The position numbers and the translations under genes are program-made. A stretch of DNA of 64,000 nt, from positions 1 through 64,000 of the IMG/VR virus record IMGVR_UViG_3300028197_001221; one strand, written 5' to 3'. Below the pieces are notes generated by a model. It searched no databases. It was not told the origin of the DNA and saw only the letters and a program-made list of their open reading frames with translations. This document shows, piece after piece, positions 1 to 64,000 of the stretch; within the stretch, counting starts at the first letter, position 1; each line of letters starts with the position of its first letter. This DNA comes from a virus.

Positions 1-1
1 T

Positions 2-256
2 CAACATCCCATTGCTTTTGGTGCAGAATATGATGTAGATGGCTATGTGGTTTCTCAAGGAAAACCTTTAAGTTATACCGGAACTCAATCTTCTGGATCA
101 CCAGCGGGATCTAATGTTCAATTTTATTATGGAACAGTCACTCTAACAGTCACTGGTGATATTGGAACAGCTTCTTATGTCTGCCTTAATCATGGATACA
201 TGGGTGGAGAAGATAATCTGATATATGACACATCGTGTCCACCACCTACAACATAA
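2..256 (+). CDS. C-terminal part of a virion/appendage protein with a cupredoxin-like copper motif (5' truncated by window edge)
   Basis: The reading frame is open from base 2, so only the last 84 codons are in the window. The visible sequence starts QHPIAFG and ends with YVCLNHGYMGG followed by a short tail. The order His near the start of the domain, then Cys-x2-His-x2-Met near its end, matches the ligands of type I copper (cupredoxin) domains. Similar HP...YxCxxHxxM modules occur at the ends of tail-associated proteins of marine phages (family knowledge). The next genes are tail fibres, which fits a virion role. Whether copper is bound cannot be told from the sequence, and the rest of the protein lies outside the window. 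Confidence 0.6.
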   Translation, partial: QHPIAFGAEYDVDGYVVSQGKPLSYTGTQSSGSPAGSNVQFYYGTVTLTVTGDIGTASYVCLNHGYMGGEDNLIYDTSCPPPTT

Positions 257-282
257 CGATGGCAGATGTGGGTAAATGTGTA

Positions 283-288
283 TATAAT
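283..288 (+). promoter_or_regulatory. possible -10 element upstream of the fibre gene
   Basis: The 66-base gap before the fibre gene contains a perfect TATAAT inside an AT-rich stretch. No convincing TTGACA-like -35 box lies 16-18 bases upstream, so this is a weak candidate only. The same gap holds a 13-codon open frame without a ribosome binding site, beginning MADVGK. Confidence 0.25.
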
Positions 289-321
289 ATTGTACGCTAA
301 TCACACAAAAGAGGTTTCAAA

Positions 322-1179
322 ATGGCAGATTATAGTAAAACAAGAATTCAATTTCGCAGAGGAACAGCCGCTGAATTGTCTGCTGCTAATCCAAAATTAG
401 GAGTAGGAGAACCAGCCTTCGCTACTGATACCAATGTTTTAAAAATTGGAGATGGGTCAGACAATTATAATGATTTAAGCGGGATAACGGGCGGTGGCGG
501 TGGCGGTGGTGGAACTATGAGTAACCTTACCGACGATGACTCTCCACAACTTGGTGGAGATTTAGACGTTCATGGTAAAGACTTTCTCAGTAGTTCTGGA
601 ATTTTTAATTTCACTACTGCAACTGGTAGCACTACGCCCATAATTAATCTTATTCCTCCTGCCTCACACTTTGACACTGAAATCAGACTACATACAAATA
701 ATACTGGTACTTCTTATCAAGATCTTATAAATGATCAAGGCTTTCTTAAACTTAGAACTAACGATTTAAATCCTATCGGTATATATACAAACGGTCAAGA
801 AAGAATCAACATTTCAAACGTTGGTGTTATAAAGTTTAATCAAGCTGGAGATGCGTATACATTTCCAACAACTAGAGGTTCTGCAAACCAATTTTTACAG
901 ACAGACACTAATGGTAACATTACTTTTGAAAGTGTGGATACTGCAAGCTTTTCTGCATCCACCCTCGTAACAGAGTCAGAAGGTATTGCTAATAACGATA
1001 ACGATACTACTATACCAACCTCTGCTGCTGTTAAAGATTATATAGATACTAACGTCCCCTCAAGTGACACATCTAGTACTCCCAACGCTACAGCTGTAAC
1101 TAATATTGTAATGATAAGTCAAAGTGATTATGATAATCTTTCTAGCGTTGATGCAAATACAGTATATTTTATAACATAA
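322..1179 (+). CDS. tail fibre protein with Mtd-type N-terminal domain
   Basis: The 285-residue protein opens with the phage fibre motif RIQFRRGTAAELSAANP...GEPAFATDT...LKIGDG (residues about 8-46). This resembles the N-terminal domain of the major tropism determinant and many fibres, which attaches the protein to the virion. A run of glycines (about 56-64) acts as a hinge and is followed by LTDDDSPQLGGDLDVHG, another common fibre motif. The C-terminus ends IVMISQSDYDNL...DANTVYFIT, the typical ending of phage upper tail-fibre proteins. The start is supported by AAGAGG seven bases upstream. It probably forms a trimeric appendage used in host recognition, together with the glycine-rich protein encoded next. 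Confidence 0.8.
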   Translation: MADYSKTRIQFRRGTAAELSAANPKLGVGEPAFATDTNVLKIGDGSDNYNDLSGITGGGGGGGGTMSNLTDDDSPQLGGDLDVHGKDFLSSSGIFNFTTATGSTTPIINLIPPASHFDTEIRLHTNNTGTSYQDLINDQGFLKLRTNDLNPIGIYTNGQERINISNVGVIKFNQAGDAYTFPTTRGSANQFLQTDTNGNITFESVDTASFSASTLVTESEGIANNDNDTTIPTSAAVKDYIDTNVPSSDTSSTPNATAVTNIVMISQSDYDNLSSVDANTVYFIT

Positions 1180-1211
1180 ATAGCCCACATGTAATATTAA
1201 GGTGATTTAAT

Positions 1212-2543
1212 ATGAGCGCTTTTGCTTCTGGTGTTTATGCGGGCAGTCTTGAAATATCAACGCTGTACGCTGGAGAAACACAAATTCTAGGTCTTGTCGG
1301 GTGTGAAGATACAATCTATGTTCCCGAAAAAAAACCTGTTAGCGTAGATGTTCTTCTGGTTGGAGGTGGTGCTGGTGGAGGAACTGCGTTTGGTGGTGGT
1401 GGTGGTGGATCTGGAGGATATAGAGAATATACAAAACTTTTCTATTTTGATAAAAATTACAATGTAACTATTGGTGCTGGAGGTAGTGCTAGTAGTGGAA
1501 CTGCTTCTAGTGCTAATGGAAGTAGCAGCTCTATCGAAAGAATAGCAGACGGAGGCGGTGGTGGAGGAACTGGCGGCATTGGGGCTGATGGAGGTTCTGG
1601 AGGTGGAGGCTATGCTATAAGTAGTAGCGATGGAGGTGACTCCAAAACTACTAGATGTAATCGTCCATCTCAAGGAAACTCTGGCAGTTCTGGCAATGGA
1701 GCATTTGCACAAGCTGGTGGTGGTGGCGGTGCTTCCTCTAATGGTGGTGCTAGTGGGTCAGGTGGTGATGGATCAGCAAGCTCTATTACTGGATCTAGTG
1801 TGACTAGAGCAGGAGGAGGCGGTGGTGGAGATACATCTGGTGGATTTGGTAATACTGCCACTCCCGGCACTGGAGGTTCTGGAGGAGGTGGAGCTGGAGG
1901 GACAGGCAACCAATCTAATGATACTTCACAAGCTACTGGCAATAACGGAGCATTAAACACTGGCAGCGGTGGAGGTGGTGGTGCATATTACAAAAATGGC
2001 TCAACTAACGTTTCAGGCTCTGGTGGTAATGGTGGTTCTGGTTTTATATGCATGAAATATCACAATAGTTTTGAAATGGAAATTGGTTCTGGCTTGACTA
2101 GTTCAACAGCAACGTCTGGAGATTATAAAATAACGCAACTTACAGCTGGCACAGATAACATTAGTTTTAGTTCAGCACCAATACTTACCATAGCTAAAAT
2201 TTCAGACGGTTCAAGTAGCTATGCTGTAGAAGTAGTCTTTTCTTTAAGTACCCTTCCCACAGGAACTACTCAACTAAAATATACAATTAGCGGAACTGGC
2301 TCTACAAGTACTGTCGTTACTATCCCAACCAGTACTGCTTCTAATACAACTCATAATGGCACGGGAGGAACAAGTAGCTTTAGAAGTAGATACAACAGTT
2401 CAACAAACCAAGGTAGGTTTTATCACGGTCCCGGTGACGATGTTACAAACATATCACTTACAGTTGAAGCTTTAAACAGTAGTAGTACAACATTAGGAAC
2501 ATCGAACACATTAACCGGCCTTAAAATAGACGAAGACGGATAA
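1212..2543 (+). CDS. glycine-rich tail fibre / adhesin
   Basis: The protein has 443 residues. Residues about 50-275 are dominated by Gly and Ser, with runs such as VGGGAGGG and FGGGGGGSGGY and the phrase YNVTIGAGG. This is the pattern of phage glycine-rich receptor-binding domains that fold as stacked polyglycine-II helices (family knowledge; polyGly adhesins such as S16 gp38 are an analogy). The Gly block ends at GFICMKYH. The C-terminal 160 residues are Ser/Thr-rich beta-type sequence without a recognised family. A ribosome binding site AAGGTGA precedes the ATG. It sits directly behind the Mtd-type fibre and most likely forms the receptor-binding tip or an accessory fibre. Confidence 0.7.
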   Translation: MSAFASGVYAGSLEISTLYAGETQILGLVGCEDTIYVPEKKPVSVDVLLVGGGAGGGTAFGGGGGGSGGYREYTKLFYFDKNYNVTIGAGGSASSGTASSANGSSSSIERIADGGGGGGTGGIGADGGSGGGGYAISSSDGGDSKTTRCNRPSQGNSGSSGNGAFAQAGGGGGASSNGGASGSGGDGSASSITGSSVTRAGGGGGGDTSGGFGNTATPGTGGSGGGGAGGTGNQSNDTSQATGNNGALNTGSGGGGGAYYKNGSTNVSGSGGNGGSGFICMKYHNSFEMEIGSGLTSSTATSGDYKITQLTAGTDNISFSSAPILTIAKISDGSSSYAVEVVFSLSTLPTGTTQLKYTISGTGSTSTVVTIPTSTASNTTHNGTGGTSSFRSRYNSSTNQGRFYHGPGDDVTNISLTVEALNSSSTTLGTSNTLTGLKIDEDG

Positions 2544-2555
2544 AGGAGATTATAA

Positions 2556-2927
2556 ATGGCACATTATGCATTATTAGATGAAAATAATATAGTTGTACAA
2601 GTAATTACTGGTAAAGATGAGGGTGAAACTAACTGGGAAGAATATTACTCAAATCATACTGGTAAAACTTGCAAGAGAACATCATACAACTCAAGAGGTG
2701 GTGAACACTCTATGCCTGATTGCGAATGTTTTCGTAAAAATTATGCAGGTATAGATTATTATTATGATGAATCTAAAGATGCTTTTATTCCACCAAAACC
2801 GTATAATAGTTGGGTATTAAATGAAAATACATGCACTTGGGATTCTCCCACTCCTATGCCAACAGATAGTGTATATTATTGGGATGAAAATATATTAAAC
2901 TGGGTGTCTTATGACGACGACCTCTAA
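2556..2927 (+). CDS. conserved small phage protein of the tail-fibre region
   Basis: This 123-residue protein starts AHYALLDENNIVVQVITG. It contains TSYNSRGGEH, RKNYAGIDYYYDESKDAF, PPKPYNSWVLNENTCTWDSP and a final WDENILNWV. The series closely follows a small protein common in marine T4-like phages near tail and fibre genes. Its exact role is not known; a virion association is usual. AAAGGAG lies 9 bases before the ATG. It is co-directional with the fibre genes and separated from them by only a few bases, so it probably belongs to the same transcript. Confidence 0.6.
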   Translation: MAHYALLDENNIVVQVITGKDEGETNWEEYYSNHTGKTCKRTSYNSRGGEHSMPDCECFRKNYAGIDYYYDESKDAFIPPKPYNSWVLNENTCTWDSPTPMPTDSVYYWDENILNWVSYDDDL

Positions 2928-2942
2928 TAAGGAGAAAATATA

Positions 2943-3185
2943 ATGGGTGTAGTATCAACAACAGATGTAGTAACAAATCCAGACACGACAAGAGAAGTAG
3001 CAAGAAACGCTAGTGTTGTTTGTTCTTGTCTTCCAACTGGCGAATATTTTACTGTAGATACAAATACAGATAGTAACTTTGTCAACTTTGACACAAGTTT
3101 AACTTACGCTGCAATCGAAACAATATACACAAGTAGATTTGATGATATTGGATATTATAATGCGGTTGATGGGGGAACTCCTTGA
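2943..3185 (+). CDS. hypothetical protein, 80 residues
   Basis: No family was recognised. The protein is acidic and rich in Thr, Asp and Asn, has two close cysteines (VVCSC) and no membrane segment. A strong AGGAGA site precedes the ATG. Its TGA stop overlaps the ATG of the next gene (TGATG), so the two are translationally coupled. Position at the end of the fibre genes suggests either a small virion component or the first member of the membrane-protein cassette that follows. Confidence 0.6.
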   Translation: MGVVSTTDVVTNPDTTREVARNASVVCSCLPTGEYFTVDTNTDSNFVNFDTSLTYAAIETIYTSRFDDIGYYNAVDGGTP

Positions 3186-3589
3186 TGAATAAACGTGGAC
3201 TCAACATTCTGTTTATAACAGTAGCTTTAGCTGCTTTTAGTATGACGTATGTAAATAAAGTGAATGTACAAAAACCTTGGAATATAGGTTTTGATAATTC
3301 ATTTGGAGTCAACAAAGAAGATATAACAGATATGTATTCTGATTACATTGACATTTGGAAGACAGATATTAAAAAATCTTTTGATAAAGCGGAGTCAGAA
3401 ATATATAAAGTTCCATCTCCTGATATATTAGGACCAGACCCTGATCCTAAAAAATGTATTTGCGGTGGTAGCGGAGTCATTGTTCATGGAGACGGACATA
3501 AAACTACATGTCCATATCATGGCAAGAAAATGTCTCAAATTATACAAGAAAACAATTTAATTTATAAACCTCTTTTGATTTTGGAGTAA
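3185..3589 (+). CDS. membrane-anchored protein with Cys/His cluster
   Basis: The predicted protein has 134 residues from the ATG at 3185, whose A is the last base of the preceding stop codon; a TTG one codon earlier is less likely. Residues about 4-23 (LNILFITVALAAFSMTYVN) form a hydrophobic N-terminal anchor or signal. A Pro-Asp linker leads to CICGGSGVIVHGDGHKTTCP followed by YHG, a Cys/His arrangement that could bind a metal ion. No family was recognised. It is the first of four consecutive genes encoding anchored or exported products, which suggests work at the host envelope (inference). Confidence 0.6.
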   Translation: MNKRGLNILFITVALAAFSMTYVNKVNVQKPWNIGFDNSFGVNKEDITDMYSDYIDIWKTDIKKSFDKAESEIYKVPSPDILGPDPDPKKCICGGSGVIVHGDGHKTTCPYHGKKMSQIIQENNLIYKPLLILE

Positions 3590-3592
3590 CAA

Positions 3593-3874
3593 ATGGACAT
3601 AGATACTGTAATTAGATTAGCAGCTGTTGGTTTGGCGGCAGCATTGTTGTTGTCAGCGGTTGATATTAGCGTAGTATTTTCTAAAGTAAAAGGCGTATTT
3701 AAATGGCCTTTTAAAAAGAGAGAAGTTGTTGTAGTAGAACCAGACCCAGAAGTTAAATTTTTACACATTGTAGATTTGTGGCATAAATTAAAGACTAGCT
3801 GTGATGAACAAGGGCTAAACGAAGCTACGGAAAAATTAGACGAAGTTTTTCCTCTCCTAAACTCGGAGGGCTAA
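3593..3874 (+). CDS. small single-pass membrane protein
   Basis: This 93-residue protein has a hydrophobic segment at residues about 8-29 (LAAVGLAAALLLSAVDISVV), then a basic patch (KWPFKKR) and a soluble, partly helical tail. GGAGT lies a few bases before the ATG. A holin or anti-holin role is conceivable for a protein of this size but there is no motif to prove it, and no endolysin is recognisable next to it. It lies between two other genes with hydrophobic N-termini. Confidence 0.6.
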   Translation: MDIDTVIRLAAVGLAAALLLSAVDISVVFSKVKGVFKWPFKKREVVVVEPDPEVKFLHIVDLWHKLKTSCDEQGLNEATEKLDEVFPLLNSEG

Positions 3875-3875
3875 G

Positions 3876-4349
3876 ATGAACAAAACTAAAAAAATCCTTC
3901 TTGCTTTATTGTTAATGGTATATGGAGTTTTTGGTAGTGAATTTAGTTCAATACTATCAAACATAATACCAACTCCAGAACCACCAGCTGCTAAAATATT
4001 AGATATTAGCAAGCCTACAGACGAAATAGTTAATCGAGTCAAAATATTTTCTGATTTAATTACTGATCCAGATGACAGAGCGAAGATGGCTATATTTAAT
4101 TATGAATTTGCAAAGCGTGTTACTGAGTATAATACTAATGCTCAACAAGTAAACGATGTTTATTCTTTAGCTGGTAAGAGTTTTTTTAATAAAACAATGC
4201 TAAACAAGTATGACAATTTAGCAGAAGAAATTGTAGAATTAATGTCAGAATGTGTGGGTGAACAGAACAAGTCTGTTACAGAAGCTGAAAAACAAAAACT
4301 GCATGATTATTTTATGGGCATAGCGTGGGTTTTAATTCATAAGGAGTAA
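3876..4349 (+). CDS. predicted exported protein, function unknown
   Basis: The 157-residue product starts MNKTKKILLALLLMVYGVFG, a classical signal peptide with basic n-region and hydrophobic core. A PTPEPP linker follows, and the rest is a mostly helical, charged domain. There is no lipobox cysteine. GGAGG precedes the ATG; the start is one base after the upstream stop. No family was recognised. With its neighbours it forms a compact cassette of envelope-directed proteins. A spanin-like or periplasmic function is possible but unproven. Confidence 0.6.
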   Translation: MNKTKKILLALLLMVYGVFGSEFSSILSNIIPTPEPPAAKILDISKPTDEIVNRVKIFSDLITDPDDRAKMAIFNYEFAKRVTEYNTNAQQVNDVYSLAGKSFFNKTMLNKYDNLAEEIVELMSECVGEQNKSVTEAEKQKLHDYFMGIAWVLIHKE

Positions 4350-4352
4350 AAT

Positions 4353-5015
4353 ATGTCGCCAAAAGAAATTAATGATTCATTAATAAAATTATTCTCGAAT
4401 GAGGGAATGGAAGTAAATGGATTTAAAATTAAAGCAAAGTCTCCTTTCGTAGCTAATATTGAGAATGAAGATAGCTTAACAGTTATATCCTTTGGAACCA
4501 ATCAGCTTAAAGCTGAAATCACAAAAATAATTACTGTATATGCATACATTGAGCAAATCGTTTTTGGTAAAACAGGAGGTTCTATTAAGCTAAGAAATTT
4601 TCCAGACTTTAGTTTTTCTTATAACTCTTTTGGAGATGCTTGCTGCGAGAATAAAGACAGTGCAGATTGTTTTAAAAATAACATAAGGTCACTCTGTCAA
4701 AATGTTGAAACTGAAATTTGTCACAAATACGAAGGTCAAGATACTTATAAAGAAGTTGCAAAAAAGTGTTTGCAATATGCAGAAGAATGGACTACAATAT
4801 GTCATGACTCAGGCATAAGATTTAACGGTAGTGATCACATTGATCGTTATACTCTTCGTAGTGAGTGTTACGATTTTGTAAAAGATAACATTGAAGAGGA
4901 TGTAAAAAAACGATATGGCTCCATTGTACTAACTTGGTTGTTCATGTACGTTGTGCTTCCCATGATTATAAAATGGGTTGTGAACAGAGTCTTAGAGCGT
5001 TTATTTAACGATTAA
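4353..5015 (+). CDS. Cys-rich protein with C-terminal membrane anchor
   Basis: The protein has 220 residues. The N-terminal 90 look like a beta-rich domain (KAEITKIITVYAYIEQIVFG). Residues about 92-170 carry many cysteines (CC, C, C, C, C, C), which suggests disulphides in an exported domain or metal binding. Residues about 192-209 (IVLTWLFMYVVLPMIIKW) form one membrane segment followed by a short basic tail, so it may be tail-anchored. AAGGAG lies before the ATG. No family was recognised. It ends the envelope cassette, 36 bases before the ribonucleotide reductase gene. Confidence 0.6.
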   Translation: MSPKEINDSLIKLFSNEGMEVNGFKIKAKSPFVANIENEDSLTVISFGTNQLKAEITKIITVYAYIEQIVFGKTGGSIKLRNFPDFSFSYNSFGDACCENKDSADCFKNNIRSLCQNVETEICHKYEGQDTYKEVAKKCLQYAEEWTTICHDSGIRFNGSDHIDRYTLRSECYDFVKDNIEEDVKKRYGSIVLTWLFMYVVLPMIIKWVVNRVLERLFND

Positions 5016-5051
5016 AATATTTTATTTCTTTAGAAAAGACGGGGAAGGTAT

Positions 5052-7265
5052 ATGTCAATCAAGTCATTGATGAATTATACGTTTGTATCTAAATACGCAA
5101 GATGGGACGAGCAAAAAGAAAGAAGAGAAACTTGGAGTGAATCAGTTGATAGAGTAAAGCAAATGATGTGTGACAAATACATCTATGATCCTACAGACAA
5201 AGAATCACAACAAAAAAATAAGCAAATAATTAAATCAATTGATCAAGCATACGAGGACATGAAAAAGAAAAAGATACTTGGTTCTCAGAGAGCCTTACAG
5301 TTTGGAGGCTCTCCAGTATTCAAGCATAATTCTAGAATATATAATTGTATTGCTTCATATATTGATAGAACAAGATTTTTTCAAGAGTGTATGTATTTAT
5401 TGTTATGCGGGTGTGGCACTGGTTTCTCTGTACAAAAACACCACATTGATAAATTGCCCAATTTAATTAAAGGTAAAAATGGTCAGAAGAAGTTTGTTAT
5501 ACAAGATTCTATAGAAGGTTGGTCAGACGCTGTAGGCGTTCTTGTTTCTAGTTATTTTAAAGGGTCTGATCTTTTTCCTGAATACAATGGTAAGACAGTT
5601 GTTTTTGATTACTCAGAAATACGTCCAGCAGGCTCTTATTTAAAGTCTAGCGGAGGTAAAGCTCCCGGTCCAGAACCTTTAAAGAAAGCTCTTGTGAGTA
5701 TAAAGAAGACGTTTGATATCGCTATTAAAAATGGTCAAAAGAAAATTAAACCTATCGAAGCGTATGATATCGTAATGTTTGCTGCTGATGCTGTAATTAG
5801 CGGAGGTGTTCGTCGTAGTGCTACAATTTGTTTATTTTCTGCTGATGATGAAGAGATGGCTAAAGCCAAAACTGGCAGTTGGTTTACAGAAAATCCACAG
5901 CGTGGACGATCAAACAATTCTGCTTTACTGCTGCGAAATGAAACAACTAAAGAACAATTTTCTGAACTAATGCAGTCTGTTAAAGAGTTTGGAGAACCGG
6001 GATTTGTCTGGTCTGACTCTACGGAATTGATTGTAAACCCTTGTGTAGAAATTGGGATGTGGCCTGTAGATGAAGAAACTGGTGAAACTGGTTGGCAAGC
6101 CTGCAATTTGTCTACGATAAACTGTTCTAAAATAACTACAAAAAAAGAATTTTATGAAGCTTGTGCTTCTGCTGCGGTTATTGGCACATTACAAGCGGGG
6201 TTTGATAGTTTTCCATATCTTGGCGAAGTTTCAGAAAGAATTATTAGCCGAGAAGCATTACTAGGTGTGTCAATGACAGGCGTTATGGAACAACATGAAA
6301 TTTGTCTTGACCCTGAAGTACAAAAGAGGGGTGCGGAGATAGTTAAAGAAACAAATAAGGAATTAGCAGAACTAATTGGTGTCAATCAAGCAGCTAGGAC
6401 TACTTGTGTAAAACCAGAAGGAACTTCTAGCTGTATCCTTGGAACATCTTCTGGTATACATCCTCACCACGCAAAGAGATATATTCGTAGAGTTCAAGCA
6501 AATAAAATGGAACCAATCTATCAGCATTTTAAAACAATTAATCCTAGAGCTTGTGAAGAATCTGTATGGTCTAACAATGATTCAGATGACGTAGTAGCAT
6601 TTTGCGTAGAAGTTCCAGACGGTGCAAAGATTAAAAATCAAGTTGGTGCAGTTGACCTTCTTGAATATGTCAAAAGTACACAAAAAAATTGGGTTATGAA
6701 TGGTACGAATCCAAAACAATGTACTAAACCTTGGCTAACACATAATGTTTCTAACACTATCAATGTAAGACCAGATGAGTGGGAAGATGTAACAGCGTTC
6801 ATTTATAAAAATCGTAAACACTTCTGCGGTGTGTCTTTACTTCCAATCGCTGGAGATAAAGATTATGCACAAGCACCTTTCACGACTGTCTATCTTCCTA
6901 GCGAACAAATACAAATGTATGGTGATGCAACAATGTTTGTTAGTGGTCTGATAGAAGTGGGACTGTCTCTCTATGAAGATAATTTGTGGGCGGCTTGTGA
7001 TAGCTTGTTAGGTGTTGGAGCAAAGGCAAAGGGTAGCGATAAGAAAGCATACCAAGATAAATGCCAGAAGTTTGCTGACAAATATATGGATTCTGATTTA
7101 AAAAGACTAACGTACTGTATGAAAGATGTTTATAATTGGAAAGAATGGTTAGACATAAAACGTGAATACAAGGATGTAGATTACACGCAAGTTATAGAAA
7201 AAGAAAATAATGTAAATCCGGTACAAGAAGTAGCTTGCGCTGGCGGTAAATGCGATATAATTTAG
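5052..7265 (+). CDS. nrdJ: adenosylcobalamin-dependent (class II) ribonucleoside-triphosphate reductase
   Basis: At 737 residues this is very close to the monomeric Lactobacillus-type class II enzyme. The radical-site loop NPCVE places the thiyl cysteine at C331 with N329 and E333. The redox pair is C99 (YNCIASY) and C351 (ACNLSTIN). The C-terminal shuttle cysteines are C729 and C734 in ACAGGKC, with the same spacing as in the Lactobacillus enzyme. Other family blocks include CGCGTGFSV, DYSEIRPAGSYL, SGGVRRSA and VKPEGTSSCILG. It reduces NTPs to dNTPs with vitamin B12 as radical source, so no NrdB partner is needed and the phage depends on host cobalamin. The dUTPase gene follows directly. 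Confidence 0.95.
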   Translation: MSIKSLMNYTFVSKYARWDEQKERRETWSESVDRVKQMMCDKYIYDPTDKESQQKNKQIIKSIDQAYEDMKKKKILGSQRALQFGGSPVFKHNSRIYNCIASYIDRTRFFQECMYLLLCGCGTGFSVQKHHIDKLPNLIKGKNGQKKFVIQDSIEGWSDAVGVLVSSYFKGSDLFPEYNGKTVVFDYSEIRPAGSYLKSSGGKAPGPEPLKKALVSIKKTFDIAIKNGQKKIKPIEAYDIVMFAADAVISGGVRRSATICLFSADDEEMAKAKTGSWFTENPQRGRSNNSALLLRNETTKEQFSELMQSVKEFGEPGFVWSDSTELIVNPCVEIGMWPVDEETGETGWQACNLSTINCSKITTKKEFYEACASAAVIGTLQAGFDSFPYLGEVSERIISREALLGVSMTGVMEQHEICLDPEVQKRGAEIVKETNKELAELIGVNQAARTTCVKPEGTSSCILGTSSGIHPHHAKRYIRRVQANKMEPIYQHFKTINPRACEESVWSNNDSDDVVAFCVEVPDGAKIKNQVGAVDLLEYVKSTQKNWVMNGTNPKQCTKPWLTHNVSNTINVRPDEWEDVTAFIYKNRKHFCGVSLLPIAGDKDYAQAPFTTVYLPSEQIQMYGDATMFVSGLIEVGLSLYEDNLWAACDSLLGVGAKAKGSDKKAYQDKCQKFADKYMDSDLKRLTYCMKDVYNWKEWLDIKREYKDVDYTQVIEKENNVNPVQEVACAGGKCDII

Positions 7266-7276
7266 GAGGAATATTA

Positions 7277-7705
7277 ATGATGGGATTTGTATCATATAAA
7301 TTGTTAACCAAGACGGCACAGATGCCATTTAAGTCACATAGATCAGACGCTGGATTTGATTTGATTGCTGACGAAAACACATGGGTATTTGGAAGAGAAC
7401 GACAAACAATTAAAACTGGTATATCTTTTGATATGCCTGACAATATGGCTGGATTAATTTGGCCTAGATCTGGCCTAGCAGTAAAGAAAGGCATGGATGT
7501 TTTAGCTGGAGTTATAGATTCTGGCTACAGGGGAGAGATCATGGTTTGTTTATACAATACTTCTGATGTAGATGTAGAAATAAAACGTGGGGATAGAATC
7601 GCGCAGATTATATTCCAAGAGGTTCCCGTCATCTCTTTAATGTTAAGAGAGGAATTGGAGACCTCCCAACGAGGGAGTAATGGTTTTGGCAGCACAGGCA
7701 CATAA
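7277..7705 (+). CDS. dut: dUTP diphosphatase
   Basis: The enzyme hydrolyses dUTP to dUMP and PPi, keeping uracil out of DNA and supplying the dTMP precursor. All five trimeric dUTPase motifs are present in order: SDAGFDL, PRSGLA, GVIDSGYRGEI with the catalytic Asp, RGDRIAQIIF, and the C-terminal P-loop-like RGSNGFGSTG. The ATG at 7277 is chosen because AGGAGG lies 7 bases upstream; an in-frame ATG at 7250 would begin inside the reductase gene. It gives 142 residues, a normal length. The 3' end overlaps the PhoH gene by 26 bases. Confidence 0.93.
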   Translation: MMGFVSYKLLTKTAQMPFKSHRSDAGFDLIADENTWVFGRERQTIKTGISFDMPDNMAGLIWPRSGLAVKKGMDVLAGVIDSGYRGEIMVCLYNTSDVDVEIKRGDRIAQIIFQEVPVISLMLREELETSQRGSNGFGSTGT

Positions 7706-8363
7706 TAATCGAAAAAAGCGTCAAGAAAAAAAAGCATTTAAACCAAACGTACTGGAGGCTAAGACTGAGAATCAAAAAAATTATATTAGATCTATTGTAG
7801 AAAACGACGTTGTTTTTTGCACAGGTCCATCTGGTAGTGGTAAATCTTTCATAGCAGCTGGAATTGCAGCACAAAAATTACTTAAAGATGAAATAGATAC
7901 TATTATTGTTACCAGACCTTTAGTTTGTACAGGTAGAGATCTTGGATCTTTGCCGGGAGAACTAAACGATAAAATTAAACCATATCTACAGCCTATGGAA
8001 GAAAATCTAAAATTCTTTTTAGGTAGAGACAAATTTGGAATGTATTTTAATCAACGTAGAATTAGATTTGAACCTCTAGAAACTATGAGGGGATCAACAT
8101 TTCATGACTCTTATATGATACTGGATGAGGCTCAGAACTGTACTCTAGAACAGATTAAGATGTTTGTTACACGTATGGGCAAACATTCTAAAGTGCTTAT
8201 AAATGGAGATAATAAACAAACAGACATCTTTAAATATAGCGGTTTAGATACTTGTGTTGAAAAATTATCTAACATTGAAGGTGTTGGAATCTCTAAATTA
8301 GAGTATCATGATATACAGAGGAATGGTATTATTGGAGCAGTACTATATGCTTTGGAATCATGA
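7680..8363 (+). CDS. phoH: PhoH-family ATPase
   Basis: The protein has 227 residues and a single ATPase domain. The Walker A is GPSGSGKS (residues 49-56) and the Walker B region reads LDEAQNCT (about 148-155). The blocks VTRPLVCTGRDLGSLPGEL and NGDNKQTD are also characteristic of PhoH. Phage PhoH proteins are very common in marine phages. Their role is unsettled, with RNA metabolism or helicase-like activity proposed; the phosphate-starvation link is inherited from the E. coli name. The start overlaps the dUTPase gene and has GAGG upstream; the stop overlaps the next ATG (ATGA). Confidence 0.9.
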   Translation: MVLAAQAHNNRKKRQEKKAFKPNVLEAKTENQKNYIRSIVENDVVFCTGPSGSGKSFIAAGIAAQKLLKDEIDTIIVTRPLVCTGRDLGSLPGELNDKIKPYLQPMEENLKFFLGRDKFGMYFNQRRIRFEPLETMRGSTFHDSYMILDEAQNCTLEQIKMFVTRMGKHSKVLINGDNKQTDIFKYSGLDTCVEKLSNIEGVGISKLEYHDIQRNGIIGAVLYALES

Positions 8364-8542
8364 AAATAACAGAAGAACAAATCGCTAAAATAGTTAGACT
8401 ATGTAGCGATAAAATACTTGACCAGAGAAAACATGAATCTACCGCTGGATATGGTGAAGACTATGCCGATGGCAGAATTGTTGGTCAAGCCGCACTTGCT
8501 AGAAGAATATTATTGATTATAAGAGGACATGATGTTATATGA
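8360..8542 (+). CDS. hypothetical protein, 60 residues
   Basis: This is a small helical protein of unknown function (ITEEQIAKIVRLCSDKI at the N-terminus, ALARRILLIIRGHDVI at the end). Its ATG overlaps the PhoH stop (ATGA) and its end overlaps the next gene by 14 bases, which argues for real translation within this operon. No domain was recognised. Confidence 0.6.
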   Translation: MKITEEQIAKIVRLCSDKILDQRKHESTAGYGEDYADGRIVGQAALARRILLIIRGHDVI

Positions 8543-8873
8543 TTACGGGTGTCACGAATGTGGCGAGACTCTTAAGGATGTAAAACAATCTATTCATGAC
8601 GAAGCATTGACTTTATGCCCATCATGTGGTAAACATTCTTTAGAAAGAGTACCATATGGTGGGCTTGGTTCTTTTATGAAGAACAGTTCTAATACAATTG
8701 GCGGTCAGGCAGATAAAAACTGGTCTAAAATGGGTCATTATCAAAAGTCAGAGATAGAAGCCAAACGAGAGCAAGAACAAGGTCCAGCCCGTGATAAAAA
8801 ACAATTAAGAAAAAAAATAAGTAACATGTCAGAATCTCAAAAGAGGAACTATATTTTAAAGGGTGACACATGA
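8529..8873 (+). CDS. FmdB-type zinc-ribbon protein
   Basis: The N-terminus MMLYDYGCHECGETLKDVKQ followed by LCPSCG is the FmdB/putative regulatory zinc-ribbon signature (Cys 8, 11, 30 and 33 bind Zn). The tail of about 70 residues is highly charged and helical (KREQEQGPARDKKQLRKK). In phages such proteins are common, usually of unproved function, and may act in nucleic-acid binding or regulation. The start is preceded by AGAGGAC; a second ATG follows immediately. It overlaps its neighbours on both sides. Confidence 0.75.
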   Translation: MMLYDYGCHECGETLKDVKQSIHDEALTLCPSCGKHSLERVPYGGLGSFMKNSSNTIGGQADKNWSKMGHYQKSEIEAKREQEQGPARDKKQLRKKISNMSESQKRNYILKGDT

Positions 8874-9190
8874 TAAACAATAACGATATAAACGAAGTTA
8901 TAGAGACATCTTATAATGTCAAAGGTTTGATAGCTGGTAGAACAGAAAAATCTTGTGCTACTAAAATTAATATAAAACTTACTAACGGTACAGATCAAAC
9001 TAAATTTCAAGTATTGACACACGGTAATATTTTGTTTAATCCTCTTGGTGCTGATTCTTATAAAATTACTAGTAGAGAATCAAAAATGAAAGTAGTGAGT
9101 GAAAAAACATTTGATTATTACGTCAAATTTTTACGTACAAAGAATAATTTATACATGACCTATGCAAACAGGAGTTTTATAGATGGCTAA
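8870..9190 (+). CDS. hypothetical protein, 106 residues
   Basis: No family was recognised. The sequence is rich in Asn, Lys and Thr with predicted beta-strands (ATKINIKLTNGTDQTKFQVL), no membrane segment and no cysteine pattern. The ATG overlaps the preceding stop (ATGA) and the gene ends 8 bases inside the following HTH gene, so it is part of a translationally coupled run. Confidence 0.55.
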   Translation: MINNNDINEVIETSYNVKGLIAGRTEKSCATKINIKLTNGTDQTKFQVLTHGNILFNPLGADSYKITSRESKMKVVSEKTFDYYVKFLRTKNNLYMTYANRSFIDG

Positions 9191-9488
9191 AAAAGGACCA
9201 CTAGGAAAAGCAGAGACTTTTTATATTGATAATCATTTTCAAGATTCTACAGCAGAAGATTTAGCTAAAGATCTTGATAGAACCGTTAGGGCCGTAAGAA
9301 GTTACATAAAAAAGACACATCTCAGTAATACAAATGCAAACCCTGCTGGACAACATTTTGCTAGACAGAGTGGTGCTACCATTATGACAGAGACTGCATC
9401 TCAGGTTGCAGATCATAATAGACAAAGAAGTATGACGCAACCATCTTGTATTACTAATATTAAAGAAGAAACGGACAAATCAAAATGA
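9183..9488 (+). CDS. small helix-turn-helix DNA-binding protein
   Basis: The protein has 101 residues. Residues about 22-43 (STAEDLAKDLDRTVRAVRSY) read as a helix-turn-helix: a helix ending in LAKDL, a turn, then a recognition helix RTVRAVRSYI. The C-terminal half is polar and likely flexible. AGGAG lies upstream of the ATG. It is plausibly a phage transcription regulator or a DNA-binding accessory of replication; no precise family was assigned. Confidence 0.6.
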   Translation: MAKKGPLGKAETFYIDNHFQDSTAEDLAKDLDRTVRAVRSYIKKTHLSNTNANPAGQHFARQSGATIMTETASQVADHNRQRSMTQPSCITNIKEETDKSK

Positions 9489-9922
9489 TTATTGTAGGAG
9501 AGAGAAAATGGTCGTTAGAATATCAAAAGGGCGACAAGCCCGATCACGTTTGGGTTTATGCTAAAATAAAAAATGAGAAAATTTATTTTGAAACATTTGA
9601 TGATTGGCTAACTTTCGTAAAAACATTTGATCATAATGTTAGTTCTAAAATTGAAGCCATAGGCTTTCAATATAAATCTCATACGAATGAAAAGAACGCT
9701 AAAGAATCTGATGGTGTTTATTTGATTAAATGTATTAAGGGTGTCATGGGAGGACCAGCACAAGATACATATATAACAGGAATTGTAAAGGGTGATCAAG
9801 TGCATAAAACAACGTGGTCTTTACCAGCGCTGTTGCCAGAAGAAGAGTGTGTAGAAAAAATTGAATCATGTTTTGAAGAGGCATTAGTTAGTTATGGCAA
9901 AGAGAAGGCCGGAATTATTTAA
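9485..9922 (+). CDS. hypothetical protein, 145 residues
   Basis: The function is not recognised. The protein looks like a compact alpha/beta domain with many aromatic residues (GERKWSLEYQKGDKPDHVWV, FDDWLTFVKTFDH) and a C-terminal acidic helix. The start overlaps the preceding stop (ATGA) and the last 29 bases overlap the next gene. It lies in the run leading into the recombinase gene. Confidence 0.55.
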   Translation: MIIVGERKWSLEYQKGDKPDHVWVYAKIKNEKIYFETFDDWLTFVKTFDHNVSSKIEAIGFQYKSHTNEKNAKESDGVYLIKCIKGVMGGPAQDTYITGIVKGDQVHKTTWSLPALLPEEECVEKIESCFEEALVSYGKEKAGII

Positions 9923-10424
9923 TAAAGAATACCAAAGGGAATGGTCTAAAGAATACAGATACAAGCATATCCATACTGGAGAGCATTGTACCTTTGAGTC
10001 ATATATTGCTGAATATTTAATATTGAGGTGGACAGATGCATTTAAGATGGAAAAGCCATCTTATAAATTCTGGACAGTTGGAGACAAGTATCACGACATG
10101 TTCATGAGAAACATGAAAGCTGCCAGAGGATTGAAAAAAAAGTATGATCCTGCAACAATACTTGCCGCTGTTAGGTCAGAACATTTTAAAAAAATATATC
10201 ATATAGGACTTAAAGCTTACGGGCCTAGAGGTTGGAAATATAATCAGGTTGCACTAGAGGCAATAAGAAGGTATGATAAAGAGTTCAAAGACCTTTTAAA
10301 ATCGTCTGATCAAGCCGCACAAGCAGACGCTGCAAAAGTTGAGCCAGAAGAAAATAAATTGAAGACTAGAAAAAAACAATATTCTAATAAGAAAAGTTCT
10401 ATAAACAAGTTGAGGGATCTATGA
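9894..10424 (+). CDS. hypothetical basic protein, 176 residues
   Basis: The product is strongly basic. An N-terminal block resembles a small nucleic-acid-binding domain (MAKRRPELFNKEYQREWSKE and later HTGEHCTFESYIAEYL), and the Lys-rich C-terminus (KTRKKQYSNKKSS) is probably disordered. No family was recognised. AAGAGG precedes the ATG. Its stop overlaps the recombinase start (ATGA), so a link to recombination or DNA handling is a reasonable guess. Confidence 0.55.
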   Translation: MAKRRPELFNKEYQREWSKEYRYKHIHTGEHCTFESYIAEYLILRWTDAFKMEKPSYKFWTVGDKYHDMFMRNMKAARGLKKKYDPATILAAVRSEHFKKIYHIGLKAYGPRGWKYNQVALEAIRRYDKEFKDLLKSSDQAAQADAAKVEPEENKLKTRKKQYSNKKSSINKLRDL

Positions 10425-11533
10425 GCAAGGTAAAAAAAAGAAAAACATCTAACAAGTTTGACACTGATGTTGTAAGCAATTCTGTAGTTAGCAAGTATGG
10501 CGACGTAGTAAGTACTGGCACAGAAGTTTTAGATAGTATCAATAGTTTAGAAGTTATTGGTGTGTCTCCAGCATTAGACATTGCTCTGGGTGGTGGTTTA
10601 AGAGAAGGCTCTGTAGCTGTAATGACAGGTGATCCTAAGTCTGGTAAAACAACAACGGCTTTACATTTTGCTGCTAAATGCCAAGCAAAGGGCAAGCGTG
10701 TAATCTATCTTAATACAGAGGGTAGATTATCTAAACAAAACTTTGAAGGCATAAAGGGTTTAGACCCTGAAAATATTTTAATCATACAGTCTACAGACGA
10801 TAAGATTTTATCAGCAGAAGAGTTCCTAAACATTACAGAGTATTACATTAATAATGATCCGGGGTGTTTACTTATAGCAGACTCATTATCAAACATGGTT
10901 CCACAAGTAGAACTAGATGGAGAAGTTAGAACTGGTGTGCGTAATGCTCTACCAAGACTACTCTCCATGTTCTTTAAAAGAATTAGTGGAACACTTATGA
11001 AAAATAAAACTATATTGATCTGCGTTACCCATAACATTGCCAACACTGGTGGATCTCCTTATTCTCCAAATAAAATGGCAGATTGCGGAAACATGCTGCA
11101 ATATCAAGCTGGGACTAATATGGTTATCACTCATAGAGGTAGGTGGCAAGTGCCTAAAGATACTGGACCACACGTAGGACAGATTGCAAATTGGACTATT
11201 AAAACTTCTTGTGCTGGAGGTATACCAAACAGCACGGCAGAGAGTTGGATTCGTTATGGGATTGGACTAGATGAAGTGCAAGAGGTTGTTCAAATAGCAT
11301 GTGAGTTCAGACTTATTAAAACTGCTGGAGCTTGGTACACAATACAGTGCGCAGTTGATAACGTAGAAGATCCAGTAGTACACAAATTGTTGTCTGACAA
11401 TAATATTTCAGATAAACCAGAGGATATAGAAAGATTTTTTAAATTTCAAGGGGCTAATAATGTGTCAGAGTTTTTAAATAGTAACCCAGAAATAGCAAGT
11501 TTTATATATGATCAGATAAAAGAATTGTTCTAA
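10421..11533 (+). CDS. RecA/UvsX-like strand-exchange recombinase
   Basis: The 370-residue protein has a RecA-fold ATPase core. The sequence ALDIALGGGLREGSVAVMTG leads into the Walker A GDPKSGKT (residues 70-77). The Walker B is CLLIADS (149-155), and ICVTHNIANTGG is a motif-3/L2-like stretch. It is expected to form filaments on ssDNA and drive strand exchange in recombination-dependent replication and repair. The length and layout fit phage UvsX/RecA rather than the shorter Sak4 group. GAGGG precedes the ATG. The gene ends the first rightward block, followed by 103 bases of spacer and the pseudopilin cassette. Confidence 0.85.
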   Translation: MSKVKKRKTSNKFDTDVVSNSVVSKYGDVVSTGTEVLDSINSLEVIGVSPALDIALGGGLREGSVAVMTGDPKSGKTTTALHFAAKCQAKGKRVIYLNTEGRLSKQNFEGIKGLDPENILIIQSTDDKILSAEEFLNITEYYINNDPGCLLIADSLSNMVPQVELDGEVRTGVRNALPRLLSMFFKRISGTLMKNKTILICVTHNIANTGGSPYSPNKMADCGNMLQYQAGTNMVITHRGRWQVPKDTGPHVGQIANWTIKTSCAGGIPNSTAESWIRYGIGLDEVQEVVQIACEFRLIKTAGAWYTIQCAVDNVEDPVVHKLLSDNNISDKPEDIERFFKFQGANNVSEFLNSNPEIASFIYDQIKELF

Positions 11534-11568
11534 TAAGATTCTAACACTATATAAATTTTATTAGAGGG

Positions 11569-11601
11569 TATAATAAGATATTAAGACACACAACGTGTCT
11601 T
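11569..11601 (+). promoter_or_regulatory. candidate promoter -10 box and leader hairpin of the pseudopilin gene
   Basis: The 103-base spacer between the recombinase and the pseudopilin contains TATAAT at 11569-11574. A perfect 7-bp inverted repeat AAGACAC / GTGTCTT follows at 11583-11601 with a 5-base loop. If the -10 box is used, transcription would start near 11581 and the hairpin would lie at the 5' end of the mRNA. No clear -35 box is seen. Alternatively, the hairpin may end transcription of the upstream operon, since CTACCTTTT follows it. Confidence 0.4.
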
Positions 11602-11636
11602 CTACCTTTTACACAATCTTATTGAAAGAAAACGCT

Positions 11637-12626
11637 ATGTTTAAAAGACTTAAACAACTGTTCACAAGCCCAAAGCGCAATGCTTTTACACTAATCGAGC
11701 TACTTGTTGTGATTGCCATCATTGGCGTTCTCGTTGGTCTTTTGTTGCCAGCTGTTCAGCAAGCTAGAGAAGCTGCACGAAGAATGTCATGTGCGAATAA
11801 TTTAAAGCAGCAAGGTCTTGCTATGCACACATACATGGACGCACAAAGATACTTTCCTGCTGCTGCATGGACTGTAGATTCTGCTGGATTATCTCCTACT
11901 GGCAATCGTTCTGGTACAGAACATAGTTGGAGAGCGTTTGTTCTTTCTAGTCTAGAACAAGGTAACACTGGCTATGACTTCAATAAAAACTGGTGGGAAA
12001 ATACTCAAGCTATTTCTTTAAATGCTTCTGTATTTATATGTCCAACGGCAGTTCCTCCTGCTGGTGGTTATGCTAATATTGATGGGCCTACTAGAGATGA
12101 TGATAGTGCTGCTATTAGTATGAATCCTAATAATCTTGGATATACAGACTATGAAACTTTTACAGGGGTTAAGAGCAAGATATTTCCTGCTGCTAGTGAT
12201 CCTTATGCGGCGAAGGATCGTAACGAAGGATGTTTAATTAAAGATGCTGTTACTAGAGATGCTCATATTAGAGATGGGTTTTCTAATACTTTCTTAATTA
12301 TAGAGTGTGCAAGTAGACCTGATGTTTATAAAAAAAGTAATGGTAGATCGGCAACAGGTGATACTAACCAGTGCATTGGTTGGGCTGATAGTGTTGGGCC
12401 ATTTAAGTTAGATGGTATGGATAGTAATGGAGATAAGTGTAAAAATTGTGCTGGTAATATTCCTTTTAATGTTACTAATAATGGTGAAGCATACAGTATG
12501 CACCCCGGAGTAATGAATACAGTATATGCAGACGGTTCTACTAGAACCGTTAATGATAATGTAGACTTGAGAGTTTTCGCTAGTGCTATTACCCGTGCTG
12601 GTGGAGAAGTAGGAACCATTGACTAA
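11637..12626 (+). CDS. planctomycete-type DUF1559 pseudopilin (type II/IV prepilin-like, H-x9-DG)
   Basis: The protein has 329 residues. The prepilin signal is a short basic leader, cleavage expected after A16, then [20 protein letters not shown] with Glu at +5. [19 protein letters not shown] follows, which is the DUF1559 (SBP_bac_10) consensus characteristic of Planctomycetes. Near the C-terminus [12 protein letters not shown] gives the family H-x9-DG motif (His about 289). A prepilin peptidase would process it and the product would assemble or sit in the host envelope. The ATG at 11637 is chosen because it begins the MFKRLKQLF leader; an upstream in-frame GTG at 11595 falls inside a hairpin. 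It is clearly cellular in type and intact, so it is probably host-acquired. Confidence 0.9.
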
Positions 12627-12738
12627 ACCTCTAAGCAAAGAGTATTTATTGAGCAGAGGTGTTTGTTGTGGTAGTGGATGCAAAAACTGCCCCTATGTGC
12701 CTAAAAACACTAGGGGCAGCAAGGAAGTTAAAAAATGA
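12619..12738 (+). CDS. DUF5522-like cysteine-rich mini-protein (39 residues)
   Basis: A short frame starts at TTG 12619, overlapping the pseudopilin stop, and ends at TGA 12736-12738, overlapping the next ATG (ATGA). GGAG lies upstream. The peptide reads [20 protein letters not shown] followed by PYVP. This matches the DUF5522 pattern: Leu-Ser/Thr-x-Glu-Tyr-Leu, Arg-Gly, then CC-x3-C-x2-CPY. The four cysteines could bind a metal. The function of the family is unknown. The overlaps on both sides suggest it is translated with the pseudopilin as one cassette. The gene also contains a GC-rich hairpin. Confidence 0.7.
12687..12719 (+). other. strong GC-rich RNA hairpin inside the DUF5522-like gene
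   Basis: CTGCCCCTA at 12687-12695 pairs perfectly with TAGGGGCAG at 12711-12719. Inside the 15-base loop GTG and CAC can add three more pairs. No U-run follows, so a simple intrinsic terminator is unlikely. It could limit read-through, protect an RNA end or regulate translation of the overlapping downstream gene. Confidence 0.6.
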
Positions 12739-12938
12739 ATATAATTGGTATATTTGAAATTGCTGCTGGAGTTATTCTGGCTAAACTTGTTATAGGAATA
12801 TTGAATGAAAGTTATTGGTATAAATGGGAGAGAGTACGCTTGGAATTTAACAAGCTATTCAGTAGACGCAAACGACAAAAGGAAGAGATCAAAATTCCAC
12901 GTTCGTGCAAGAAATCTCTTGAAGACTATCTACCATAG
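12735..12938 (+). CDS. small membrane protein overlapping the next gene
   Basis: The predicted 67-residue protein has one hydrophobic segment (residues about 4-24, IGIFEIAAGVILAKLVIGIL) followed by an aromatic and basic tail. GGAAG lies upstream and the ATG overlaps the preceding TGA. The last 134 bases run in a different frame inside the nuclease gene that starts at 12805. The nuclease is well conserved from its start, so one strand here would encode two proteins. No family was recognised. This gene may be real or a remnant whose tail was lost by insertion. Confidence 0.5.
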   Translation: MNIIGIFEIAAGVILAKLVIGILNESYWYKWERVRLEFNKLFSRRKRQKEEIKIPRSCKKSLEDYLP

Positions 12939-13230
12939 TTATAGAATACTTGAAGAAGTAAAATTGCCGGGGAGTACGCCATCGCACAGAAAAGGCGTAC
13001 TGTATTTAGACTTTTATATACCACAGATTATGCTGGCTGTAGAAGTGCATGGTCAACAGCATTATAAGTATACGCCATTCTTTCACAAGAATAAAGCAGA
13101 CTTTGCTATTGCAAAAGCTAAGGATGAAGATAAAATAGAATGGTGTGAATTGAACAAGATTGATATAATAGTATTGAAGCACTCTGATACAGATGAGCAA
13201 TGGAGAGATCAAATTGAAAACGGCGAGTGA
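12805..13230 (+). CDS. Vsr/DUF559-like endonuclease-fold protein
   Basis: The protein has 141 residues. The N-terminus MKVIGINGREYAWNLTSY, the stretch RSKFHVRARNLL and the core LYLDFYIPQIMLAVEVHGQQ followed by HY resemble a phage protein family with a very-short-patch-repair/PD-(D/E)XK-like core. Asp of LDFYIP and Glu/His of EVHGQQH are the likely catalytic residues. EWCELNKIDIIVL follows, as in the family. AGGA precedes the ATG. It may process DNA in recombination or act as a homing-type nuclease. It links the pseudopilin cassette to the replication genes and overlaps genes on both sides. Confidence 0.65.
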   Translation: MKVIGINGREYAWNLTSYSVDANDKRKRSKFHVRARNLLKTIYHSYRILEEVKLPGSTPSHRKGVLYLDFYIPQIMLAVEVHGQQHYKYTPFFHKNKADFAIAKAKDEDKIEWCELNKIDIIVLKHSDTDEQWRDQIENGE

Positions 13231-13678
13231 GCAGTTGGCTGACTTGAAAGCTATGGTTGACGACTTTTTAGACGCTAGCAATGCTAGGTTCAATAATAAG
13301 TTTAGAGAAGATTGGTATAGATGTGCTGATGCTGACAAGCAAACTATTTCATCTCTTACTAAAGACGAATTATTCACTTGGTCTTATGAATTGTACAGCT
13401 ACTCTACACATCTACAAGATGAATTAAATATGCAGAAGATTGCTCTTAATTGGTGCAATGACAAGTTAAATAAAATGGTTGCAAAAAACCATGATCAATT
13501 CAGTAAGTATACTAAATATGAGGAACGAAGACCACTTATAATTGTAAATGATGAATATGCAGCTAAAGTAGATCACTACCGTGAAATTGCAGAGTCAAGA
13601 GTTCAAGCCCTTGAGGGTAAGATTTATGAACTAAAACGTAAAGCAGATATACTATTAGAGAAAGGTAAAAGGACATGA
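13214..13678 (+). CDS. helical protein, possible recombination mediator
   Basis: An in-frame ATG lies at 13193, but the TTG at 13214 has GGAG eight bases upstream and gives a smaller overlap with the previous gene, so it is preferred (154 residues). The protein is almost entirely helical with a long C-terminal coiled-coil-like stretch (REIAESRVQALEGKIYELKR). Small helical proteins of this build next to UvsX-type recombinases include UvsY-like mediators that load the recombinase on SSB-coated DNA. That assignment is context plus general shape only; no diagnostic motif is visible. Confidence 0.6.
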   Translation: MKTASEQLADLKAMVDDFLDASNARFNNKFREDWYRCADADKQTISSLTKDELFTWSYELYSYSTHLQDELNMQKIALNWCNDKLNKMVAKNHDQFSKYTKYEERRPLIIVNDEYAAKVDHYREIAESRVQALEGKIYELKRKADILLEKGKRT

Positions 13679-14079
13679 GTATGGATGAGTTTATAAAAAC
13701 ATTGACAGAAGAACAAAAGACTGCTTTATTGAAAGCATTATCTGGAGGAGAGGTTCCAGACGAGCCTTCTACTACACATGCTCCTGTCATAGCTGGCTCT
13801 GAAGAACCAATTTCAAAAGCTGTTGATGGTAATTTTCAGATGAAAAAACCAACAGATCGCTCGCCAAGAAGAAGCACAGTCAGAGCAGGAAAAAACACTT
13901 GGGTAGATGAAGGAGAGTTAAAAGACATTAAAACTCCAGACATTAAACCTACTCCAAGGAATAGAAAAGCTCCTAAAAAAAAGGAAGTAATGTGTAGGGC
14001 TTGTGGTAAAACATTTAAAATAAATGCAAGCTTAGTGTTTGGTGAATCTTATCGTTGTGAAAGATGTATTGGCGGTTAA
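13675..14079 (+). CDS. protein with C-terminal zinc ribbon
   Basis: The 134-residue protein has a helical N-terminus (LTEEQKTALLKALSGGE) and a long polar linker. A conserved-looking stretch NTWVDEGELKDIKTPDIKPT follows, then a zinc ribbon with CRAC (Cys 107, 110) and CERC (Cys 128, 131). The layout is seen in other phage proteins of unknown function encoded next to helicase genes. A nucleic-acid or replisome-contact role is a guess. The ATG overlaps the preceding stop (ATGA); only 3 bases separate it from the helicase gene. Confidence 0.65.
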   Translation: MSMDEFIKTLTEEQKTALLKALSGGEVPDEPSTTHAPVIAGSEEPISKAVDGNFQMKKPTDRSPRRSTVRAGKNTWVDEGELKDIKTPDIKPTPRNRKAPKKKEVMCRACGKTFKINASLVFGESYRCERCIGG

Positions 14080-14082
14080 TAA

Positions 14083-15549
14083 ATGGAAGAAAAACTTTTA
14101 GATATAGGTGCAGAACGAGCCGTATTAGCTGGTCTTTTGCAAAACGGCGTTGATACATATGTAAACATATCAGATTTACTATCTAGTGACAGCTTTGTTA
14201 ATCCTAATAATAAAATTATTTACAAATGTATAGAACATATTATAAGTAATGATCAAAAGCCAGAAATTGCTACGCTTTTAGCTGCTGCTGAACAATTAAA
14301 TTTCATAGAACAAATAAGTACTAAGCAGGAGCTTAACTATATCAACTCTTTGTATGAGTTTCCTGTTTCACAGGATAATATATTTAGCTTTGCCGTACAG
14401 ATGAAGAAGTTTGAGTTTGCACGTAAGATAAAAAACCTTACAGTAAAAGTTCATAAAGACATGGACGATGTTAATGGATCAGAAAGCATTAACGAAATCA
14501 TACAAAAGCTAGAAGATCCAGTAACAGATTTTTTGAGAGAAGACGATGGCGGTGAAAACCCAGAAAAAATAGGAGAAGGTATAGAAGATTATGTCACATT
14601 CCTCGAAGAAAATAAATGCGATATCATTGGTATACCCACGGGATTCTCTAGATATGACCAAGCCATTGGGGGTGGTCTTAGAAGAAAATGCGTTGACCTT
14701 GTATCTGCAAGACCCAAAGTTGGTAAATCAGTGTTCGCTGATAATGTTGCCCTTAACGTATCTTCCACGGGAGTACCCGTATTAGTATTAGATACCGAGA
14801 TGTCTAAAGAAGACCATCTTAATAGACTAATTGCTAACATAAGCGGTGTGCCTATCAACGAAGTCGCCACGGGACAGTTTATTGATGATCCTGTAAAGCA
14901 CGATAAAGTAAAAGAAGCTGTTGCTAAAATAGAATCAATCCCTTACAGCTATATAAGTGTGGCTGGCAAGCCATTTGAAAATATTGTGAATCTTATAAGA
15001 AGATGGATAGTTCAGGAAGTTAAATCTGACGAGTCGGGTAAAACCAATGATTGTTTAATTATATATGATTATCTGAAGCTTATGTCTTCTTCATCTATAA
15101 CAAACAATATACAAGAGTATCAAGCTTTAGGGTTTCAAATCACTTCTTTGCATAACCTTTGTGTAAAGCTAGACATACCCTGTCTATCCTTTGTTCAATT
15201 AAATCGTGACGGTATAACAAAAGAAAGCACTGACGCAGTTAGCGGGTCTGATAGACTTGTTTGGCTATGCACATCTTTTAGTATATTCAAATCTAAATCT
15301 ACAGAAGAACTTGCTGAAGACGGTCCAAATGCTGGTAATAGAAAATTAGTACCCATTGTTTCTAGACACGGCGCTGGATTAGATGATGGAGATTATATTA
15401 ATATGCAAATGCAGGGCGCACACGCTAAACTTTTAGAACTAAAGACAAGAAATGAATTTAAAAATGCTCCTGTTGGCGACACTGGATTAATTTCAGACAT
15501 AGATAAGATTAAAGATGAACTTAAAGAAACTAAAGAAGACTCTGAATAA
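14083..15549 (+). CDS. dnaB: replicative DNA helicase, DnaB family
   Basis: At 488 residues this is a full-length DnaB-like protein. The N-terminal helical domain (residues 1-125, AERAVLAGLLQNG) corresponds to the primase-interacting domain. The RecA-like motor domain begins GIPTGFSRYDQAIGGGLRR, then the Walker A ARPKVGKS (209-216), DTEM (237-240), the Walker B CLIIYDYLKLM and a motif with FVQLNRDG. It should form the hexameric helicase that unwinds the fork 5'-3' and stimulates the primase encoded next. The two genes overlap by 35 bases, which supports coupled expression. Confidence 0.92.
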   Translation: MEEKLLDIGAERAVLAGLLQNGVDTYVNISDLLSSDSFVNPNNKIIYKCIEHIISNDQKPEIATLLAAAEQLNFIEQISTKQELNYINSLYEFPVSQDNIFSFAVQMKKFEFARKIKNLTVKVHKDMDDVNGSESINEIIQKLEDPVTDFLREDDGGENPEKIGEGIEDYVTFLEENKCDIIGIPTGFSRYDQAIGGGLRRKCVDLVSARPKVGKSVFADNVALNVSSTGVPVLVLDTEMSKEDHLNRLIANISGVPINEVATGQFIDDPVKHDKVKEAVAKIESIPYSYISVAGKPFENIVNLIRRWIVQEVKSDESGKTNDCLIIYDYLKLMSSSSITNNIQEYQALGFQITSLHNLCVKLDIPCLSFVQLNRDGITKESTDAVSGSDRLVWLCTSFSIFKSKSTEELAEDGPNAGNRKLVPIVSRHGAGLDDGDYINMQMQGAHAKLLELKTRNEFKNAPVGDTGLISDIDKIKDELKETKEDSE

Positions 15550-16537
15550 GAATATTGAAACTGTATTGCAGAAGCTTGGCATAGAATACGAAGCTTTTAG
15601 TGATAATATATATTCAGTATGCCCATGTCACGAACATAGTGATAACCCAAGAGCTTTTTCTTATTCTATTGATAAAGGAATATGGAAATGTTGGACTAGA
15701 GATTGTCAAAATGAATTTAACAATGACATATTTGGTTTAATAAAAGGTGCGTTATCGCAAAAAACTGGAACAGACCTTGAGTTTAAAGATGTATTAAAAT
15801 GGGTATGTGAAGAATTTAAGATAGACAAAGGTAGTTACGAAGGATCTTCAACCCCTATAGAGCAAGAAGATGATTTTACAAATTTAATTAAATCAATATC
15901 TATAAAGTCTAATACTAATTTTAACGACAAGGAAATAAATAATCCTTACTCAGTACAATATCCCTCGGATTATTTCTTATCAAGAGGATTTAAAAAAACT
16001 ACTTTAAAATATTTTAACGTGGGAGATTGTCATGATACAGGTATAATGAAAGAAAGGTCTATAATACCTATCCATGATGACTCTGGATATAAGCTAGTGG
16101 GAATGATTGGTAGAACAATGAAGGCGTATAGAATGCCAAAATTTTTGATATATCCATCTGGCTTTAATAAGCGTCACTATTTTTATAATTATCATAGGGC
16201 AATAGACAAAATCAAAGAAACTAATTGTTTATATATAGTAGAGGGCCAAGGAGACGTTTGGAAACTTCATGAGGCTGGAGTAAAGAATGCTGTTAGTATT
16301 TTTGGCAAAAGTATTTCCAAAGATCAAGAAAATAAGATAAAGAAATTACCCATAACAAGACTCGTAATACTCATGGACAATGATCAAGCCGGGAGAGAGG
16401 CTAGAGTCCAAATACAAAGACAGTTTGGAAGAATGTATAGGCTTACATTTCCACATTTAAGCGATAAAGATGTTGGAGACATGTCAGTATATAAGATTAA
16501 AAAAGATATTTTAAGCAATTTAAAAGGAACTTATTAA
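15515..16537 (+). CDS. DNA primase with zinc finger and TOPRIM domain
   Basis: The protein has 340 residues. The zinc-binding part is SVCPCHEHSDNPRAFSYS followed by WKCWTRDCQ (C36, H39 or C38, C59, C64), a CHC2-type arrangement. The TOPRIM domain shows LYIVEGQGDVWKL (catalytic Glu near 240) and LVILMDNDQAGREA (Asp-x-Asp near 286). It makes RNA primers for lagging-strand synthesis, probably bound to the DnaB-like helicase. It lacks the C-terminal helicase-binding domain of E. coli DnaG and is close in size to phage T4 gp61. The start overlaps the helicase gene. Confidence 0.88.
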   Translation: MNLKKLKKTLNKNIETVLQKLGIEYEAFSDNIYSVCPCHEHSDNPRAFSYSIDKGIWKCWTRDCQNEFNNDIFGLIKGALSQKTGTDLEFKDVLKWVCEEFKIDKGSYEGSSTPIEQEDDFTNLIKSISIKSNTNFNDKEINNPYSVQYPSDYFLSRGFKKTTLKYFNVGDCHDTGIMKERSIIPIHDDSGYKLVGMIGRTMKAYRMPKFLIYPSGFNKRHYFYNYHRAIDKIKETNCLYIVEGQGDVWKLHEAGVKNAVSIFGKSISKDQENKIKKLPITRLVILMDNDQAGREARVQIQRQFGRMYRLTFPHLSDKDVGDMSVYKIKKDILSNLKGTY

Positions 16538-17262
16538 TGAAAATTATAGGTATAGCTGGCAGAAAACAATCTGGTAAAAACACTGTAGCCAATTACATTA
16601 ACGGATCTATCTTACAGAGTTTAGATATGATATCTGATTTTGAGATTGGAAATAATGGAGAGCTTGAAATAAAAACTAAAGATAGCTCTGGCACTGATGG
16701 GTGGGGTGTTTTTGATGTGACTAGGAAAGATGAAGAATTTATAAGCTATGCGGAGAACTCTTTGTTTCCTTATGTAAAGGTATACCATTTTGCAGACCCT
16801 CTTAAGTTAATGGCTATAGATTTTTTTGATTTAGAACCACAGCAAGTTTATGGAACTGATAAAGATAAGAACACCTCAACGCCATACACTCAGAATGGTT
16901 GGAAGCATAAGATGACATCTAGAGAATTCTTACAGTACTTTGGCACAGAAGTTATGAGAAAGATAAAAGATACAGTGTGGGTGGACTACACTATAAAAAA
17001 GATACAACAAGAACAATCGTCTGTAGCAATCATACCTGACGTTAGATTTCCAAACGAGGTAGATGCAATTAAGAAAGCAGGAGGCATAGTTATTAGATTA
17101 GACAGGAATATCTATGACGACCAGCATGTTTGCGAAACCGCTTTAGATAAAGATAAATATGATTGGGATAATTTTGATTATATTATTAACAACAATGACT
17201 CTTCTCTGTCTGATTTATGTAAATCTTTAGGAAAGTTAAAACACTTTTGGAGTAACTTATGA
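16537..17262 (+). CDS. deoxynucleoside monophosphate kinase
   Basis: The protein has 241 residues. The P-loop GIAGRKQSGKNT (residues 5-16) opens a P-loop kinase of the phage dNMP kinase type (T4 gp1). Later blocks are YHFADPLKLMAIDFF, TSREFLQYFGTEVMR and VAIIPDVRFPNEVDAI, all typical of this family. It phosphorylates dNMPs to dNDPs, completing the supply line with the reductase and dUTPase. AAGGA lies before the ATG, whose A is the last base of the primase stop. The stop overlaps the following nuclease gene (ATGA). Confidence 0.88.
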   Translation: MKIIGIAGRKQSGKNTVANYINGSILQSLDMISDFEIGNNGELEIKTKDSSGTDGWGVFDVTRKDEEFISYAENSLFPYVKVYHFADPLKLMAIDFFDLEPQQVYGTDKDKNTSTPYTQNGWKHKMTSREFLQYFGTEVMRKIKDTVWVDYTIKKIQQEQSSVAIIPDVRFPNEVDAIKKAGGIVIRLDRNIYDDQHVCETALDKDKYDWDNFDYIINNNDSSLSDLCKSLGKLKHFWSNL

Positions 17263-18296
17263 TAATAACTTACGTCAGATCTTCTAGTTATAATAATTAC
17301 TCTTATTGTGAGATGCAATATTTTATGACATATGTGCTGGGCCATCAATCTAAAAGTGGTAAAAAGGCAGACATGGGTACAATGGTTCATAAAGTCATGG
17401 AAGTTTTAGCTGGATTAAAAAAGTACGAGCAAGATAAACCTAAAGTTAAATTCTTAAAAGTCGATGACGATGCTATTGGTAAGTTTAAATGTAGAAAAGA
17501 AGAACTACATACCGAGGAGTTAGTAAATCAATTAATTACTCTTAGTATAGATTCTTATGAAAAAAACTCTCCTCACAGCTTTAACGGTAAAGACAGAGGA
17601 GAAATAGCTACAACGGCATGGTGCTTCCTAAAGCATAGCGACGGTCAATTCGACCCAAGGCTTAGAGACATACACTTTCCAGAGCCTCATTTTGATATAC
17701 CGATTGAAGAAGATTGGGCTAAGTTTGAGTATGAGATAGATGGAAAAATGATTCAAGGACAATTAGCAATCAAAGGCACGATAGACCTTGTTACCAAAAT
17801 TAATGATGACACAATCGAGGTAATTGATTGGAAAACTGGAAGAAGAATGGATTGGGCTACGGGAGAAGTAAAAGATTATAAAAAATTAGAAAATGACCCA
17901 CAGTTATTGCTATATTATTATGCTATTTCTAAATTATATCCAGAGTTTCCCAATAGAATTATGAGTATATTCTTCTACAAGAACAAAGATGGCGACCCTG
18001 ACCCATCACCTTTTAGCCTGTGCTTTTCTCCAGAAGACGAAGAAAGGTTTTTAGGAATGTTAAAACATAGGGTTGCAGAAATAAGGCAAAATATGACCCC
18101 CAAGCCATTAGATCCTAACAGAAAACACTGGAAATGTAAGAATTTGTGTCATTTTTGCAAGACTAAATGGGGTGATACAGACGACAATATGTGTATTTAT
18201 ATAGAGAAGCACTTAAAAGAACATGGAATGGACAAAACTATTGCAGATTGCAGTAGAGAAGGTTTTGATATAGGATATTATGAGGCTCCCGGCTAA
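17259..18296 (+). CDS. Cas4/RecB-like PD-(D/E)XK nuclease with probable Fe-S cluster
   Basis: The protein has 345 residues. RecB-type motifs appear in order: GTMVHKVME with the metal-binding His (H44), GTIDLVTK (Asp near 176), EVIDWKTGR (Glu/Asp-x-Lys near 187-192) and the helix QLLLYYYAI. Cys 17 (YCEMQYF) together with the C-terminal cluster KCKNLCHFCKTKW...MCIY (about 290-312) is the four-cysteine pattern that holds a 4Fe-4S cluster in Cas4/AddB-like nucleases. It is expected to be an ssDNA exonuclease used in recombination or end processing. No other CRISPR gene is nearby. Confidence 0.85.
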   Translation: MIITYVRSSSYNNYSYCEMQYFMTYVLGHQSKSGKKADMGTMVHKVMEVLAGLKKYEQDKPKVKFLKVDDDAIGKFKCRKEELHTEELVNQLITLSIDSYEKNSPHSFNGKDRGEIATTAWCFLKHSDGQFDPRLRDIHFPEPHFDIPIEEDWAKFEYEIDGKMIQGQLAIKGTIDLVTKINDDTIEVIDWKTGRRMDWATGEVKDYKKLENDPQLLLYYYAISKLYPEFPNRIMSIFFYKNKDGDPDPSPFSLCFSPEDEERFLGMLKHRVAEIRQNMTPKPLDPNRKHWKCKNLCHFCKTKWGDTDDNMCIYIEKHLKEHGMDKTIADCSREGFDIGYYEAPG

Positions 18297-19150
18297 TGAA
18301 AAAAACTTTATCAATAGGAATGTGTACTCACGATGATATACATGGAGTGTATTTTTCTCTACAGTCCCTTAGATTGCATCATCCAATAGTACAAACAGAT
18401 GCTGTAGAATTAATAGTAGTGGATAATAATCCAGAATCTGTACACGGACAGGCTCTTCAAAAATGGATTAAAGGTTGGTGTCAAGCAAAGGTTAAATATA
18501 TACCTTATACAGAAAAAAAATCTACATCATCAAGAAATATAATATTTGAGAACGCAGAAGGGAAATACTGCATGAGCATGGACTGTCATGTGATGTTTCC
18601 TACGGGGGCTTTGGAACATCTTTTAGCCTACTATAAAGACAAACCAGACTGCAAAGATTTAGTTCAAGGACCATTAATGTATGATAATATACATGGATAT
18701 TCCACACATTTTAAACCAGTGTGGGGTGGCGATATGTATGGTCAATGGGGGAAAAATACAGAGGGATGTGAAAAAGGTATTCCTTTCGACATACCAATGC
18801 AAGGACTAGGAGTTTTTTCTTGTGAAACTAAAAACTGGTTAGGGTTCAACCCACTTTTCAAAGGTTTTGGTGGAGAAGAAGGATATATACACGAAAAATT
18901 TAGGCAACATGGAGGAAGAACAGTTTGTATACCTCAATTCAAATGGTTGCACAGATTTTTGAGACCAGATGGTGTCACCTACCCTCTGGTTTTAGAGGAT
19001 AGAGTTTGGAATTATTTTGTTGGATGGTTAGAATTAAAACAAGACCCTAGCCATCCAATGATTAAAGAAATATACGATAATTTTAGCAAGCGTATGAAAA
19101 AAGAAAAAATAGATGAGATACTGAGACTAGCAATTCAAACTATTACATAA
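18296..19150 (+). CDS. glycosyltransferase, family 2-like (GT-A fold)
   Basis: The 284-residue protein begins with a GT-A strand and turn (TLSIGMCTHDDIHGVYFSLQ), then VELIVVDNNPES, SSRNIIFENAEGKYCMSMD and CHVMF, where Asp-Cys-His takes the place of the metal-binding DxD. An acceptor-side segment GFGGEEGYIHEKFRQHGG also fits family 2. It transfers a sugar from a nucleotide sugar to an unknown acceptor, perhaps DNA, a virion protein or a host glycan. It lies apart from the main glycosyltransferase cluster that starts at 25.5 kb. Confidence 0.85.
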   Translation: MKKTLSIGMCTHDDIHGVYFSLQSLRLHHPIVQTDAVELIVVDNNPESVHGQALQKWIKGWCQAKVKYIPYTEKKSTSSRNIIFENAEGKYCMSMDCHVMFPTGALEHLLAYYKDKPDCKDLVQGPLMYDNIHGYSTHFKPVWGGDMYGQWGKNTEGCEKGIPFDIPMQGLGVFSCETKNWLGFNPLFKGFGGEEGYIHEKFRQHGGRTVCIPQFKWLHRFLRPDGVTYPLVLEDRVWNYFVGWLELKQDPSHPMIKEIYDNFSKRMKKEKIDEILRLAIQTIT

Positions 19151-19166
19151 ATAACAGGAGTGTGAA

Positions 19167-19862
19167 ATGTCAGATATAAATGAAGTTGATATTCAATACA
19201 CAAAAGATACATACGGTTTTACTGAAGACTTGACAGAAGAAAACTTTTATCTTCCAGCAGAAGCAGAGTATGAGGATTTTGGCGAAGCTGAAGAAGAGCA
19301 TGACGCTGCTTCCTTGTGGGAAAATATTCGCAAGAAGAAGGAACGCGAAGGCAAAAACTATAAACCTGCCAAGAAGGGTGACAAAGACAGGCCAGATCCA
19401 GACTCTTGGAAAAAGGCACAATCAGAACCTTCTGAAAAACAAAAGAAGGGGCTTGATAAAAATAAAGATGGTAAAGTTACCAAAGAAGATTTTGAATTGC
19501 TACGTAAGGGTAAAAGTTCGTACAAGTATGAAAACCCAAAAACAGGAGAAGAGTTTACCTACACAAGAAAAGGTAACTACAGAAAGGGTGATACTGTTTT
19601 AGTTTACAGGGGAGAAGCCTCTGAATACCAAGGTAAAAAAGTTAAACTTGGCAAGCCATTTCTAACCCCAGACGGTCCTAAGAAAAGAAGCGTTTACGTT
19701 AAAAATGGTTCTGGCAATGTTGTCAAAGTAAATTTTGGCGATCCTAACATGTCAATTAAAAAAGATAATCCAGCAAGACGAAAATCTTTTAGAGCTAGAC
19801 ACAATTGTGCAAACCCCGGTCCAAAATGGAAAGCTAGATACTGGTCATGCAAAGCTTGGTAA
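19167..19862 (+). CDS. phage protein with EF-hand-like loop and conserved Cys C-terminus
   Basis: The protein has 231 residues. An acidic N-terminus is followed by a highly charged linker. DKNKDGKVTKEDF (about 97-109) matches an EF-hand/dockerin-type calcium loop. A central beta-rich part (GDTVLVYRGEASEYQGKKVK) resembles a small SH3-like barrel. The C-terminus has RARHNC...GPKWKARYWSCKAW, a short motif found at the end of several phage proteins, some encoded near capsid genes (family knowledge, function unclear). AGGAG precedes the ATG. The role is unknown; calcium binding is an inference from one motif. Confidence 0.65.
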   Translation: MSDINEVDIQYTKDTYGFTEDLTEENFYLPAEAEYEDFGEAEEEHDAASLWENIRKKKEREGKNYKPAKKGDKDRPDPDSWKKAQSEPSEKQKKGLDKNKDGKVTKEDFELLRKGKSSYKYENPKTGEEFTYTRKGNYRKGDTVLVYRGEASEYQGKKVKLGKPFLTPDGPKKRSVYVKNGSGNVVKVNFGDPNMSIKKDNPARRKSFRARHNCANPGPKWKARYWSCKAW

Positions 19863-20074
19863 AAAAGTGGAAAGATCATCTAGATCACAACAACATGACT
19901 TACTGGCAACATTTAAAATTTGCCGTAGGTCATGGTGTATGTTGTATCAAAGCTGGTGTATATTTATGTATACATGGTTTACTACCATGTTTTAGACGCA
20001 GAGCTGGTGAAAGATTAGTTCATAGGTTAGACACAAACTTCACAGAGCATAAGAAAAATGTCAATAATAAGTAA
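19847..20074 (+). CDS. DUF6356-like small protein
   Basis: The 75-residue protein reads NNMTYWQHLKFAVGHG, then IKAGVYLCIHGLLPCFRRRA and a C-terminal charged helix. This matches the DUF6356 layout: MTYxxH, a semi-hydrophobic helix, then IHGLxP. The middle segment (about 25-48) is probably membrane-associated. Function unknown. The gene overlaps the genes on both sides by 16 and 17 bases, which supports translation. Confidence 0.65.
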   Translation: MQSLVKKWKDHLDHNNMTYWQHLKFAVGHGVCCIKAGVYLCIHGLLPCFRRRAGERLVHRLDTNFTEHKKNVNNK

Positions 20075-20753
20075 TATAGACAAGTTAATTAAATCAGAGC
20101 CAAATATAGATGACGTTGGTTATCTGAAAGATAAGATGACATATCAAGATGATATTAATAATAATATTGTTAAGATAGATTGGTTGAAAATTCTTGATGC
20201 TCCCCCTAAAAATAGTAACCCAAAGACTACTAGAGAACTACACGCTATTAGTAAGGCTACTGTAAACAGAACTTCCAAAGAAGTAGATTTAGTCATAAGG
20301 GTAGACAGAGATCCCGTGGTTTTATTTGTTGATTTTTTGGAAAAGAAAAATTTGAAATTCCCAAAGAGTAAATTTTATACATTTTATGATTTCCTTGAGC
20401 CTTATATATATGGATTGAAATATCACTTCAATAGGGCTAGGCCAGAACAACTTGCCCACTATCATAATATAAACTTAAAAATTCTTTATACAGATAGTCA
20501 TCACACGCCGTCTTATCCTAGTGGTCACGCTATGTACGCTGAACTGGCAGCTAGTATATTATCTGACGAACATCCAGAATACAAATCTAATTTTTTTGAA
20601 ATAGCAAAATTTTGTGGATTAGCTAGAGTTTTACAGGGAGTACACTTTCCATCAGATAACGACGCTAGCGTTAAAGCGGTTAGTGTATTATATCCTTTAA
20701 TAAAGAAAGGTATAGAAAATGTCAAAACCAGTAAAGAGTTTCCCTTTAAGTGA
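20058..20753 (+). CDS. PAP2-superfamily phosphatase
   Basis: The protein has 231 residues. The three PAP2/acid phosphatase motifs are all present: KYHFNRARP (K-x6-RP, near 120), PSGH (near 153) and ARVLQGVHFPSD (R-x5-H-x3-D, near 190). Both catalytic histidines and the phosphate-binding Arg/Lys are kept, so it should be active. PAP2 enzymes dephosphorylate lipid phosphates, undecaprenyl pyrophosphate or small phosphoesters. No run of membrane segments is evident, so it is more like soluble class A acid phosphatases. The substrate is unknown. The gene overlaps its upstream neighbour and contains the start of a 32-codon frame at its end. Confidence 0.85.
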   Translation: MSIISNIDKLIKSEPNIDDVGYLKDKMTYQDDINNNIVKIDWLKILDAPPKNSNPKTTRELHAISKATVNRTSKEVDLVIRVDRDPVVLFVDFLEKKNLKFPKSKFYTFYDFLEPYIYGLKYHFNRARPEQLAHYHNINLKILYTDSHHTPSYPSGHAMYAELAASILSDEHPEYKSNFFEIAKFCGLARVLQGVHFPSDNDASVKAVSVLYPLIKKGIENVKTSKEFPFK

Positions 20754-20817
20754 TATTCCTTCTCCAAAAGAACCAGTAAAAATACCATTGCCACCATTGC
20801 AAGAACCTAAAAATTAA
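20719..20817 (+). CDS. Pro-rich mini-protein (32 residues), tentative
   Basis: A short frame begins at ATG 20719 inside the phosphatase gene, with AAAGG upstream, and ends at TAA 20815-20817. The peptide is rich in Pro and Lys (IPSPKEPVKIPLPPLQEPK). It fills most of the space before the polymerase promoter region. Composition and ribosome binding site make translation plausible; no family is known. Confidence 0.4.
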   Translation: MSKPVKSFPLSDIPSPKEPVKIPLPPLQEPKN

Positions 20818-20829
20818 CTTTGTGAAATA

Positions 20830-20867
20830 TTGAACAGGATGGTACAATCCTATAGGATAGATTGTAC
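20830..20867 (+). promoter_or_regulatory. candidate promoter with overlapping palindromic operator before the split polymerase
   Basis: A TTGAAC box at 20830-20835 is followed after 17 bases by TAGGAT at 20853-20858, a plausible sigma-70-type promoter. An 8-bp perfect inverted repeat GTACAATC (20842-20849) / GATTGTAC (20860-20867) overlaps the -10 region. The 12-base palindrome ATCCTATAGGAT lies within it. A repressor dimer could bind here; alternatively the repeat forms an mRNA hairpin. No U-run follows it. Confidence 0.5.
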
Positions 20868-20888
20868 ATTGACTTAGGAGATAGCTAA

Positions 20889-22460
20889 TTGAATTGGTTT
20901 CCATTGAAAAACTTTACGCATTATAGTTTATTAAAAGGCTTTTCTAAGCCACATGAATTAGCGAAAGTATGTGCTGATAAAGATTATCCAGCTTGTGGTA
21001 TCACAGATTATAAGTCTATATCTGGCGCAGTTTCTTTTCACCAAGCTTGTAAAAATGTTGGAATCAAACCTATCATTGGTTGTTCGTTTGACAGCACTAC
21101 TGTATACGCAAAAAATAAAGATGGCTGGCACGACCTGATTCAGATGGTATCTATGACAGATGAAAAAGGTAATATGTCCAAGGACATAGCTAAGGATATA
21201 ATTAGTAGAAATAACTTGATTGCGTTACAGAAATCCAAAGACAATATCAAGCCTGCGTATTATGTAAAGAAAGAGCAGTCTGTTTTGCACAGGGTATTAT
21301 TATGCTCTGCTCTAAAAACCACCTTGCCTAAAATCAATGCCAAAATTAGAAACAATAATCTAGAACCAGACATTTTGGAATACTTTAATAAAGATGATAA
21401 GTGTGTAACAGAGGGCGAAGTTACTAAAGAGTTAGAACATATATATAATTCGTGTGAAGAGTATGACATATTGAATCCCCCCATGCTTCCAAATTTTGTA
21501 TGTCCTAACGGTATGTCTCAAGAAGATTATTTAACACAGATGGCGAGAAGCGGCTACACAGAATTACTTAAACCAAAAGTGGGAAATGATAAAGACAAAC
21601 AAAAAGTATACGGTGAAAGATTTAAGAAAGAATTAGAAGTTATTAGAAACGCAGATCTATTTGGATATTTTTTAATTGTACAGGATATAATTAGACACAT
21701 AGAAAAGGACATGGGGTGTTTAGCTGGTCCGGGTAGAGGTTCTGCTGCTGGATGTTTAATATCATATCTAGTAGGCATTACCAAGATAGATCCGGTAGAA
21801 CACGATCTGCTGTTTGAAAGATTTTATAATGCAGGACGTAACACTGGAGGTAACGTGTCTCTTCCAGATATTGATATGGACGTTCCGGGTAAAAGGCGGG
21901 ATGATGTTATAGATTATCTAAAAGATACATACGGACATGAACATGTCAGTCAAATGATTACATTTGGAAGACTACAAGGACGTAGCGCAATAAAAGAAGT
22001 GCTTAGAATAAATGAGGCTTGCTCTTTTAGCGAGATGAACGCTATCACAAAGAGTATACCTAACGAGGCAGACGTTTCCGATCAGCTTGCAGAGATGGAT
22101 GATGAAGACAGGTCTATTATAAGATGGTCCTTGATAAATAGAGCAGATGATTTAAGAGATTTTTGTCACATAACAGACGATGGAAAACTTGAAGGTGATT
22201 ATGCAGAATACTTTCAACAAGCTATTGACATAGAGGGTACATTTAAAACTCAAGGTAAACACGCTGCTGGGGTAGTTATATCTAAAGACAAACTAAAAGA
22301 TGTCTGCCCTATGATACAACAGAAGGGGTCTACAGAGAAAATAGCAGGATTAGAAATGTCTGATCTAGAAGCACTGGGTCATGTAAAATTTGATGTTCTA
22401 GGAATTAATCTTCTAGACAAACTTATGAAAATAAAGGAATTGATTAATGATAGAGGTTAA
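20889..22460 (+). CDS. dnaE: DNA polymerase III alpha subunit, N-terminal part (split gene)
   Basis: This 523-residue protein equals the first half of bacterial DnaE. The PHP domain is at residues 1-200 (THYSLLKG, GITDYKSISGAVSF, GIKPIIGC) but lacks the HxH metal pair, so PHP is probably inactive, as in E. coli. The polymerase part shows GCLAGPGRGSAAG, LPDIDMD with two catalytic aspartates, QGRSAIKEV and GKHAAGVVIS. KFDVLGINLLDKL holds the third Asp near the end. It stops at LINDRG, where E. coli DnaE continues. The start is TTG 20889, seven bases after AGGAGA. The remaining half is encoded at 23611-25176. Confidence 0.92.
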   Translation: MNWFPLKNFTHYSLLKGFSKPHELAKVCADKDYPACGITDYKSISGAVSFHQACKNVGIKPIIGCSFDSTTVYAKNKDGWHDLIQMVSMTDEKGNMSKDIAKDIISRNNLIALQKSKDNIKPAYYVKKEQSVLHRVLLCSALKTTLPKINAKIRNNNLEPDILEYFNKDDKCVTEGEVTKELEHIYNSCEEYDILNPPMLPNFVCPNGMSQEDYLTQMARSGYTELLKPKVGNDKDKQKVYGERFKKELEVIRNADLFGYFLIVQDIIRHIEKDMGCLAGPGRGSAAGCLISYLVGITKIDPVEHDLLFERFYNAGRNTGGNVSLPDIDMDVPGKRRDDVIDYLKDTYGHEHVSQMITFGRLQGRSAIKEVLRINEACSFSEMNAITKSIPNEADVSDQLAEMDDEDRSIIRWSLINRADDLRDFCHITDDGKLEGDYAEYFQQAIDIEGTFKTQGKHAAGVVISKDKLKDVCPMIQQKGSTEKIAGLEMSDLEALGHVKFDVLGINLLDKLMKIKELINDRG

Positions 22461-22938
22461 AGTTACAGATTATATGAGAGTTAAAGCCAGAAGCATGGCT
22501 AAAGATTTAGGCAAGCTTAAAAATTCTATAACCAAAGGTGAAGGTAACGTTGCTGGTTTTGTAGGAGAGTTGATAGCTTTGGATTATCTTGGTGGGGTTA
22601 AAGCCAATACTTATGATTTCGATATTGTAAGTAATGGTAAAACATATGATGTGAAAACTAAGCGATGTACAAGTCCTCCCAAGCCACACTACGATTGCTC
22701 AGTAGCTGCATTCAATACAAAACAAAGATGTGATATTTACTTTTTTGTAAGAGTACAGTTTCAAGGCGACAGACCAATAAAAGCGTGGGTGTTGGGACAA
22801 AAAGACAAGACTGAGTATTTTAAGCAAGCTAGAAAACTAAATAAGGGTGATATTGATCCAAGTAATAATTTCAAGGTTAAAGCAGATTGTTTTAACTTAA
22901 GCATTAACAAACTAGAGAAACTAGAAAAGAAGGACTAA
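22447..22938 (+). CDS. PD-(D/E)XK-superfamily nuclease inserted between the polymerase halves
   Basis: The protein has 163 residues. FVGELIALDYLGG (Glu 41), TYDFDIVSNGKTYDVKTK (Asp 59, Asp 68, Lys 70) and CDIYFFVRVQ fit a restriction-endonuclease-like core with the order E...D...D-x-K. The ATG overlaps the end of the polymerase N-part by 14 bases. A single-domain nuclease of this kind could be a free-standing homing endonuclease that split the polymerase gene, or a DNA repair enzyme. It has no recognisable DNA-binding extension such as NUMOD or HTH modules. Confidence 0.65.
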   Translation: MIEVKVTDYMRVKARSMAKDLGKLKNSITKGEGNVAGFVGELIALDYLGGVKANTYDFDIVSNGKTYDVKTKRCTSPPKPHYDCSVAAFNTKQRCDIYFFVRVQFQGDRPIKAWVLGQKDKTEYFKQARKLNKGDIDPSNNFKVKADCFNLSINKLEKLEKKD

Positions 22939-22940
22939 TC

Positions 22941-23621
22941 ATGGCTAACAGAGACTACATTGTATTTGATTTTGAAACTGGTAGTAGAAATCCCAACAAA
23001 ACTCAGCCTACACAGATTGCAGCAATTGCGTTAGACGGTCGTAATCTATCTATGAAGGGATCTTTCAACAGCGAGATTAAACCTATACTAGATGATGACA
23101 AGGCTATAGCTGCTGGATTAGACCCCATTGAAGATGGGGCTTTAAAAGTAACTGGTAAAAATAGAAAAGACCTAGCCAAAGCTCCAGCTTTAAAATCTGT
23201 ATGGAAAAAATTCTGCTCCTTTGTAGACCAGTATAATTGGAAAAAAGATCCATTCTTTAATCCTATACCAGTAGGGTTTAACATTATTGGTTTTGACATG
23301 ATTATTATTAATCGTTTATGTAAAGAATATGGCCCGTTTGACGATGGCAGACAACAACAAAAAATCTTTAGCAAGATTCATAAGTGTGATGTTATGGACA
23401 ATATGCATATGTGGACTGAAGGTGATCCCAGTATCAGATCAATTAGCATGGACACTCTTCGTGACCGAATGGGTCTTAGTAAAGAAAATGCTCACGATGC
23501 ATTGCAAGATGTTAAGGATACGGCTAATATATTTATAAAGCTATTGAAGACTCATAGAGCAGTTTATCAAAACATTGAACTAGACAAAGCGTTTGCAAAC
23601 GGAAATTTGTATGTCAAATGA
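22941..23621 (+). CDS. DnaQ-type 3'-5' exonuclease (proofreading epsilon-like)
   Basis: The protein has 226 residues and DEDDh family motifs: Exo I YIVFDFETGS (Asp 10, Glu 12), Exo II GFNIIGFDMIII (Asp near 119) and Exo III AHDALQDVKDT (His-x4-Asp near 185-190). It removes mispaired 3' ends. Because the PHP domain of the polymerase looks inactive, this enzyme probably supplies proofreading. Its position between the two polymerase halves suggests it works with them. It starts two bases after the nuclease stop; its end overlaps the start of the polymerase C-part. Confidence 0.85.
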   Translation: MANRDYIVFDFETGSRNPNKTQPTQIAAIALDGRNLSMKGSFNSEIKPILDDDKAIAAGLDPIEDGALKVTGKNRKDLAKAPALKSVWKKFCSFVDQYNWKKDPFFNPIPVGFNIIGFDMIIINRLCKEYGPFDDGRQQQKIFSKIHKCDVMDNMHMWTEGDPSIRSISMDTLRDRMGLSKENAHDALQDVKDTANIFIKLLKTHRAVYQNIELDKAFANGNLYVK

Positions 23622-25176
23622 ATATGACGATAAGGATACGTGGAAATTATTTCTAGAGGGTAAAACCAAAGGTGTGTTTCAGCTAGAAAGCAACCTTGGT
23701 AAGTCTTGGTCAAAAAAACTTGCTCCAAATAATATTGAAGAATTATCTGCGCTTATAGCTATCATTCGACCGGGATGTTTAAAAGCATTCGTTGATGGTA
23801 AATCTATGACCCAGCATTTTATTGATAGAAAACATGGCAGAGAAGAAGTGACTTATCTACATGAGTCTCTAGAAGAAATTCTATTACCTACCTATGGAGT
23901 CCTAGTATACCAAGAACAATCTATGCGTATTGCGCAAAAAGTAGCAGGATTTAATCTACAAGAAGCAGACGAGCTACGTAAAGCAATTGGTAAAAAGAAA
24001 GCTGACTTGATGGCAAAGGTTAAGAAAAAATTTATTGCTGGATCAAAGAAAGTTAGCATGGTAAGTAAAGAAGAATCAGAAGAAATTTTTAGTTGGATTG
24101 AAAAATCTTCTAGATACGCTTTCAATAAATCACATAGTATATCTTATGCAGTCTGCTCTTACTGGAGTGCTTACCAAAAGGCTCATAACACTAAAGAATT
24201 TTTCTTATCTTATCTGTATTATGCTAACGAAAAACAAGACCCTCACCAAGAAATATACGAATTAATTTCTGAAGCCAAGCTGTTCGACATAGAACCAAGA
24301 ACACCAAGTGTTGCAAACTTTGACGTAAAATTTAATATAAAGAAAAACAAAGTGTATTTTGGTATTAAAGATATCAAATCTCTCACTGGTAAAACTGGAG
24401 ATAAGGTTATAGATGCTATATTAGAAGCAGAAGCTGAACTAAATAAGAAGATAAGTAAGTTTAATTGGATTGAAATGTTATTATTTTTAGCGCCAAAGAT
24501 GAGTTCTACTGCCTTCAAAGCTTTGGCATCTATAGGATTCTTTAGAGATTTTAACGGTAAGATATCTAGGAATAAAGCAATATATGATTATGATATATAT
24601 AGAATGCTCACTAAGGCAGAGCAAAGTTGGATACAAAAAAAATATGAATCTAAAAAGTGGACAGGCTTTATTGACTGCCTTAAAGATCTATCACCTACAA
24701 AAAAGAATGGTGGCGGTACAAGCAGGGTAGAAAGACAACAAATTGTTGAAAATGAAATACAACTTTTAGCAGACCCGCCGTATGATTTAAATGATGATCC
24801 ATCTTGGATTATAGATCAAGAGACTAGGTATTTAGGGTGTCCTGTAACAATGTCTAAGATAGATACAGTTGATAAGTCTTCTGCCAATACTACATGTAAA
24901 GATATAGTCAATGGCAAGAACGGTAAAGGCATATGCGTGGTAGCAAATATACAACGTATGGCAGATTACACAATCCAAAAGGGCGACTCGAAGGGTAAGG
25001 TCATGTCTTTTCTGACAGTAGAAGATGACACATGTGTGCTAGACAGTGTAGTTATATTCCCCAAAGTTAAGCAAAAATATAAGTATATATTATATGAAGG
25101 AAATAATCTAATGTTTTGCGGATCTGTAGGTAAAAAAGACTCGTCTTTAATTGTAGATAAAGTTCATGAAATTTGA
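23611..25176 (+). CDS. dnaE: DNA polymerase III alpha subunit, C-terminal part (split gene)
   Basis: The protein has 521 residues from the ATG at 23611 (GGAA upstream); an in-frame TTG at 23593 is a weaker start. It opens YDDKDTWKLFLEGKTKGVFQ, equal to the DnaE sequence just after the palm aspartate. It continues through IRPGCLKA, TQHFIDRKHGREEV, PTYGVLVYQEQSMRIAQKVA and ELRKAIGKKK (fingers), then FNKSHSISYAVCSYWSAYQK, and ends in an OB-fold-like region. Both halves together (1044 residues) cover DnaE with no loss at the junction. There is no intein at either edge, so the subunits probably assemble without splicing. Confidence 0.92.
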   Translation: MSNEYDDKDTWKLFLEGKTKGVFQLESNLGKSWSKKLAPNNIEELSALIAIIRPGCLKAFVDGKSMTQHFIDRKHGREEVTYLHESLEEILLPTYGVLVYQEQSMRIAQKVAGFNLQEADELRKAIGKKKADLMAKVKKKFIAGSKKVSMVSKEESEEIFSWIEKSSRYAFNKSHSISYAVCSYWSAYQKAHNTKEFFLSYLYYANEKQDPHQEIYELISEAKLFDIEPRTPSVANFDVKFNIKKNKVYFGIKDIKSLTGKTGDKVIDAILEAEAELNKKISKFNWIEMLLFLAPKMSSTAFKALASIGFFRDFNGKISRNKAIYDYDIYRMLTKAEQSWIQKKYESKKWTGFIDCLKDLSPTKKNGGGTSRVERQQIVENEIQLLADPPYDLNDDPSWIIDQETRYLGCPVTMSKIDTVDKSSANTTCKDIVNGKNGKGICVVANIQRMADYTIQKGDSKGKVMSFLTVEDDTCVLDSVVIFPKVKQKYKYILYEGNNLMFCGSVGKKDSSLIVDKVHEI

Positions 25177-25180
25177 GTTG

Positions 25181-25209
25181 TTGTTTATAGTTGTACAAGC
25201 TAATATACT
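25181..25209 (+). promoter_or_regulatory. candidate promoter of ssb and the glycosyltransferase cluster
   Basis: TTGTTT (25181-25186) and TATACT (25204-25209) are separated by 17 bases. The spacer contains TTGTACAA, an 8-base palindrome that shares TTGTAC with the inverted repeat upstream of the polymerase gene. AGGAG and the SSB start follow. The 48-base gap here is one of the few in the operon. Confidence 0.45.
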
Positions 25210-25224
25210 AAGATAGGAGAAAAT

Positions 25225-25530
25225 ATGAATAATTGTTGTTTCACAGGATACTTTACAGAAAACCCACAAACCTCTGTGGTGGACAATGTAGTATTAGCAG
25301 AGTTCGTTATAGTTACTTATAACTATAGAAAAACAAAAAGCACTGGGGAAAAAAGTAAAGTGCCAACGTACTTACACTGTGAAGCATGGCATACGGGTGC
25401 AGAAACGCTAGAAAGATTTGCTACAAAGGGAACGAAGATGACATTTAATGCTACTGCTAAAAATATATCAAGAGACGACGAGAGTATAGTATTTAGAATA
25501 AACGAATTCGATTTGTGCATGGAGGAATAG
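25225..25530 (+). CDS. ssb: single-stranded DNA-binding protein, short form
   Basis: This 101-residue protein consists of one OB fold: CCFTGYFTENPQTSVVDNVV, LAEFVIVTYNYRKTKSTGEK, THLHC-like YLHCEAWHTGAETLERFATK, and MTFNATAK. These are the core blocks of bacterial SSB. The usual disordered tail ending in an acidic DDIPF tip is missing; the protein ends FDLCMEE. Without that tip it cannot use the standard bacterial docking contacts, though the acidic end may replace them. AGGAG precedes the ATG. It lies just after the polymerase C-part, consistent with a replisome role. Confidence 0.85.
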   Translation: MNNCCFTGYFTENPQTSVVDNVVLAEFVIVTYNYRKTKSTGEKSKVPTYLHCEAWHTGAETLERFATKGTKMTFNATAKNISRDDESIVFRINEFDLCMEE

Positions 25531-25531
25531 A

Positions 25532-27187
25532 ATGAGAAAAAAAAGAATATTGTTTTGTAGTGAAGCAACTTTTTTAAATACAGGTTACGCCACGTACACA
25601 AGAGAAATACTAAATTATTTAAGTAGTACAAACAAGTATGAAATAGCAGAACTAGCAGCTTATGGTCAACCAGATGACCCTAGAATATCAACAATACCTT
25701 GGAAATTTTATCCAGCAGCACTGCCAAAAAATTCAAGTCAAGAACAACAGAGAGAGTTTGCTTCTAAAGCTACAAATCAATTCGGAGAATATGTATTTGA
25801 AAGCGTTTGTTTGGACTTTATGCCAGATGTAGTTTGTGACATTAGAGATTTTTGGATGATGGACTTTATTGATAGATCTCCCTATAGAAAATTCTTTAAT
25901 TGGTGCATCATGCCAACTGTTGATGCAGAACCTCAAGCTAGACAGTGGATAGCTACCTACCAAACAGCAGACGCTTGCCTAAGTTATTCTAATTGGTCTG
26001 GAGATTTACTTCAGAAACAGTCTGGTAATAAAATTAATTACATCGGTTCTGCACCTCCTTCCGCACACCCAGCGTATCAACCTGCTGAGAACATTGATGA
26101 AATTAAAAATAGTATTGGAATAGATAAAAATTGGAAGATTGTTGGAACGGTCATGAGAAACCAACGTAGAAAACTATATCCAGATTTGTTTGAAGCATTT
26201 AAATTACTTTTAGAAAAAACTAAAGATCCTAACCTTAGATTATATTGTCACACTAGTTATCCAGACATGGGTTGGGATGTACCTGAATTGTTACAACAGT
26301 ATAAGTTATCTTCTAAAGTATTGTTTACATACGTCTGCACTGAAACCAACATGCCCTTTGCTTCTTTGTTTAAGGGCGCAAAAGCAGAATCTCCATACAC
26401 TAAAAAACTTACAGGAGTTATGGCAAATGTAAAACAAGGATTAACTTACGAACAGTTGTCTAATATAATTAATGTTTTTGATGTATATATTCAATATGCA
26501 AACTCAGAAGGATTTGGTTTACCACAAGTAGAAGCTGCTGCTTGTGCAATTCCAGTTATGAGTGTAGATTATTCTGCAATGTCAAGTGTTATAAGACAGC
26601 TGGGAGGCACTCCCCTTCCTGTCAAAACTTTCTATAAAGAATTAGAAACTGGATGTCTTAGAGCAGTTCCAGACAATGATGCTACAGCGAGTTTGCTTGA
26701 AGAATTTTTTAAGATACCTAAAACAATGAGAAATAAAAAAGGTTTTGAATGTAGAAATAATTTTTTAAAACATTTTCAGTGGGATAAAAGTGGCGCTGAA
26801 TGGGAAAAATATTTTGATAGCGTAGAGTTAAAGGATGTGTCAGAAACTTGGAAGTCTCCACCTGACATACAACAATCAGCACCTAAGCCTGATAATACTC
26901 CTGAAGTATCTTATCAAGAGATAGCATATTTTTTAATAAACCAAGTGTTAAAACTACCAGAAAAATGCAATGAATATATGTTTTCTAGAACAATAAGAGA
27001 TCTGATGTATGGTAATGTTACTAATATGACAGGGGGGATGTATATGAATGAGTGTTCTACGGCCTTTGAAAACACGCCTCATAGATATCCTTTTAATTTT
27101 GACATAGCTTATCAAAAGATGAAAGAAATAAGAGACAATATAAATCAATGGGAACAACGTAGAATGGAGGTTATGAATAACAAATGA
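25532..27187 (+). CDS. glycosyltransferase, GT-B fold (group 1/GT4-like), 551 residues
   Basis: The N-terminal Rossmann half begins KRILFCSEATFLNTGYATYT. The C-terminal donor-binding half contains KIVGTVMRNQRRKLYPDLFE and the conserved IQYANSEGFGLPQVEAAACA, where the Glu-x7-Glu-type GT4 motif sits. A tail of about 120 residues beyond the catalytic part has no known match. It is the first and largest of the cluster; GGAGGA precedes the ATG. The acceptor is unknown: DNA, virion proteins or host surface glycans are all possible. Confidence 0.85.
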   Translation: MRKKRILFCSEATFLNTGYATYTREILNYLSSTNKYEIAELAAYGQPDDPRISTIPWKFYPAALPKNSSQEQQREFASKATNQFGEYVFESVCLDFMPDVVCDIRDFWMMDFIDRSPYRKFFNWCIMPTVDAEPQARQWIATYQTADACLSYSNWSGDLLQKQSGNKINYIGSAPPSAHPAYQPAENIDEIKNSIGIDKNWKIVGTVMRNQRRKLYPDLFEAFKLLLEKTKDPNLRLYCHTSYPDMGWDVPELLQQYKLSSKVLFTYVCTETNMPFASLFKGAKAESPYTKKLTGVMANVKQGLTYEQLSNIINVFDVYIQYANSEGFGLPQVEAAACAIPVMSVDYSAMSSVIRQLGGTPLPVKTFYKELETGCLRAVPDNDATASLLEEFFKIPKTMRNKKGFECRNNFLKHFQWDKSGAEWEKYFDSVELKDVSETWKSPPDIQQSAPKPDNTPEVSYQEIAYFLINQVLKLPEKCNEYMFSRTIRDLMYGNVTNMTGGMYMNECSTAFENTPHRYPFNFDIAYQKMKEIRDNINQWEQRRMEVMNNK

Positions 27188-28296
27188 AAATTCTTTACAT
27201 AGCTCATTTTAGTGAAAATTCTAACTGGTCTTTATCTGCAATTCACAAAGTTCTTGCTTTGTTGAATAATGGTTTTGAAGTAGTTTGTAGAAACGCTGCA
27301 TTAAATGATGTATCACAAATAGAATTGCCACCCGAAATACAAAATTGTTTTAAAAAAGATTTAAATAATATTGATATATGCATACAGCATGTGTTACCAA
27401 CAATGATAGTAGGAAGTACAAAATTCAAAAAAAATATTGCATGTGTACATTTAGACACAGAGATTAGCAAAGATCACTGTTGGATACACAATCTAAGTAT
27501 GGTTGATGAAGTTTGGGTTAACAACAAGGATAGCCTATCCAACCTATTAGACCTTAATATAAATGCTAAGTACATTCCTAATTGTTTCCATATTGATACT
27601 TATAAGAATCAATATAAACTCCTAGACTTTGGAGACATGAATAATAAATTTAAATTTTATACAGTGTCTTCCGTGGGCGAAAAAAACAATTTAAATTCTA
27701 TTATTAGATCATATTTTAGTACTTTTGATATATCCGATAATGTATGTTTTGTTTTTAATATCTACGACTCTTCCGGTAACGATGATTCAATTAGAAATTA
27801 TTTTTCAGATTACATAAATAAAAATAAAAAAATTATGAGGGTTAATATTAACGATGCTTATTTCCCCCCTGTGTTTCTTATTACGAGACCCTTGAATCCT
27901 ATGGAATTACAGAGTTTGCACACGACTTGTGATTGTTACGTAGAGTTAAGTAAGAGTGTTGATTTCTCTACTCCAGCTTTTGAGGCTATGTGTCATGGAA
28001 CAACCCCTGTGTGCAGCAATAATGGTAGCTACAAGGACTACATATCAGAAGATAAAAACTCTGGGACTCTAATAAACGGCATCAAGAATATATGTTTTGA
28101 TCATAGTCCTCCTTCTCCACATTTGTTTACTGGAAAAGAACTATGGTTTTCATCAGACGAGAAAGAATCTAAACAAGCAATGTCTTGGTATTATGAAAAT
28201 AGTAAATCTATAGATAGAAACGTTGGAATTCAAAATGCACAAAATTTTGACTATAAAGTAGTCGCTGAAAAGATGAAGGAAAGTTTTAATGAATAA
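27184..28296 (+). CDS. glycosyltransferase, GT-B fold, 370 residues
   Basis: The start MKILYIAHFSENSNWSLSAI and the C-terminal motif VELSKSVDFSTPAFEAMCHG followed by TTPVCSNNGSYKDYI show a GT4-like enzyme whose donor site carries Glu before the MCHG turn. The middle segment VDEVWVNNKDSLSNLLDL is the typical link between domains. Its start overlaps the previous stop (ATGA), and its end overlaps the next gene by 8 bases, so the cluster is translated as one unit. Confidence 0.8.
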   Translation: MKILYIAHFSENSNWSLSAIHKVLALLNNGFEVVCRNAALNDVSQIELPPEIQNCFKKDLNNIDICIQHVLPTMIVGSTKFKKNIACVHLDTEISKDHCWIHNLSMVDEVWVNNKDSLSNLLDLNINAKYIPNCFHIDTYKNQYKLLDFGDMNNKFKFYTVSSVGEKNNLNSIIRSYFSTFDISDNVCFVFNIYDSSGNDDSIRNYFSDYINKNKKIMRVNINDAYFPPVFLITRPLNPMELQSLHTTCDCYVELSKSVDFSTPAFEAMCHGTTPVCSNNGSYKDYISEDKNSGTLINGIKNICFDHSPPSPHLFTGKELWFSSDEKESKQAMSWYYENSKSIDRNVGIQNAQNFDYKVVAEKMKESFNE

Positions 28297-28813
28297 AATA
28301 AAAAGTTGGATCGAAAAATGCAACAGAAAAAAGAGCAAATGCAACTGTATAATTTTTACAACAAACGAAGATTATGAAGTAAAGCTTTCTAAAACTGAAC
28401 ACAATTTCTATGCTTTTAGTTCAGAAGACCTGAAAACTTGGGATGATGAAGAGCATAAAAGACCAGACAATTATTTCGTATTGCCCCAAAACGAGATACC
28501 TATATGGATAAATTTTGACGTTGTTATAGTTCAACATAAGATAGGTCAATATAGTAAGGGTAAAAGAATATCAGACTTGTTAAAAATACCTATGATTGTT
28601 GTAGAGCATTCAATGCCTAGAGTGATTAGCAAAATGGAACAACAGATAGACCAGTTAAAATCTATGCGAGGACATTTAAATATATTTACTAGCTCAGAAT
28701 CCGCAGACGCTTGGGGGATAGAAGATAGCTATGTAATTAACAACGATCCCGAAGAAGACTTTATTACACAATGGACAGTATTATTGGAACAATTTTATGA
28801 AAGGTTAACATGA
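28289..28813 (+). CDS. glycosyltransferase-like N-terminal domain protein
   Basis: The 174-residue protein resembles only the acceptor half of a GT-B enzyme. It contains NFDVVIVQHKIGQYSKGKRI, IPMIVVEHSMPR and LNIFTSSESADAWGIED, a set seen in small proteins of other phage glycosyltransferase clusters. The nucleotide-sugar half is absent, so it may be an accessory subunit of a neighbour or a reduced gene. AAGGA precedes the ATG. Confidence 0.65.
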   Translation: MNKIKSWIEKCNRKKSKCNCIIFTTNEDYEVKLSKTEHNFYAFSSEDLKTWDDEEHKRPDNYFVLPQNEIPIWINFDVVIVQHKIGQYSKGKRISDLLKIPMIVVEHSMPRVISKMEQQIDQLKSMRGHLNIFTSSESADAWGIEDSYVINNDPEEDFITQWTVLLEQFYERLT

Positions 28814-29232
28814 ATCTACAAATTTTAGCAGATAAAAAAGATGCCATAGAAGGATTCAATGTAGCACAGGTAGCTAATGGTGAGTGCAAAGATATTTTTA
28901 ATGTTATAGATAGTTCTTGTGAGTCAGTAATTTTAGATGGTGCTATGGATCATTTAGAATACGATAAAGCGATTGAGTTGCTACATCAATCAATTAAAAA
29001 AGTAAGATTACAAGGTAGTTTAGTTGTAAGAGGCGTGTGTCTCGAAAAGATGTATAGAGATTATGAATCTGAACAAACAAATATTGGGGTTATAAATTCA
29101 GTAATTAAAGATATAAAATCAATACAAAGTTACAAAGATATTATAGCTGTATTATCTTCTTCTAAATTTACAATAGACACAATTTCTTTTTCTAATTTTT
29201 TCTATGAAATTAAATGTTCAAGGATGGACTAA
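28810..29232 (+). CDS. methyltransferase-like protein, reduced
   Basis: The protein has 140 residues. SVILDGAMDHLEYDKAIELL followed by SIKKVRLQGSLVVRGV corresponds to strands 4-5 of a class I methyltransferase (acidic residue, helix, then the Gly-containing turn before strand 5). The SAM-binding GxGxG loop is not visible. Similar shortened methyltransferase-like genes are common in phage glycosyltransferase clusters. Catalytic activity is doubtful. The start overlaps the previous stop (ATGA). Confidence 0.55.
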   Translation: MNLQILADKKDAIEGFNVAQVANGECKDIFNVIDSSCESVILDGAMDHLEYDKAIELLHQSIKKVRLQGSLVVRGVCLEKMYRDYESEQTNIGVINSVIKDIKSIQSYKDIIAVLSSSKFTIDTISFSNFFYEIKCSRMD

Positions 29233-29969
29233 TGGCAAAAAGATTAAATCAAAGAGTAAAGACAGAAAAAAGGCTCGTCAGCTTTGCTATACTCTATGAT
29301 CAACAATCAAGTAAAAGTAAAAACCAACAGCTACAAATGGCTATGGTCGATCATCAATTAAAATTGTTGGATAAACAAATAAACTCTATAAATAAAAAGT
29401 ATTCAAAAAATGAGATTATTATATGCGTAGGTTATCAATCTTACATAGTAATTAATCATTTACATAAAAACCATAACGGTAAAAATATTAGAATTGTAGA
29501 AAACCCAAACTACCTTGATAGTAACAGTTGCGAGAGCCTGCGCATAATAATGAACAATATACATAATAATAGGATTATCATTATAGATGGGTCTATGTCA
29601 GTACCAGAAAGAGTTTATAGTAAATTAACGCTAGAGGGTTGTCATGTTGTAGTATCTAAAGAAAAAAATGATAATGCAAACATAGGAGCCAACATCTCCA
29701 ACGGAGATAGAATAGAGTATCTGTCTTATGGAGGATGTCAAGAATGTAAAAATATATTGGTGTTGTGCAATCCAAGAGCTATACATTATATCAAAAAGTC
29801 TATGGCTACAGGAGAATATAAAAACAAATTTATATTTGAAATACTAAATGAATTAATAAGTTTAAAATATATAATCAAAGCAATACAGGTTAAGGACAAG
29901 ATTAACCAGATATCAAACATGAAATTTATGAAAAGCAGAGGAAAGAAATATGAGATTTATAATAGATAA
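29232..29969 (+). CDS. nucleotidyltransferase-like protein (GT-A/NTP-transferase fold)
   Basis: The start at 29232 is chosen because AGGA lies 7 bases upstream and the ATG shares a base with the preceding stop; it gives 245 residues. The order of elements resembles sugar-nucleotidyltransferases: a helix VDHQLKLLDKQINSINKKYS, EIIICVGYQSYIVINHL, VENPNYLDSNSCESLRIIM and RIIIIDGSMSVPERV. The N-terminal GxGxR nucleotide loop is missing, so it may be degenerate. A role in making or moving activated sugars for the cluster is an inference. Confidence 0.6.
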   Translation: MAKRLNQRVKTEKRLVSFAILYDQQSSKSKNQQLQMAMVDHQLKLLDKQINSINKKYSKNEIIICVGYQSYIVINHLHKNHNGKNIRIVENPNYLDSNSCESLRIIMNNIHNNRIIIIDGSMSVPERVYSKLTLEGCHVVVSKEKNDNANIGANISNGDRIEYLSYGGCQECKNILVLCNPRAIHYIKKSMATGEYKNKFIFEILNELISLKYIIKAIQVKDKINQISNMKFMKSRGKKYEIYNR

Positions 29970-30804
29970 CTACACAACAGCGTCAAGCTCTCAAGCTCTA
30001 TACTTTGCCGAACACTTAAACGCGATGGAAGAACACCAAGTACACATATTAAAGCAGGGTCAGGAAAGTATATTTGACGCTTTTGATAGATTCAAACCAG
30101 ACTTTTATATAACTTCTACAGGCTTATTATCTAAAGACGCAGTGGTTTATATTAGTCAAAGTAAAGATATTAAACTTATTATTTCTACTAACGATGCTAA
30201 CAATAGCGATATAGTTGAAATAGAATCGGCTCTTTTAAATAGTAAGATTGATTGTCCTTTTTTTATCAGTAATCTACGTGACGAAAAAAAACCTACGACT
30301 AAGAAAACAAAGGTTATAAGGTTTATGGAATGTGTTGATGTTAATTTTGACGCAGATGTAGGAGTGGATTATTCTATAGATAAACTAGTTATGGTGGACT
30401 CTAATACTGACAGTGTTAGAAACTATAGTGGGACGTTTCATGTAGCAAGCCACAATCAAGACATGGCTAAAGTTGTCGATGTGTGCTTACCCATAAATCT
30501 TATGGTTTCCATAATTAGTAAATACAAACAAGTAATCTTTCAAGAGATTGGTGATTACCTACCTCAATTGTTTTTTCATTCTATAGCATCTGGCATACCA
30601 ACGTATTATGACTTAGAGAATAAAGAAAGATCAGACATAATAGATACTATGTGTGATAAAGTGTTTAAGATAGGAAATAAACTTAACTATACATCTTCAG
30701 ATAAAATAACAAATTTCGACAGTCTTAAAGAATTAGTGTTAGAAAAACATACTTCTACAAGAAGAGTAAAGTCTTTACTGTCTCAACTACCTATTAAAAA
30801 ATGA
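29950..30804 (+). CDS. glycosyltransferase-cluster protein, GT-B-like
   Basis: The 284-residue protein begins MRFIIDNYTTASSSQALYFA. The C-terminal part has VIFQEIGDYLPQLFFHSIAS followed by GIPTYYDLENKE, which resembles the donor-side Glu/acidic loop region of surface-glycan glycosyltransferases. Motifs are weak. GAGGAAAG precedes the ATG and the gene overlaps both neighbours. It most likely contributes to the same glycan or modification as the rest of the cluster. Confidence 0.55.
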   Translation: MRFIIDNYTTASSSQALYFAEHLNAMEEHQVHILKQGQESIFDAFDRFKPDFYITSTGLLSKDAVVYISQSKDIKLIISTNDANNSDIVEIESALLNSKIDCPFFISNLRDEKKPTTKKTKVIRFMECVDVNFDADVGVDYSIDKLVMVDSNTDSVRNYSGTFHVASHNQDMAKVVDVCLPINLMVSIISKYKQVIFQEIGDYLPQLFFHSIASGIPTYYDLENKERSDIIDTMCDKVFKIGNKLNYTSSDKITNFDSLKELVLEKHTSTRRVKSLLSQLPIKK

Positions 30805-31529
30805 ATCAGTTAAACAACATAACAATCGTTTCAATTTGTCACAATGATAAATTTAAATTAACCATACAGGCTATGGATTATTCTATGTCACAAATAGGTT
30901 TTGTGAAAAGTCTAATAATTACAGAGGACACGCTAGATCCAGCTTACCGTAGGATGTTAAGACATAGATTGTATCCAAATATTAATGTAAAAACAATCAA
31001 TAAAACCATTGATCTAGTAGAATATAATAGAATGTGTATAGAAGATTTGCACTCTTATATTGACACAGAATATTGTCTATTAATACAATGGGATGGTTTT
31101 GTAATAGATGGAAATAGATGGCAGGATAAATTTTTAGAATATGATTATATAGGCGCACCTTGGAGCGTCCCAAAAGGAGCAAGGAATAATATAGGAAATG
31201 GTGGGTTTTCACTGAGAAGTAAAAAGTTTTTAGAAGTAAGCTCACAATTACGGTACGATCCAGATGACTGTGAATGGCTACATCCAAGTCAAAAATTAGC
31301 ATTACCTGTAGCTCCAGAAGATTGGTACATGTGCTACAGTAATTACTCACACTTCCATAAAAATGAAATAAAATTTCCAGACACAAAAACAGCATATAGT
31401 TTTTCTGTAGAACACTCATCATCAATAAAACCTTACAATCCTTTTGATATAAAAACGTATAAATCTTTTGGTTTTCATGGAGATTTTAACGAAGCAGGAA
31501 TGGAGCAATTAATTGTTAGACAAGAATAA
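30801..31529 (+). CDS. DUF5672-family glycosyltransferase-like protein
   Basis: The 242-residue protein carries the DUF5672 signature: YCLLIQWDGFVIDGNRWQDK, YDYIGAPWSVPKG, NIGNGGFSLRSKKFLEVSSQ and APEDWYMCYSNY. The family adopts a glycosyltransferase-like fold and is often encoded in glycan or phage glycosylation loci. The acidic residues of WDGF and PEDW are likely catalytic or metal-binding. The exact sugar and acceptor are unknown. Confidence 0.75.
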   Translation: MNQLNNITIVSICHNDKFKLTIQAMDYSMSQIGFVKSLIITEDTLDPAYRRMLRHRLYPNINVKTINKTIDLVEYNRMCIEDLHSYIDTEYCLLIQWDGFVIDGNRWQDKFLEYDYIGAPWSVPKGARNNIGNGGFSLRSKKFLEVSSQLRYDPDDCEWLHPSQKLALPVAPEDWYMCYSNYSHFHKNEIKFPDTKTAYSFSVEHSSSIKPYNPFDIKTYKSFGFHGDFNEAGMEQLIVRQE

Positions 31530-32292
31530 AATATCATTTCATGTGCATTTGTTTTATCTAGAACCATCTATATATTTATTAGATAAAATAAAAAATAAAT
31601 TTGATGGAAATATCTATTTATCTATGAATAGTAACGGGAAAGATAATGCAAAAATATTAGAACACGCCCATTCAATATTTACTAATGTGAAACATGTAAT
31701 TGTAGAAAATGTTGGCAATGACCAGTATGGGTTTTTTCACAGCTTCCCCTTAAATACAGACGAAACAGATTGGGTGTTTTACTGTCATGACAAAACCATC
31801 AAAAGAATAGATTGGCTAGATGAAATTATTGATCCAGTTTTAGACTATGAAAAGTTAGACAATGTGCTAGACGACGATGATATAGGATTAATAACAGCTG
31901 GAAAAACTAAGCATCATATGCAAATGTTTACTGAAGATTGTCTTACAAAATTATCTAAATCAAAGAATTATTCGCATAGGTTAAAGATTGTACAAGCAAG
32001 ACATACTTTAACTTGGTATAGGGAACTCCAGTATATCCTACTTACTGATACTGGATTGATAAATACTGATAATTTAAATCCAGATTTTACTGCGGGAAAT
32101 ATGTTCTTAGCTAGAAGACAAGTTATCAAACTAACTCATGACTGTATTCACGAAAGTTTTTTTGAAAACTATTACAGAGAAGATGGTAATGTGGAACATG
32201 CTCTAGAAAGATTTTATTTTTACGTAACTACGTGTTTAAAATATAACAACTTTTTTATAGGACTAAAGGAAGAAGAGGAAGAAAATGATTAA
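31513..32292 (+). CDS. RgpF-like (rhamnan synthesis F) glycosyltransferase
   Basis: The start is TTG 31513 with GGAG seven bases upstream. The 259-residue protein reads ISFHVHLFYLEPSIYLLDKI, then GNIYLSMNSNGKDNAKI, VIVENVGNDQYGFFHSF and WVFYCHDKTIKR. These match the rhamnan synthesis protein F domain, where the VHLFY start and the NVGNDxGPF-like block are conserved. In the middle FTAGNMFLARRQVI fits too. It may add rhamnose-like sugars. The C-terminus is strongly acidic (KEEEEEND). Confidence 0.75.
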   Translation: MLDKNKISFHVHLFYLEPSIYLLDKIKNKFDGNIYLSMNSNGKDNAKILEHAHSIFTNVKHVIVENVGNDQYGFFHSFPLNTDETDWVFYCHDKTIKRIDWLDEIIDPVLDYEKLDNVLDDDDIGLITAGKTKHHMQMFTEDCLTKLSKSKNYSHRLKIVQARHTLTWYRELQYILLTDTGLINTDNLNPDFTAGNMFLARRQVIKLTHDCIHESFFENYYREDGNVEHALERFYFYVTTCLKYNNFFIGLKEEEEEND

Positions 32293-32743
32293 CCTTGGTG
32301 TTTATATGAATTCTCTTGGCGACCCTACTTTGTCTAAAGATATATTTACAGAAATTGGTCGAGGTCTTAATGAAAATCTAATAGAGGATGCTAGTATTTT
32401 TTATGATCAAATTGGACATCTAGAAGACCCTGCTCCTTGTGGACTGTTTCATTCTTCTGACTTATGGAATTTTGAAGGACATCTATTAATCTTGTCTATT
32501 AGTTCTGCGCTAAGAATAGTTAATATAGCTAATCACATACAGATTATACTGGGCTATGGTTGGGGGCAGAAAAATACGCTCGCTACACTAAAAATATTAG
32601 AAGATAAAAAAGTAAATACAATATGTCATTCAGAAAGTTTAGCCAACGATTTTTACAGAATAAGTGGTAGACAGGCTATAGGTTATTCGCCAAACTTTAA
32701 AAACACAATCAACATGATCACGGACCAATACAATGATAAATGA
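32285..32743 (+). CDS. conserved phage protein of the glycosyltransferase cluster
   Basis: The 152-residue protein has the pattern of a small protein often seen in phage glycosyltransferase clusters: ASIFYDQIGHLEDPAPCGLF, DLWNFEGHLLILSISSALRI, IQIILGYGW and TICHSESLANDF. The family has no known function; the fold looks like a Rossmann half-domain. GAGGAAG lies before the ATG. It overlaps both neighbours and is the last gene of the cluster. Confidence 0.6.
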   Translation: MINLGVYMNSLGDPTLSKDIFTEIGRGLNENLIEDASIFYDQIGHLEDPAPCGLFHSSDLWNFEGHLLILSISSALRIVNIANHIQIILGYGWGQKNTLATLKILEDKKVNTICHSESLANDFYRISGRQAIGYSPNFKNTINMITDQYNDK

Positions 32744-33503
32744 AAAAGAAATAGTTAAATTATATACAGATAAAAATAAAAGTACTTATGATCTTGCAAA
32801 GATGTATAGTACATATCCTAATAAAATTAGACGCATACTTGTTAAGCATGGCGTACAATTAAAAACAAAAAGCGAAGCACAAAAAAATGCCCTTGTTAGT
32901 GGTAAGTCTAAGCTACCAACAGAGGGTAAGCATAGGACTAAAGAAGAAAGACTAAAGATTAGTTCTGGTCTTCAAAAAAGATGGCAAAACATAGATAAAG
33001 AAACATATGAAGCACATGTTAATAGGGCTAAATTAAGATGGGTTAATATGTCTCAAGAAGAAAAAAATAACATGACTCAAGCTGCGATCAAAGCTATACA
33101 AATAGCTGGCAAAGAGGGGTCTAAGTTAGAAAAGTTTCTAAGAAATGAGTTTATGAAAAATGGTTTCAATGTACAGGTTCACACTAAGAATATTATACCA
33201 AATGAAAACTTGGAGATAGACCTGTACTTTCCCAATTTAAAGACTATAATAGAAATAGATGGGCCGTCACACTTTCTTCCAATCTGGGGGGAAGAGAAGT
33301 TGCAGAAACAAATAAAATCAGATTCTCATAAAACAGGGTTGATCTTAGGAAAGGGATTTGCTATAATAAGAGTAAAACACCTGTCAGATTCTTTGTCACT
33401 AAGTAATAGAGAAAAATTGAAAGATAGGCTTATTCAGATGTTGCGTGACATCCAAACCAAGTTTCCAAAAAAATCTCAAAGGTATATTGAAATTGAGGCA
33501 TGA
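32733..33503 (+). CDS. Vsr-like (I-Bth0305I-type) homing endonuclease candidate
   Basis: The 256-residue protein has three parts. An N-terminal helix-turn-helix (STYDLAKMYSTYPNKIRRIL) is followed by NUMOD3-like DNA-binding motifs (KHRTKEERLKISSGLQKRW) in the middle. A C-terminal Vsr-fold nuclease reads EKFLRNEF, NLEIDLYFPNLKTIIEIDGP and SHF. The order Glu...Asp...Asp-x3-His agrees with EDxHD homing endonucleases. It is probably a free-standing mobile gene inserted between the glycosyltransferase cluster and the following genes. Its 3' end also contains an in-frame start for the next reading frame. Confidence 0.75.
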   Translation: MINEKEIVKLYTDKNKSTYDLAKMYSTYPNKIRRILVKHGVQLKTKSEAQKNALVSGKSKLPTEGKHRTKEERLKISSGLQKRWQNIDKETYEAHVNRAKLRWVNMSQEEKNNMTQAAIKAIQIAGKEGSKLEKFLRNEFMKNGFNVQVHTKNIIPNENLEIDLYFPNLKTIIEIDGPSHFLPIWGEEKLQKQIKSDSHKTGLILGKGFAIIRVKHLSDSLSLSNREKLKDRLIQMLRDIQTKFPKKSQRYIEIEA

Positions 33504-33513
33504 AAGGACTAAT

Positions 33514-34284
33514 ATGATTGAAACAGAAGAAAACCTTTTCGCAGGAGTAGAAGAATTGCAAACACCATCAAATACAGATACGTCAGTTAAAAATGTGCTA
33601 CTAGAAGATGCTCCATCCATGCTCTCACCAGAGTGGCATGAGTACGCTATGACGCTTTTTCAGGAAGATGAGCTGGTCAATGGTCATCCCCTCGTAACAG
33701 GGCTTAGAAGGGTTTCTGAGCTTGTTCTAGGGCCAATGTCATTTAGTGGTCCAACGTGGGTAAAACCAACTGAAAGAGACGATCATCACGGTAGAGCTAC
33801 TGTGATTTTTAGCATAGAGTTTGTTAATGGACTTAAGTGTTCTGAGGTTGCAGATTCTTGGGAAGGTAATACTGATGATATGTTCTGCGCCTTTGCTGTA
33901 GCTATTGCTAGCACAAGAGCAGAGGCTAGGGCTTTAAGAAAAGTCTTAAAGATTAAGGGCGTAGCAGCAGAAGAGCTAACAAAGAAAGATACTGCTAAGA
34001 TTGTACGTGATATATCAAAGCAGAATAATAGTAGTGCGGGCGATTATGATGATACTGGTAGAATGAGCGATGCTCAGTATAATTTTATCGACATAAAATG
34101 CAAGCAACTAAATGTAGATGGAGGAAAGTTATTTAAGGATATATTTAAAGTAGATCAGAATCGTAAGGTTTCTAAAAAAGTAGCAAGTGAAATCATTGAT
34201 GTTCTTAATGATTATCAAAAAGATAAAAGCACAATACCACATGAAATGGTGGGATATAACCAAGAATGGAGAGAGATTAAATGA
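33514..34284 (+). CDS. conserved phage protein, possible recombination/annealing factor
   Basis: The ATG at 33514 with AAAGGA upstream is preferred to an earlier ATG at 33445 inside the endonuclease gene; it gives 256 residues. The core includes GHPLVTGLRRVSELVLGPMS, ATVIFSIEFVNG and IASTRAEARALRKVLKIKGV followed by AAEE. The TRAEARALRKxL helix recalls the ends of Rad52/ERF-type annealing domains. The C-terminal part (MSDAQYNFIDIKCKQLNVDG and a SEIIDVLNDYQ helix) looks like a small helical module found in phage recombination proteins. The assignment is tentative. Confidence 0.55.
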   Translation: MIETEENLFAGVEELQTPSNTDTSVKNVLLEDAPSMLSPEWHEYAMTLFQEDELVNGHPLVTGLRRVSELVLGPMSFSGPTWVKPTERDDHHGRATVIFSIEFVNGLKCSEVADSWEGNTDDMFCAFAVAIASTRAEARALRKVLKIKGVAAEELTKKDTAKIVRDISKQNNSSAGDYDDTGRMSDAQYNFIDIKCKQLNVDGGKLFKDIFKVDQNRKVSKKVASEIIDVLNDYQKDKSTIPHEMVGYNQEWREIK

Positions 34285-34616
34285 AGTTAAATTATACAAC
34301 AGCAAATAAAAGAATTACAGCAGAGTTTGAAGCAGATACTCACAGAGAGTTGTTTACTCAAATATCAAAATTTCAAGAAATATTTGAAGAGACCAAGTGT
34401 GGCAAATGTGGTTCTGAAAATCTTAGATTTGTAGTTAGAACTGTAGACGAAAATGAATACTACGAGTTACGCTGCATAGACTGTGGAGCCAAGCTTGCGT
34501 TTGGTTCTATGAAGAAGGGTGGAGGCTTGTTCCCTAAACGTAAGGATGCTGATAATAATTGGCTACCAGACGGAGGTTGGCAAAAGTGGAATCCAAAGAC
34601 TAAGACTGTAGAATAA
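34281..34616 (+). CDS. zinc-ribbon phage protein, 111 residues
   Basis: A short beta-rich N-terminus (MKLNYTTANKRITAEFEADT) is followed by a zinc ribbon with CGKC (Cys 40, 43) and CIDC (Cys 65, 68). A conserved tail GGGLFPKRKDADNNWLPDGG follows, then WQKW. The same arrangement occurs in other phages next to the preceding gene's family, pointing to a shared role, probably nucleic-acid binding. The ATG overlaps the preceding stop (ATGA). It is the last rightward gene before the terminator. Confidence 0.7.
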   Translation: MKLNYTTANKRITAEFEADTHRELFTQISKFQEIFEETKCGKCGSENLRFVVRTVDENEYYELRCIDCGAKLAFGSMKKGGGLFPKRKDADNNWLPDGGWQKWNPKTKTVE

Positions 34617-34648
34617 AGATATAGGAAACTCTTTTATTCTTTCAGCAG

Positions 34649-34681
34649 GAGAGGGGTGAGAAATCGCCCCTCTCTTCTTAT
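34649..34681. terminator. bidirectional intrinsic terminator between convergent operons
   Basis: GAGAGGGG (34649-34656) pairs with CCCCTCTC (34667-34674). A T-G wobble closes the remaining 8-base loop. TTCTTAT follows on the plus strand, and on the minus strand the hairpin lies just after the stop of the leftward gene. It stands exactly between the convergent stops at 34616 and 34678, so it can end both transcripts. Confidence 0.8.
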
Positions 34682-35439
34682 AGATACTCTACGCTAAAGT
34701 ATAATGCATAATCTTCAGCGCTACCAATGGCAGTAGGCTTTGCGCTTATAGCAAGATACCAATCGTGTCGTAACGATCTATGCGTACTACCTTCTTGACT
34801 GAAATCAGTGAGGTGACTTAGCGATGCGTCACTTGAATTTGTGTTCAGACCGCTAACGCCCGGAGACTCAGTAAGATAAAAATCTTCAAGAGGTTTAACA
34901 TCTAATCCTTGATTCTCTGAATTGTTTGCATAGCCTTGTTCAAACACAAACCACTGATCGAAGGCCCATACAGTGCTTCGATGAAGCATTTTGTGACCAT
35001 TGCCAAAACTGCCAGTTCTATTTCTCACATCGTATACATAAGTTGTAACACCGGATGCATGATTATTAATATTATTTCTGTCAAAAATTCTTAATTTTGG
35101 ATTCTTAGTCATAACCCGTGTGTCGTGTGTAAACCTAATATTCAAAGGGGCTGCATATGAAGGCAAGTTGTCGAGTGTATATTCTGAGCCGGGAGCTAGA
35201 TTAGATTGAACAGACCCCGGCCTAGCCAGCTGAGAACCAACAAATTTAGTATTATTAACAGCAGTGCCTTCAGCTGTTCCATTTTGATTTGTGACAAATG
35301 TTGTATCTTGAGTGTTGGTAAGAGCAACAGAAATGCCATGAGCTGATCCATAAAATCCTAGACCACTACCAGTAGTGTGATTAATTAATGTCGATGTTTC
35401 TGCGGCATCAACATTAGCATAAAATTTTATCTCTGCCAT
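34678..35439 (-). CDS. probable virion structural protein, 253 residues
   Basis: The start at 35439 (MAEIKFYANVDAAE) is preceded by CAGGAGA; the frame is open further upstream but without a start that has a ribosome binding site. The sequence is mainly beta, rich in Asn, Thr, Gly and Ser, with no membrane segment (for example TTYVYDVRNRTGSFGNG and DWYLAISAKPTAIGSAED). No family was recognised. It is the last gene of the leftward block of tail and structural genes, so a virion role is likely. Confidence 0.6.
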   Translation of the reverse strand: MAEIKFYANVDAAETSTLINHTTGSGLGFYGSAHGISVALTNTQDTTFVTNQNGTAEGTAVNNTKFVGSQLARPGSVQSNLAPGSEYTLDNLPSYAAPLNIRFTHDTRVMTKNPKLRIFDRNNINNHASGVTTYVYDVRNRTGSFGNGHKMLHRSTVWAFDQWFVFEQGYANNSENQGLDVKPLEDFYLTESPGVSGLNTNSSDASLSHLTDFSQEGSTHRSLRHDWYLAISAKPTAIGSAEDYALYFSVEYL

Positions 35440-35488
35440 TATAAGAATCTCCTGTTTTTGGGGGCTGTCTGTAATATATACACGAAAA

Positions 35489-36997
35489 TTAGTTAATCTC
35501 AATCGTAATATGTCGAATTGCCTGTGTAACAGCCGTTTGCTGACCAAATCCCTGTTGTCGAGGATTTATGCCAGCATCGCTGTGGAAGTAGAAAAATATG
35601 TCATAAGCTCCCGGTAATGGAGCATCCTCATTGGGAATAACTGCTAGATTAGAAGTTTTTGTACCCTCTCTAACGCCGGTTGTGCCGTCTGCTCTAATAC
35701 TTAATCTCTTGATATATGCTCTTTGTATCGGACCTTCTAAAGTAATGTTTTCATAAATTAAACCTTCCTTCCAAGTTATTTTACAAGCTTTAGTTGCAGA
35801 GGCTGACTTGAAGTTAAGAGAAAATCCAGAATCTCCAGAAAAAACCAATGGATCAAGCTTGCCTCTTTTGTCATCTATTATTTTAATATGACTGACTTCG
35901 CCCTCTCCTGACACACTGGTAACTTCTAGTTCTATGCCATATTCAGCGCTTGTTAGTTTATCTCCAACAACAAATCCTTTACCTTCTCTTACTACCTTGT
36001 ACTTATCGTTAATTCCGCAAGACTTAACCGCAAACTCAAAACCATTAGTAACTAATTGTCCCCTTAATCCTGTGTTCTCTGTCATTGATGTAGAAGTCTC
36101 TTCAGCATTGTCTTTAGTAACAACAAAACCTACTTCTTTATTTACTTCATTTACATCCAAATTTGTTCCATCAAAATCTGGCGTAAGATGTAGTGGGCAA
36201 AAATATTGCCCAAGCATGAGCGTACATGATTCGGGCCAAGCGTCCCAAACTTGAGAATGAAGACAGGCAGTTCCAAAGCTATGCAATCCGTTTTCTGAAG
36301 ATCCCCAAGCAGGATAATATCTTGTTTGTGGTTGTACATAATTATTTGTGCCAATATTGAGGCCACCTATTGTACTGACAACGGGTTGAGAGAAACCAAA
36401 GCTAGTTACCGTACCAACCATTCCTATGCTTTCATCGGTTGTTACATTGATTGTTCCACCGGCAGGAACATAAACTCTTATGCGAGAAGCAATAATTCCT
36501 ACACAATTAGATCCATCGCCAGCTGGTGATCCAGTGTTTTCAAAAGCAGACCAAACACCTAGAGGACTAGAAAGAGCCTCTTTAGTGCAATACAAATCAT
36601 ATTTATGCCCCACTCCACCCTCGTTAGCCTCGGTGTATACGGTTCCCGCAGAGGGCGTTCCCAGTGTAGCTACTGCACCATTTCTTGAACCAAAACCACT
36701 AGATCCTGAAAAAGAACCTGTGGGCGTTCCGTAAGATTTGGCATCTACGGCTAACGTCTGAGAGTGATCTTTAAAAAATCTACAAGTTAATACTCTATTA
36801 AAATATTGGCTAGCTACTGGCATGTTTGAAGCAACAGCATTATTATCATGTATTCCAACAAACTCTGGACCAATTGGTATAAAACTCACTCTGTTAGGAT
36901 TAGCAGGTCTATATCCAAACGTTGATGAAGACTGTCTGTACCTTCCAGATATTAATTCGCTACCATTAGCCCATCTAGGATAGATTTTACTTGACAA
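35489..36997 (-). CDS. probable virion structural protein, 502 residues
   Basis: The protein is beta-rich and polar (FGYRPANPNRVSFIPIGPEF near the N-terminus). It has several cysteines (VLTCRFF, CTLMLGQYFCPLH) and a module around residues 330-400 (GKGFVVGDKLTSAEYGIELE) that resembles a repeat common in phage structural proteins. No family was assigned. AAAGGAGA lies before the ATG. It is followed after 49 bases by the gene at 34678-35439 and is preceded by the Ser/Pro-tailed protein. Confidence 0.6.
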   Translation of the reverse strand: MSSKIYPRWANGSELISGRYRQSSSTFGYRPANPNRVSFIPIGPEFVGIHDNNAVASNMPVASQYFNRVLTCRFFKDHSQTLAVDAKSYGTPTGSFSGSSGFGSRNGAVATLGTPSAGTVYTEANEGGVGHKYDLYCTKEALSSPLGVWSAFENTGSPAGDGSNCVGIIASRIRVYVPAGGTINVTTDESIGMVGTVTSFGFSQPVVSTIGGLNIGTNNYVQPQTRYYPAWGSSENGLHSFGTACLHSQVWDAWPESCTLMLGQYFCPLHLTPDFDGTNLDVNEVNKEVGFVVTKDNAEETSTSMTENTGLRGQLVTNGFEFAVKSCGINDKYKVVREGKGFVVGDKLTSAEYGIELEVTSVSGEGEVSHIKIIDDKRGKLDPLVFSGDSGFSLNFKSASATKACKITWKEGLIYENITLEGPIQRAYIKRLSIRADGTTGVREGTKTSNLAVIPNEDAPLPGAYDIFFYFHSDAGINPRQQGFGQQTAVTQAIRHITIEIN

Positions 36998-37019
36998 TGT
37001 TTATCTCCTTTAATAAGTT

Positions 37020-39122
37020 TTAAGAACTTGGTGGGTGTGGTGTAGCTTGAGTTGGAGCTGGGGATGGACCAACCGTTGATCCCACAACAGGCGTGACGTT
37101 TGGTGGTCGCGGCCCAACTGTTGGCAGGGTGGTAGGAGCCACAGTAGGTACAGTAGGCGCAGGTGACGGCGATGGTGACGGAGTCGGTGATACCGATGGA
37201 CTTGCTGATGGGGTTGGTGATACTGACGGGGTTGAACTTGATGATGATGATGATGATGATGACGACGATGATGACGATGAGGATGAGGATGAGGATGCTG
37301 TGGATGCTGTCGATGATGACGAAGATGAAGACGAAGATGAAGACGAAGAAGATGAAGTAGTAGCCTCAGAAATTTGGGGAGCTTGTATACCTTGAATAAA
37401 ACTACCCGCACCACCGTCTATGGAATCAGTCCAAAAAGCATACCCAAAAGCACCGCCTTCTTCACTATCTCCGCTGCTGTCATCACCTTGATCGCTGGCG
37501 CTCGCTATTCCCGTAAGTTCTGGTTTATCACCTTTAACAATCCTGCTTTCAACAATCTTGAGAAGTTCAGTACGCATAGAAGGACCAATCTTATTACAAC
37601 CCTTGGCAATTGATATTGTGTCTTCTAGAGGTGATGTCCAAGAAGTGGTAGCGTCAGGATAATCACCAGATATACCAATGTCTGCTGGTACGTTAAAACT
37701 TCCCGTCATAGTATTATAACCTTCAGGAAAAGATGGACCCCACCAAATCCCAAACTCATCAAAATCATCAAACCTGCTGCCTCCTCCTTCTAGACTAACT
37801 TCAACATTACATCTGTGTATAAAACCGTCTTCGCCTCCAAAACCTCCCCAACTAGATTTAGCCAAGTCAAAACTAGAGAGTTGTGCGTAAGGATTGAATT
37901 TTACTGTTGCAGCAGAATCATTATTCCATCTCTTTTTTATGTTAGCTAAAGCCATAGCGGGTGTCACTCTGCCGTAGGGGTCTGTTTTGTCTCGAAAAAA
38001 TTCGTCAGAGCTTGTTGTATACATCCAAAATGTCCAAGCTCCTAAACCTATAGCTCTTGTAGCCTGCACTGGTAGCTCTTGCTTTTCTAAGAACTTTTGT
38101 ATTATCCACTCTCCATCAATATGTGTACATAAAACTAAGAGACCAGCTTTAAATTCAATATCACTTCTATTAACAACTCTTATAGCTTCTAGTTTCTTTT
38201 TTTGACTACTCTCAGTAACGGCTTCTCCATCTTCATTAGTCTCGTCGGTGTCATTCTGTTGAGTTCCCGGTATTTGAATTAAATTAGGACCAAAAGCATT
38301 TGGATTACCAGATTTTACACTAAATGGAACTGCCAATCCAGTTGTAAAAGAAGAGTTATAATAATCACCACTAGTCGCATAAAAATCTCCGTCTGAATAA
38401 CCTGCTTCTAATTCCGTTTCGGTAATATTAAAATCGTCAACAGCTGCGGCCTGAACGTCTGTTATTAGTCTAGCTAATATTGGAGCGTTACTTTCAAAGC
38501 AACCAATAGATTCATTATAATGTATTTTTAGGGGAGCTGTTACCGCATGATTTTCGTCAATGTATCTATGTTGGATATCAATATAGGTTCCAACATGATT
38601 GCTACGATGTTCTTTTTGAGTATATCCATAAGAATACATGCCTCCAGTGCTTCTTCTAGGATTGTCTGTTATTAAAGGCGCTCCTTTTTCAGTTAAAACT
38701 CTAGAGTTACTATGAGTTCCAATGTCAAAGACATAGCACTTAACATCTCCAAAGTCAACGCAACCTCCAACGCTTTTCATTATGTCTAGCAATTGTCCAA
38801 ATTCTTGTTCATTATCAAAAGTATCATTATATGTTTCAAAGTTTTTTAATTGAGCAACTAAAACAGAGGAGCTGATAGTCCCATATACATATTCATCTCC
38901 ATTCCAATAACTGTAAGATCCAGAATCATCTCCACCACCATAAAGGACAGGATTATTGGAATTAGGATTAGGCGCACCACACTGTTTAGAAAATTCAGTT
39001 GTTTTAAATTCTAGAAAACCATCAACTGAAAAAGCACCCACTCCTTGATTTACAAGTTTTGAGTCTGAAAAAACAAATACATGATTATCGCCACTTTTTG
39101 AAAAAATGTTTCCTGAATTCAC
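37020..39122 (-). CDS. virion-associated protein with long Ser/Pro-rich C-terminal tail
   Basis: The GTG at 39122 is chosen because GGAGG lies five bases upstream and the codon overlaps the preceding stop (GTGA); a TTG four codons earlier is less convincing. The protein has 700 residues. About 570 form a mixed domain without a recognised family. A run of over 40 serines (interrupted once by TASTA) and a Pro/Thr/Val tail (SVSPTPSPSPSPAPTVPT) follow. Such tails are extended, flexible and possibly glycosylated. The neighbours suggest a tail or baseplate component. Confidence 0.65.
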   Translation of the reverse strand: MNSGNIFSKSGDNHVFVFSDSKLVNQGVGAFSVDGFLEFKTTEFSKQCGAPNPNSNNPVLYGGGDDSGSYSYWNGDEYVYGTISSSVLVAQLKNFETYNDTFDNEQEFGQLLDIMKSVGGCVDFGDVKCYVFDIGTHSNSRVLTEKGAPLITDNPRRSTGGMYSYGYTQKEHRSNHVGTYIDIQHRYIDENHAVTAPLKIHYNESIGCFESNAPILARLITDVQAAAVDDFNITETELEAGYSDGDFYATSGDYYNSSFTTGLAVPFSVKSGNPNAFGPNLIQIPGTQQNDTDETNEDGEAVTESSQKKKLEAIRVVNRSDIEFKAGLLVLCTHIDGEWIIQKFLEKQELPVQATRAIGLGAWTFWMYTTSSDEFFRDKTDPYGRVTPAMALANIKKRWNNDSAATVKFNPYAQLSSFDLAKSSWGGFGGEDGFIHRCNVEVSLEGGGSRFDDFDEFGIWWGPSFPEGYNTMTGSFNVPADIGISGDYPDATTSWTSPLEDTISIAKGCNKIGPSMRTELLKIVESRIVKGDKPELTGIASASDQGDDSSGDSEEGGAFGYAFWTDSIDGGAGSFIQGIQAPQISEATTSSSSSSSSSSSSSSSTASTASSSSSSSSSSSSSSSSSSSSSTPSVSPTPSASPSVSPTPSPSPSPAPTVPTVAPTTLPTVGPRPPNVTPVVGSTVGPSPAPTQATPHPPSS
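37234..37356 (-). repeat. poly-serine coding tract
   Basis: On the minus strand this region is a run of TCN codons for serine. All four third bases are used (TCA, TCT, TCG, TCC), so the protein sequence rather than a pure trinucleotide slippage product appears to be kept. On the plus strand it reads as GATGATGAC/GAAGATGAAGAC repeats. Confidence 0.9.
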
Positions 39123-42100
39123 GACATCCTCCAATATGTAATTTGTTCCGTTGTGTAATCATCTTCAAATTCATAAAAATGTAAATTAGTTTTAAAATTT
39201 GTAGGATTTTTACTAGCCATGTTTTTATGTGGCTCTAGTGATGCTGGCTGTTTAAAATCTTCTAAAGAACACTGCACACTATTATAGTATTGACGAGATA
39301 AATTTTCAGTAGAATTTGCTAATTTTGGCAATCCAGCTTCTAAATCTTCACCACTTAAAACAGATGAACTGAACTGATTATTAGAATATACTCCTCCCGT
39401 AGATGGATTCTGGTCAGTTTTAGGACTAACACTAACCGTGAATTTATTAGGAGGAACAGCACTGGCTTGACTTTCTGCATTAGAAAAGTCTTTACCCATA
39501 GACATATAAGTGTCTCTAATAGTTTGTTGTATCTGATGGTAGTTTTGATTAGTTGAATTTTTACCCATATCTTTTCTTTCTAAAGCGTTCCTTTCATCTT
39601 CTAATTTTTGAGTAAGCCTTCCTATTCTAGATATTTTTTCTTGTTTAGATTTTAACATCTTGCCAAAAGATGCTGTAAACAAATCCATTTTATAAATGGT
39701 CTGTATTCCACCAGTACTAACATCTACATTTATGGAAGTAATTAAAGGACCGCCCTCACCCTCTAAGGGTTCACCTAGCATGTATCCACCCAGTGGGCCA
39801 CTAGCGAAAGTAATAGAACCTCTTTCAGATGTTATTTGATAAGAAGAGCCGAGTGTTGCTATAGTAGATCCAGCACTATTCATGTTTAGATATCCACCAT
39901 AATTCCAAGGCACTAAGCTTTCATCTTTTACAAATTCAACATTACCACCAATGTCACCATCTGGATTATCAATCGCATTATTCGTCAGCCAAGGCCCATA
40001 AGAATCGTTATGAGCTAATGGTATAGATGTTCTGTCTGGATAAACTGGAGATGGAGAAAATGTTCTTATTTTATTAGGAAGACTATATGTTAAATTTGAC
40101 ATACTTTTATTTATAGCTTTGTCAAAATTATCATTATTTAAAACTTCATCTGGCGCATCATCAGCAACTCCAAAATTTAACTTTTTTGTTGACCCAGTTT
40201 GGGCAGCGCCCGGTGACGAAAAAAGTGGAGTAACATCTGCCTGTAAAGCATGTTTTAATCCTAAGTTGCTATGCTCTTCGCAATTTCTATAAGCACTACT
40301 TCTAGTTGAAGCGACCCTAGAAGGTAGCGTTATCAAAGCATACACATTGTCAAGATTATACCTAAAATTTGGTTGAACCCGCTGATCTGTATGTAAATAA
40401 TCTAAGTTCATACAACTTGAAGTTATTGAACCCATCTGCTCTGATGTAACTGAGTATACAGTTTCCTCGGCAGGCTGATAGCTTTTTGTTTCACCCGTTT
40501 TAGCATCTACATATTTTATTGGTCTTCTTTCGTAAGACGAACTATCATAACCGCCGTAATAGGATCTGGCTACATCAGCACCAAACTCTGGAGTCATGTA
40601 AAATTTATTATCTAAAGTGCATTTAACAAACGCTGTACTTTGCTGACCCTCTTTAGGTTTGGCATAAAGGTTTGAGTATGAAGCAGTAATAGTATTATTT
40701 GTATCACTAGTATTGTCAAAACCAACAAAATCACTTTCATATTCTCCAGTTGCAGAATTGAAAATTTCTTGTGTAAAAGTATCTTTTGAAAAACCACTAA
40801 AATCTAAGTCTTGACTGTTATCAAATCTAGCGTAACAGAGAATTCTACCACTACTGCCTGATATAGATTTCATGTCATTAGGCAGTATGTGTATTTTATT
40901 TAAATTTGTCATTGTGTCCCTAGGAGGATAACCACCAAGGGGTTCTGGATTATAATTATATTTAAATTGATTTGTTACAGGGTCTTTGTTAACCTTTAAC
41001 TTTAAATCTGATGGAAAAGTAAAATTTCTCTCGCCCGATTCTCCTGAATATGACGACAATGAAGAAAAATCATTTTCACGGTCTTGCGCACTGGTTTGCG
41101 GAAGTCGTATTAAAAACTTTTTACCTAAACACTCTCTAGCTATACTGTTAACAAAATTATAAACACGTTGAGCATTAGCTACTCCTCTTTTTCCTACCGC
41201 TTGAGCTTGAGCGTTATACGCTATAGCAGTTTCATTTGCGTGTTCTATGAATGAAAAATTACCGCTCTTTAAAGCGTTCTTTATTTTTTTATAAAAATCT
41301 TTTTCTTGCTGAGTTAAAAAGCTAGTGTTCATATCTTCTAACCTGTCCAACGCAGCATCTATCATTACAGAGGTTCTGCCAGTTTCTCCATTGGCAACAC
41401 CTCCAGTTATACTCATAATTTTAGTATTAAAAGCTTGAGACGACACAACGCTACCAGCAGCAAAACCTATAGAAGAAGCTCTTCTGTAATACAGTGGAAA
41501 CCCATAAGGTGGATGACAAGGATTTTTACCAATTCCACCTAAGAAAGCATTTTCTTTATTAATTGGTGGAATTGCACATCTTGGAACTGTTACTTTGTAT
41601 GAAGATTCTCCATCAGCATAAGTCTTAATGTCGCCATCAGATATTGGTTCCATCCATAGTTGTTCGTAATATAATAAAAAACTTCTCCAAGTTTGATAAT
41701 CTTTTAAGGCGGCTCTCATTTCCATCTCTGTAGCAATGTAATAGTTACCAACACCTTCAGCGTAAAAACCAGTTGCATCCAACATTATTTGTTGATAATC
41801 TCCATCACCCACTGGAACAGTAACGCCTCTATTATTTATTAATCCATAATAAGGCATTATGTTAGAATTCAAAAGATTGTCAGGTTTCCAAGTTTGCATA
41901 TTGTCGATAGCGTTTCTTTCAACACTACCGTGTTTAACAGTATGATTTTCTACCACGTTGCCACCAACAACAAATTTGTCAGTCGTGCTATTATTAACTT
42001 CATATCCTAAGTCACTAGATTTAACGGCTACACTTAATGATTCTAAATAAGTTATAAACTTTCTTATAGAATTTAAGTTATAAGGAACGCTTCTGTCTTG

Positions 42101-43240
42101 TGTTATTATTTTTATTACTCCTGCTGGATCTCCATCAGTACCCATTTTACTAGTACCCGGATGATCTAAACACGGCAAAAGAACAACTAACATTTCATGA
42201 TTTAATTCATCACATATTTCTTGAATAAAATCTAATAATGATATACTATCATAGTCTACATATTTAATGGGGGGCAACAAAGGAACATCACTAAGATCAA
42301 CTGCATAATTTAAATTTCTAAACTTTACAGTACCACCAAAACCTTGTAGAGCTTCGGGCAGTATTCCGTAATGACCAAACAAAGCGTTAATTCCTTGCGT
42401 GATTCTATAAAAAGGTATGCCCCTTTCGTTTCTTCTGGAAAAACCAGTTCCCGTGTAAGGTCTAGGGTTAAAACCATCATCACCATATTTACTTGCCTTG
42501 GAAGCATTTATTGAATTAAATCTAAAACCAAAAATTTGTTCAAAAGAACCAGCTTCAAAGCCCGGAACCCCATCCATATCGCAACCTTCTAAATCACCGA
42601 TTTCTACATCTGTTCCATCAGTGTATATACTGTCGCTAGTTTTTCGCAATCTATTACTGGCGGGGTCTTTAATATCGTCATTAGTATCATCGGTATTCTG
42701 TTCAAGAAATCCAAACACATTTAAAATATTTGATTGACCTTGATTAGTACCTGAAAAATTATTTAAAATTAACTTCACATTTGAAAGTATTTCTCTAGGA
42801 TCTGTTAGTGATACAGAAAATAAAGGCAGTCCGTCTGGGGATTTAGTTCTTACAAAAGATTGTAATATACCGCCAAAAAGAAAATGATTTTTATCTACAC
42901 TACTTGCTGTATTCCTATTATAATAAACATCTAACATGTGTCTATAAACAGAAGTGATTGGTCTAAACTGACTACCCATAGAGAAAAATACAGGACTGCC
43001 AGCAGGAGGTGGAGCAAAATCGTCTCCTTGACCAGTATGATAAACATCTTGACCGTTTCCTTTTCCAGAGCCGTCCCCTACATTATCTGGATCTACAACA
43101 AGTTCTACATTTAAAGTAGAAGAAGTATCGCCAAAACCAGCATTAGCAGAAAAAGATCTAACAGAAGCTCCTAAAAAGGTCTGTTGATCTATATGCATAG
43201 AAGGATAACTAGCAAATGATTCAAATTCATTAGTTGGCAT
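39119..43240 (-). CDS. large tail protein, probable hub/baseplate component (1373 residues)
   Basis: The N-terminal 600 residues read like a phage tail hub: an early beta part (TLNVELVVDPDNVG), then FLFGGILQSFVRTKSPDGLP, LFSVSLTDPREILSNVKLIL and ISLLDFIQEICDELNHEML. These recall the late-control-D/hub architecture (beta-barrel, then a helix-rich module acting on mini-domains). The central and C-terminal parts are beta-rich without a known family. A long charged helix lies near the end (SKQEKISRIGRLTQKLEDER). AGGAAAA precedes the ATG. The assignment as hub is an inference from these blocks and the position three genes after the tape measure gene. Confidence 0.6.
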   Translation of the reverse strand: MPTNEFESFASYPSMHIDQQTFLGASVRSFSANAGFGDTSSTLNVELVVDPDNVGDGSGKGNGQDVYHTGQGDDFAPPPAGSPVFFSMGSQFRPITSVYRHMLDVYYNRNTASSVDKNHFLFGGILQSFVRTKSPDGLPLFSVSLTDPREILSNVKLILNNFSGTNQGQSNILNVFGFLEQNTDDTNDDIKDPASNRLRKTSDSIYTDGTDVEIGDLEGCDMDGVPGFEAGSFEQIFGFRFNSINASKASKYGDDGFNPRPYTGTGFSRRNERGIPFYRITQGINALFGHYGILPEALQGFGGTVKFRNLNYAVDLSDVPLLPPIKYVDYDSISLLDFIQEICDELNHEMLVVLLPCLDHPGTSKMGTDGDPAGVIKIITQDRSVPYNLNSIRKFITYLESLSVAVKSSDLGYEVNNSTTDKFVVGGNVVENHTVKHGSVERNAIDNMQTWKPDNLLNSNIMPYYGLINNRGVTVPVGDGDYQQIMLDATGFYAEGVGNYYIATEMEMRAALKDYQTWRSFLLYYEQLWMEPISDGDIKTYADGESSYKVTVPRCAIPPINKENAFLGGIGKNPCHPPYGFPLYYRRASSIGFAAGSVVSSQAFNTKIMSITGGVANGETGRTSVMIDAALDRLEDMNTSFLTQQEKDFYKKIKNALKSGNFSFIEHANETAIAYNAQAQAVGKRGVANAQRVYNFVNSIARECLGKKFLIRLPQTSAQDRENDFSSLSSYSGESGERNFTFPSDLKLKVNKDPVTNQFKYNYNPEPLGGYPPRDTMTNLNKIHILPNDMKSISGSSGRILCYARFDNSQDLDFSGFSKDTFTQEIFNSATGEYESDFVGFDNTSDTNNTITASYSNLYAKPKEGQQSTAFVKCTLDNKFYMTPEFGADVARSYYGGYDSSSYERRPIKYVDAKTGETKSYQPAEETVYSVTSEQMGSITSSCMNLDYLHTDQRVQPNFRYNLDNVYALITLPSRVASTRSSAYRNCEEHSNLGLKHALQADVTPLFSSPGAAQTGSTKKLNFGVADDAPDEVLNNDNFDKAINKSMSNLTYSLPNKIRTFSPSPVYPDRTSIPLAHNDSYGPWLTNNAIDNPDGDIGGNVEFVKDESLVPWNYGGYLNMNSAGSTIATLGSSYQITSERGSITFASGPLGGYMLGEPLEGEGGPLITSINVDVSTGGIQTIYKMDLFTASFGKMLKSKQEKISRIGRLTQKLEDERNALERKDMGKNSTNQNYHQIQQTIRDTYMSMGKDFSNAESQASAVPPNKFTVSVSPKTDQNPSTGGVYSNNQFSSSVLSGEDLEAGLPKLANSTENLSRQYYNSVQCSLEDFKQPASLEPHKNMASKNPTNFKTNLHFYEFEDDYTTEQITYWRMS

Positions 43241-43260
43241 AATGTTTTCCTAATTTAATC

Positions 43261-43722
43261 TTAATAAGGAGAGTATGGAGAAACGTCTCTCTTGTTTCTA
43301 GTCCACGGAACGTTTTGAGTTGCAAGTGTAGGATCATCATCTAGGGAAGTAGTTGTAGAACCAGTTACTGGGAGCAGCGAACTTCCCCCCTCAGACGAGC
43401 CAGAATAATGTATATAACTACTGTGATTAAGATCTACTTTTACTGAGGTGTGCGCTGTAGATATTGTAGGATAATAAGTCCTTACAAATCTACCACCATT
43501 ACCAAATTTTGTCACATCAAATATAGTACCCCCAGCAGAACTATTTTGTTTATTACGTATATCTGGATTGTATAATACAGAATCAAGAGGTTTAGATGCT
43601 CTAACAATCCCTATATTATACTTGCTTGAATCAGTAATAACATTAAGATATTGTGGAGTATATGCAATTCCACCTAAAATATTATTAAGACTACCAAAAG
43701 TATTAGAATTATATTCTGACAT
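43261..43722 (-). CDS. hypothetical virion protein, 153 residues
   Basis: The protein is polar and Ser/Thr/Asn-rich (SEYNSNTFGSLNNILGGIAY, SSAGGTIFDVTKFGNGGRFV) and has no membrane segment or cysteine. No family was recognised. Its ATG shares a base with the stop of the preceding gene (TAATG), so translation is coupled. Its position between two large tail proteins suggests a tail or baseplate role. Confidence 0.6.
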   Translation of the reverse strand: MSEYNSNTFGSLNNILGGIAYTPQYLNVITDSSKYNIGIVRASKPLDSVLYNPDIRNKQNSSAGGTIFDVTKFGNGGRFVRTYYPTISTAHTSVKVDLNHSSYIHYSGSSEGGSSLLPVTGSTTTSLDDDPTLATQNVPWTRNKRDVSPYSPY

Positions 43723-45257
43723 TATTTATAAACCCATTCTAAAGTTAAAGAATATCTACCATCTAGTGGAGACCAGCTTTCTGAGGGAGGGCTTAAGTAC
43801 CAAGTTGAAGCACTATTGGTGGAAGGTTCGTATGATTCTATTAACCCTCTTAAAGTAGATTTATAAGGCTCTGTTCTACTTGGAGATCCAACTAAACTAT
43901 TTCCACTATAACCAATATTTTTAAAATCAAATTGAATATCTATACTTAAACTTCTTCTATATTCAGTTCTGCCAAAAGTAAACTGTAAGATAGGTCCGGT
44001 GCTACCACCTATAACTGGTATCACAGCATATTGATCTCCGGGCGATGTGTCAGAGACTGTTACATTTTCTGAAATAGCGTTTACAAAGTAATTTGTAGGT
44101 CTATTGTCATAGCTAGCACTGTAGGTGACTTCGCCTGTAATTTCATTTGCTGATACGCTAACTGATAAAGGTCTTGCATTTAAAGTTATACCAACCGCAC
44201 TATTAGCTCTTCTATACATTTCACTAGCTATGCCACAAGCACCGCCATTAGATATAGTACTCCACTTAGACTGAGCGTTTGATATAGGAGAGTCGCTTGC
44301 GTTAGCGTTTGATGTATCCCACTCGTTATCTTGTTCCCAATATGAAATTCCTTTTATAGTACCATTTACGGATGCTCCAACAAAGGGATTGCTTGCGTCA
44401 TCGCTTGATGAAATTTCAAAAGTTTCTATAGCTTGCGTAAATCCTTTAATTAATACAAACGTATCTGTATAAGTAGCAGATCCAGAAGCTTTATCTATTG
44501 ATATTACTCTAGAGTGATCAGCTGCAAATTGATTTGTTGTTCCGACAGATGCAGACCCTAAGAAAGAACTAATCCCCTTATAAACATTTGTACCAGTACC
44601 TAAAAACTGATATATATAATTATTAGCTTGTTCCCAAGCAGCTAAACCACTATTACGCTTGGATGTATTAGAGGTGTCTACCGCAGACCCAGTAGCCGTC
44701 ACAGTTCTAACAAGTCTTTGTATTCTTGGAAAAGTGGCACTCCCCGCAGCATTTGTATAACCAAAACTTTCATCTGGAGTTATTTCAAAAGTTTCGTTAA
44801 AATCTTCTAGATTATAATTTGCGAGTGATGGAGATTGAGCTAATGTATCAGCATCAAAATGCAACCCTCTCTCATCAGAATTTTCTTTAGTAGCATTTAT
44901 TGTGATAGTATACGCACACGTATTTACATATATACCTTCTTGAAAATCTATAGACTGAACAGTTAGCCCACTATACACCATAGCGCCTACTGTTAATTGA
45001 TTAGATTTATGAACTAATTTTGTAATTGCTTTTTGAATACTTATTATTTTAGATGCGCCTTCTCCAGTTACACCTCCACCGCCAGAAATTATTGTGTCTT
45101 TGCTGCCCGCACCAACTAGTATAGTTCCAACTAAAGTTATAGTGTGACTTTTTCCAAAGTGAATAAGTTTGTTTTCTAAGGGTGAACTAGATATAGAAAC
45201 CAAAGGAACTGGATTATATATTTGCCCTCCATCAAAAACTATTGCTGGTGTTGACAT
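43722..45257 (-). CDS. probable tail/baseplate structural protein, 511 residues
   Basis: The protein is beta-rich throughout. It begins STPAIVFDGGQIYNPVPLVS and includes a strand-rich region ILVGAGSKDTIISGGGGVTG and a C-terminal segment ITGEVTYSASYDNRPTNYFV that ends in LEWVYK. Phage tail proteins commonly have repeated beta-modules like these, but no family was identified. AAGGAAA precedes the ATG. It lies between the giant protein gene and the small gene at 43261-43722. Confidence 0.6.
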   Translation of the reverse strand: MSTPAIVFDGGQIYNPVPLVSISSSPLENKLIHFGKSHTITLVGTILVGAGSKDTIISGGGGVTGEGASKIISIQKAITKLVHKSNQLTVGAMVYSGLTVQSIDFQEGIYVNTCAYTITINATKENSDERGLHFDADTLAQSPSLANYNLEDFNETFEITPDESFGYTNAAGSATFPRIQRLVRTVTATGSAVDTSNTSKRNSGLAAWEQANNYIYQFLGTGTNVYKGISSFLGSASVGTTNQFAADHSRVISIDKASGSATYTDTFVLIKGFTQAIETFEISSSDDASNPFVGASVNGTIKGISYWEQDNEWDTSNANASDSPISNAQSKWSTISNGGACGIASEMYRRANSAVGITLNARPLSVSVSANEITGEVTYSASYDNRPTNYFVNAISENVTVSDTSPGDQYAVIPVIGGSTGPILQFTFGRTEYRRSLSIDIQFDFKNIGYSGNSLVGSPSRTEPYKSTLRGLIESYEPSTNSASTWYLSPPSESWSPLDGRYSLTLEWVYK

Positions 45258-45290
45258 TTTTTATTTTCCTTATGTATTTTATTAAAAGGG

Positions 45291-48200
45291 TTATACTTGG
45301 AAGTGACCCTTAGTATGTAAAATCATTTCATCTACGCCGGATGCTGAAGTTTCAACGTGCATATTTAATGGATCGCCAGAATTATTGATACTCTCCATTA
45401 CACTTCCTGATATAGAAAGATTAAAAATATCATCTCCAGAATTATCGGCTATTCCTAAAACGCCAAAGGTATTCAACCTTAGTTCTATATCATTATACAC
45501 ATTTCCTATACCGGAAGGTTTAATGAGATTCATACTAGAAGACGTAGAAGGAGGCTTTCCGCTTATGAATAATCTATTATATCCTGCCAAAAATGTTCCA
45601 AAGTAATAAGCTCCATGAATTTGTTCAATAAATGGCCTGTGGGACACATATCCCTTTGGATTAGAATCTTGTCCTGAAGCTTCTATAAATATTTCACCCT
45701 TTTCGTTAGCATATACTAAGCCTTCTTTATATAGGCTGTGGTTTGTTTTTGTGCCATTCTTGAAATCAAACAGAAGGTATTTTTCATGATCTTGTACGTT
45801 CATGCTTCCGAATATTCTGCCAGCTAAATTTGTGTCTGGATGAGAAAAGGAAGGAGCTTGTCTTCTAAGCATTGCGTCATAGTTGTAAACAGCTCCACCA
45901 GAAGATAGTATTTGAGACGAGATTCCAGAACCATAAGAATGAGAAGGGCTACCTACTACCAATGTATAATCTTGATCGGATCTAGCGTTTCTGTCTAGAG
46001 CAACAGATCTTCCAAAGAAATCATTTTCATTTACAGAGTTGTAACCTTGAGGTATAAGCTTCTGTATATATACCCAATCTTGTCTCTTTGATCCCCAATC
46101 CGAAATTTTATTTTCATAAGTATAAACTGCTCCCTGATTTCCTGAGCCACCAATGTCAAAATCATTTTTGTCTATTTGTGTTACATCAAATTGATCATTA
46201 AATTCTTTTCTAACAAATTCTCCAGAAGCTCCCACATCAGCTGTTTTTGTTATGCTGGCAGTTCCATCGTGAGACGGTGCTGATATAGCTATTACATCAC
46301 CATCAATATCAAAGGACATGCCGAATTGATCACCAGCATTCAATGTGTCTGGTCTAAATTTCCCAGTACATGACCAAGCCGTTTGAACTGATGAATTAAC
46401 AGATACTTGATTATAATCTCTAGTAAATTTATAGACAGATCCAGCACCACCGTCATGTCCTAACTCAGCGTTTAACATAGGTGTATTTGGAGAGTTATTT
46501 ATAACTTCATTCCAAGACGTAATGTTTTCTCCAGAAAAAGCAGCGAAAGGTGCAGAGATGTAAACTTCACCTTTATGTATCTTTACCTTGTACCCAAACA
46601 AGTCGCCGGGATACCCAGATATATGAGGTTGCATTTCATGAAAATCTAAAAAGTCATATCCAAATGTTTCCATTAAGGAGTTACGACCTTCTCCATAGCC
46701 ATTGTCTTCATATGTTACACCGTCAATATCAACCTTAAATCTACACCAAGTTCCCATAGAAACCATGTCTCCAGAGAATGCAGCTATTCTTCCAAGTCTT
46801 GCTCTTTCTATGGCAACATCATCAACTGGTGGCATTGGATTTTTATATGTCTGGTAACTTGGAGAGACAGCCTTTGCTGGTTCAAGTGGAGCAATCCAAG
46901 CTCTACTTGGAAAATCTATGGAAGCTTCATCATTACCAAACCGGCTCGGATCTTTAATAGAATTCTGAGCATAACCTCCAAAGAGATTGTTAAACCCACT
47001 ATTAATTTCAGAACTCATTAATTTAGCAGGACTAGTTTTTTCTGGAGAAACAATTTTTAACACATTTTCATATATTAAACTTCCCCCGTATTCGTCTTCG
47101 TAATAAACCTCAGATTCTTGACTCCTATAATCCGCTGGATATAGACTTCTTAAAAATTCTATAACATCTCCATTAATCCAATTATCTCTGTCAGGCAGTC
47201 TAACATTACTTCCTTGAATTAAGCTGGCATCACTAATAACTGTAATTCTAGACTTTGCAGCACCAGTTAGGAAAGGTCTCTGATGATAAATTTCTTGTGC
47301 AGCTGTAACTGGACCGTCACGAAGCTCTGGGCCGGGAGTTCCAAAACCTTCTTCGCTACTACAAAAATCAGTTGGGCAATATTTACTACTATCAGAACTA
47401 ATTTCTTGTATTAATTCTTGAGTAGTAGTAGAAGCAGGAGTCCCTTCAGAAAACAATTCTGTTCTGAAACTGGTAATTGGCCTCCGTACAGTTGTAACTT
47501 CAGTTCCTAGCTTGACTCCAGACATACCTATCAATCTTTGAGTATATGTTGATTCTGGATCATTTTTTTCATAGCCAAAATAATCACCCTGTATGTATAC
47601 GGATATACTAGAAATGCCAGACGGAACGGTAAAGTCCATATGATGCGTATATTCTATTCCTCCATAATTTTCTATAGGCCACTCACCTTCACCTAGATTT
47701 GATCCGACCTCATCCGGATTTTGCCTTCCAGCGCTTTGTCTTACTCCACTTTTGATGTCTGCAACTGTTTGCCAATAATCTCTCCCGTAAACTAATGGGT
47801 CTGATATTTCATGCAACCTATCACTGGATGTTGTTTCTATTCGTACACCAGCATTAACATTGCTAACATAAACACCAAGAACTCGCCCCTCAGAAAAACG
47901 TTCAGATGCAAAAGTTGCAAAAAATCTATAACTTTCTTCAGCCTCTACTGGGAAATCAACCCTCGCAGTACCTGTTCTCATAAAGGCAGTTCCAGTGTCA
48001 GCAGTTCTTTTATCAACAATTTTTACATTATAATATAGCAGAGTATTAACAGCGAAAATATTTTCAAAACAAACTGTCAAATATCTATCAATGTGGGAAT
48101 CGTTTACTTCACGTAGACGAGAAAGTTCTCCCCTCTTACCATCTATAAAGTCAGTATTAAACCGATTGAGACTAATATTATCTATTTTAGTGCTACCACG

Positions 48201-51200
48201 GGGTATACCCTCTAGAGGCAAGTTTGGAACTCCTGTATCTTCCAATGTTGCATACTTATGTTTACTCTCTAAAAACAAAGGTCTAATGTTTGATCCTAGC
48301 TTAGACAAAGTAGTCTGCAATTTAGATATTCTATTCATGATCTCTTGCTGGACACTGTTATTGTTCCAATCTTCATTACTGTCTCGATTTATACGTTTCC
48401 CAACAGTAATCACAATCTTTCTATTCTCTGCGCCATTAAGCCAAGTTTTTAACTGTGCCGCTTCTTGGTCACTAGGAATATTATCAGTATTTGCTATCCA
48501 TAAAACATCATATTGAGAAGCCACTTGGTTTATCTGTGACATCTGTACATTTTCAAATACTTCATAGTTTAATACCCACTGGAACGTGCTAGCAAGTCTA
48601 GACTGATCATAACCATCAATAAAAGATGTTCGTTCCGTCCAACCACCCAGTTGTGCAACTCTAGTGTTTCCATTAGATGTTTTATCTAAAAGGTTCATAT
48701 AGAAGATAACATTTGTGTCACCACCAGCAGATAGAGACTGTGAAGATTCAAGCTCAGTTGTTGTCATAACAACTATCTTGGCAGTAGTATTTAACAATTG
48801 TTCTTCCACGCAAATTGGAAATGTGTCTTGAACTTCTACATTATAGTCTTCTGTTTCTTCCAATATTTCAGCCCGTGCCATAAACAAAGCATTTTTACCA
48901 TTCTGCTCTAATATAGGATTGTCTTCATTTAAGAATAGACTATTAGATACTGTTCCAAATTCGTTATAATTTATATACGTATAGTTTCCACTATCATGTG
49001 TAATGGCAAATTCTATTTCAGTGCTGACATCATCTTCATCGTAGATAGATCCACCCACTATGGTTTCGTATCCAGATATATATGGTACTTCCCTATAGAC
49101 GGGACCAGTTGCTTCTCTATGAAACGTAAGAATTTTCTTTTCTGCTGCTGCCAAGATAGGAATAGGTTCGTAGTTTTTCCTAGGAAATTCTTGACAAGGT
49201 ATTGCAGGGTCGCAACATCCACAGTTATAAGTTTCTGGAAGATTATGAGTACCATAAGCGAAAGCAATATTAACCTTATAGCTAACTTTTTTTTGTTGAC
49301 AATTGAAACACTCTTCATTCCACTCTGCTCTTAAATCTCCCTCATGTTTAATAATATGGTTACATCTATTGTTTAACTTAAAATAACCTAGTTTCTGACC
49401 AGCATCTATTAAAGAAGTAAGTTCATCTAAACCCTGAAGTATATTGTCTACTTTAGGCTTACTACAATCATAACCCATAAAGATACTTTCATCATACAGT
49501 CTGATATCAGCAACGCCAGAACCTCGCATGTTTCCACCATACACATATGTAGAAGTAGTCTTGTCTGGTACAAAAGATGGTATAGTATTATAATACAATC
49601 CCGTATCTTGATCTACCATAGACTCATATCTATTAGCAGCTGGATATAACCTCATTCTAGAATCCAAGTTAGTCAAAAGCCTATTAATAATAGAGTTGGA
49701 ATAAGAGTATGCTCCATCTCTGTCGTATTGATCAGTTTCAAACACTGGATCATCACCCACCAGTACGAGATGTCTATCACCTAACCCCAACCAATTTTGA
49801 ATATTATCTATGTACTCTTTACTGAGTCTATCTATCTCTGGAGTAATTATAAATAATAAACCAACGTCTTGTGGGATTTCTGGATCTTCAAATCCACTTT
49901 CTATATATCGGTCACTGCCATAAGTAGATTTAAATAATTCGTCATAATATCTATCCAAGTGATTATCAGCATCTTCAATAGTATAATCTTTGTCTGTCAA
50001 CAAGTATTTGCTTTTTTCTATAGTTCTATGCAAATTACCCCACGCTCCGAATTGCATAACTTTGTCATGCTCGAAGTATTTTCTAGCCTGCAAAACTCTT
50101 ACAGATCCAGCATTAACGTTAGAGAACCATTGTTGTGGATTACTAGATTGTGATCCCGGCTTATACCATAAAATTCCTTCGTCAGTAGCGCCGATACTAT
50201 CCGTTGGAGATCCTATAGCAAGTAAGGTTCCATCCTCATTTAAGTCCACGCTATAACCTAGCCTTGGATTAGGCATGTACTTAGAAGTTAGCCAACTCCA
50301 AGAGTGACTAGGATTTATTTGAGAATCATTTATTTCTGAGGATAAGAAGTATCCTGTATACACTTCATTGTAAGCAAGTCTATAAGTGTATTGACCGCTA
50401 GGAGATAGGCTGTCATATACTTCTAAAGCAGCTTGTCTTCGATTCCCAGCATTAATGGCAGTCTGTCTTTTGAATAAGTAAGAAGTTTTAGCTCTTCTTA
50501 ATTCTAAAACATCGTTGGTTCCAATTCGTAGTATCCAATTTTCAAAATAATCGTAAAAATAATTAAAACCACCATAGCCATAAGATAATTCATAAACTCT
50601 AACTTGAGAAGACATGTATGGAGAACCTATTACTAAAGCACTACCGTCTTCGCTAATCGCTACATCATGACCAAATCTATCCACAGCAACAGAGTTGCTA
50701 GTAGTAGGGGAATCAATTCTCTGTATAGTTTTCCAACCATCATCAAATTTTTCAAATACAAACACAGCTCCACCACTAGGAGCAGCTACATTAAATCCTT
50801 CTGTTGAGGTATTGAATGTACCAAAACTACTTCCAGCAAATAATTTGTAATCTAGTGTTTCTACCAACCTGTTTATATTTAAAGTAGAGTCTAATAAACT
50901 TATGGCTTGACCAAACCAAACTTCTGTATTTGTAAAACGTTCGTCATCATCGCTACTGGTTGTATCATCCCTACCATCGTTACCGCCGATACTTGTAACA
51001 ATAGAAGGTCTAGCGGGTTGATTTAAATGATTTACCAACCCCTTATCATAAGCTTCTTGAGAAACCCAATTCATAAATCTTTCTAATCCACCATTACCTT
51101 CAAGAGCGGTGTTGCTAGTAGAACCAACAGCTCTTGTTCCGTAAGATATGGATGTATCTACAAAGAATCCAATTATAGCGGGCTGATTACTATTTTGCTT

Positions 51201-54200
51201 AGATGCATCTTGGTAATAGCGTTCATGATATATTTCCTTCAAGTCTGTAAATAATTGTTCATTTGTTGCTTCGATCTCAGAAGGAACTGAACCAGATACT
51301 CTATGAACTTGTTTTTTGAACACAAAGTCGGGATCTTCAATTCTAGCCTCTGACCAATCAGGACCAGCTGGTATATTAGTACCAAGTATTCCTTCGCATA
51401 TTATAATTTCTACATTAAAACTTACAGGAGGATCAGAGAAGTATCTAAACATAAGATCTTTTTTCTCTATAACTGGCAATAAATCATCAGGTACTGTACT
51501 TCCTCTTACTCTAGGAAACGGAGAGCAAGGAATAAATTCATCAGTAAGCACGAACAAAACTATATTAACTGGTTCAGGTATAGCGTCTGTAAATGTCCTG
51601 TCCCACTTAGCTCCCGGCGCTCCAGCAACTACGACCTCTCTACCATCATGTTTTGCTATTGAAACTGAATGTCCTAACTCTCTGCCCTTTTGACCGACAG
51701 ACCAATACCTTTTAGATCCAACTCCAAGAACTGTGTCAAACCTTGCTCCCGGCTCTCTATATTTTATTGCAATTTCTTCTTCTCTATATGAATCCACCAA
51801 ATGACCACTTGGTAAGGATAAATGTGACTCAAAGGACCAGCTAGATTGATCAGGCTGATCAGTCCAATCATTTCCGGTAGGAGCAGAATTTCTTCTGTAT
51901 ATAAAGACACTACCAGCATTAGGAACAAGAGAACCGTCATGTTCTACTAAGTCATAACTAGGAACACCAATAGCCATTAAATCATCTAATACATCTACAG
52001 AGTATCCAAACTTATCATTCAATGCTCTATCTGGATCTGGAGGAACAATTTTAATACCAGAATAATCTACTTCGTTATTAGTCCCATATCCCCATTCTGA
52101 TATTTCTCTAGGTACATCTAATACTCCATCATCTCCAGTTTTAGCAGTCATAAATAAACTGTAAGGCCCACCGGGAATAAGGTTTGTGAATTTTCTAACA
52201 CCGTAATAATTATTATCATAACCACTACTAATAGTGTTAAATGCTGTTACATTAGGGTTGCTATATACACCTTTAGGTCTAATTACCCCACCGTCTATAC
52301 ATTCTTGAGAGTACCACAGCGTATCGTGAGTAATAATGTCAGGTTCATCACAACCTTTATTGTTATCACACGATGAGTGACACATTGTGATAACGCCTCT
52401 AATTTCATCATCAGCTTCTAACGAAAGCAAATCATTATCTTCTAATACAATTTCAGTTCCAATATTCTGATCGTTCCAATCAAATGCTTGCAAATAATTG
52501 TCCCATCCAAGTTGACCAACATTTAAAGTGTGCAAAAACATCTGCCCACTAGATGTTACTATACTAGGATCATACGCATTAACATATAAATTAAATGTAG
52601 CATCATCAATTTTACCACCATACTCCGTTTCAATTCTTTCAATTTCTACATACAAATTGAAGTTTTCTTTTTTTGTTCTTTTTCTTCTTTGCGATGGGCC
52701 AACACTTCCAGTATCTGCATACCTACCGCCACCTCCAAACAAGTAAAGGTTACAGTCTTGACTAAATTCATCATGTTCATTTCCAGCAGAATCTATTCCA
52801 CGTAAGAAAAAGTTTAGTTCTGATTCTGAATAATCATAAGTAAACTTATCTGTGTTTAATAAAAATAATGTACATCCTGTATCTTTATTAAACGTAGGAG
52901 GAGGAGGTGGTGGTAGAGTGGTAGATGTGGTTGCGCTTACTGATGGATCTGGTAAACTATGTTCAATTGGGAATACTCCCTCTGGTATAGTTGGCAATGC
53001 TGTTTGTAGAATGCCACCAGTAAATGAAGATCTAGAAGCACCGAGTGTAATTCTTAAATCATCTAGGAATATAGAATAATTTGGAGACGATGGTTCGTTT
53101 GTTGAACCAAGTCCTCCCCCCGTAATCATGCTTGGAAAAATTTTGAACTCAGGATATATTGTGTCCCAACCGTTTTCACGGGCTTGTGATAACAAGTAGT
53201 CTGGTTCCACAAGGCTCTCTATATCGGGCCACCCAAAATATAGTCCTTCACCAACAATAGCTCCATCTAATATAATATATACTTTATCTTCAATAGCTGA
53301 AATTGCTACATGATGCCACTTATCATAATCAAAAACTACAGGAGCTACTATACGATGAGCGCGACATGTTTCCTCTAAATAGTCATTAGAAAAATCATCA
53401 TCTACTCTTCTGGGGGCTTCTGGAAAAGTGCTAAAATACTCGAATGTAAACGAGTGCAGATATGCTGGCAAGCCTTGTCCAAGATGATCGACAGCGTTAG
53501 GATTATTAGATGTTGTAGCATTGTAATTAATTGAAAAACTCATGCCAGTTTCTACGGTGTTATAACCAACTCCTCCCCACGCTTCATTTGCCAATATGTT
53601 GGCGCTGGAACTATGCCAACTGTGCTGTGGAACATAACCAGTACTATAGCCCTCTTGATCTCTCAATATATAAACACGCTCTCTTGCCTCTGATTTTACA
53701 TCGTCTAGGTACATTGCTGCACCCTGTACGCCAAAGGTGTTGTAACTTCTACCAAAAATAGCTGAACTAAAATAATTTTCGTGGGGTGATACATGTGGGA
53801 TTAATGATGACGGGTCTGGTACACGTAGGAAAAATTCTATAGTCCATTTAGAAGTCCAAAGTTTTGGATCTAAAGCTAGGCTCTTAAAGTTTGCTCCATA
53901 GCGTGTTTGCACATCCCCTGCCCCTCCGGTGGCGGCTTCTTGATCAAATATCCTCAGAGATCGTCTACCAAAATGACGATACAAATCACTAGTTGGTAAG
54001 TTCTTTAAATAAGTTAATCCAAAAGCTTTTTCAAACCCTCCTCTAGTCATGTTGCTACCACTATTATTTTTACCACTCATATCTCTTGTTGAAGCATTAG
54101 CGTTTTCAAAATCAAGTAGCAAATTTACATAACCGCCAAGGTCATCTGTCTCTACATTAGAAGAGCCAAACAAAACAGGATCGTTATTAAATATAGCGTT

Positions 54201-57200
54201 ATCTTCTTGTGGAGGCTCACTAAAGAACCCTCCATTGTTAGAACTAGAATTACCAAACCAAGACATGATTCCAATAGTGTGTAAATTAAATTGTTCTGGA
54301 GGTTCTACTTTAATTCCAGTGACTGAATGAAAATACAAACCAAGGTGTGGATCTGGTGCATCATAATCGTGGAAATCAGTTGAGTAAGAAGCTGAAGTAT
54401 AAAGTGGTAGCCCGAAATAACCTACTCCACTTGAATCTATTTTAGTCCACGGAAGACCAGTAGTATATAGAGAAAGACCACTAGAAGGAGTATCAATTAT
54501 CCCTTTCTCAAACACAGAAAGATTCATCTGTCCGAAAGATATAGCCTCGCTAGTGACATGAAGGTTAAAGTCGTCTGCATAAGCAACGTCTTTTAAATGG
54601 AGAGCGTTTTCTAATCTTACATGAGATGAGTGAATTCTAATTGTAGAGTCGTAAGATCCAGAAGGATATGCTAAGTCATATTGAACAAACATATCATTCA
54701 TATCTTTAGAAGATAAATAGTGACCTCTTTGTTTTAAAATTTGTTGTCTATCAAAATTAGCCCAAGGCTCTGTCTCAGTATCTCTATAGCTATCTATAGT
54801 GAACTCACTAATTATTTTTTGCCAACAATCTCTTGGTCCAATATAATGTATGTCCCTATTAAGAAGACCCCAATTCTGACTATCAAACAAATCTGTTTCT
54901 TTTGTCTTGGTGTACAGACTAACAATAAGTCTTGGTCCCACTTTTCCATCGGGCCATGTAATGTCATTAGTTGTTTCATGTTCAATAACCGTGTCTACCG
55001 CAATGGCATCTTTTGCAAAATTGTATCCATCTGGCAAAGCTTTAGAAATTCTTGGAGCTATTGACAACATCTTTTCTGAAGTGTCTGAGAGATGCATTCT
55101 GAACATATCATTTTCAAGCTGAGTATGATATGCTAGTCCAGACGTAACGATATCATTTGGAAGAGCAAGCTGAGTATTATCCTCGTAGCTGCCACCATCA
55201 GTCTTAAAATTGTGAACAATATAATCGTTTCCTATTTTGTTTGTGAGTGTATCGTAGGCTGGTCCAAATTCACAATATTTAAACGCGCCTATGTGCCACT
55301 TGTTAGAATCTTCATCTACAAAATCCCATAACTTGTATCTATCATTTTTATATGATTCGCCATCATTCCAGAACTTAGATCTAAAAGAATCAAAAAATCT
55401 TTCAGCAGTGGTTTGTTGCTTAGACGCATCTGCAACATCTCCATTTACTAATATAGATCCGTAAGCAATATCCTCAGACACACCTACGTCTGTAACGAAT
55501 GCGTTCATACCAATGCCAGATCCGTATGAATGACCAAGTATTAAATCGCTATCCCCACTAGCCATTATAAATGGTTGTGAAGAACTTCTAAGTATATCAA
55601 AGCTTCCACTGTTTATAATTTCATTGTCTGTATATAACCTTAAACGATTAGAATTATTATCATTATAAGTAAGCAATACAGGTACTGGGTATTGATAGTC
55701 TGTATAAGTTAGCGTATCCTTAACTTCTATATTATTGCCATTAATATCTCTAGCGTAACCAACAATATGACCATCTTTATAACCAATTGCTAACTCTAAA
55801 TCTTTCCCAGAATCCCACTTAGATAAAATAACACCATTATTAAACAAGTTATAATCAGCGCCGCTAACGTCAACGTCTGGGGAAAATCTTGTGAATAAAG
55901 AAAAACCGCCAGAGCATTCTATGTTACCAAAATTAACATTAGCATTAGACTGTTTAACTCTTAGGGCGTTTTCAAAAGAGTCAGTTATCTTTCCGTGTAA
56001 TTCGTGACCAGAAGATGTCCAATCAATAGTAGTATACGTTCTTTCTTGAGAAGAAAACAGGTGGTCTGTTCTGAATCTAAAACCTACACTATTAATAATA
56101 TTACTAGAAAGTAGAGCATTAAATATTCCACTACTTGTTGTAGAACTATCATCAGGATATATAGTACTATCTTCTGTGTTTCTAAAGGTATAGTAACCAT
56201 TAATAAAAGGTTTTTCTAACTGCGGATTATAAAAGCTTTCATCAAAAGCGGGAGGATCAAACGGTCCTGATCTAGACACGCCATCTACACCTCTCCACCT
56301 CTTAGAATAATTAGTTTTGATTGTGTCGGGTGTTTTAAATCCATGAGGTATATTCTCAATTAAAGATAAAGGCTTTGAACCTACAACGGCGTTTAACTTA
56401 TGATCATACTCTCCCATAGCGGCTGCAAATAATCCATTAGACCTTCTAGAGATTTCTATACCTCCATGTCCAAAAGTGTGTAACTGCATAGCTGCGGAAG
56501 GTCTATACTTTATTATCAGTTCTGCTTTTGCTATAACAGCGCCAACAGGAAGGGGATAAATATCAAGGTGTAAAGCCTCGAAGAATGGAGATATATTATA
56601 TGTATCTGGAGTTCCTAGCTCATTAAGCTTAGGACTAATTTGCAAAGGAACAATGTATTGATTGTACTCTGTGCTATCTACCATAGAAGGTGTTCTAACT
56701 TCATCTCCATTTTCGTCTTCACCAATTTTGAGTACTGAAGCTGTAATTAAATGATGATCACCTCCGGGGTTGTTAGCAACTGGTCTGTTTTCAAAATATT
56801 CATCTCTGGAAGAGATAGCTTCAGAAGATCTAGTAAGATAATTTGAATTATCAAACCCAGAAGAAATTGGTATAGTACCAGCACCAGCAGTAGAATTTTG
56901 TAAGAAGCCATCAACAGGAGATGTAACGTTGAAAAGACCATCATCACAATATCCCACAACGTCTAAAGTAAAATCTCTTATAGAAGTAGAAGATTTTTTA
57001 GCTAAGACTTTTAACTCTATAGATTCTATTGTGTAGAATTCTTGTTCTACTTTTTCAACAGTAGATTTAGCGAGATCTAAATTACTATCTAATCTAAACT
57101 TTCCAATGCTAAATGCGCCACCTGTTTTTTGTACAACTCTTGTGGGTGGTTGATGAGAATATACAATCTGTAACTTACCAGAATCTGCAATTGGAGATGT

Positions 57201-58913
57201 TGAAACAAGTTCCACGGACCTAAAGCTAACAAAGTCATTAAGCGATTTACTAAGTTGTTCTAAATCTTCTTTTACATTGTTATAATAAACTTTGCCATTA
57301 TGAGCTGAAGATTTCCAAACACTATTGACTTCTGGAAGTATGCCATTGCTAAATCCGTTAGGAAGAATTTTAGAAGGATACAATTTTCTTTCAAGAGATA
57401 AGCCTTCTTTAATAGACTCAGCATGTAAATTAAAGTAATTTTCTGAGAGACGACCATTAATGGAACCGCTTGCTACAATCTCTATGTTTGAAATTCTAAT
57501 AGAAGCGTTGGGCGTAAATTCAAACCCTTGACTCTGAGCAGATATTGGAGCGCCGTCAAGAGCTAAGTAATCATTATTGCCTCCAATCAACTCGTTAATT
57601 TCACATTGATTTTCATATGCCTTTTTGTCAAACTCTGCACTAAATGGATCATGATGACAAGTAGCTTGAAAATCCATATTCAAAGTATATCCACTATTTT
57701 CTTCAAATATAGGACATAGTTCATCCCAGTTATGCCTGTTGGCATTGTTATATTCTGGCTCTGTTACATATGTTGCAAAATTATATTTTTCGTTTTCTTG
57801 ATCAAAATCTCCATCGCCTGTCAATGTGATGTCTTTGTATTTTGCAATTAAATTACCAGAGGGATCTTCCCATCTAATGTTATGTATTTTAAATTCTGGA
57901 GCATCTTCTGATTCAAAAACCGCCATAGGAGCTGACGCTCTAATGAACAAGAAGTTTTCTATGGGTTTAATTGCTGGCGGTGTTAATTCACACTTATATG
58001 TAAAGTCTCCATCAGAGTAAATAGACGATGGTTGAATAAAAGTATTTTGTTCGTCGTTTATCCTAATACTTGTTTTATTATTTTTAGTATAATTACCTGT
58101 AAATAATCCCTCATCAACACTCTTGTATAGACCACTAGGAGACAAATTTTTATCAACAAAGCCAACATTATTTTTTAACGTCACTATGTCTCGTATAGGA
58201 TAGAATTTTTGAGTAGCTTTAAAGTTTTCTAACTTATTAATCTGATCAGTATGTCCACCTATTTTATCTGTGTATGTATTATTTAATTTAGTTTTTATCT
58301 TTATATTTGCAAACAAAGATATTGGCACAGGCATACAATAATTTTCTGTACATAATTTCCAGAATCTTATACCGCCATTTTTAGTTCTTACTGTGGACTT
58401 GCTGCTTTCTACAATACCATCTGTTTCTACAGCGCCAAAGTTAGCAACAACGGTTGGCTGTGAAGCTATGTATCCTTGACCTTCCCAAGATGTGAATGCA
58501 GGCACAGCAGTGCTATTACTAAGATTCGAGCCGCCAAGACCTGCTAAGAAACCACCAATTATGCTGCTGCCAATAATTCTTGAAGTTGTAGCTTCTGTAT
58601 CATTTATACTAAGCTTACCTTTGGATTTAAAACTAATACCATTTACAGCGTTGACAGGCTCTAAATGTGAAGATCCAAAATTATTGTTTGACTGTTGGTT
58701 ATTAACAGAATTGGAAAACCCAACATTAACAAGAACAGACATCAAAGATCTTATCTTTGATTTAGATTTTAAGTCAGACTTATGCCTGAACTCAAGGGTG
58801 GCATTGGAAGCGGTCGCTTCTTTAGTGTTTCTAACGTGACCTATGTTTAACCCAACTTGCAGTTTGCTAGAACCTCTGCTAACACTTCGCTGAGTACTTA
58901 CGAAACATTCCAT
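45291..58913 (-). CDS. giant virion protein with LamG-like domains and FG-GAP-like repeats (4540 residues)
   Basis: A single uninterrupted frame of 13.6 kb. Two concanavalin/LamG-like domains stand at about residues 1000-1110 (SLFTRFSPDVD, VILSKWDSGKDLELAIGYKD) and 1680-2000 (KWTIEFFLRV, YDKWHHVAISAIEDKVYIIL). Seven FG-GAP-like repeats occur near 2300 (FGYSVDVLDDLMAIGVPSYD), 2411, 2748 (FGHDVAISEDGSALVIGSP), 2885, 4105, 4195 (FGMSFDIDGDVIAISAPSHD) and 4300. A Cys-rich stretch (ECFNCQQKK, YNCGCCDP) and Rossmann-like segments lie between the two clusters. LHT/LHV beta-motifs recur, also at the end. The location next to the tape measure gene suggests a tail spike, long fibre or baseplate adhesin; function is inferred. 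Confidence 0.75.
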   Translation of the reverse strand: MECFVSTQRSVSRGSSKLQVGLNIGHVRNTKEATASNATLEFRHKSDLKSKSKIRSLMSVLVNVGFSNSVNNQQSNNNFGSSHLEPVNAVNGISFKSKGKLSINDTEATTSRIIGSSIIGGFLAGLGGSNLSNSTAVPAFTSWEGQGYIASQPTVVANFGAVETDGIVESSKSTVRTKNGGIRFWKLCTENYCMPVPISLFANIKIKTKLNNTYTDKIGGHTDQINKLENFKATQKFYPIRDIVTLKNNVGFVDKNLSPSGLYKSVDEGLFTGNYTKNNKTSIRINDEQNTFIQPSSIYSDGDFTYKCELTPPAIKPIENFLFIRASAPMAVFESEDAPEFKIHNIRWEDPSGNLIAKYKDITLTGDGDFDQENEKYNFATYVTEPEYNNANRHNWDELCPIFEENSGYTLNMDFQATCHHDPFSAEFDKKAYENQCEINELIGGNNDYLALDGAPISAQSQGFEFTPNASIRISNIEIVASGSINGRLSENYFNLHAESIKEGLSLERKLYPSKILPNGFSNGILPEVNSVWKSSAHNGKVYYNNVKEDLEQLSKSLNDFVSFRSVELVSTSPIADSGKLQIVYSHQPPTRVVQKTGGAFSIGKFRLDSNLDLAKSTVEKVEQEFYTIESIELKVLAKKSSTSIRDFTLDVVGYCDDGLFNVTSPVDGFLQNSTAGAGTIPISSGFDNSNYLTRSSEAISSRDEYFENRPVANNPGGDHHLITASVLKIGEDENGDEVRTPSMVDSTEYNQYIVPLQISPKLNELGTPDTYNISPFFEALHLDIYPLPVGAVIAKAELIIKYRPSAAMQLHTFGHGGIEISRRSNGLFAAAMGEYDHKLNAVVGSKPLSLIENIPHGFKTPDTIKTNYSKRWRGVDGVSRSGPFDPPAFDESFYNPQLEKPFINGYYTFRNTEDSTIYPDDSSTTSSGIFNALLSSNIINSVGFRFRTDHLFSSQERTYTTIDWTSSGHELHGKITDSFENALRVKQSNANVNFGNIECSGGFSLFTRFSPDVDVSGADYNLFNNGVILSKWDSGKDLELAIGYKDGHIVGYARDINGNNIEVKDTLTYTDYQYPVPVLLTYNDNNSNRLRLYTDNEIINSGSFDILRSSSQPFIMASGDSDLILGHSYGSGIGMNAFVTDVGVSEDIAYGSILVNGDVADASKQQTTAERFFDSFRSKFWNDGESYKNDRYKLWDFVDEDSNKWHIGAFKYCEFGPAYDTLTNKIGNDYIVHNFKTDGGSYEDNTQLALPNDIVTSGLAYHTQLENDMFRMHLSDTSEKMLSIAPRISKALPDGYNFAKDAIAVDTVIEHETTNDITWPDGKVGPRLIVSLYTKTKETDLFDSQNWGLLNRDIHYIGPRDCWQKIISEFTIDSYRDTETEPWANFDRQQILKQRGHYLSSKDMNDMFVQYDLAYPSGSYDSTIRIHSSHVRLENALHLKDVAYADDFNLHVTSEAISFGQMNLSVFEKGIIDTPSSGLSLYTTGLPWTKIDSSGVGYFGLPLYTSASYSTDFHDYDAPDPHLGLYFHSVTGIKVEPPEQFNLHTIGIMSWFGNSSSNNGGFFSEPPQEDNAIFNNDPVLFGSSNVETDDLGGYVNLLLDFENANASTRDMSGKNNSGSNMTRGGFEKAFGLTYLKNLPTSDLYRHFGRRSLRIFDQEAATGGAGDVQTRYGANFKSLALDPKLWTSKWTIEFFLRVPDPSSLIPHVSPHENYFSSAIFGRSYNTFGVQGAAMYLDDVKSEARERVYILRDQEGYSTGYVPQHSWHSSSANILANEAWGGVGYNTVETGMSFSINYNATTSNNPNAVDHLGQGLPAYLHSFTFEYFSTFPEAPRRVDDDFSNDYLEETCRAHRIVAPVVFDYDKWHHVAISAIEDKVYIILDGAIVGEGLYFGWPDIESLVEPDYLLSQARENGWDTIYPEFKIFPSMITGGGLGSTNEPSSPNYSIFLDDLRITLGASRSSFTGGILQTALPTIPEGVFPIEHSLPDPSVSATTSTTLPPPPPPTFNKDTGCTLFLLNTDKFTYDYSESELNFFLRGIDSAGNEHDEFSQDCNLYLFGGGGRYADTGSVGPSQRRKRTKKENFNLYVEIERIETEYGGKIDDATFNLYVNAYDPSIVTSSGQMFLHTLNVGQLGWDNYLQAFDWNDQNIGTEIVLEDNDLLSLEADDEIRGVITMCHSSCDNNKGCDEPDIITHDTLWYSQECIDGGVIRPKGVYSNPNVTAFNTISSGYDNNYYGVRKFTNLIPGGPYSLFMTAKTGDDGVLDVPREISEWGYGTNNEVDYSGIKIVPPDPDRALNDKFGYSVDVLDDLMAIGVPSYDLVEHDGSLVPNAGSVFIYRRNSAPTGNDWTDQPDQSSWSFESHLSLPSGHLVDSYREEEIAIKYREPGARFDTVLGVGSKRYWSVGQKGRELGHSVSIAKHDGREVVVAGAPGAKWDRTFTDAIPEPVNIVLFVLTDEFIPCSPFPRVRGSTVPDDLLPVIEKKDLMFRYFSDPPVSFNVEIIICEGILGTNIPAGPDWSEARIEDPDFVFKKQVHRVSGSVPSEIEATNEQLFTDLKEIYHERYYQDASKQNSNQPAIIGFFVDTSISYGTRAVGSTSNTALEGNGGLERFMNWVSQEAYDKGLVNHLNQPARPSIVTSIGGNDGRDDTTSSDDDERFTNTEVWFGQAISLLDSTLNINRLVETLDYKLFAGSSFGTFNTSTEGFNVAAPSGGAVFVFEKFDDGWKTIQRIDSPTTSNSVAVDRFGHDVAISEDGSALVIGSPYMSSQVRVYELSYGYGGFNYFYDYFENWILRIGTNDVLELRRAKTSYLFKRQTAINAGNRRQAALEVYDSLSPSGQYTYRLAYNEVYTGYFLSSEINDSQINPSHSWSWLTSKYMPNPRLGYSVDLNEDGTLLAIGSPTDSIGATDEGILWYKPGSQSSNPQQWFSNVNAGSVRVLQARKYFEHDKVMQFGAWGNLHRTIEKSKYLLTDKDYTIEDADNHLDRYYDELFKSTYGSDRYIESGFEDPEIPQDVGLLFIITPEIDRLSKEYIDNIQNWLGLGDRHLVLVGDDPVFETDQYDRDGAYSYSNSIINRLLTNLDSRMRLYPAANRYESMVDQDTGLYYNTIPSFVPDKTTSTYVYGGNMRGSGVADIRLYDESIFMGYDCSKPKVDNILQGLDELTSLIDAGQKLGYFKLNNRCNHIIKHEGDLRAEWNEECFNCQQKKVSYKVNIAFAYGTHNLPETYNCGCCDPAIPCQEFPRKNYEPIPILAAAEKKILTFHREATGPVYREVPYISGYETIVGGSIYDEDDVSTEIEFAITHDSGNYTYINYNEFGTVSNSLFLNEDNPILEQNGKNALFMARAEILEETEDYNVEVQDTFPICVEEQLLNTTAKIVVMTTTELESSQSLSAGGDTNVIFYMNLLDKTSNGNTRVAQLGGWTERTSFIDGYDQSRLASTFQWVLNYEVFENVQMSQINQVASQYDVLWIANTDNIPSDQEAAQLKTWLNGAENRKIVITVGKRINRDSNEDWNNNSVQQEIMNRISKLQTTLSKLGSNIRPLFLESKHKYATLEDTGVPNLPLEGIPRGSTKIDNISLNRFNTDFIDGKRGELSRLREVNDSHIDRYLTVCFENIFAVNTLLYYNVKIVDKRTADTGTAFMRTGTARVDFPVEAEESYRFFATFASERFSEGRVLGVYVSNVNAGVRIETTSSDRLHEISDPLVYGRDYWQTVADIKSGVRQSAGRQNPDEVGSNLGEGEWPIENYGGIEYTHHMDFTVPSGISSISVYIQGDYFGYEKNDPESTYTQRLIGMSGVKLGTEVTTVRRPITSFRTELFSEGTPASTTTQELIQEISSDSSKYCPTDFCSSEEGFGTPGPELRDGPVTAAQEIYHQRPFLTGAAKSRITVISDASLIQGSNVRLPDRDNWINGDVIEFLRSLYPADYRSQESEVYYEDEYGGSLIYENVLKIVSPEKTSPAKLMSSEINSGFNNLFGGYAQNSIKDPSRFGNDEASIDFPSRAWIAPLEPAKAVSPSYQTYKNPMPPVDDVAIERARLGRIAAFSGDMVSMGTWCRFKVDIDGVTYEDNGYGEGRNSLMETFGYDFLDFHEMQPHISGYPGDLFGYKVKIHKGEVYISAPFAAFSGENITSWNEVINNSPNTPMLNAELGHDGGAGSVYKFTRDYNQVSVNSSVQTAWSCTGKFRPDTLNAGDQFGMSFDIDGDVIAISAPSHDGTASITKTADVGASGEFVRKEFNDQFDVTQIDKNDFDIGGSGNQGAVYTYENKISDWGSKRQDWVYIQKLIPQGYNSVNENDFFGRSVALDRNARSDQDYTLVVGSPSHSYGSGISSQILSSGGAVYNYDAMLRRQAPSFSHPDTNLAGRIFGSMNVQDHEKYLLFDFKNGTKTNHSLYKEGLVYANEKGEIFIEASGQDSNPKGYVSHRPFIEQIHGAYYFGTFLAGYNRLFISGKPPSTSSSMNLIKPSGIGNVYNDIELRLNTFGVLGIADNSGDDIFNLSISGSVMESINNSGDPLNMHVETSASGVDEMILHTKGHFQV

Positions 58914-58918
58914 ATTTA

Positions 58919-61900
58919 TTATCCCATCTTACTATCAGTTTGTCTTGGACTTCCATCAGGATTACGAGATGTCTTGCTTAATTCTTCGACAACCTTCTGT
59001 TTGACGACATTTCCCATAAGGTTTTCTAAACGAGCTAGTATGCCACCGTCATTTATATTTACACTTACATTGGTATTATCTAAAGTAATTTTTATTGAAG
59101 TATTTTCTAGTCTATCTATATTGGCAGATAAATCAGTGTTAAACTTGCTAAGAGCAGAACTAAACCTTTCCATAACTTCTGGGTCTAATCCAGCTCCAGA
59201 AGCTACACCAGCTTGAGCTTCTGCTGCTCGTTGAGTTGGAGCAGCTACAGATGTACTAGTTGATGGACTTTTAGATTGTTGTTCTTTAACTTCTTTGGTT
59301 TCTTTAGCAACTTCCTTAGTAGCTTCAGCAGCTTGTTTTTGAGACTCAGCTTGGCTTTCTGTTGCACTGGTAGCTTCTGGCGTAGACGCTGCTTGATCTT
59401 TCTCGGCCTGTCTGATTGCTAATTGTTCTTTAACGCCCTTGTCAAAGTCACTTGATTCACCACTACCATAGAAGTAGCTCTCTCTATTTCTTTTGTCTTG
59501 TCTACCCTTAATGTCTGTATCAATCATTTGCTGTTCTTGCTCTTTAACATCTTTCATGCTAGCATCTTTGCCATAAGTATTGGTAAAGTCTTCTTCTGAC
59601 ATGCCAGTGCTACTTAAGAATTTAGAACGATCTCCTCCAGCTGCATTCGCCTCATTCCTTCTGAAAAGCATATTAGCTCTTTGGTTAGCTGCTGACTTGT
59701 CTAATGCTCCTAACTTCTCAAAACTTTCTATACTACTAGAATCACCACCAACACCGACAGCCCGTTTAAACGCTGTGTGATCCATAGCCATCCCAACTCC
59801 TTCTTCCATTTCAGCAGTTTTCATAGAAGATGAAATTGCACCTGCCACATCCTTAAAACCACCAACTATATTATAGAAACCTTCTACAATTTTTCCTACA
59901 GGATTTAAGAATCCTTCTAGACCACCAAGAACTGTGGCAAGAGCAGCATCAAACTGAGTGCCAGTTTTTAAGAATCCTACTCCCCAACTGTCCATCATAC
60001 CGCCAAAGTCTCTTCCGGTCTTTTCCTTTTTATCTTCATGGTAAGCTTTAGGATCAGATATAAAGGAAAACCCTTCCATAATTCCATCAAGAGCAGTTCC
60101 AAGTCCCGGTATACCCTTGGCTCCACTAGAAGCCATCTTTCCAAGCATCGGAAGTTTTGACAGACTCTTCATAATTGATGGACCAATCTTATCTAATCCG
60201 GGGATCTTCATCTTACTAAGATTACCCATTTTTGATCCCACGAATTCTGTTCCTTCTTGGAGCATTTTCTTTCCAGTTTGTAGCATACCCGGAGCGTTCT
60301 TTTGCATATACTGTGATGAAGCATTCATCATTTGCGGGGCAGTATTTTGGAAGAAATTTTTACCCGCGCCAATGGCATTGCGACCCTTTTGCAGTACGGT
60401 AGGATCTAGTTTATTTTTTGCGATTTGACTCAAGCCGCTCTTCAACCCGCCACCCATATTGCCTGCCATATTTCTTGCACCACCTAAGAAATTAGATCCT
60501 CTCTGATAAAGATTAGAACCAAATTGAGCTGCTCTTTGTCCGAATTGACTTTGACCAACTTTTCTCATAGTTTGACCAGCAAAATTACTGGCTCTATTCA
60601 CAACCCCCGGTTTTCCACTACGAGACATACCTTCAAGACCATAGCCATGTTTACCAACTCCAAATGAAGTCGCCATGTCACCAAAGAAACTACCAGCTTT
60701 ATTCTTGCCAGCATTCAATAAATTTTGACCCCTTTTCATCATGCTAGGAGCAAAGTCATCTCCGTAAGAAGCTTGATTTAATCTTTCAAACATTCCTCCA
60801 GCTTTCTGCATAATACCAGCTGGTCTAGGAACATTGTCCACACCTCCCATAACACTTCTAGTTAAAGATCTACCAGCAGTAAAGTTTTTGCCTATTCCTG
60901 TTTGACCAATTCTTGAGCCAACTCTAGAAAGTATCTCTCCACCTTCTGTTCCTATCCTTGAAGCAAGGTTTCCAGCACCTCCACTTTGCACAAAGTTTTT
61001 GCCCATACCAATAGCATTCTTAGCCATGTTGCCAGCGTTTGCTACAGCGCCACCGCCCATGCCAAATATACCCTTGATTGCACCCATAATGCCACCACCG
61101 CCTCCATCGCCTCCACCGCCTCCACCGCCTGCACCACCCGCACCGTCTTTAGCACCTGTACTAGCTGCGTCACCACTTTCAGAAACTTTATCAGTATTAA
61201 TATTAGCAACTTTAGTATTAACTTCAGCAGTATTTTTAGCTTCTTCTCCTGACTTTATAGCTTCCTTAGTACGTAGTACCGCAGCGTCAAATTGCATTTG
61301 AGCTGCATCTTCTTGTTTCTGAGCTATCTCAAGGTCTCTTGCCGCAGCATCAACCATAGCCTTGCCTAATTCTGGTAGTACTCCCGCCAAGTCTCTAATC
61401 TCAGATTCTTTAGCAGCTTCTTCATTTGTTGATCCCGCAGCAATCTTAGCTAGATCAGGAGCATCGACTCCCATAGCTCCAAAAGATGCACCAAAGGATC
61501 TTTCAGTTAAGCCATCGGGACCGCTAAGTTTTTGACCATACAAACTATCTACGCCAGATTCTTGAAGCCTTCTGTTTTCTTGAGCTGCCATGCCTAAAGC
61601 TTGAGGGCCGAACTGGTTCATTAAGCTCTTATCACCAGTAGCAATAGCGGCTTGAGCGCCAGCAGTACCCATCTTATCAAAGAACGCTTCATCATCTCCA
61701 GCAATCAAAGCGTCAGCAGCGGCCTTTTCGTTAGCATTCTTCTCTTTAATAATTGAAAGTTCTTGTTTTCTAATATCAATAGCGGCTTTAATACTGTTGT
61801 ATTCTTCTTTTAGGGCCGAATCTATTCTGCCCAGCTCGTCACTCATCTCTACGCCAGATTTACCCCGTGCCTGTTCATTGCTCTTACCTTCAGCAAGATC

Positions 61901-64000
61901 AGTTCTAACGCTAGAAATTTCTGCCCTACGATTAGATAGTTGATCAATTCTACTCTTGAAGTCACCCGCCCCAATACCACTTTGAGAGCCGACACCCTTA
62001 ATGCCTTCAACTCCCACATTAGATCTCTTTAACAATTGTTGTTGTTGAACTTCTGGTGTAAATGACGCACCACCAAACTCAGATTGTATTTTTAAAGCTT
62101 CTGTTTCTAAATCAATAGATCTTTGTTTTGTTTCAATTAATTTCTTCTCTAAATCAAGTCTTGCTTTAGTAAAGGTTAGTAATTTCTTTTGTGCTTCAGC
62201 CTGAGCCTTAAGTGCTGGCAACACTTGTTTCATAGCATTGTCGCCCACCTTTTGGATAACTTCTTCAAAAGCAGAGAAGTCGCCTTCAGACACACGTTTC
62301 ATTTGGCCGTCACTTATATCGCTACCTTCAATTTGTTTCTTCAGACGTTCTACAGATTTCTCGTCAACCCCTTGCTTTGTAAGTTCATCACCTGTCGCTT
62401 TTGCAAATGCCGATCTACGCTCGCCCATCGTTCCAGCGGCTTGTCTTCCTGACTTAAACGCTTCCTTCATAGATTTTTTAGTAGCCTCAAATATAGCAGG
62501 CATATTTGCTTGTGCAGCATTTACAGCTGTTAAATTTCCTCTAAATTTATCTATCTGTTCACTATTAGCTCCTAAGTTTTCAAGAGTTTTACTGGCATTG
62601 TCTAGAGAAGAATTGAATTGATCTGGTGATATACCTTGAGCAGCAGAAGTAATACTAGCTTCTAGTGTTGGAATAGTACTATCTAAAGTATTACTACCAA
62701 GCTCTTGGCTTCTGGTATAATTGTCAATAGCAAGAACACCAGCATTAGCAGCAGCTGTAGCAGATTGCATCGCAAGGTTCATAGCAGCAAATGATTCTCG
62801 TACTCTGTCTGCTTCTTTTTTAAGATTTGCAAAAGCTTCTTCTTGTATAGAGGGTAGGGCTTTACCGTCTTCATCTTCTCTCGCTTCAAACTGTCCTTGA
62901 CGCTCCATAGTCTCTCGTGTATCTTTAGACAAGCTATTTTTATACTGCTCAAAAGAACCATTAGTATTAGCAGTTTGCCTCATCACGTTGTCAGCAAGAG
63001 GCTGTGCGCTTCTAAGGAAATCTTTGTCCACCTTGTCTTGATCTGCTTTAATTGCTTCCTGATCTTTTGACAGTCTTTCGTTTCTTTGCCCGCCGGACTC
63101 CATACCCATCATACCAGCAACGCCAAATGTAGCAACGCGAGCAAAGCCTCTTCCAAATCCACTTGCAGGTCCAGACTTATCATTCTCTTCTATACTTTTT
63201 ACTCTGGCTGAAGACCTATCTGCACTTGCTTGCACTGTTGCTGCGTCTGGGTCAAGTCTTTTCAGTGCATCTATAGCTGAAAGATTACCCTCTTTAAATT
63301 GTCGCATAGCTGCGGTAGCTTCTTTATTTGCATTAGTCAAAGCTTCTTGTGTTTTTACAGCCTGCGCCCTAGCTCCAGCTTCTAGTTTAATCGTAGTAAT
63401 ACTCTTACCACCCATCCAGTAACCTAGACTCATAGCGGTGGTTTTAATCATAGGTCCAAGAATAGGAAGCTCACTTCCCAATTTAATTGCAGCTGCCGTT
63501 AACCCAGCGAATATAGGGCCAATGCCGGGAATGAATGAGCCTATAGCAGCAAAACCAATAGCTAGCTTATTAACAGCAGAAGCACCTTCTTTTTCAAAGG
63601 CTATAGATTCTGCCGCAGCAGCATTACCGTCTTTAATTGCGTTGTCAAGCTTTGTAGCCCTATCAGTTAAACTGTCTATAACAGCAGTCAAGGCAAAAAT
63701 TGAACCAGTAGCTACAATAGCAGGACCAGCCATGCTAGCAACAGCTCTAGTTGCAACAACTACACCCTCTGCATTTGCTGCGCCCAGACCAGCTTTTGTA
63801 CCAACAGCGCGAGCAGCAGTTCCAGCGCGATTAACAAGTTTACCACCACCGCCAAGAAACTTACCCATATCTTTAAGATTTAATCCCTTAAACATATCAG
63901 CAATAATATTGCCCTTCATCTGGGTTTGCATCAAGGAGAATGTGCCTGATAGTGCTAGAGATACGTTTGCTAATTGAGAGAAAGAGCTAATCATGTTAGC
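58919..64000 (-). CDS. tape measure protein (5' end beyond window)
   Basis: At least 1693 residues are present; the frame is still open at the window edge and the first Met at 63994 lacks a ribosome binding site, so the true start probably lies further right. The sequence is long, Ala/Gly/Lys-rich and helical, with hydrophobic stretches (AGPAIVATGSIFALTAVIDS, IGFAAIGSFIPGIGPIFAGL), coiled-coil regions (TKARLDLEKKLIETKQRS) and a Gly-rich hinge (GAGGAGGGGGGGDGGGGG). This is the build of tail tape measure proteins, which set tail length and span the tail tube. It is the first gene in this window's leftward tail block. Confidence 0.85.
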   Translation of the reverse strand, partial: ANMISSFSQLANVSLALSGTFSLMQTQMKGNIIADMFKGLNLKDMGKFLGGGGKLVNRAGTAARAVGTKAGLGAANAEGVVVATRAVASMAGPAIVATGSIFALTAVIDSLTDRATKLDNAIKDGNAAAAESIAFEKEGASAVNKLAIGFAAIGSFIPGIGPIFAGLTAAAIKLGSELPILGPMIKTTAMSLGYWMGGKSITTIKLEAGARAQAVKTQEALTNANKEATAAMRQFKEGNLSAIDALKRLDPDAATVQASADRSSARVKSIEENDKSGPASGFGRGFARVATFGVAGMMGMESGGQRNERLSKDQEAIKADQDKVDKDFLRSAQPLADNVMRQTANTNGSFEQYKNSLSKDTRETMERQGQFEAREDEDGKALPSIQEEAFANLKKEADRVRESFAAMNLAMQSATAAANAGVLAIDNYTRSQELGSNTLDSTIPTLEASITSAAQGISPDQFNSSLDNASKTLENLGANSEQIDKFRGNLTAVNAAQANMPAIFEATKKSMKEAFKSGRQAAGTMGERRSAFAKATGDELTKQGVDEKSVERLKKQIEGSDISDGQMKRVSEGDFSAFEEVIQKVGDNAMKQVLPALKAQAEAQKKLLTFTKARLDLEKKLIETKQRSIDLETEALKIQSEFGGASFTPEVQQQQLLKRSNVGVEGIKGVGSQSGIGAGDFKSRIDQLSNRRAEISSVRTDLAEGKSNEQARGKSGVEMSDELGRIDSALKEEYNSIKAAIDIRKQELSIIKEKNANEKAAADALIAGDDEAFFDKMGTAGAQAAIATGDKSLMNQFGPQALGMAAQENRRLQESGVDSLYGQKLSGPDGLTERSFGASFGAMGVDAPDLAKIAAGSTNEEAAKESEIRDLAGVLPELGKAMVDAAARDLEIAQKQEDAAQMQFDAAVLRTKEAIKSGEEAKNTAEVNTKVANINTDKVSESGDAASTGAKDGAGGAGGGGGGGDGGGGGIMGAIKGIFGMGGGAVANAGNMAKNAIGMGKNFVQSGGAGNLASRIGTEGGEILSRVGSRIGQTGIGKNFTAGRSLTRSVMGGVDNVPRPAGIMQKAGGMFERLNQASYGDDFAPSMMKRGQNLLNAGKNKAGSFFGDMATSFGVGKHGYGLEGMSRSGKPGVVNRASNFAGQTMRKVGQSQFGQRAAQFGSNLYQRGSNFLGGARNMAGNMGGGLKSGLSQIAKNKLDPTVLQKGRNAIGAGKNFFQNTAPQMMNASSQYMQKNAPGMLQTGKKMLQEGTEFVGSKMGNLSKMKIPGLDKIGPSIMKSLSKLPMLGKMASSGAKGIPGLGTALDGIMEGFSFISDPKAYHEDKKEKTGRDFGGMMDSWGVGFLKTGTQFDAALATVLGGLEGFLNPVGKIVEGFYNIVGGFKDVAGAISSSMKTAEMEEGVGMAMDHTAFKRAVGVGGDSSSIESFEKLGALDKSAANQRANMLFRRNEANAAGGDRSKFLSSTGMSEEDFTNTYGKDASMKDVKEQEQQMIDTDIKGRQDKRNRESYFYGSGESSDFDKGVKEQLAIRQAEKDQAASTPEATSATESQAESQKQAAEATKEVAKETKEVKEQQSKSPSTSTSVAAPTQRAAEAQAGVASGAGLDPEVMERFSSALSKFNTDLSANIDRLENTSIKITLDNTNVSVNINDGGILARLENLMGNVVKQKVVEELSKTSRNPDGSPRQTDSKMG

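Follow-up and report, generated by a model that had tools for sequence, protein, structure and literature searches.

Can a replicative DNA polymerase of the C family exist permanently as two chains? The question was raised by a viral locus in which the gene for a DnaE-type DNA polymerase III (Pol III) alpha subunit is broken at the palm/fingers boundary of the active site, a cut that a replicative polymerase would be the last enzyme expected to tolerate. The locus lies in a stretch of 64,000 nucleotides (the window), positions 1 to 64,000 of IMG/VR virus record IMGVR_UViG_3300028197_001221, which has 125,941 bp in all. The genes concerned are listed in Table 1.

Table 1. Split polymerase genes and replication-related neighbours in the window
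Feature	Position	Strand	Remarks
DnaB-like helicase and DNA primase genes	14083..16537	+	upstream replication context
DnaE-type Pol III alpha, N half (PHP, palm, thumb)	20889..22460	+	523 aa; TTG start
PD-(D/E)XK-like nuclease gene	22447..22938	+	163 aa; between N half and exonuclease, overlapping the N stop
DEDDh 3'-5' exonuclease	22941..23621	+	226 aa; middle gene; RNase_T 2e-12
DnaE-type Pol III alpha, C half (fingers, HhH, OB fold)	23611..25176	+	521 aa
SSB-like gene	25225..25530	+	directly 3' of the C half

The N half matched the Pfam families DNA_pol3_alpha (1e-68) and PHP (2e-16), and the C half matched DNA_pol3_finger (1e-47). Both halves matched DNA polymerases in PHROG (2e-111 for the N half, 2e-92 for the C half), and a chance match could therefore be excluded. 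The HhH region of the C half was only weakly recognized by Pfam (HHH_6, below the cut-off), and its OB fold was seen in the AlphaFold model. When both halves were aligned with full-length E. coli DnaE, the N half matched to residue 575 and the C half from residue 591; by profile alignment the corresponding limits were 572 and 588. The break was placed at the palm/fingers boundary, between the equivalents of residues 576 and 588. All three catalytic aspartates (D327, D329 and D502, equivalent to E. coli D401, D403 and D555) are in the N half, which ends 21 residues past the third, and they are invariant across 24 relatives. For the C half, ATG 23611 is the most likely start, in agreement with the relatives, rather than TTG 23593; this ATG overlaps the exonuclease stop. 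The FNKSHS motif of the fingers is intact in the C half (residues 171–176). The preliminary description, made from the sequence alone, had claimed two DnaE frames of 523 and 521 residues and a break just after the third palm aspartate, and both points held. Its claim that the frames cover DnaE end to end held only in part: in the profile alignment the match to E. coli DnaE stops near residue 1057, and the C-terminal tau-binding part is missing from the C half.

Relatives were gathered by IMG/VR scans, and duplicates were removed before counting, which left 122 distinct three-gene loci. The order N half, exonuclease, C half was observed in all 122 (66 of type A, like the window, and 56 of type B), and in none of them were the N and C halves in one frame. 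Stop-to-stop open reading frames were also collected from 273 loci, some of which overlap as pieces of one contig; the N half was matched 260 times, the C half 224 times and the exonuclease 210 times, never two of them in the same frame. The 80 bacterial loci retrieved with the same N profile served as a control: the gene was uninterrupted in 77, and the remaining three reflect the end of a contig or draft genes in fragments. The DnaE genes of the isolated phages Zemlya, Skog, hairong, MTATph1 and PS1 are annotated as single genes of about 1030–1200 aa. Uninterrupted genes are the state of bacteria and most isolated phages, and the split families form one clade, among whose members an uninterrupted gene was looked for and not found. 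No close relatives were found in bacterial genomes, so that no provirus or host clue was available.

Purifying selection on both halves is strong (dN/dS about 0.04–0.06). Between the window and its close relative L001, dN/dS was 0.036 for the N half, 0.017 for the exonuclease and 0.059 for the C half, and other locus pairs gave similar values wherever dS was unsaturated. The finger signatures FQLES, IRPG, YQEQ, LRKAIGKKK and FNKSH were near-invariant among the relatives. AlphaFold models of the single chains were confident (pLDDT of 89.9 for the N half and 88.1 for the C half) and matched crystal and cryo-EM structures of Pol III alpha, with best E values of 4e-32 (N) and 6e-20 (C). In these models the break follows the last palm helix (N residues 507–522), and a loop precedes the first helix of the C half. 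No recognizable docking tag common to the N and C halves was found. The models are of single chains only and not of a complex; the physical assembly of the halves is inferred.

The preliminary description had placed a DEDDh exonuclease and a PD-(D/E)XK protein between the halves. The former claim held: besides the RNase_T match, the five catalytic residues D10, E12, D119, H185 and D190 were invariant in 17 sequences, and the exonuclease is the invariant middle gene of the unit in types A and B. The latter rests on motif support only (E41, D59 and D/E68-x-K70, with a D to E exchange in L106), and no match to this protein was found in Pfam, NCBIfam, PHROG or PDB. It is an optional, removable cassette, because L001, with identities to the window of 96, 99 and 94% in the N half, exonuclease and C half, lacks the gene. 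In L001, which represents the minimal unit, the N stop overlaps the exonuclease start and the exonuclease stop overlaps the C start. Homologues of the PD-(D/E)XK-like gene were found upstream of the N gene in two other loci (L037 and L106). At the exonuclease–C junction an endonuclease-VII/HNH-like gene was present in 28 loci, and HNH-like, FkbM methyltransferase or glycosyltransferase genes in further ones. The gap is 620 to over 4000 bp long with unrelated contents, the minimum in types A and B being the exonuclease gene. Given that the gap endonucleases are variable and absent from the minimal form, they could be later arrivals, and an endonuclease may or may not have caused the break. Homing endonucleases have been reported to cluster near polymerase genes (PMC10448857), and phage gene 43 and nrdA are reportedly split with endonuclease insertions (PMC2988022); the nuclease genes in the gap are consistent with both reports. 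In one type B locus a ThyX-like ORF was noticed by eye in an enlarged exonuclease–C gap (L112:9065-9727).

Three arrangements were distinguished. Type A consists of the N gene, exonuclease and C gene, with optional inserts at both junctions. In type B, almost all loci checked had the N gene, a 60-aa ORF, the exonuclease and the C gene. This small ORF (L117:9024-9206) is conserved among type B loci; its function is unknown, and it is possibly an assembly factor. In type C, the N and C genes are about 5–11 kb apart, separated in the two mapped loci by a glycosyltransferase/methyltransferase-like cassette (L138:3022-8001 and L146:2887-7977); cargo genes like those of this cassette occur singly in type A gaps. 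The exonuclease of the type A/B family was not found in 9 type C records, and the proofreader is accordingly not universal. In a maximum-likelihood tree the three types grouped as a single clade (SH-aLRT 100) with a long stem, and type C was the sister of A plus B. The simplest history is that of a single break in the distant past; the exonuclease would have come into the gap ahead of the divergence of A and B, or type C would have lost it. The start of the C half carries a CxC extension in types B and C (L110, L117 and L126), a possible metal site that was lost in type A. The N halves of type C (L233–L246) have about 100 extra residues within the palm region, at profile position ~345. An SSB-like ORF is located 3' of the C gene in the type C locus L126 as well. 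Mosaic exchange of the halves was also considered: the nearest relatives differed between genes in 45 of the 66 loci, a figure inflated by partial contigs, and such exchange was not accepted for that reason.

Among isolated phages, the same break is seen in Rossellomorea phage phiT1 (PV767480), with gp20 of 573 aa, a 49-aa ORF and gp18 of 469 aa. In the maximum-likelihood tree phiT1 fell outside the split clade, but grouping with the clade was not rejected (AU p 0.19); an independent split is thus likely and remains unproven. No relatives of phiT1 were found in IMG/VR. In Bacillus phage KLEB27-3, polymerase pieces of 700 and 431 aa flank an HNH gene, about 30 residues downstream of the clade break. 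A few residues are missing from these pieces and an unrecognized intron cannot be excluded, so a second intein-free split is not claimed for this phage. In Bacillus phage vB_BpsS-140 (L130:2028-5635), DnaE is unannotated and spread over two frames of 363 and 852 aa that overlap; PHP and palm are separated by either a true split or a frameshift.

It had been claimed that neither edge of the break shows an intein, and this held. No intein or Hint domain was matched by Pfam in either half in the window, no Rfam intron was found in the window or in 8 related loci, and in type A only a few residues extend beyond conserved DnaE sequence at the palm/fingers break. Inteins are detectable inside the clade. 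In the type A locus L359 the C gene is broken a second time, at FNK|SHS (L359:3497-6440). The first piece has an Int-N-like tail of ~95 aa (Hint, E 7e-7), and the second an Int-C-like head of ~38 aa that ends SN|SHAVSYA. Between the pieces lies a gene whose product has NUMOD3 and a Vsr-like domain; it matches PDB 3r3p, which we take to be the homing endonuclease I-Bth0305I. The split clade thus includes a fractured gene of the split-intein kind, complete with its Vsr-like homing endonuclease; as the intein remnants occur at this break and not at the palm/fingers break, an intein-repaired and an intein-free break lie side by side in one polymerase. In type C, contiguous inteins, some with LAGLIDADG motifs, were found at several DnaE sites (Pfam Intein_splicing) in the C genes of L145, L146, L148, L150 and L152 and in the N gene of L244. 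These and L359 served as positive controls: none of the inteins was at the palm/fingers break. The split, its conservation, the constraint on both halves and the absence of an intein or known intron are shown by these results.

The reading that we regard as very likely is a permanently two-chain C-family replicative polymerase, translated in a coupled manner with its proofreader and assembled non-covalently; assembly, activity, coupled translation and the origin of the break are inferred. In this view, an ancestral dnaE would have been cut at the palm/fingers boundary before a large phage clade radiated, with no later repair. The stop/start overlaps of the minimal form suggest coupled translation, and therefore the N half, exonuclease and C half may be read as one translational unit in near-equal supply. 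The N chain, with PHP, palm, thumb and the catalytic aspartates, would join the C chain, with fingers, HhH and OB fold, non-covalently. Such joining had been put forward in the preliminary description as a necessity, and it is supported here as the best reading. The exonuclease would be added as a proofreader, probably docked as in the Pol III core. Cassettes could insert harmlessly at the junctions because these already are gene boundaries: a PD-(D/E)XK-like gene in the window, and HNH/endonuclease VII, methyltransferase or glycosyltransferase genes in relatives.

A bolder version of this reading seems unlikely. In it, the replicase would be an obligate complex of three chains, alpha-N, exonuclease and alpha-C, bridged structurally by the exonuclease, and the break would be a lasting docking bay for cassettes, with halves exchangeable by recombination; if the bridge were real, proofreading would be tied to polymerase assembly. 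Less probable still is that the halves are rejoined as proteins by a cryptic split intein, the route known from cyanobacterial DnaE and from fractured phage genes. A split intein does exist in the same clade, in L359 at FNK|SHS, and ordinary inteins exist in type C. However, the type A break has only a few extra residues compared with the ~95 and ~38 aa in L359, and Hint was found by Pfam in L359 and in neither half in the window. It is similarly improbable that an intron removes the gap from the RNA, or that translation bypasses it. Introns of groups I and II that contain endonuclease ORFs are frequent in phage polymerase genes, and an HNH gene separates the polymerase pieces of KLEB27-3, where an unrecognized intron is possible. 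Against this, Rfam introns are absent from the window and the 8 loci, the N frame has its own stop, and the gap, whatever its length, always contains at least the exonuclease gene, which is the most constrained of the three. Unrecognized joining at the RNA or protein level cannot be fully excluded by sequence. Very little also favours a defunct or remodelled polymerase, by decay or by new separate functions of the halves, with another polymerase replicating the phage. Another polymerase was not systematically excluded in the 126-kb record, whose remainder outside the window was covered by family searches alone, and a beta clamp (PF02767) was not matched in the window's own virus record. Nevertheless, the palm and finger signature residues are invariant over deep divergence, both halves are strongly constrained, and the split genes sit near those for SSB, helicase and primase. 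An assembly or sequencing artefact, for which it speaks only that the window is a metagenomic record, is all but excluded and already refuted for the clade, with the same break in 122 distinct loci from many independent assemblies and in the deposited genome of the isolated phage phiT1.

The preferred reading, a two-chain polymerase without protein splicing, can be compared with known systems. In the cyanobacterial split DnaE (Synechocystis/Nostoc), a C-family replicative polymerase is likewise made from two genes, but its break, located at FNKSHS in the fingers, is mended through protein trans-splicing, whereas the phage break is about 170 residues earlier and intein-free. Gene 43 (family B) of Aeromonas phages 25 and 44RR and nrdA of Aeh1 likewise give intein-free two-chain enzymes, with a homing endonuclease gene sometimes in the gap, and the split NrdA of Aeh1 was reported to be active (PMC2988022). 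Those splits concern other enzymes in few phages; the Pol III alpha split is ancient and clade-wide, with an invariant exonuclease in types A and B. The fractured phage genes reportedly described by Dassa et al. 2009 (cited in PMC10448857), which have split inteins and Vsr-like homing endonucleases, are similar in being broken around a free-standing endonuclease gene, and L359 is an actual example. They differ in that intein halves surround their endonuclease, while the nuclease-like gene in the window is optional and without intein halves. In phiT1 (gp20/gp19/gp18) the break has the same position and is intein-free, but the gap holds the 49-aa ORF and no exonuclease. The E. coli Pol III core (DnaE, DnaQ) shares the domain order, the catalytic residues and a separate DEDDh exonuclease; however, its DnaE is one chain with dnaQ outside dnaE, and it has the tau-binding domain that is absent from the phage halves. 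Judged by the criterion that a C-family polymerase is one polypeptide, the phage enzyme does not comply, with separate frames in all relatives and no intein or known intron. Timinskas 2013 (PMC3919608) noted the cyanobacterial split inteins and saw frameshifts, of which at least some are errors, as the main cause of fragmented genes.

Split phage replication enzymes, and a cyanobacterial DnaE split with an intein, are already known. In the open-access literature searched, we found no description of split DnaE in phages, nor of a Pol III alpha that is split across a whole clade without an intein and with a proofreader gene between its halves. Within that scope, assembly from two chains, which is probable here, was not previously known as a stable, heritable form of this polymerase. 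The split is inherited in a large uncultured phage group: an old cut, common to the clade and never repaired. It offers a natural two-chain Pol III alpha for the study of palm–fingers coupling and proofreader docking, for which phiT1, an isolate with the same break, provides a bench system, and it places a mobile-element hotspot inside an essential enzyme. Annotation pipelines that treat half genes as pseudogenes or errors would miss such a polymerase.

Several other features of the window were noted. Very large ORFs of 1373, 4540 and 1691 aa occupy 39119-63994 on the minus strand; the 1373-aa ORF, the only one of the three scanned, had no PHROG match. A homing-endonuclease-like ORF (12805-13230; phrog_9084, 1e-12) lies ~850 bases 5' of the helicase gene, and a PAP2-type phosphatase gene (20058-20753) directly 5' of the polymerase N half. 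A long run of glycosyltransferase-like genes (25532-34616) follows directly 3' of the SSB-like gene, as is also the case in the type C locus L126.

Follow-up and report, generated by a model that had tools for sequence, protein, structure and literature searches.

A candidate seven-bladed FG-GAP propeller, split within a blade by about 1,000 residues, in a giant tail protein of uncultured tailed phages

Integrin-type propellers have already been described in bacteria, where, according to Chouhan et al. 2011 (PMC3192720), seven sequential FG-GAP repeats are arranged by a Cage motif in which each repeat has a G-X13-20-P spacing followed by a P-X2-15-G spacing. FG-GAP proteins also occur in viruses. 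The giant protein gp108 of Sinorhizobium phage Phosso (PV764938.1, 3692 aa, recorded as 'hypothetical protein'; locus L291 in our set) has both FG-GAP_2 and Laminin_G matches, with 27 FG-GAP_2 stretches and laminin G domains at its C-terminus. In a search of the open-access literature we found no report of an FG-GAP propeller in a phage tail or of one that is split inside a blade.

Here we describe a protein of 4540 residues encoded in the window, by which we mean the whole 64,000-nucleotide stretch of DNA analysed (bases 1-64000 of a virus record of 125,941 bases). It is best explained as a large component of the tail tip of an uncultured tailed phage, and we put at roughly 60% the probability that it contains a single seven-bladed FG-GAP propeller that would close into a ring, with inserts that would be exposed on a tail-tip hub and serve in host recognition. 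The likeness to the integrin alpha propeller, including those of the alpha-I chains alphaM, alphaX and alphaE, lies in the seven FG-GAP repeats, the layout of the strands and the best structural match of both halves. The window protein differs from integrin alpha in that about 1,000 residues split blade 4, the DxDxDG loops are mostly absent, and the gene belongs to a phage tail cluster. It shares with the bacterial propellers the seven sequential repeats and the G-X13-20-P spacing, whereas those, as described in PMC3192720, are more regular and compact and carry one calcium site per repeat, against the long loops, few calcium motifs and split ring found here. Compared with Phosso gp108, its repeats stand as four plus three around a long insert. 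If the reading is true, a propeller ring would close across a 1,000-residue insert inside a blade, and a diverse family of phages would share this arrangement, an independent example, outside animals, of adhesion on an integrin-like plan. It would also offer a concrete host-recognition candidate for phages that are widespread and uncultured and to which none of the 50,697 named phage records is closely related. The features are as follows, in the order of the encoded residues.

58919..63994, minus strand: tape measure gene, the part listed in the window (it continues past the window end); PHROG tape measure families match the N-terminus of a close relative's copy
45291..58913, minus strand: open reading frame of the giant tail protein, ATG start, 4540 aa, directly after the tape measure gene
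52890..54233, minus strand: LamG-like segment, residues 1561-2008 (Laminin_G_3, E 0.016)
51891..52010, minus strand: FG-GAP repeat 1, residues 2302-2341, strands 1-3 of blade 1 (motif and model strands; G 61/63, P 63/63)
51615..51677, minus strand: first part of FG-GAP repeat 2, residues 2413-2433, strands 1-2 of blade 2 (motif and model; G 63/63, P 60/63)
50778..51605, minus strand: insert A, residues 2437-2712, predicted alpha/beta domain in the loop that joins strands 2 and 3 of blade 2 (model secondary structure)
51144..51158, minus strand: [DE]x[ST]xS motif, residues 2586-2590, where the fourth strand of insert A ends (D 50/E 13, S 47/T 16, S 62/63)
50706..50774, minus strand: strands 3-4 of blade 2, residues 2714-2736, after insert A (model; strand-4 motif)
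50586..50675, minus strand: FG-GAP repeat 3, residues 2747-2776, strands 1-3 of blade 3 (motif and model; F 59, G 61 and P 63 of 63)
50307..50585, minus strand: insert C, residues 2777-2869, predicted to be largely helical, in the loop that joins strands 3 and 4 of blade 3 (model)
50271..50306, minus strand: putative strand 4 of blade 3, residues 2870-2881 (motif, a training site of the profile; no strand in the model DSSP)
50088..50261, minus strand: FG-GAP repeat 4, residues 2885-2942, strands 1-3 of blade 4 (motif and model; G 63/63, P 63/63)
47079..50072, minus strand: insert B, residues 2948-3945, which separates strands 3 and 4 of blade 4 by about 1,000 residues (conservation, models and strand-4 profile)
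49479..50066, minus strand: insert B1, residues 2950-3145, GIFT/DUF4350-like alpha/beta domain (DUF4350 in relatives; kinship with B3)
48174..48803, minus strand: insert B3, residues 3371-3580, a further GIFT-like domain with kinship to B1 (profile; weak fold match)
47499..48056, minus strand: insert B4, residues 3620-3805, CBM4/malectin-like beta-sandwich (model strands; weak fold match)
47043..47078, minus strand: candidate fourth strand of blade 4, residues 3946-3957, on the far side of insert B (top score outside the training sites among 1,691 positions; many alignments of model 2 start at 3951-3952)
46614..47042, minus strand: insert D, residues 3958-4100, leading from the fourth strand of blade 4 to blade 5 (119-174 residues from strand-4 anchor to FG glycine)
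46404..46598, minus strand: FG-GAP repeat 5, residues 4106-4170, strands 1-3 of blade 5 (motif and model; F, G and P 63/63)
46098..46325, minus strand: FG-GAP repeat 6, residues 4197-4272, strands 1-3 of blade 6 (motif and model; G 63/63, P 62/63)
45873..46016, minus strand: FG-GAP repeat 7, residues 4300-4347, strands 1-3 of blade 7 (motif and model; G 61/63, P 38/63)

In a Pfam scan of the protein, FG-GAP_2 was the one credible family (E 3.1e-16; 59.7 bits, the cut-off being 23), and four stretches passed by themselves. A motif pattern drawn up once the sequence had been read found seven sites, at residues 2302, 2413, 2747, 2885, 4106, 4197 and 4300; 2,000 shuffles of the protein gave a mean of 0.04 sites and a maximum of 1. 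Pattern and Pfam family together bear out the count of exactly seven repeats given in the initial annotation, four of them at 2302-2903 and three at 4106-4323, as well as the separation that it had claimed for the two groups, 1,221 residues lying between the glycines of repeats 4 and 5. A further FG-like site, at 2667, was rejected as an eighth blade, F being present there in 4 of 63 sequences and G falling outside the five commonest letters.

This arrangement is constant in a family set of 63 sequences, which comprises the window protein and the 62 relatives left once near copies had been removed. None of the 63 has lost a repeat, and each of them has the four-plus-three grouping and the long insert. 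For every repeat, 61-63 of the 63 sequences have the FG glycine, and 60-63 of them have the GAP proline in repeats 1-6, against 38 in repeat 7. Repeats 4 and 5 are 1,067 to 1,330 residues apart in the family, and the insert is never absent. Comparison of the homologues for co-variation of insert and propeller, which had been proposed as a check, found both in every complete relative and no separate gain or loss of either. The glycine-proline spacing X13-20 of the Cage motif is present in 7/7 repeats of the window protein and, among family members in which both letters are aligned, in 61/61, 44/60 (range 16-27), 61/61, 63/63, 63/63, 62/62 and 36/36 for repeats 1 to 7, respectively, the rows that lack one of the two letters numbering 2, 3, 2, 0, 0, 1 and 27 of 63. 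The proline-glycine spacing X2-15 is not kept in each repeat: blade 2 has 240-294 residues at this place, owing to insert A, and long loops between proline and glycine are also seen in other blades of the window protein. The DxDxDG calcium loop that would be expected in blades 5-7 (4-7 in some integrins) is likewise no feature of the family, the pattern occurring in 20/63 sequences in repeat 4, 5/63 in repeat 6, 1/63 in repeat 3 and 0/63 in the others. Since the calcium loops typical of integrins are mostly missing, the stability of the propeller must come from elsewhere.

Two AlphaFold2 models were built from 63-row alignments, the halves being predicted apart, so that no model spans all seven blades. 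In model 1 (residues 2262-3370; pLDDT 75.1, pTM 0.56) the four repeats form blades, of which blade 2 is broken between strands 2 and 3 and blade 4 has three clear strands; in model 2 (3362-4540; pLDDT 64.9, pTM 0.42) three blades form. The best PDB match of model 1 is integrin alphaM (7usm_A; Z 19.1, 3.6 A over 223) and that of model 2 is integrin alpha5 (3vi3_C; Z 12.3, 2.9 A over 162). Ranks 1-21 of the Foldseek search with model 2 are all integrin alpha, and the TM-scores of the Foldseek matches are low, 0.04-0.28 in the integrin rows listed. At E values up to 1, a sequence profile of the first half retrieved nothing but integrin alpha chains (15/15, best 0.0047), and a profile of the second half retrieved no integrin. 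Structure prediction in fragments, advanced earlier as a way of examining the propeller, is favourable to it: both modelled halves form blades, and each matches integrin alpha propellers first in the PDB.

The place of the long insert depends on the fourth strand of blade 4. A 12-position strand-4 profile, derived from blades 1, 2, 3, 5 and 6 with blade 4 left out of the training, was scanned over 1,691 positions and ranked its five training sites first, followed by residues 3946-3957, with a score of 7.9 against 2.9 for the next separate site; this site had been chosen by eye beforehand from the same similarity, which makes the scan a consistency test rather than a blind one. The five known strands, when left out of the training, scored 0.2-4.3 (ranks 7-12), and the motif lent no support to an N-terminal closing strand for blade 7, expected near 2280-2291 (rank 97 of 1,691). 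Of the structural alignments of model 2, many begin at 3943-3952 and then jump about 155 residues to the FG motif, which we read as a lone strand at that place; others begin earlier, near 3867-3870. With its fourth strand after the insert, blade 4 would hold about 1,000 residues within itself, and the two halves would need each other. Two elements of the initial annotation have to be revised on these grounds. The large insert, which it had placed between blades four and five, appears instead to split blade 4 between strands 3 and 4; and where it had assumed one inserted domain, the big insert contains at least three and two further inserts are found in blades 2 and 3.

Segments B1 and B3 of insert B are probably of one kind. 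For the stretch 2955-3600, a DUF4350 profile matched 23/32 members at an E value of 0.1 or below (2e-6 at best), each value referring to the stretch as a whole. The window's own 2955-3600 stretch gave no DUF4350 match, and its membership in DUF4350/GIFT is therefore by kinship. B1 and B3 are related to each other by hhalign (probability 95.9, E 5e-9), which did not link either of them to GATase, and the model containing B3 matched IFT52 in Foldseek (5fmr_C, E 0.13). Insert B would thus have two related domains of the type known from the IFT52 N-terminus, recognised by profile and a weak fold match, and here placed inside a blade of a viral tail protein. For the model containing B4, Foldseek returned CBM4 and ANX rows at weak E values of 0.08-0.2, which would fall on the predicted beta-sandwich. 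The stretch 3521-3800 is the least conserved segment listed, with a mean top-residue share of 0.30.

Insert A, which is present between its flanking motifs in 63/63 sequences, raises the question of whether the resemblance to integrins extends to the alpha-I domain. As in alpha-I integrins, an alpha/beta domain stands at blade 2, and it would lie on the same face as the FG loops, as judged from the loop description in PMC3192720; the vWA domain of integrins, however, lies between blades 2 and 3, whereas insert A is inside blade 2, in the strand 2-3 loop. It is possible, albeit doubtful, that insert A is a true vWA/alpha-I domain and that the integrin alpha-I plan was reached by convergence or descent, which would add to our preferred reading rather than displace it. 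The predicted order of strands and helices is compatible with a vWA-type fold, the acidic, DxSxS-like [DE]x[ST]xS motif is kept, and the top three Foldseek matches of the whole of model 1 are all alpha-I-bearing integrins. Long matches, however, are also given by propellers with alpha/beta hydrolase domains (Foldseek ranks 6 and 11), and viral FG-GAP proteins that are shorter than their alignments bridge the insert too, for which reason we dropped a long Foldseek alignment as a sign that an alpha-I domain was being aligned. Furthermore, the DxSxS of a MIDAS stands after the first strand, which in insert A ends in TDEF, whereas the motif found follows the fourth; the order of elements does not demand a circularly permuted vWA, and this variant was discarded. 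Pfam recognised no family in insert A, with a VWA match in 0/63 members at E 0.1, and comparison by hhalign with vWA, response regulator and GATase profiles gave probabilities of 0.5, 0.2 and 0.1%, in a test of limited sensitivity that also missed the link of B1 and B3 to GATase and in which at least one of the 30 vWA rows, from bacterial loci, was a short stub. The accessory vWA gene that appears in PMC7911831 is not relevant here. We regard as rather unlikely the fuller version in which a closed FG-GAP propeller would follow the integrin alpha-I plan, with a metal-binding, MIDAS-like domain at blade 2 and a variable binding head from blade 4; if it were true, binding would depend on divalent cations and the ring would be stitched across 1,000 residues.

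The LamG-like domains of the initial annotation survive in reduced form. A Laminin_G_3 match exists at E 0.016, at 15.7 bits against a curated cut-off of 27.6, and it recurs in 1/62 non-redundant relatives, namely the one 88% identical to the window protein; being sub-threshold and present in a single relative, the segment is not part of the conserved design and is, judged by sequence, a lineage-specific addition of this close lineage. Short stretches of the type SGxxLxLxxxG seem by eye to recur around the propeller, at about 1449-1545, 2015-2130 and 4460-4540, and the C-terminal part of the family profile weakly matches upstream stretches in relatives.

Rates of change were obtained for one pair, the window protein and this 88%-identical relative, as estimates without error bars that include some short segments. 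In this comparison, the N-terminal 1,486 residues have a dN/dS of 0.06-0.10; blades 5-7 stand at 0.14, blades 1-4 at 0.28-0.45 and insert A at 0.34, and the fastest segments are 3521-3805 (0.68), insert C (2778-2870; 0.62) and the LamG-like segment (0.54). Fast change in a carbohydrate-module-like sandwich, a helical insert and a LamG-like segment suggests host binding, and the adhesion to a host glycan or protein that had been proposed earlier would be helped by these values. Under our preferred reading, the conserved N-terminal half would dock on the tail tip and the propeller, from about residue 2283 to 4350, would act as a rigid hub, from which insert A would project at the 2-3 loop of blade 2, the helical insert at blade 3 and some 1,000 residues at the 3-4 loop of blade 4; the variable domains on the hub would face the host, so that recognition could change while the hub stayed fixed. 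A less probable account would make the propeller a structural hub or spacer that has no direct part in receptor binding and would assign this task to the products of the downstream genes (511, 1373 and 704 residues). The strong constraint on the N-terminal half and blades 5-7 (dN/dS 0.06-0.14) agrees with such a role, and the downstream tail genes, for which searches gave no credible family or PDB match, are unassigned; against it, the segments that evolve fastest, inserts B4 and C and the LamG-like part, belong to this very protein, as does the least conserved segment listed.

That the single propeller of the initial annotation is built from distant parts is upheld by the seven repeats in all 63 sequences, by the integrin-like prediction for both halves and by the candidate fourth strand of blade 4 beyond the insert, while closure of the ring stays a matter of probability: the two halves probably join into a single ring. 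Trimers and hexamers are common among tail-tip proteins, and an arrangement in which the blade groups close between neighbouring subunits of an oligomeric tip by strand or domain swapping, or stay two partial folds, would suit halves that each fold by themselves when predicted apart, but we consider it improbable in view of the fixed four-plus-three number, which is the blade number of integrins, and of the need of blade 4 for strands from both sides of the insert, two points that are equally compatible with closure in one chain and between chains.

Relatives were collected in IMG/VR scans that yielded 49 loci and then 80 of 91 loci, many of them revisits to one contig, together with one contig of a bacterial MAG. 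The search patterns were drawn from blades 5-7 and from the stretch between repeat 4 and insert B1, and relatives that lack those parts would for this reason be under-found. Of 131 ORFs with a match, 116 contain the whole region, and the other 15 consist of 11 at a locus edge and four from one frame-broken contig. The closest relative is 88% identical over the full length and 0.86 over the propeller region; for the others, identity to the window over the region is 0.28-0.43. Phosso gave the sole match among the 50,697 named phage records, at 30.6% identity over 16% of one query from the window protein, and no clear relative was found there. The terminase of the lineage matched at least 600 stretches in IMG/VR, and its identity to named phages is at most about 26% among the matches listed; being common in the former and distant from the latter, it indicates a lineage that is common in IMG/VR and uncultured. 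One SAR202 MAG holds two different contigs with such giant proteins (L139 and L295, open frames of 4058 and 4414 residues), either a candidate host link or a case of mis-binning; as such proteins occur in 1/301 genomes of its phylum, we claim no host.

The description of the product as a virion protein draws its support from gene context, namely the adjoining tape measure gene, rather than from proteomics. A tape measure homologue is found immediately upstream of the gene in nearly all loci where this position is visible (65 ORFs are similar), the exceptions listed being L156, with an overlap above the limit set, and L188, with broken frames. The N-terminal half of the protein gave no credible family or PDB match. 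The gene is divided in 7/62 relatives, where a separate ORF, starting 67-317 residues before the aligned region, encodes the propeller together with all its inserts. On contig 3300050343_000214 (L116, L188) the tape measure and propeller genes are both split into several frames, perhaps by sequence errors. The starts of two ORFs of another locus (L008, 16808-17851 and 17848-18513) resemble, as we take it, GDP-mannose dehydratase and sulfotransferase, which would presumably suit sugar modification. In the window, a 9-base tandem repeat of 13 copies is located at 37239-37355, within the tail-region ORF of 704 residues.
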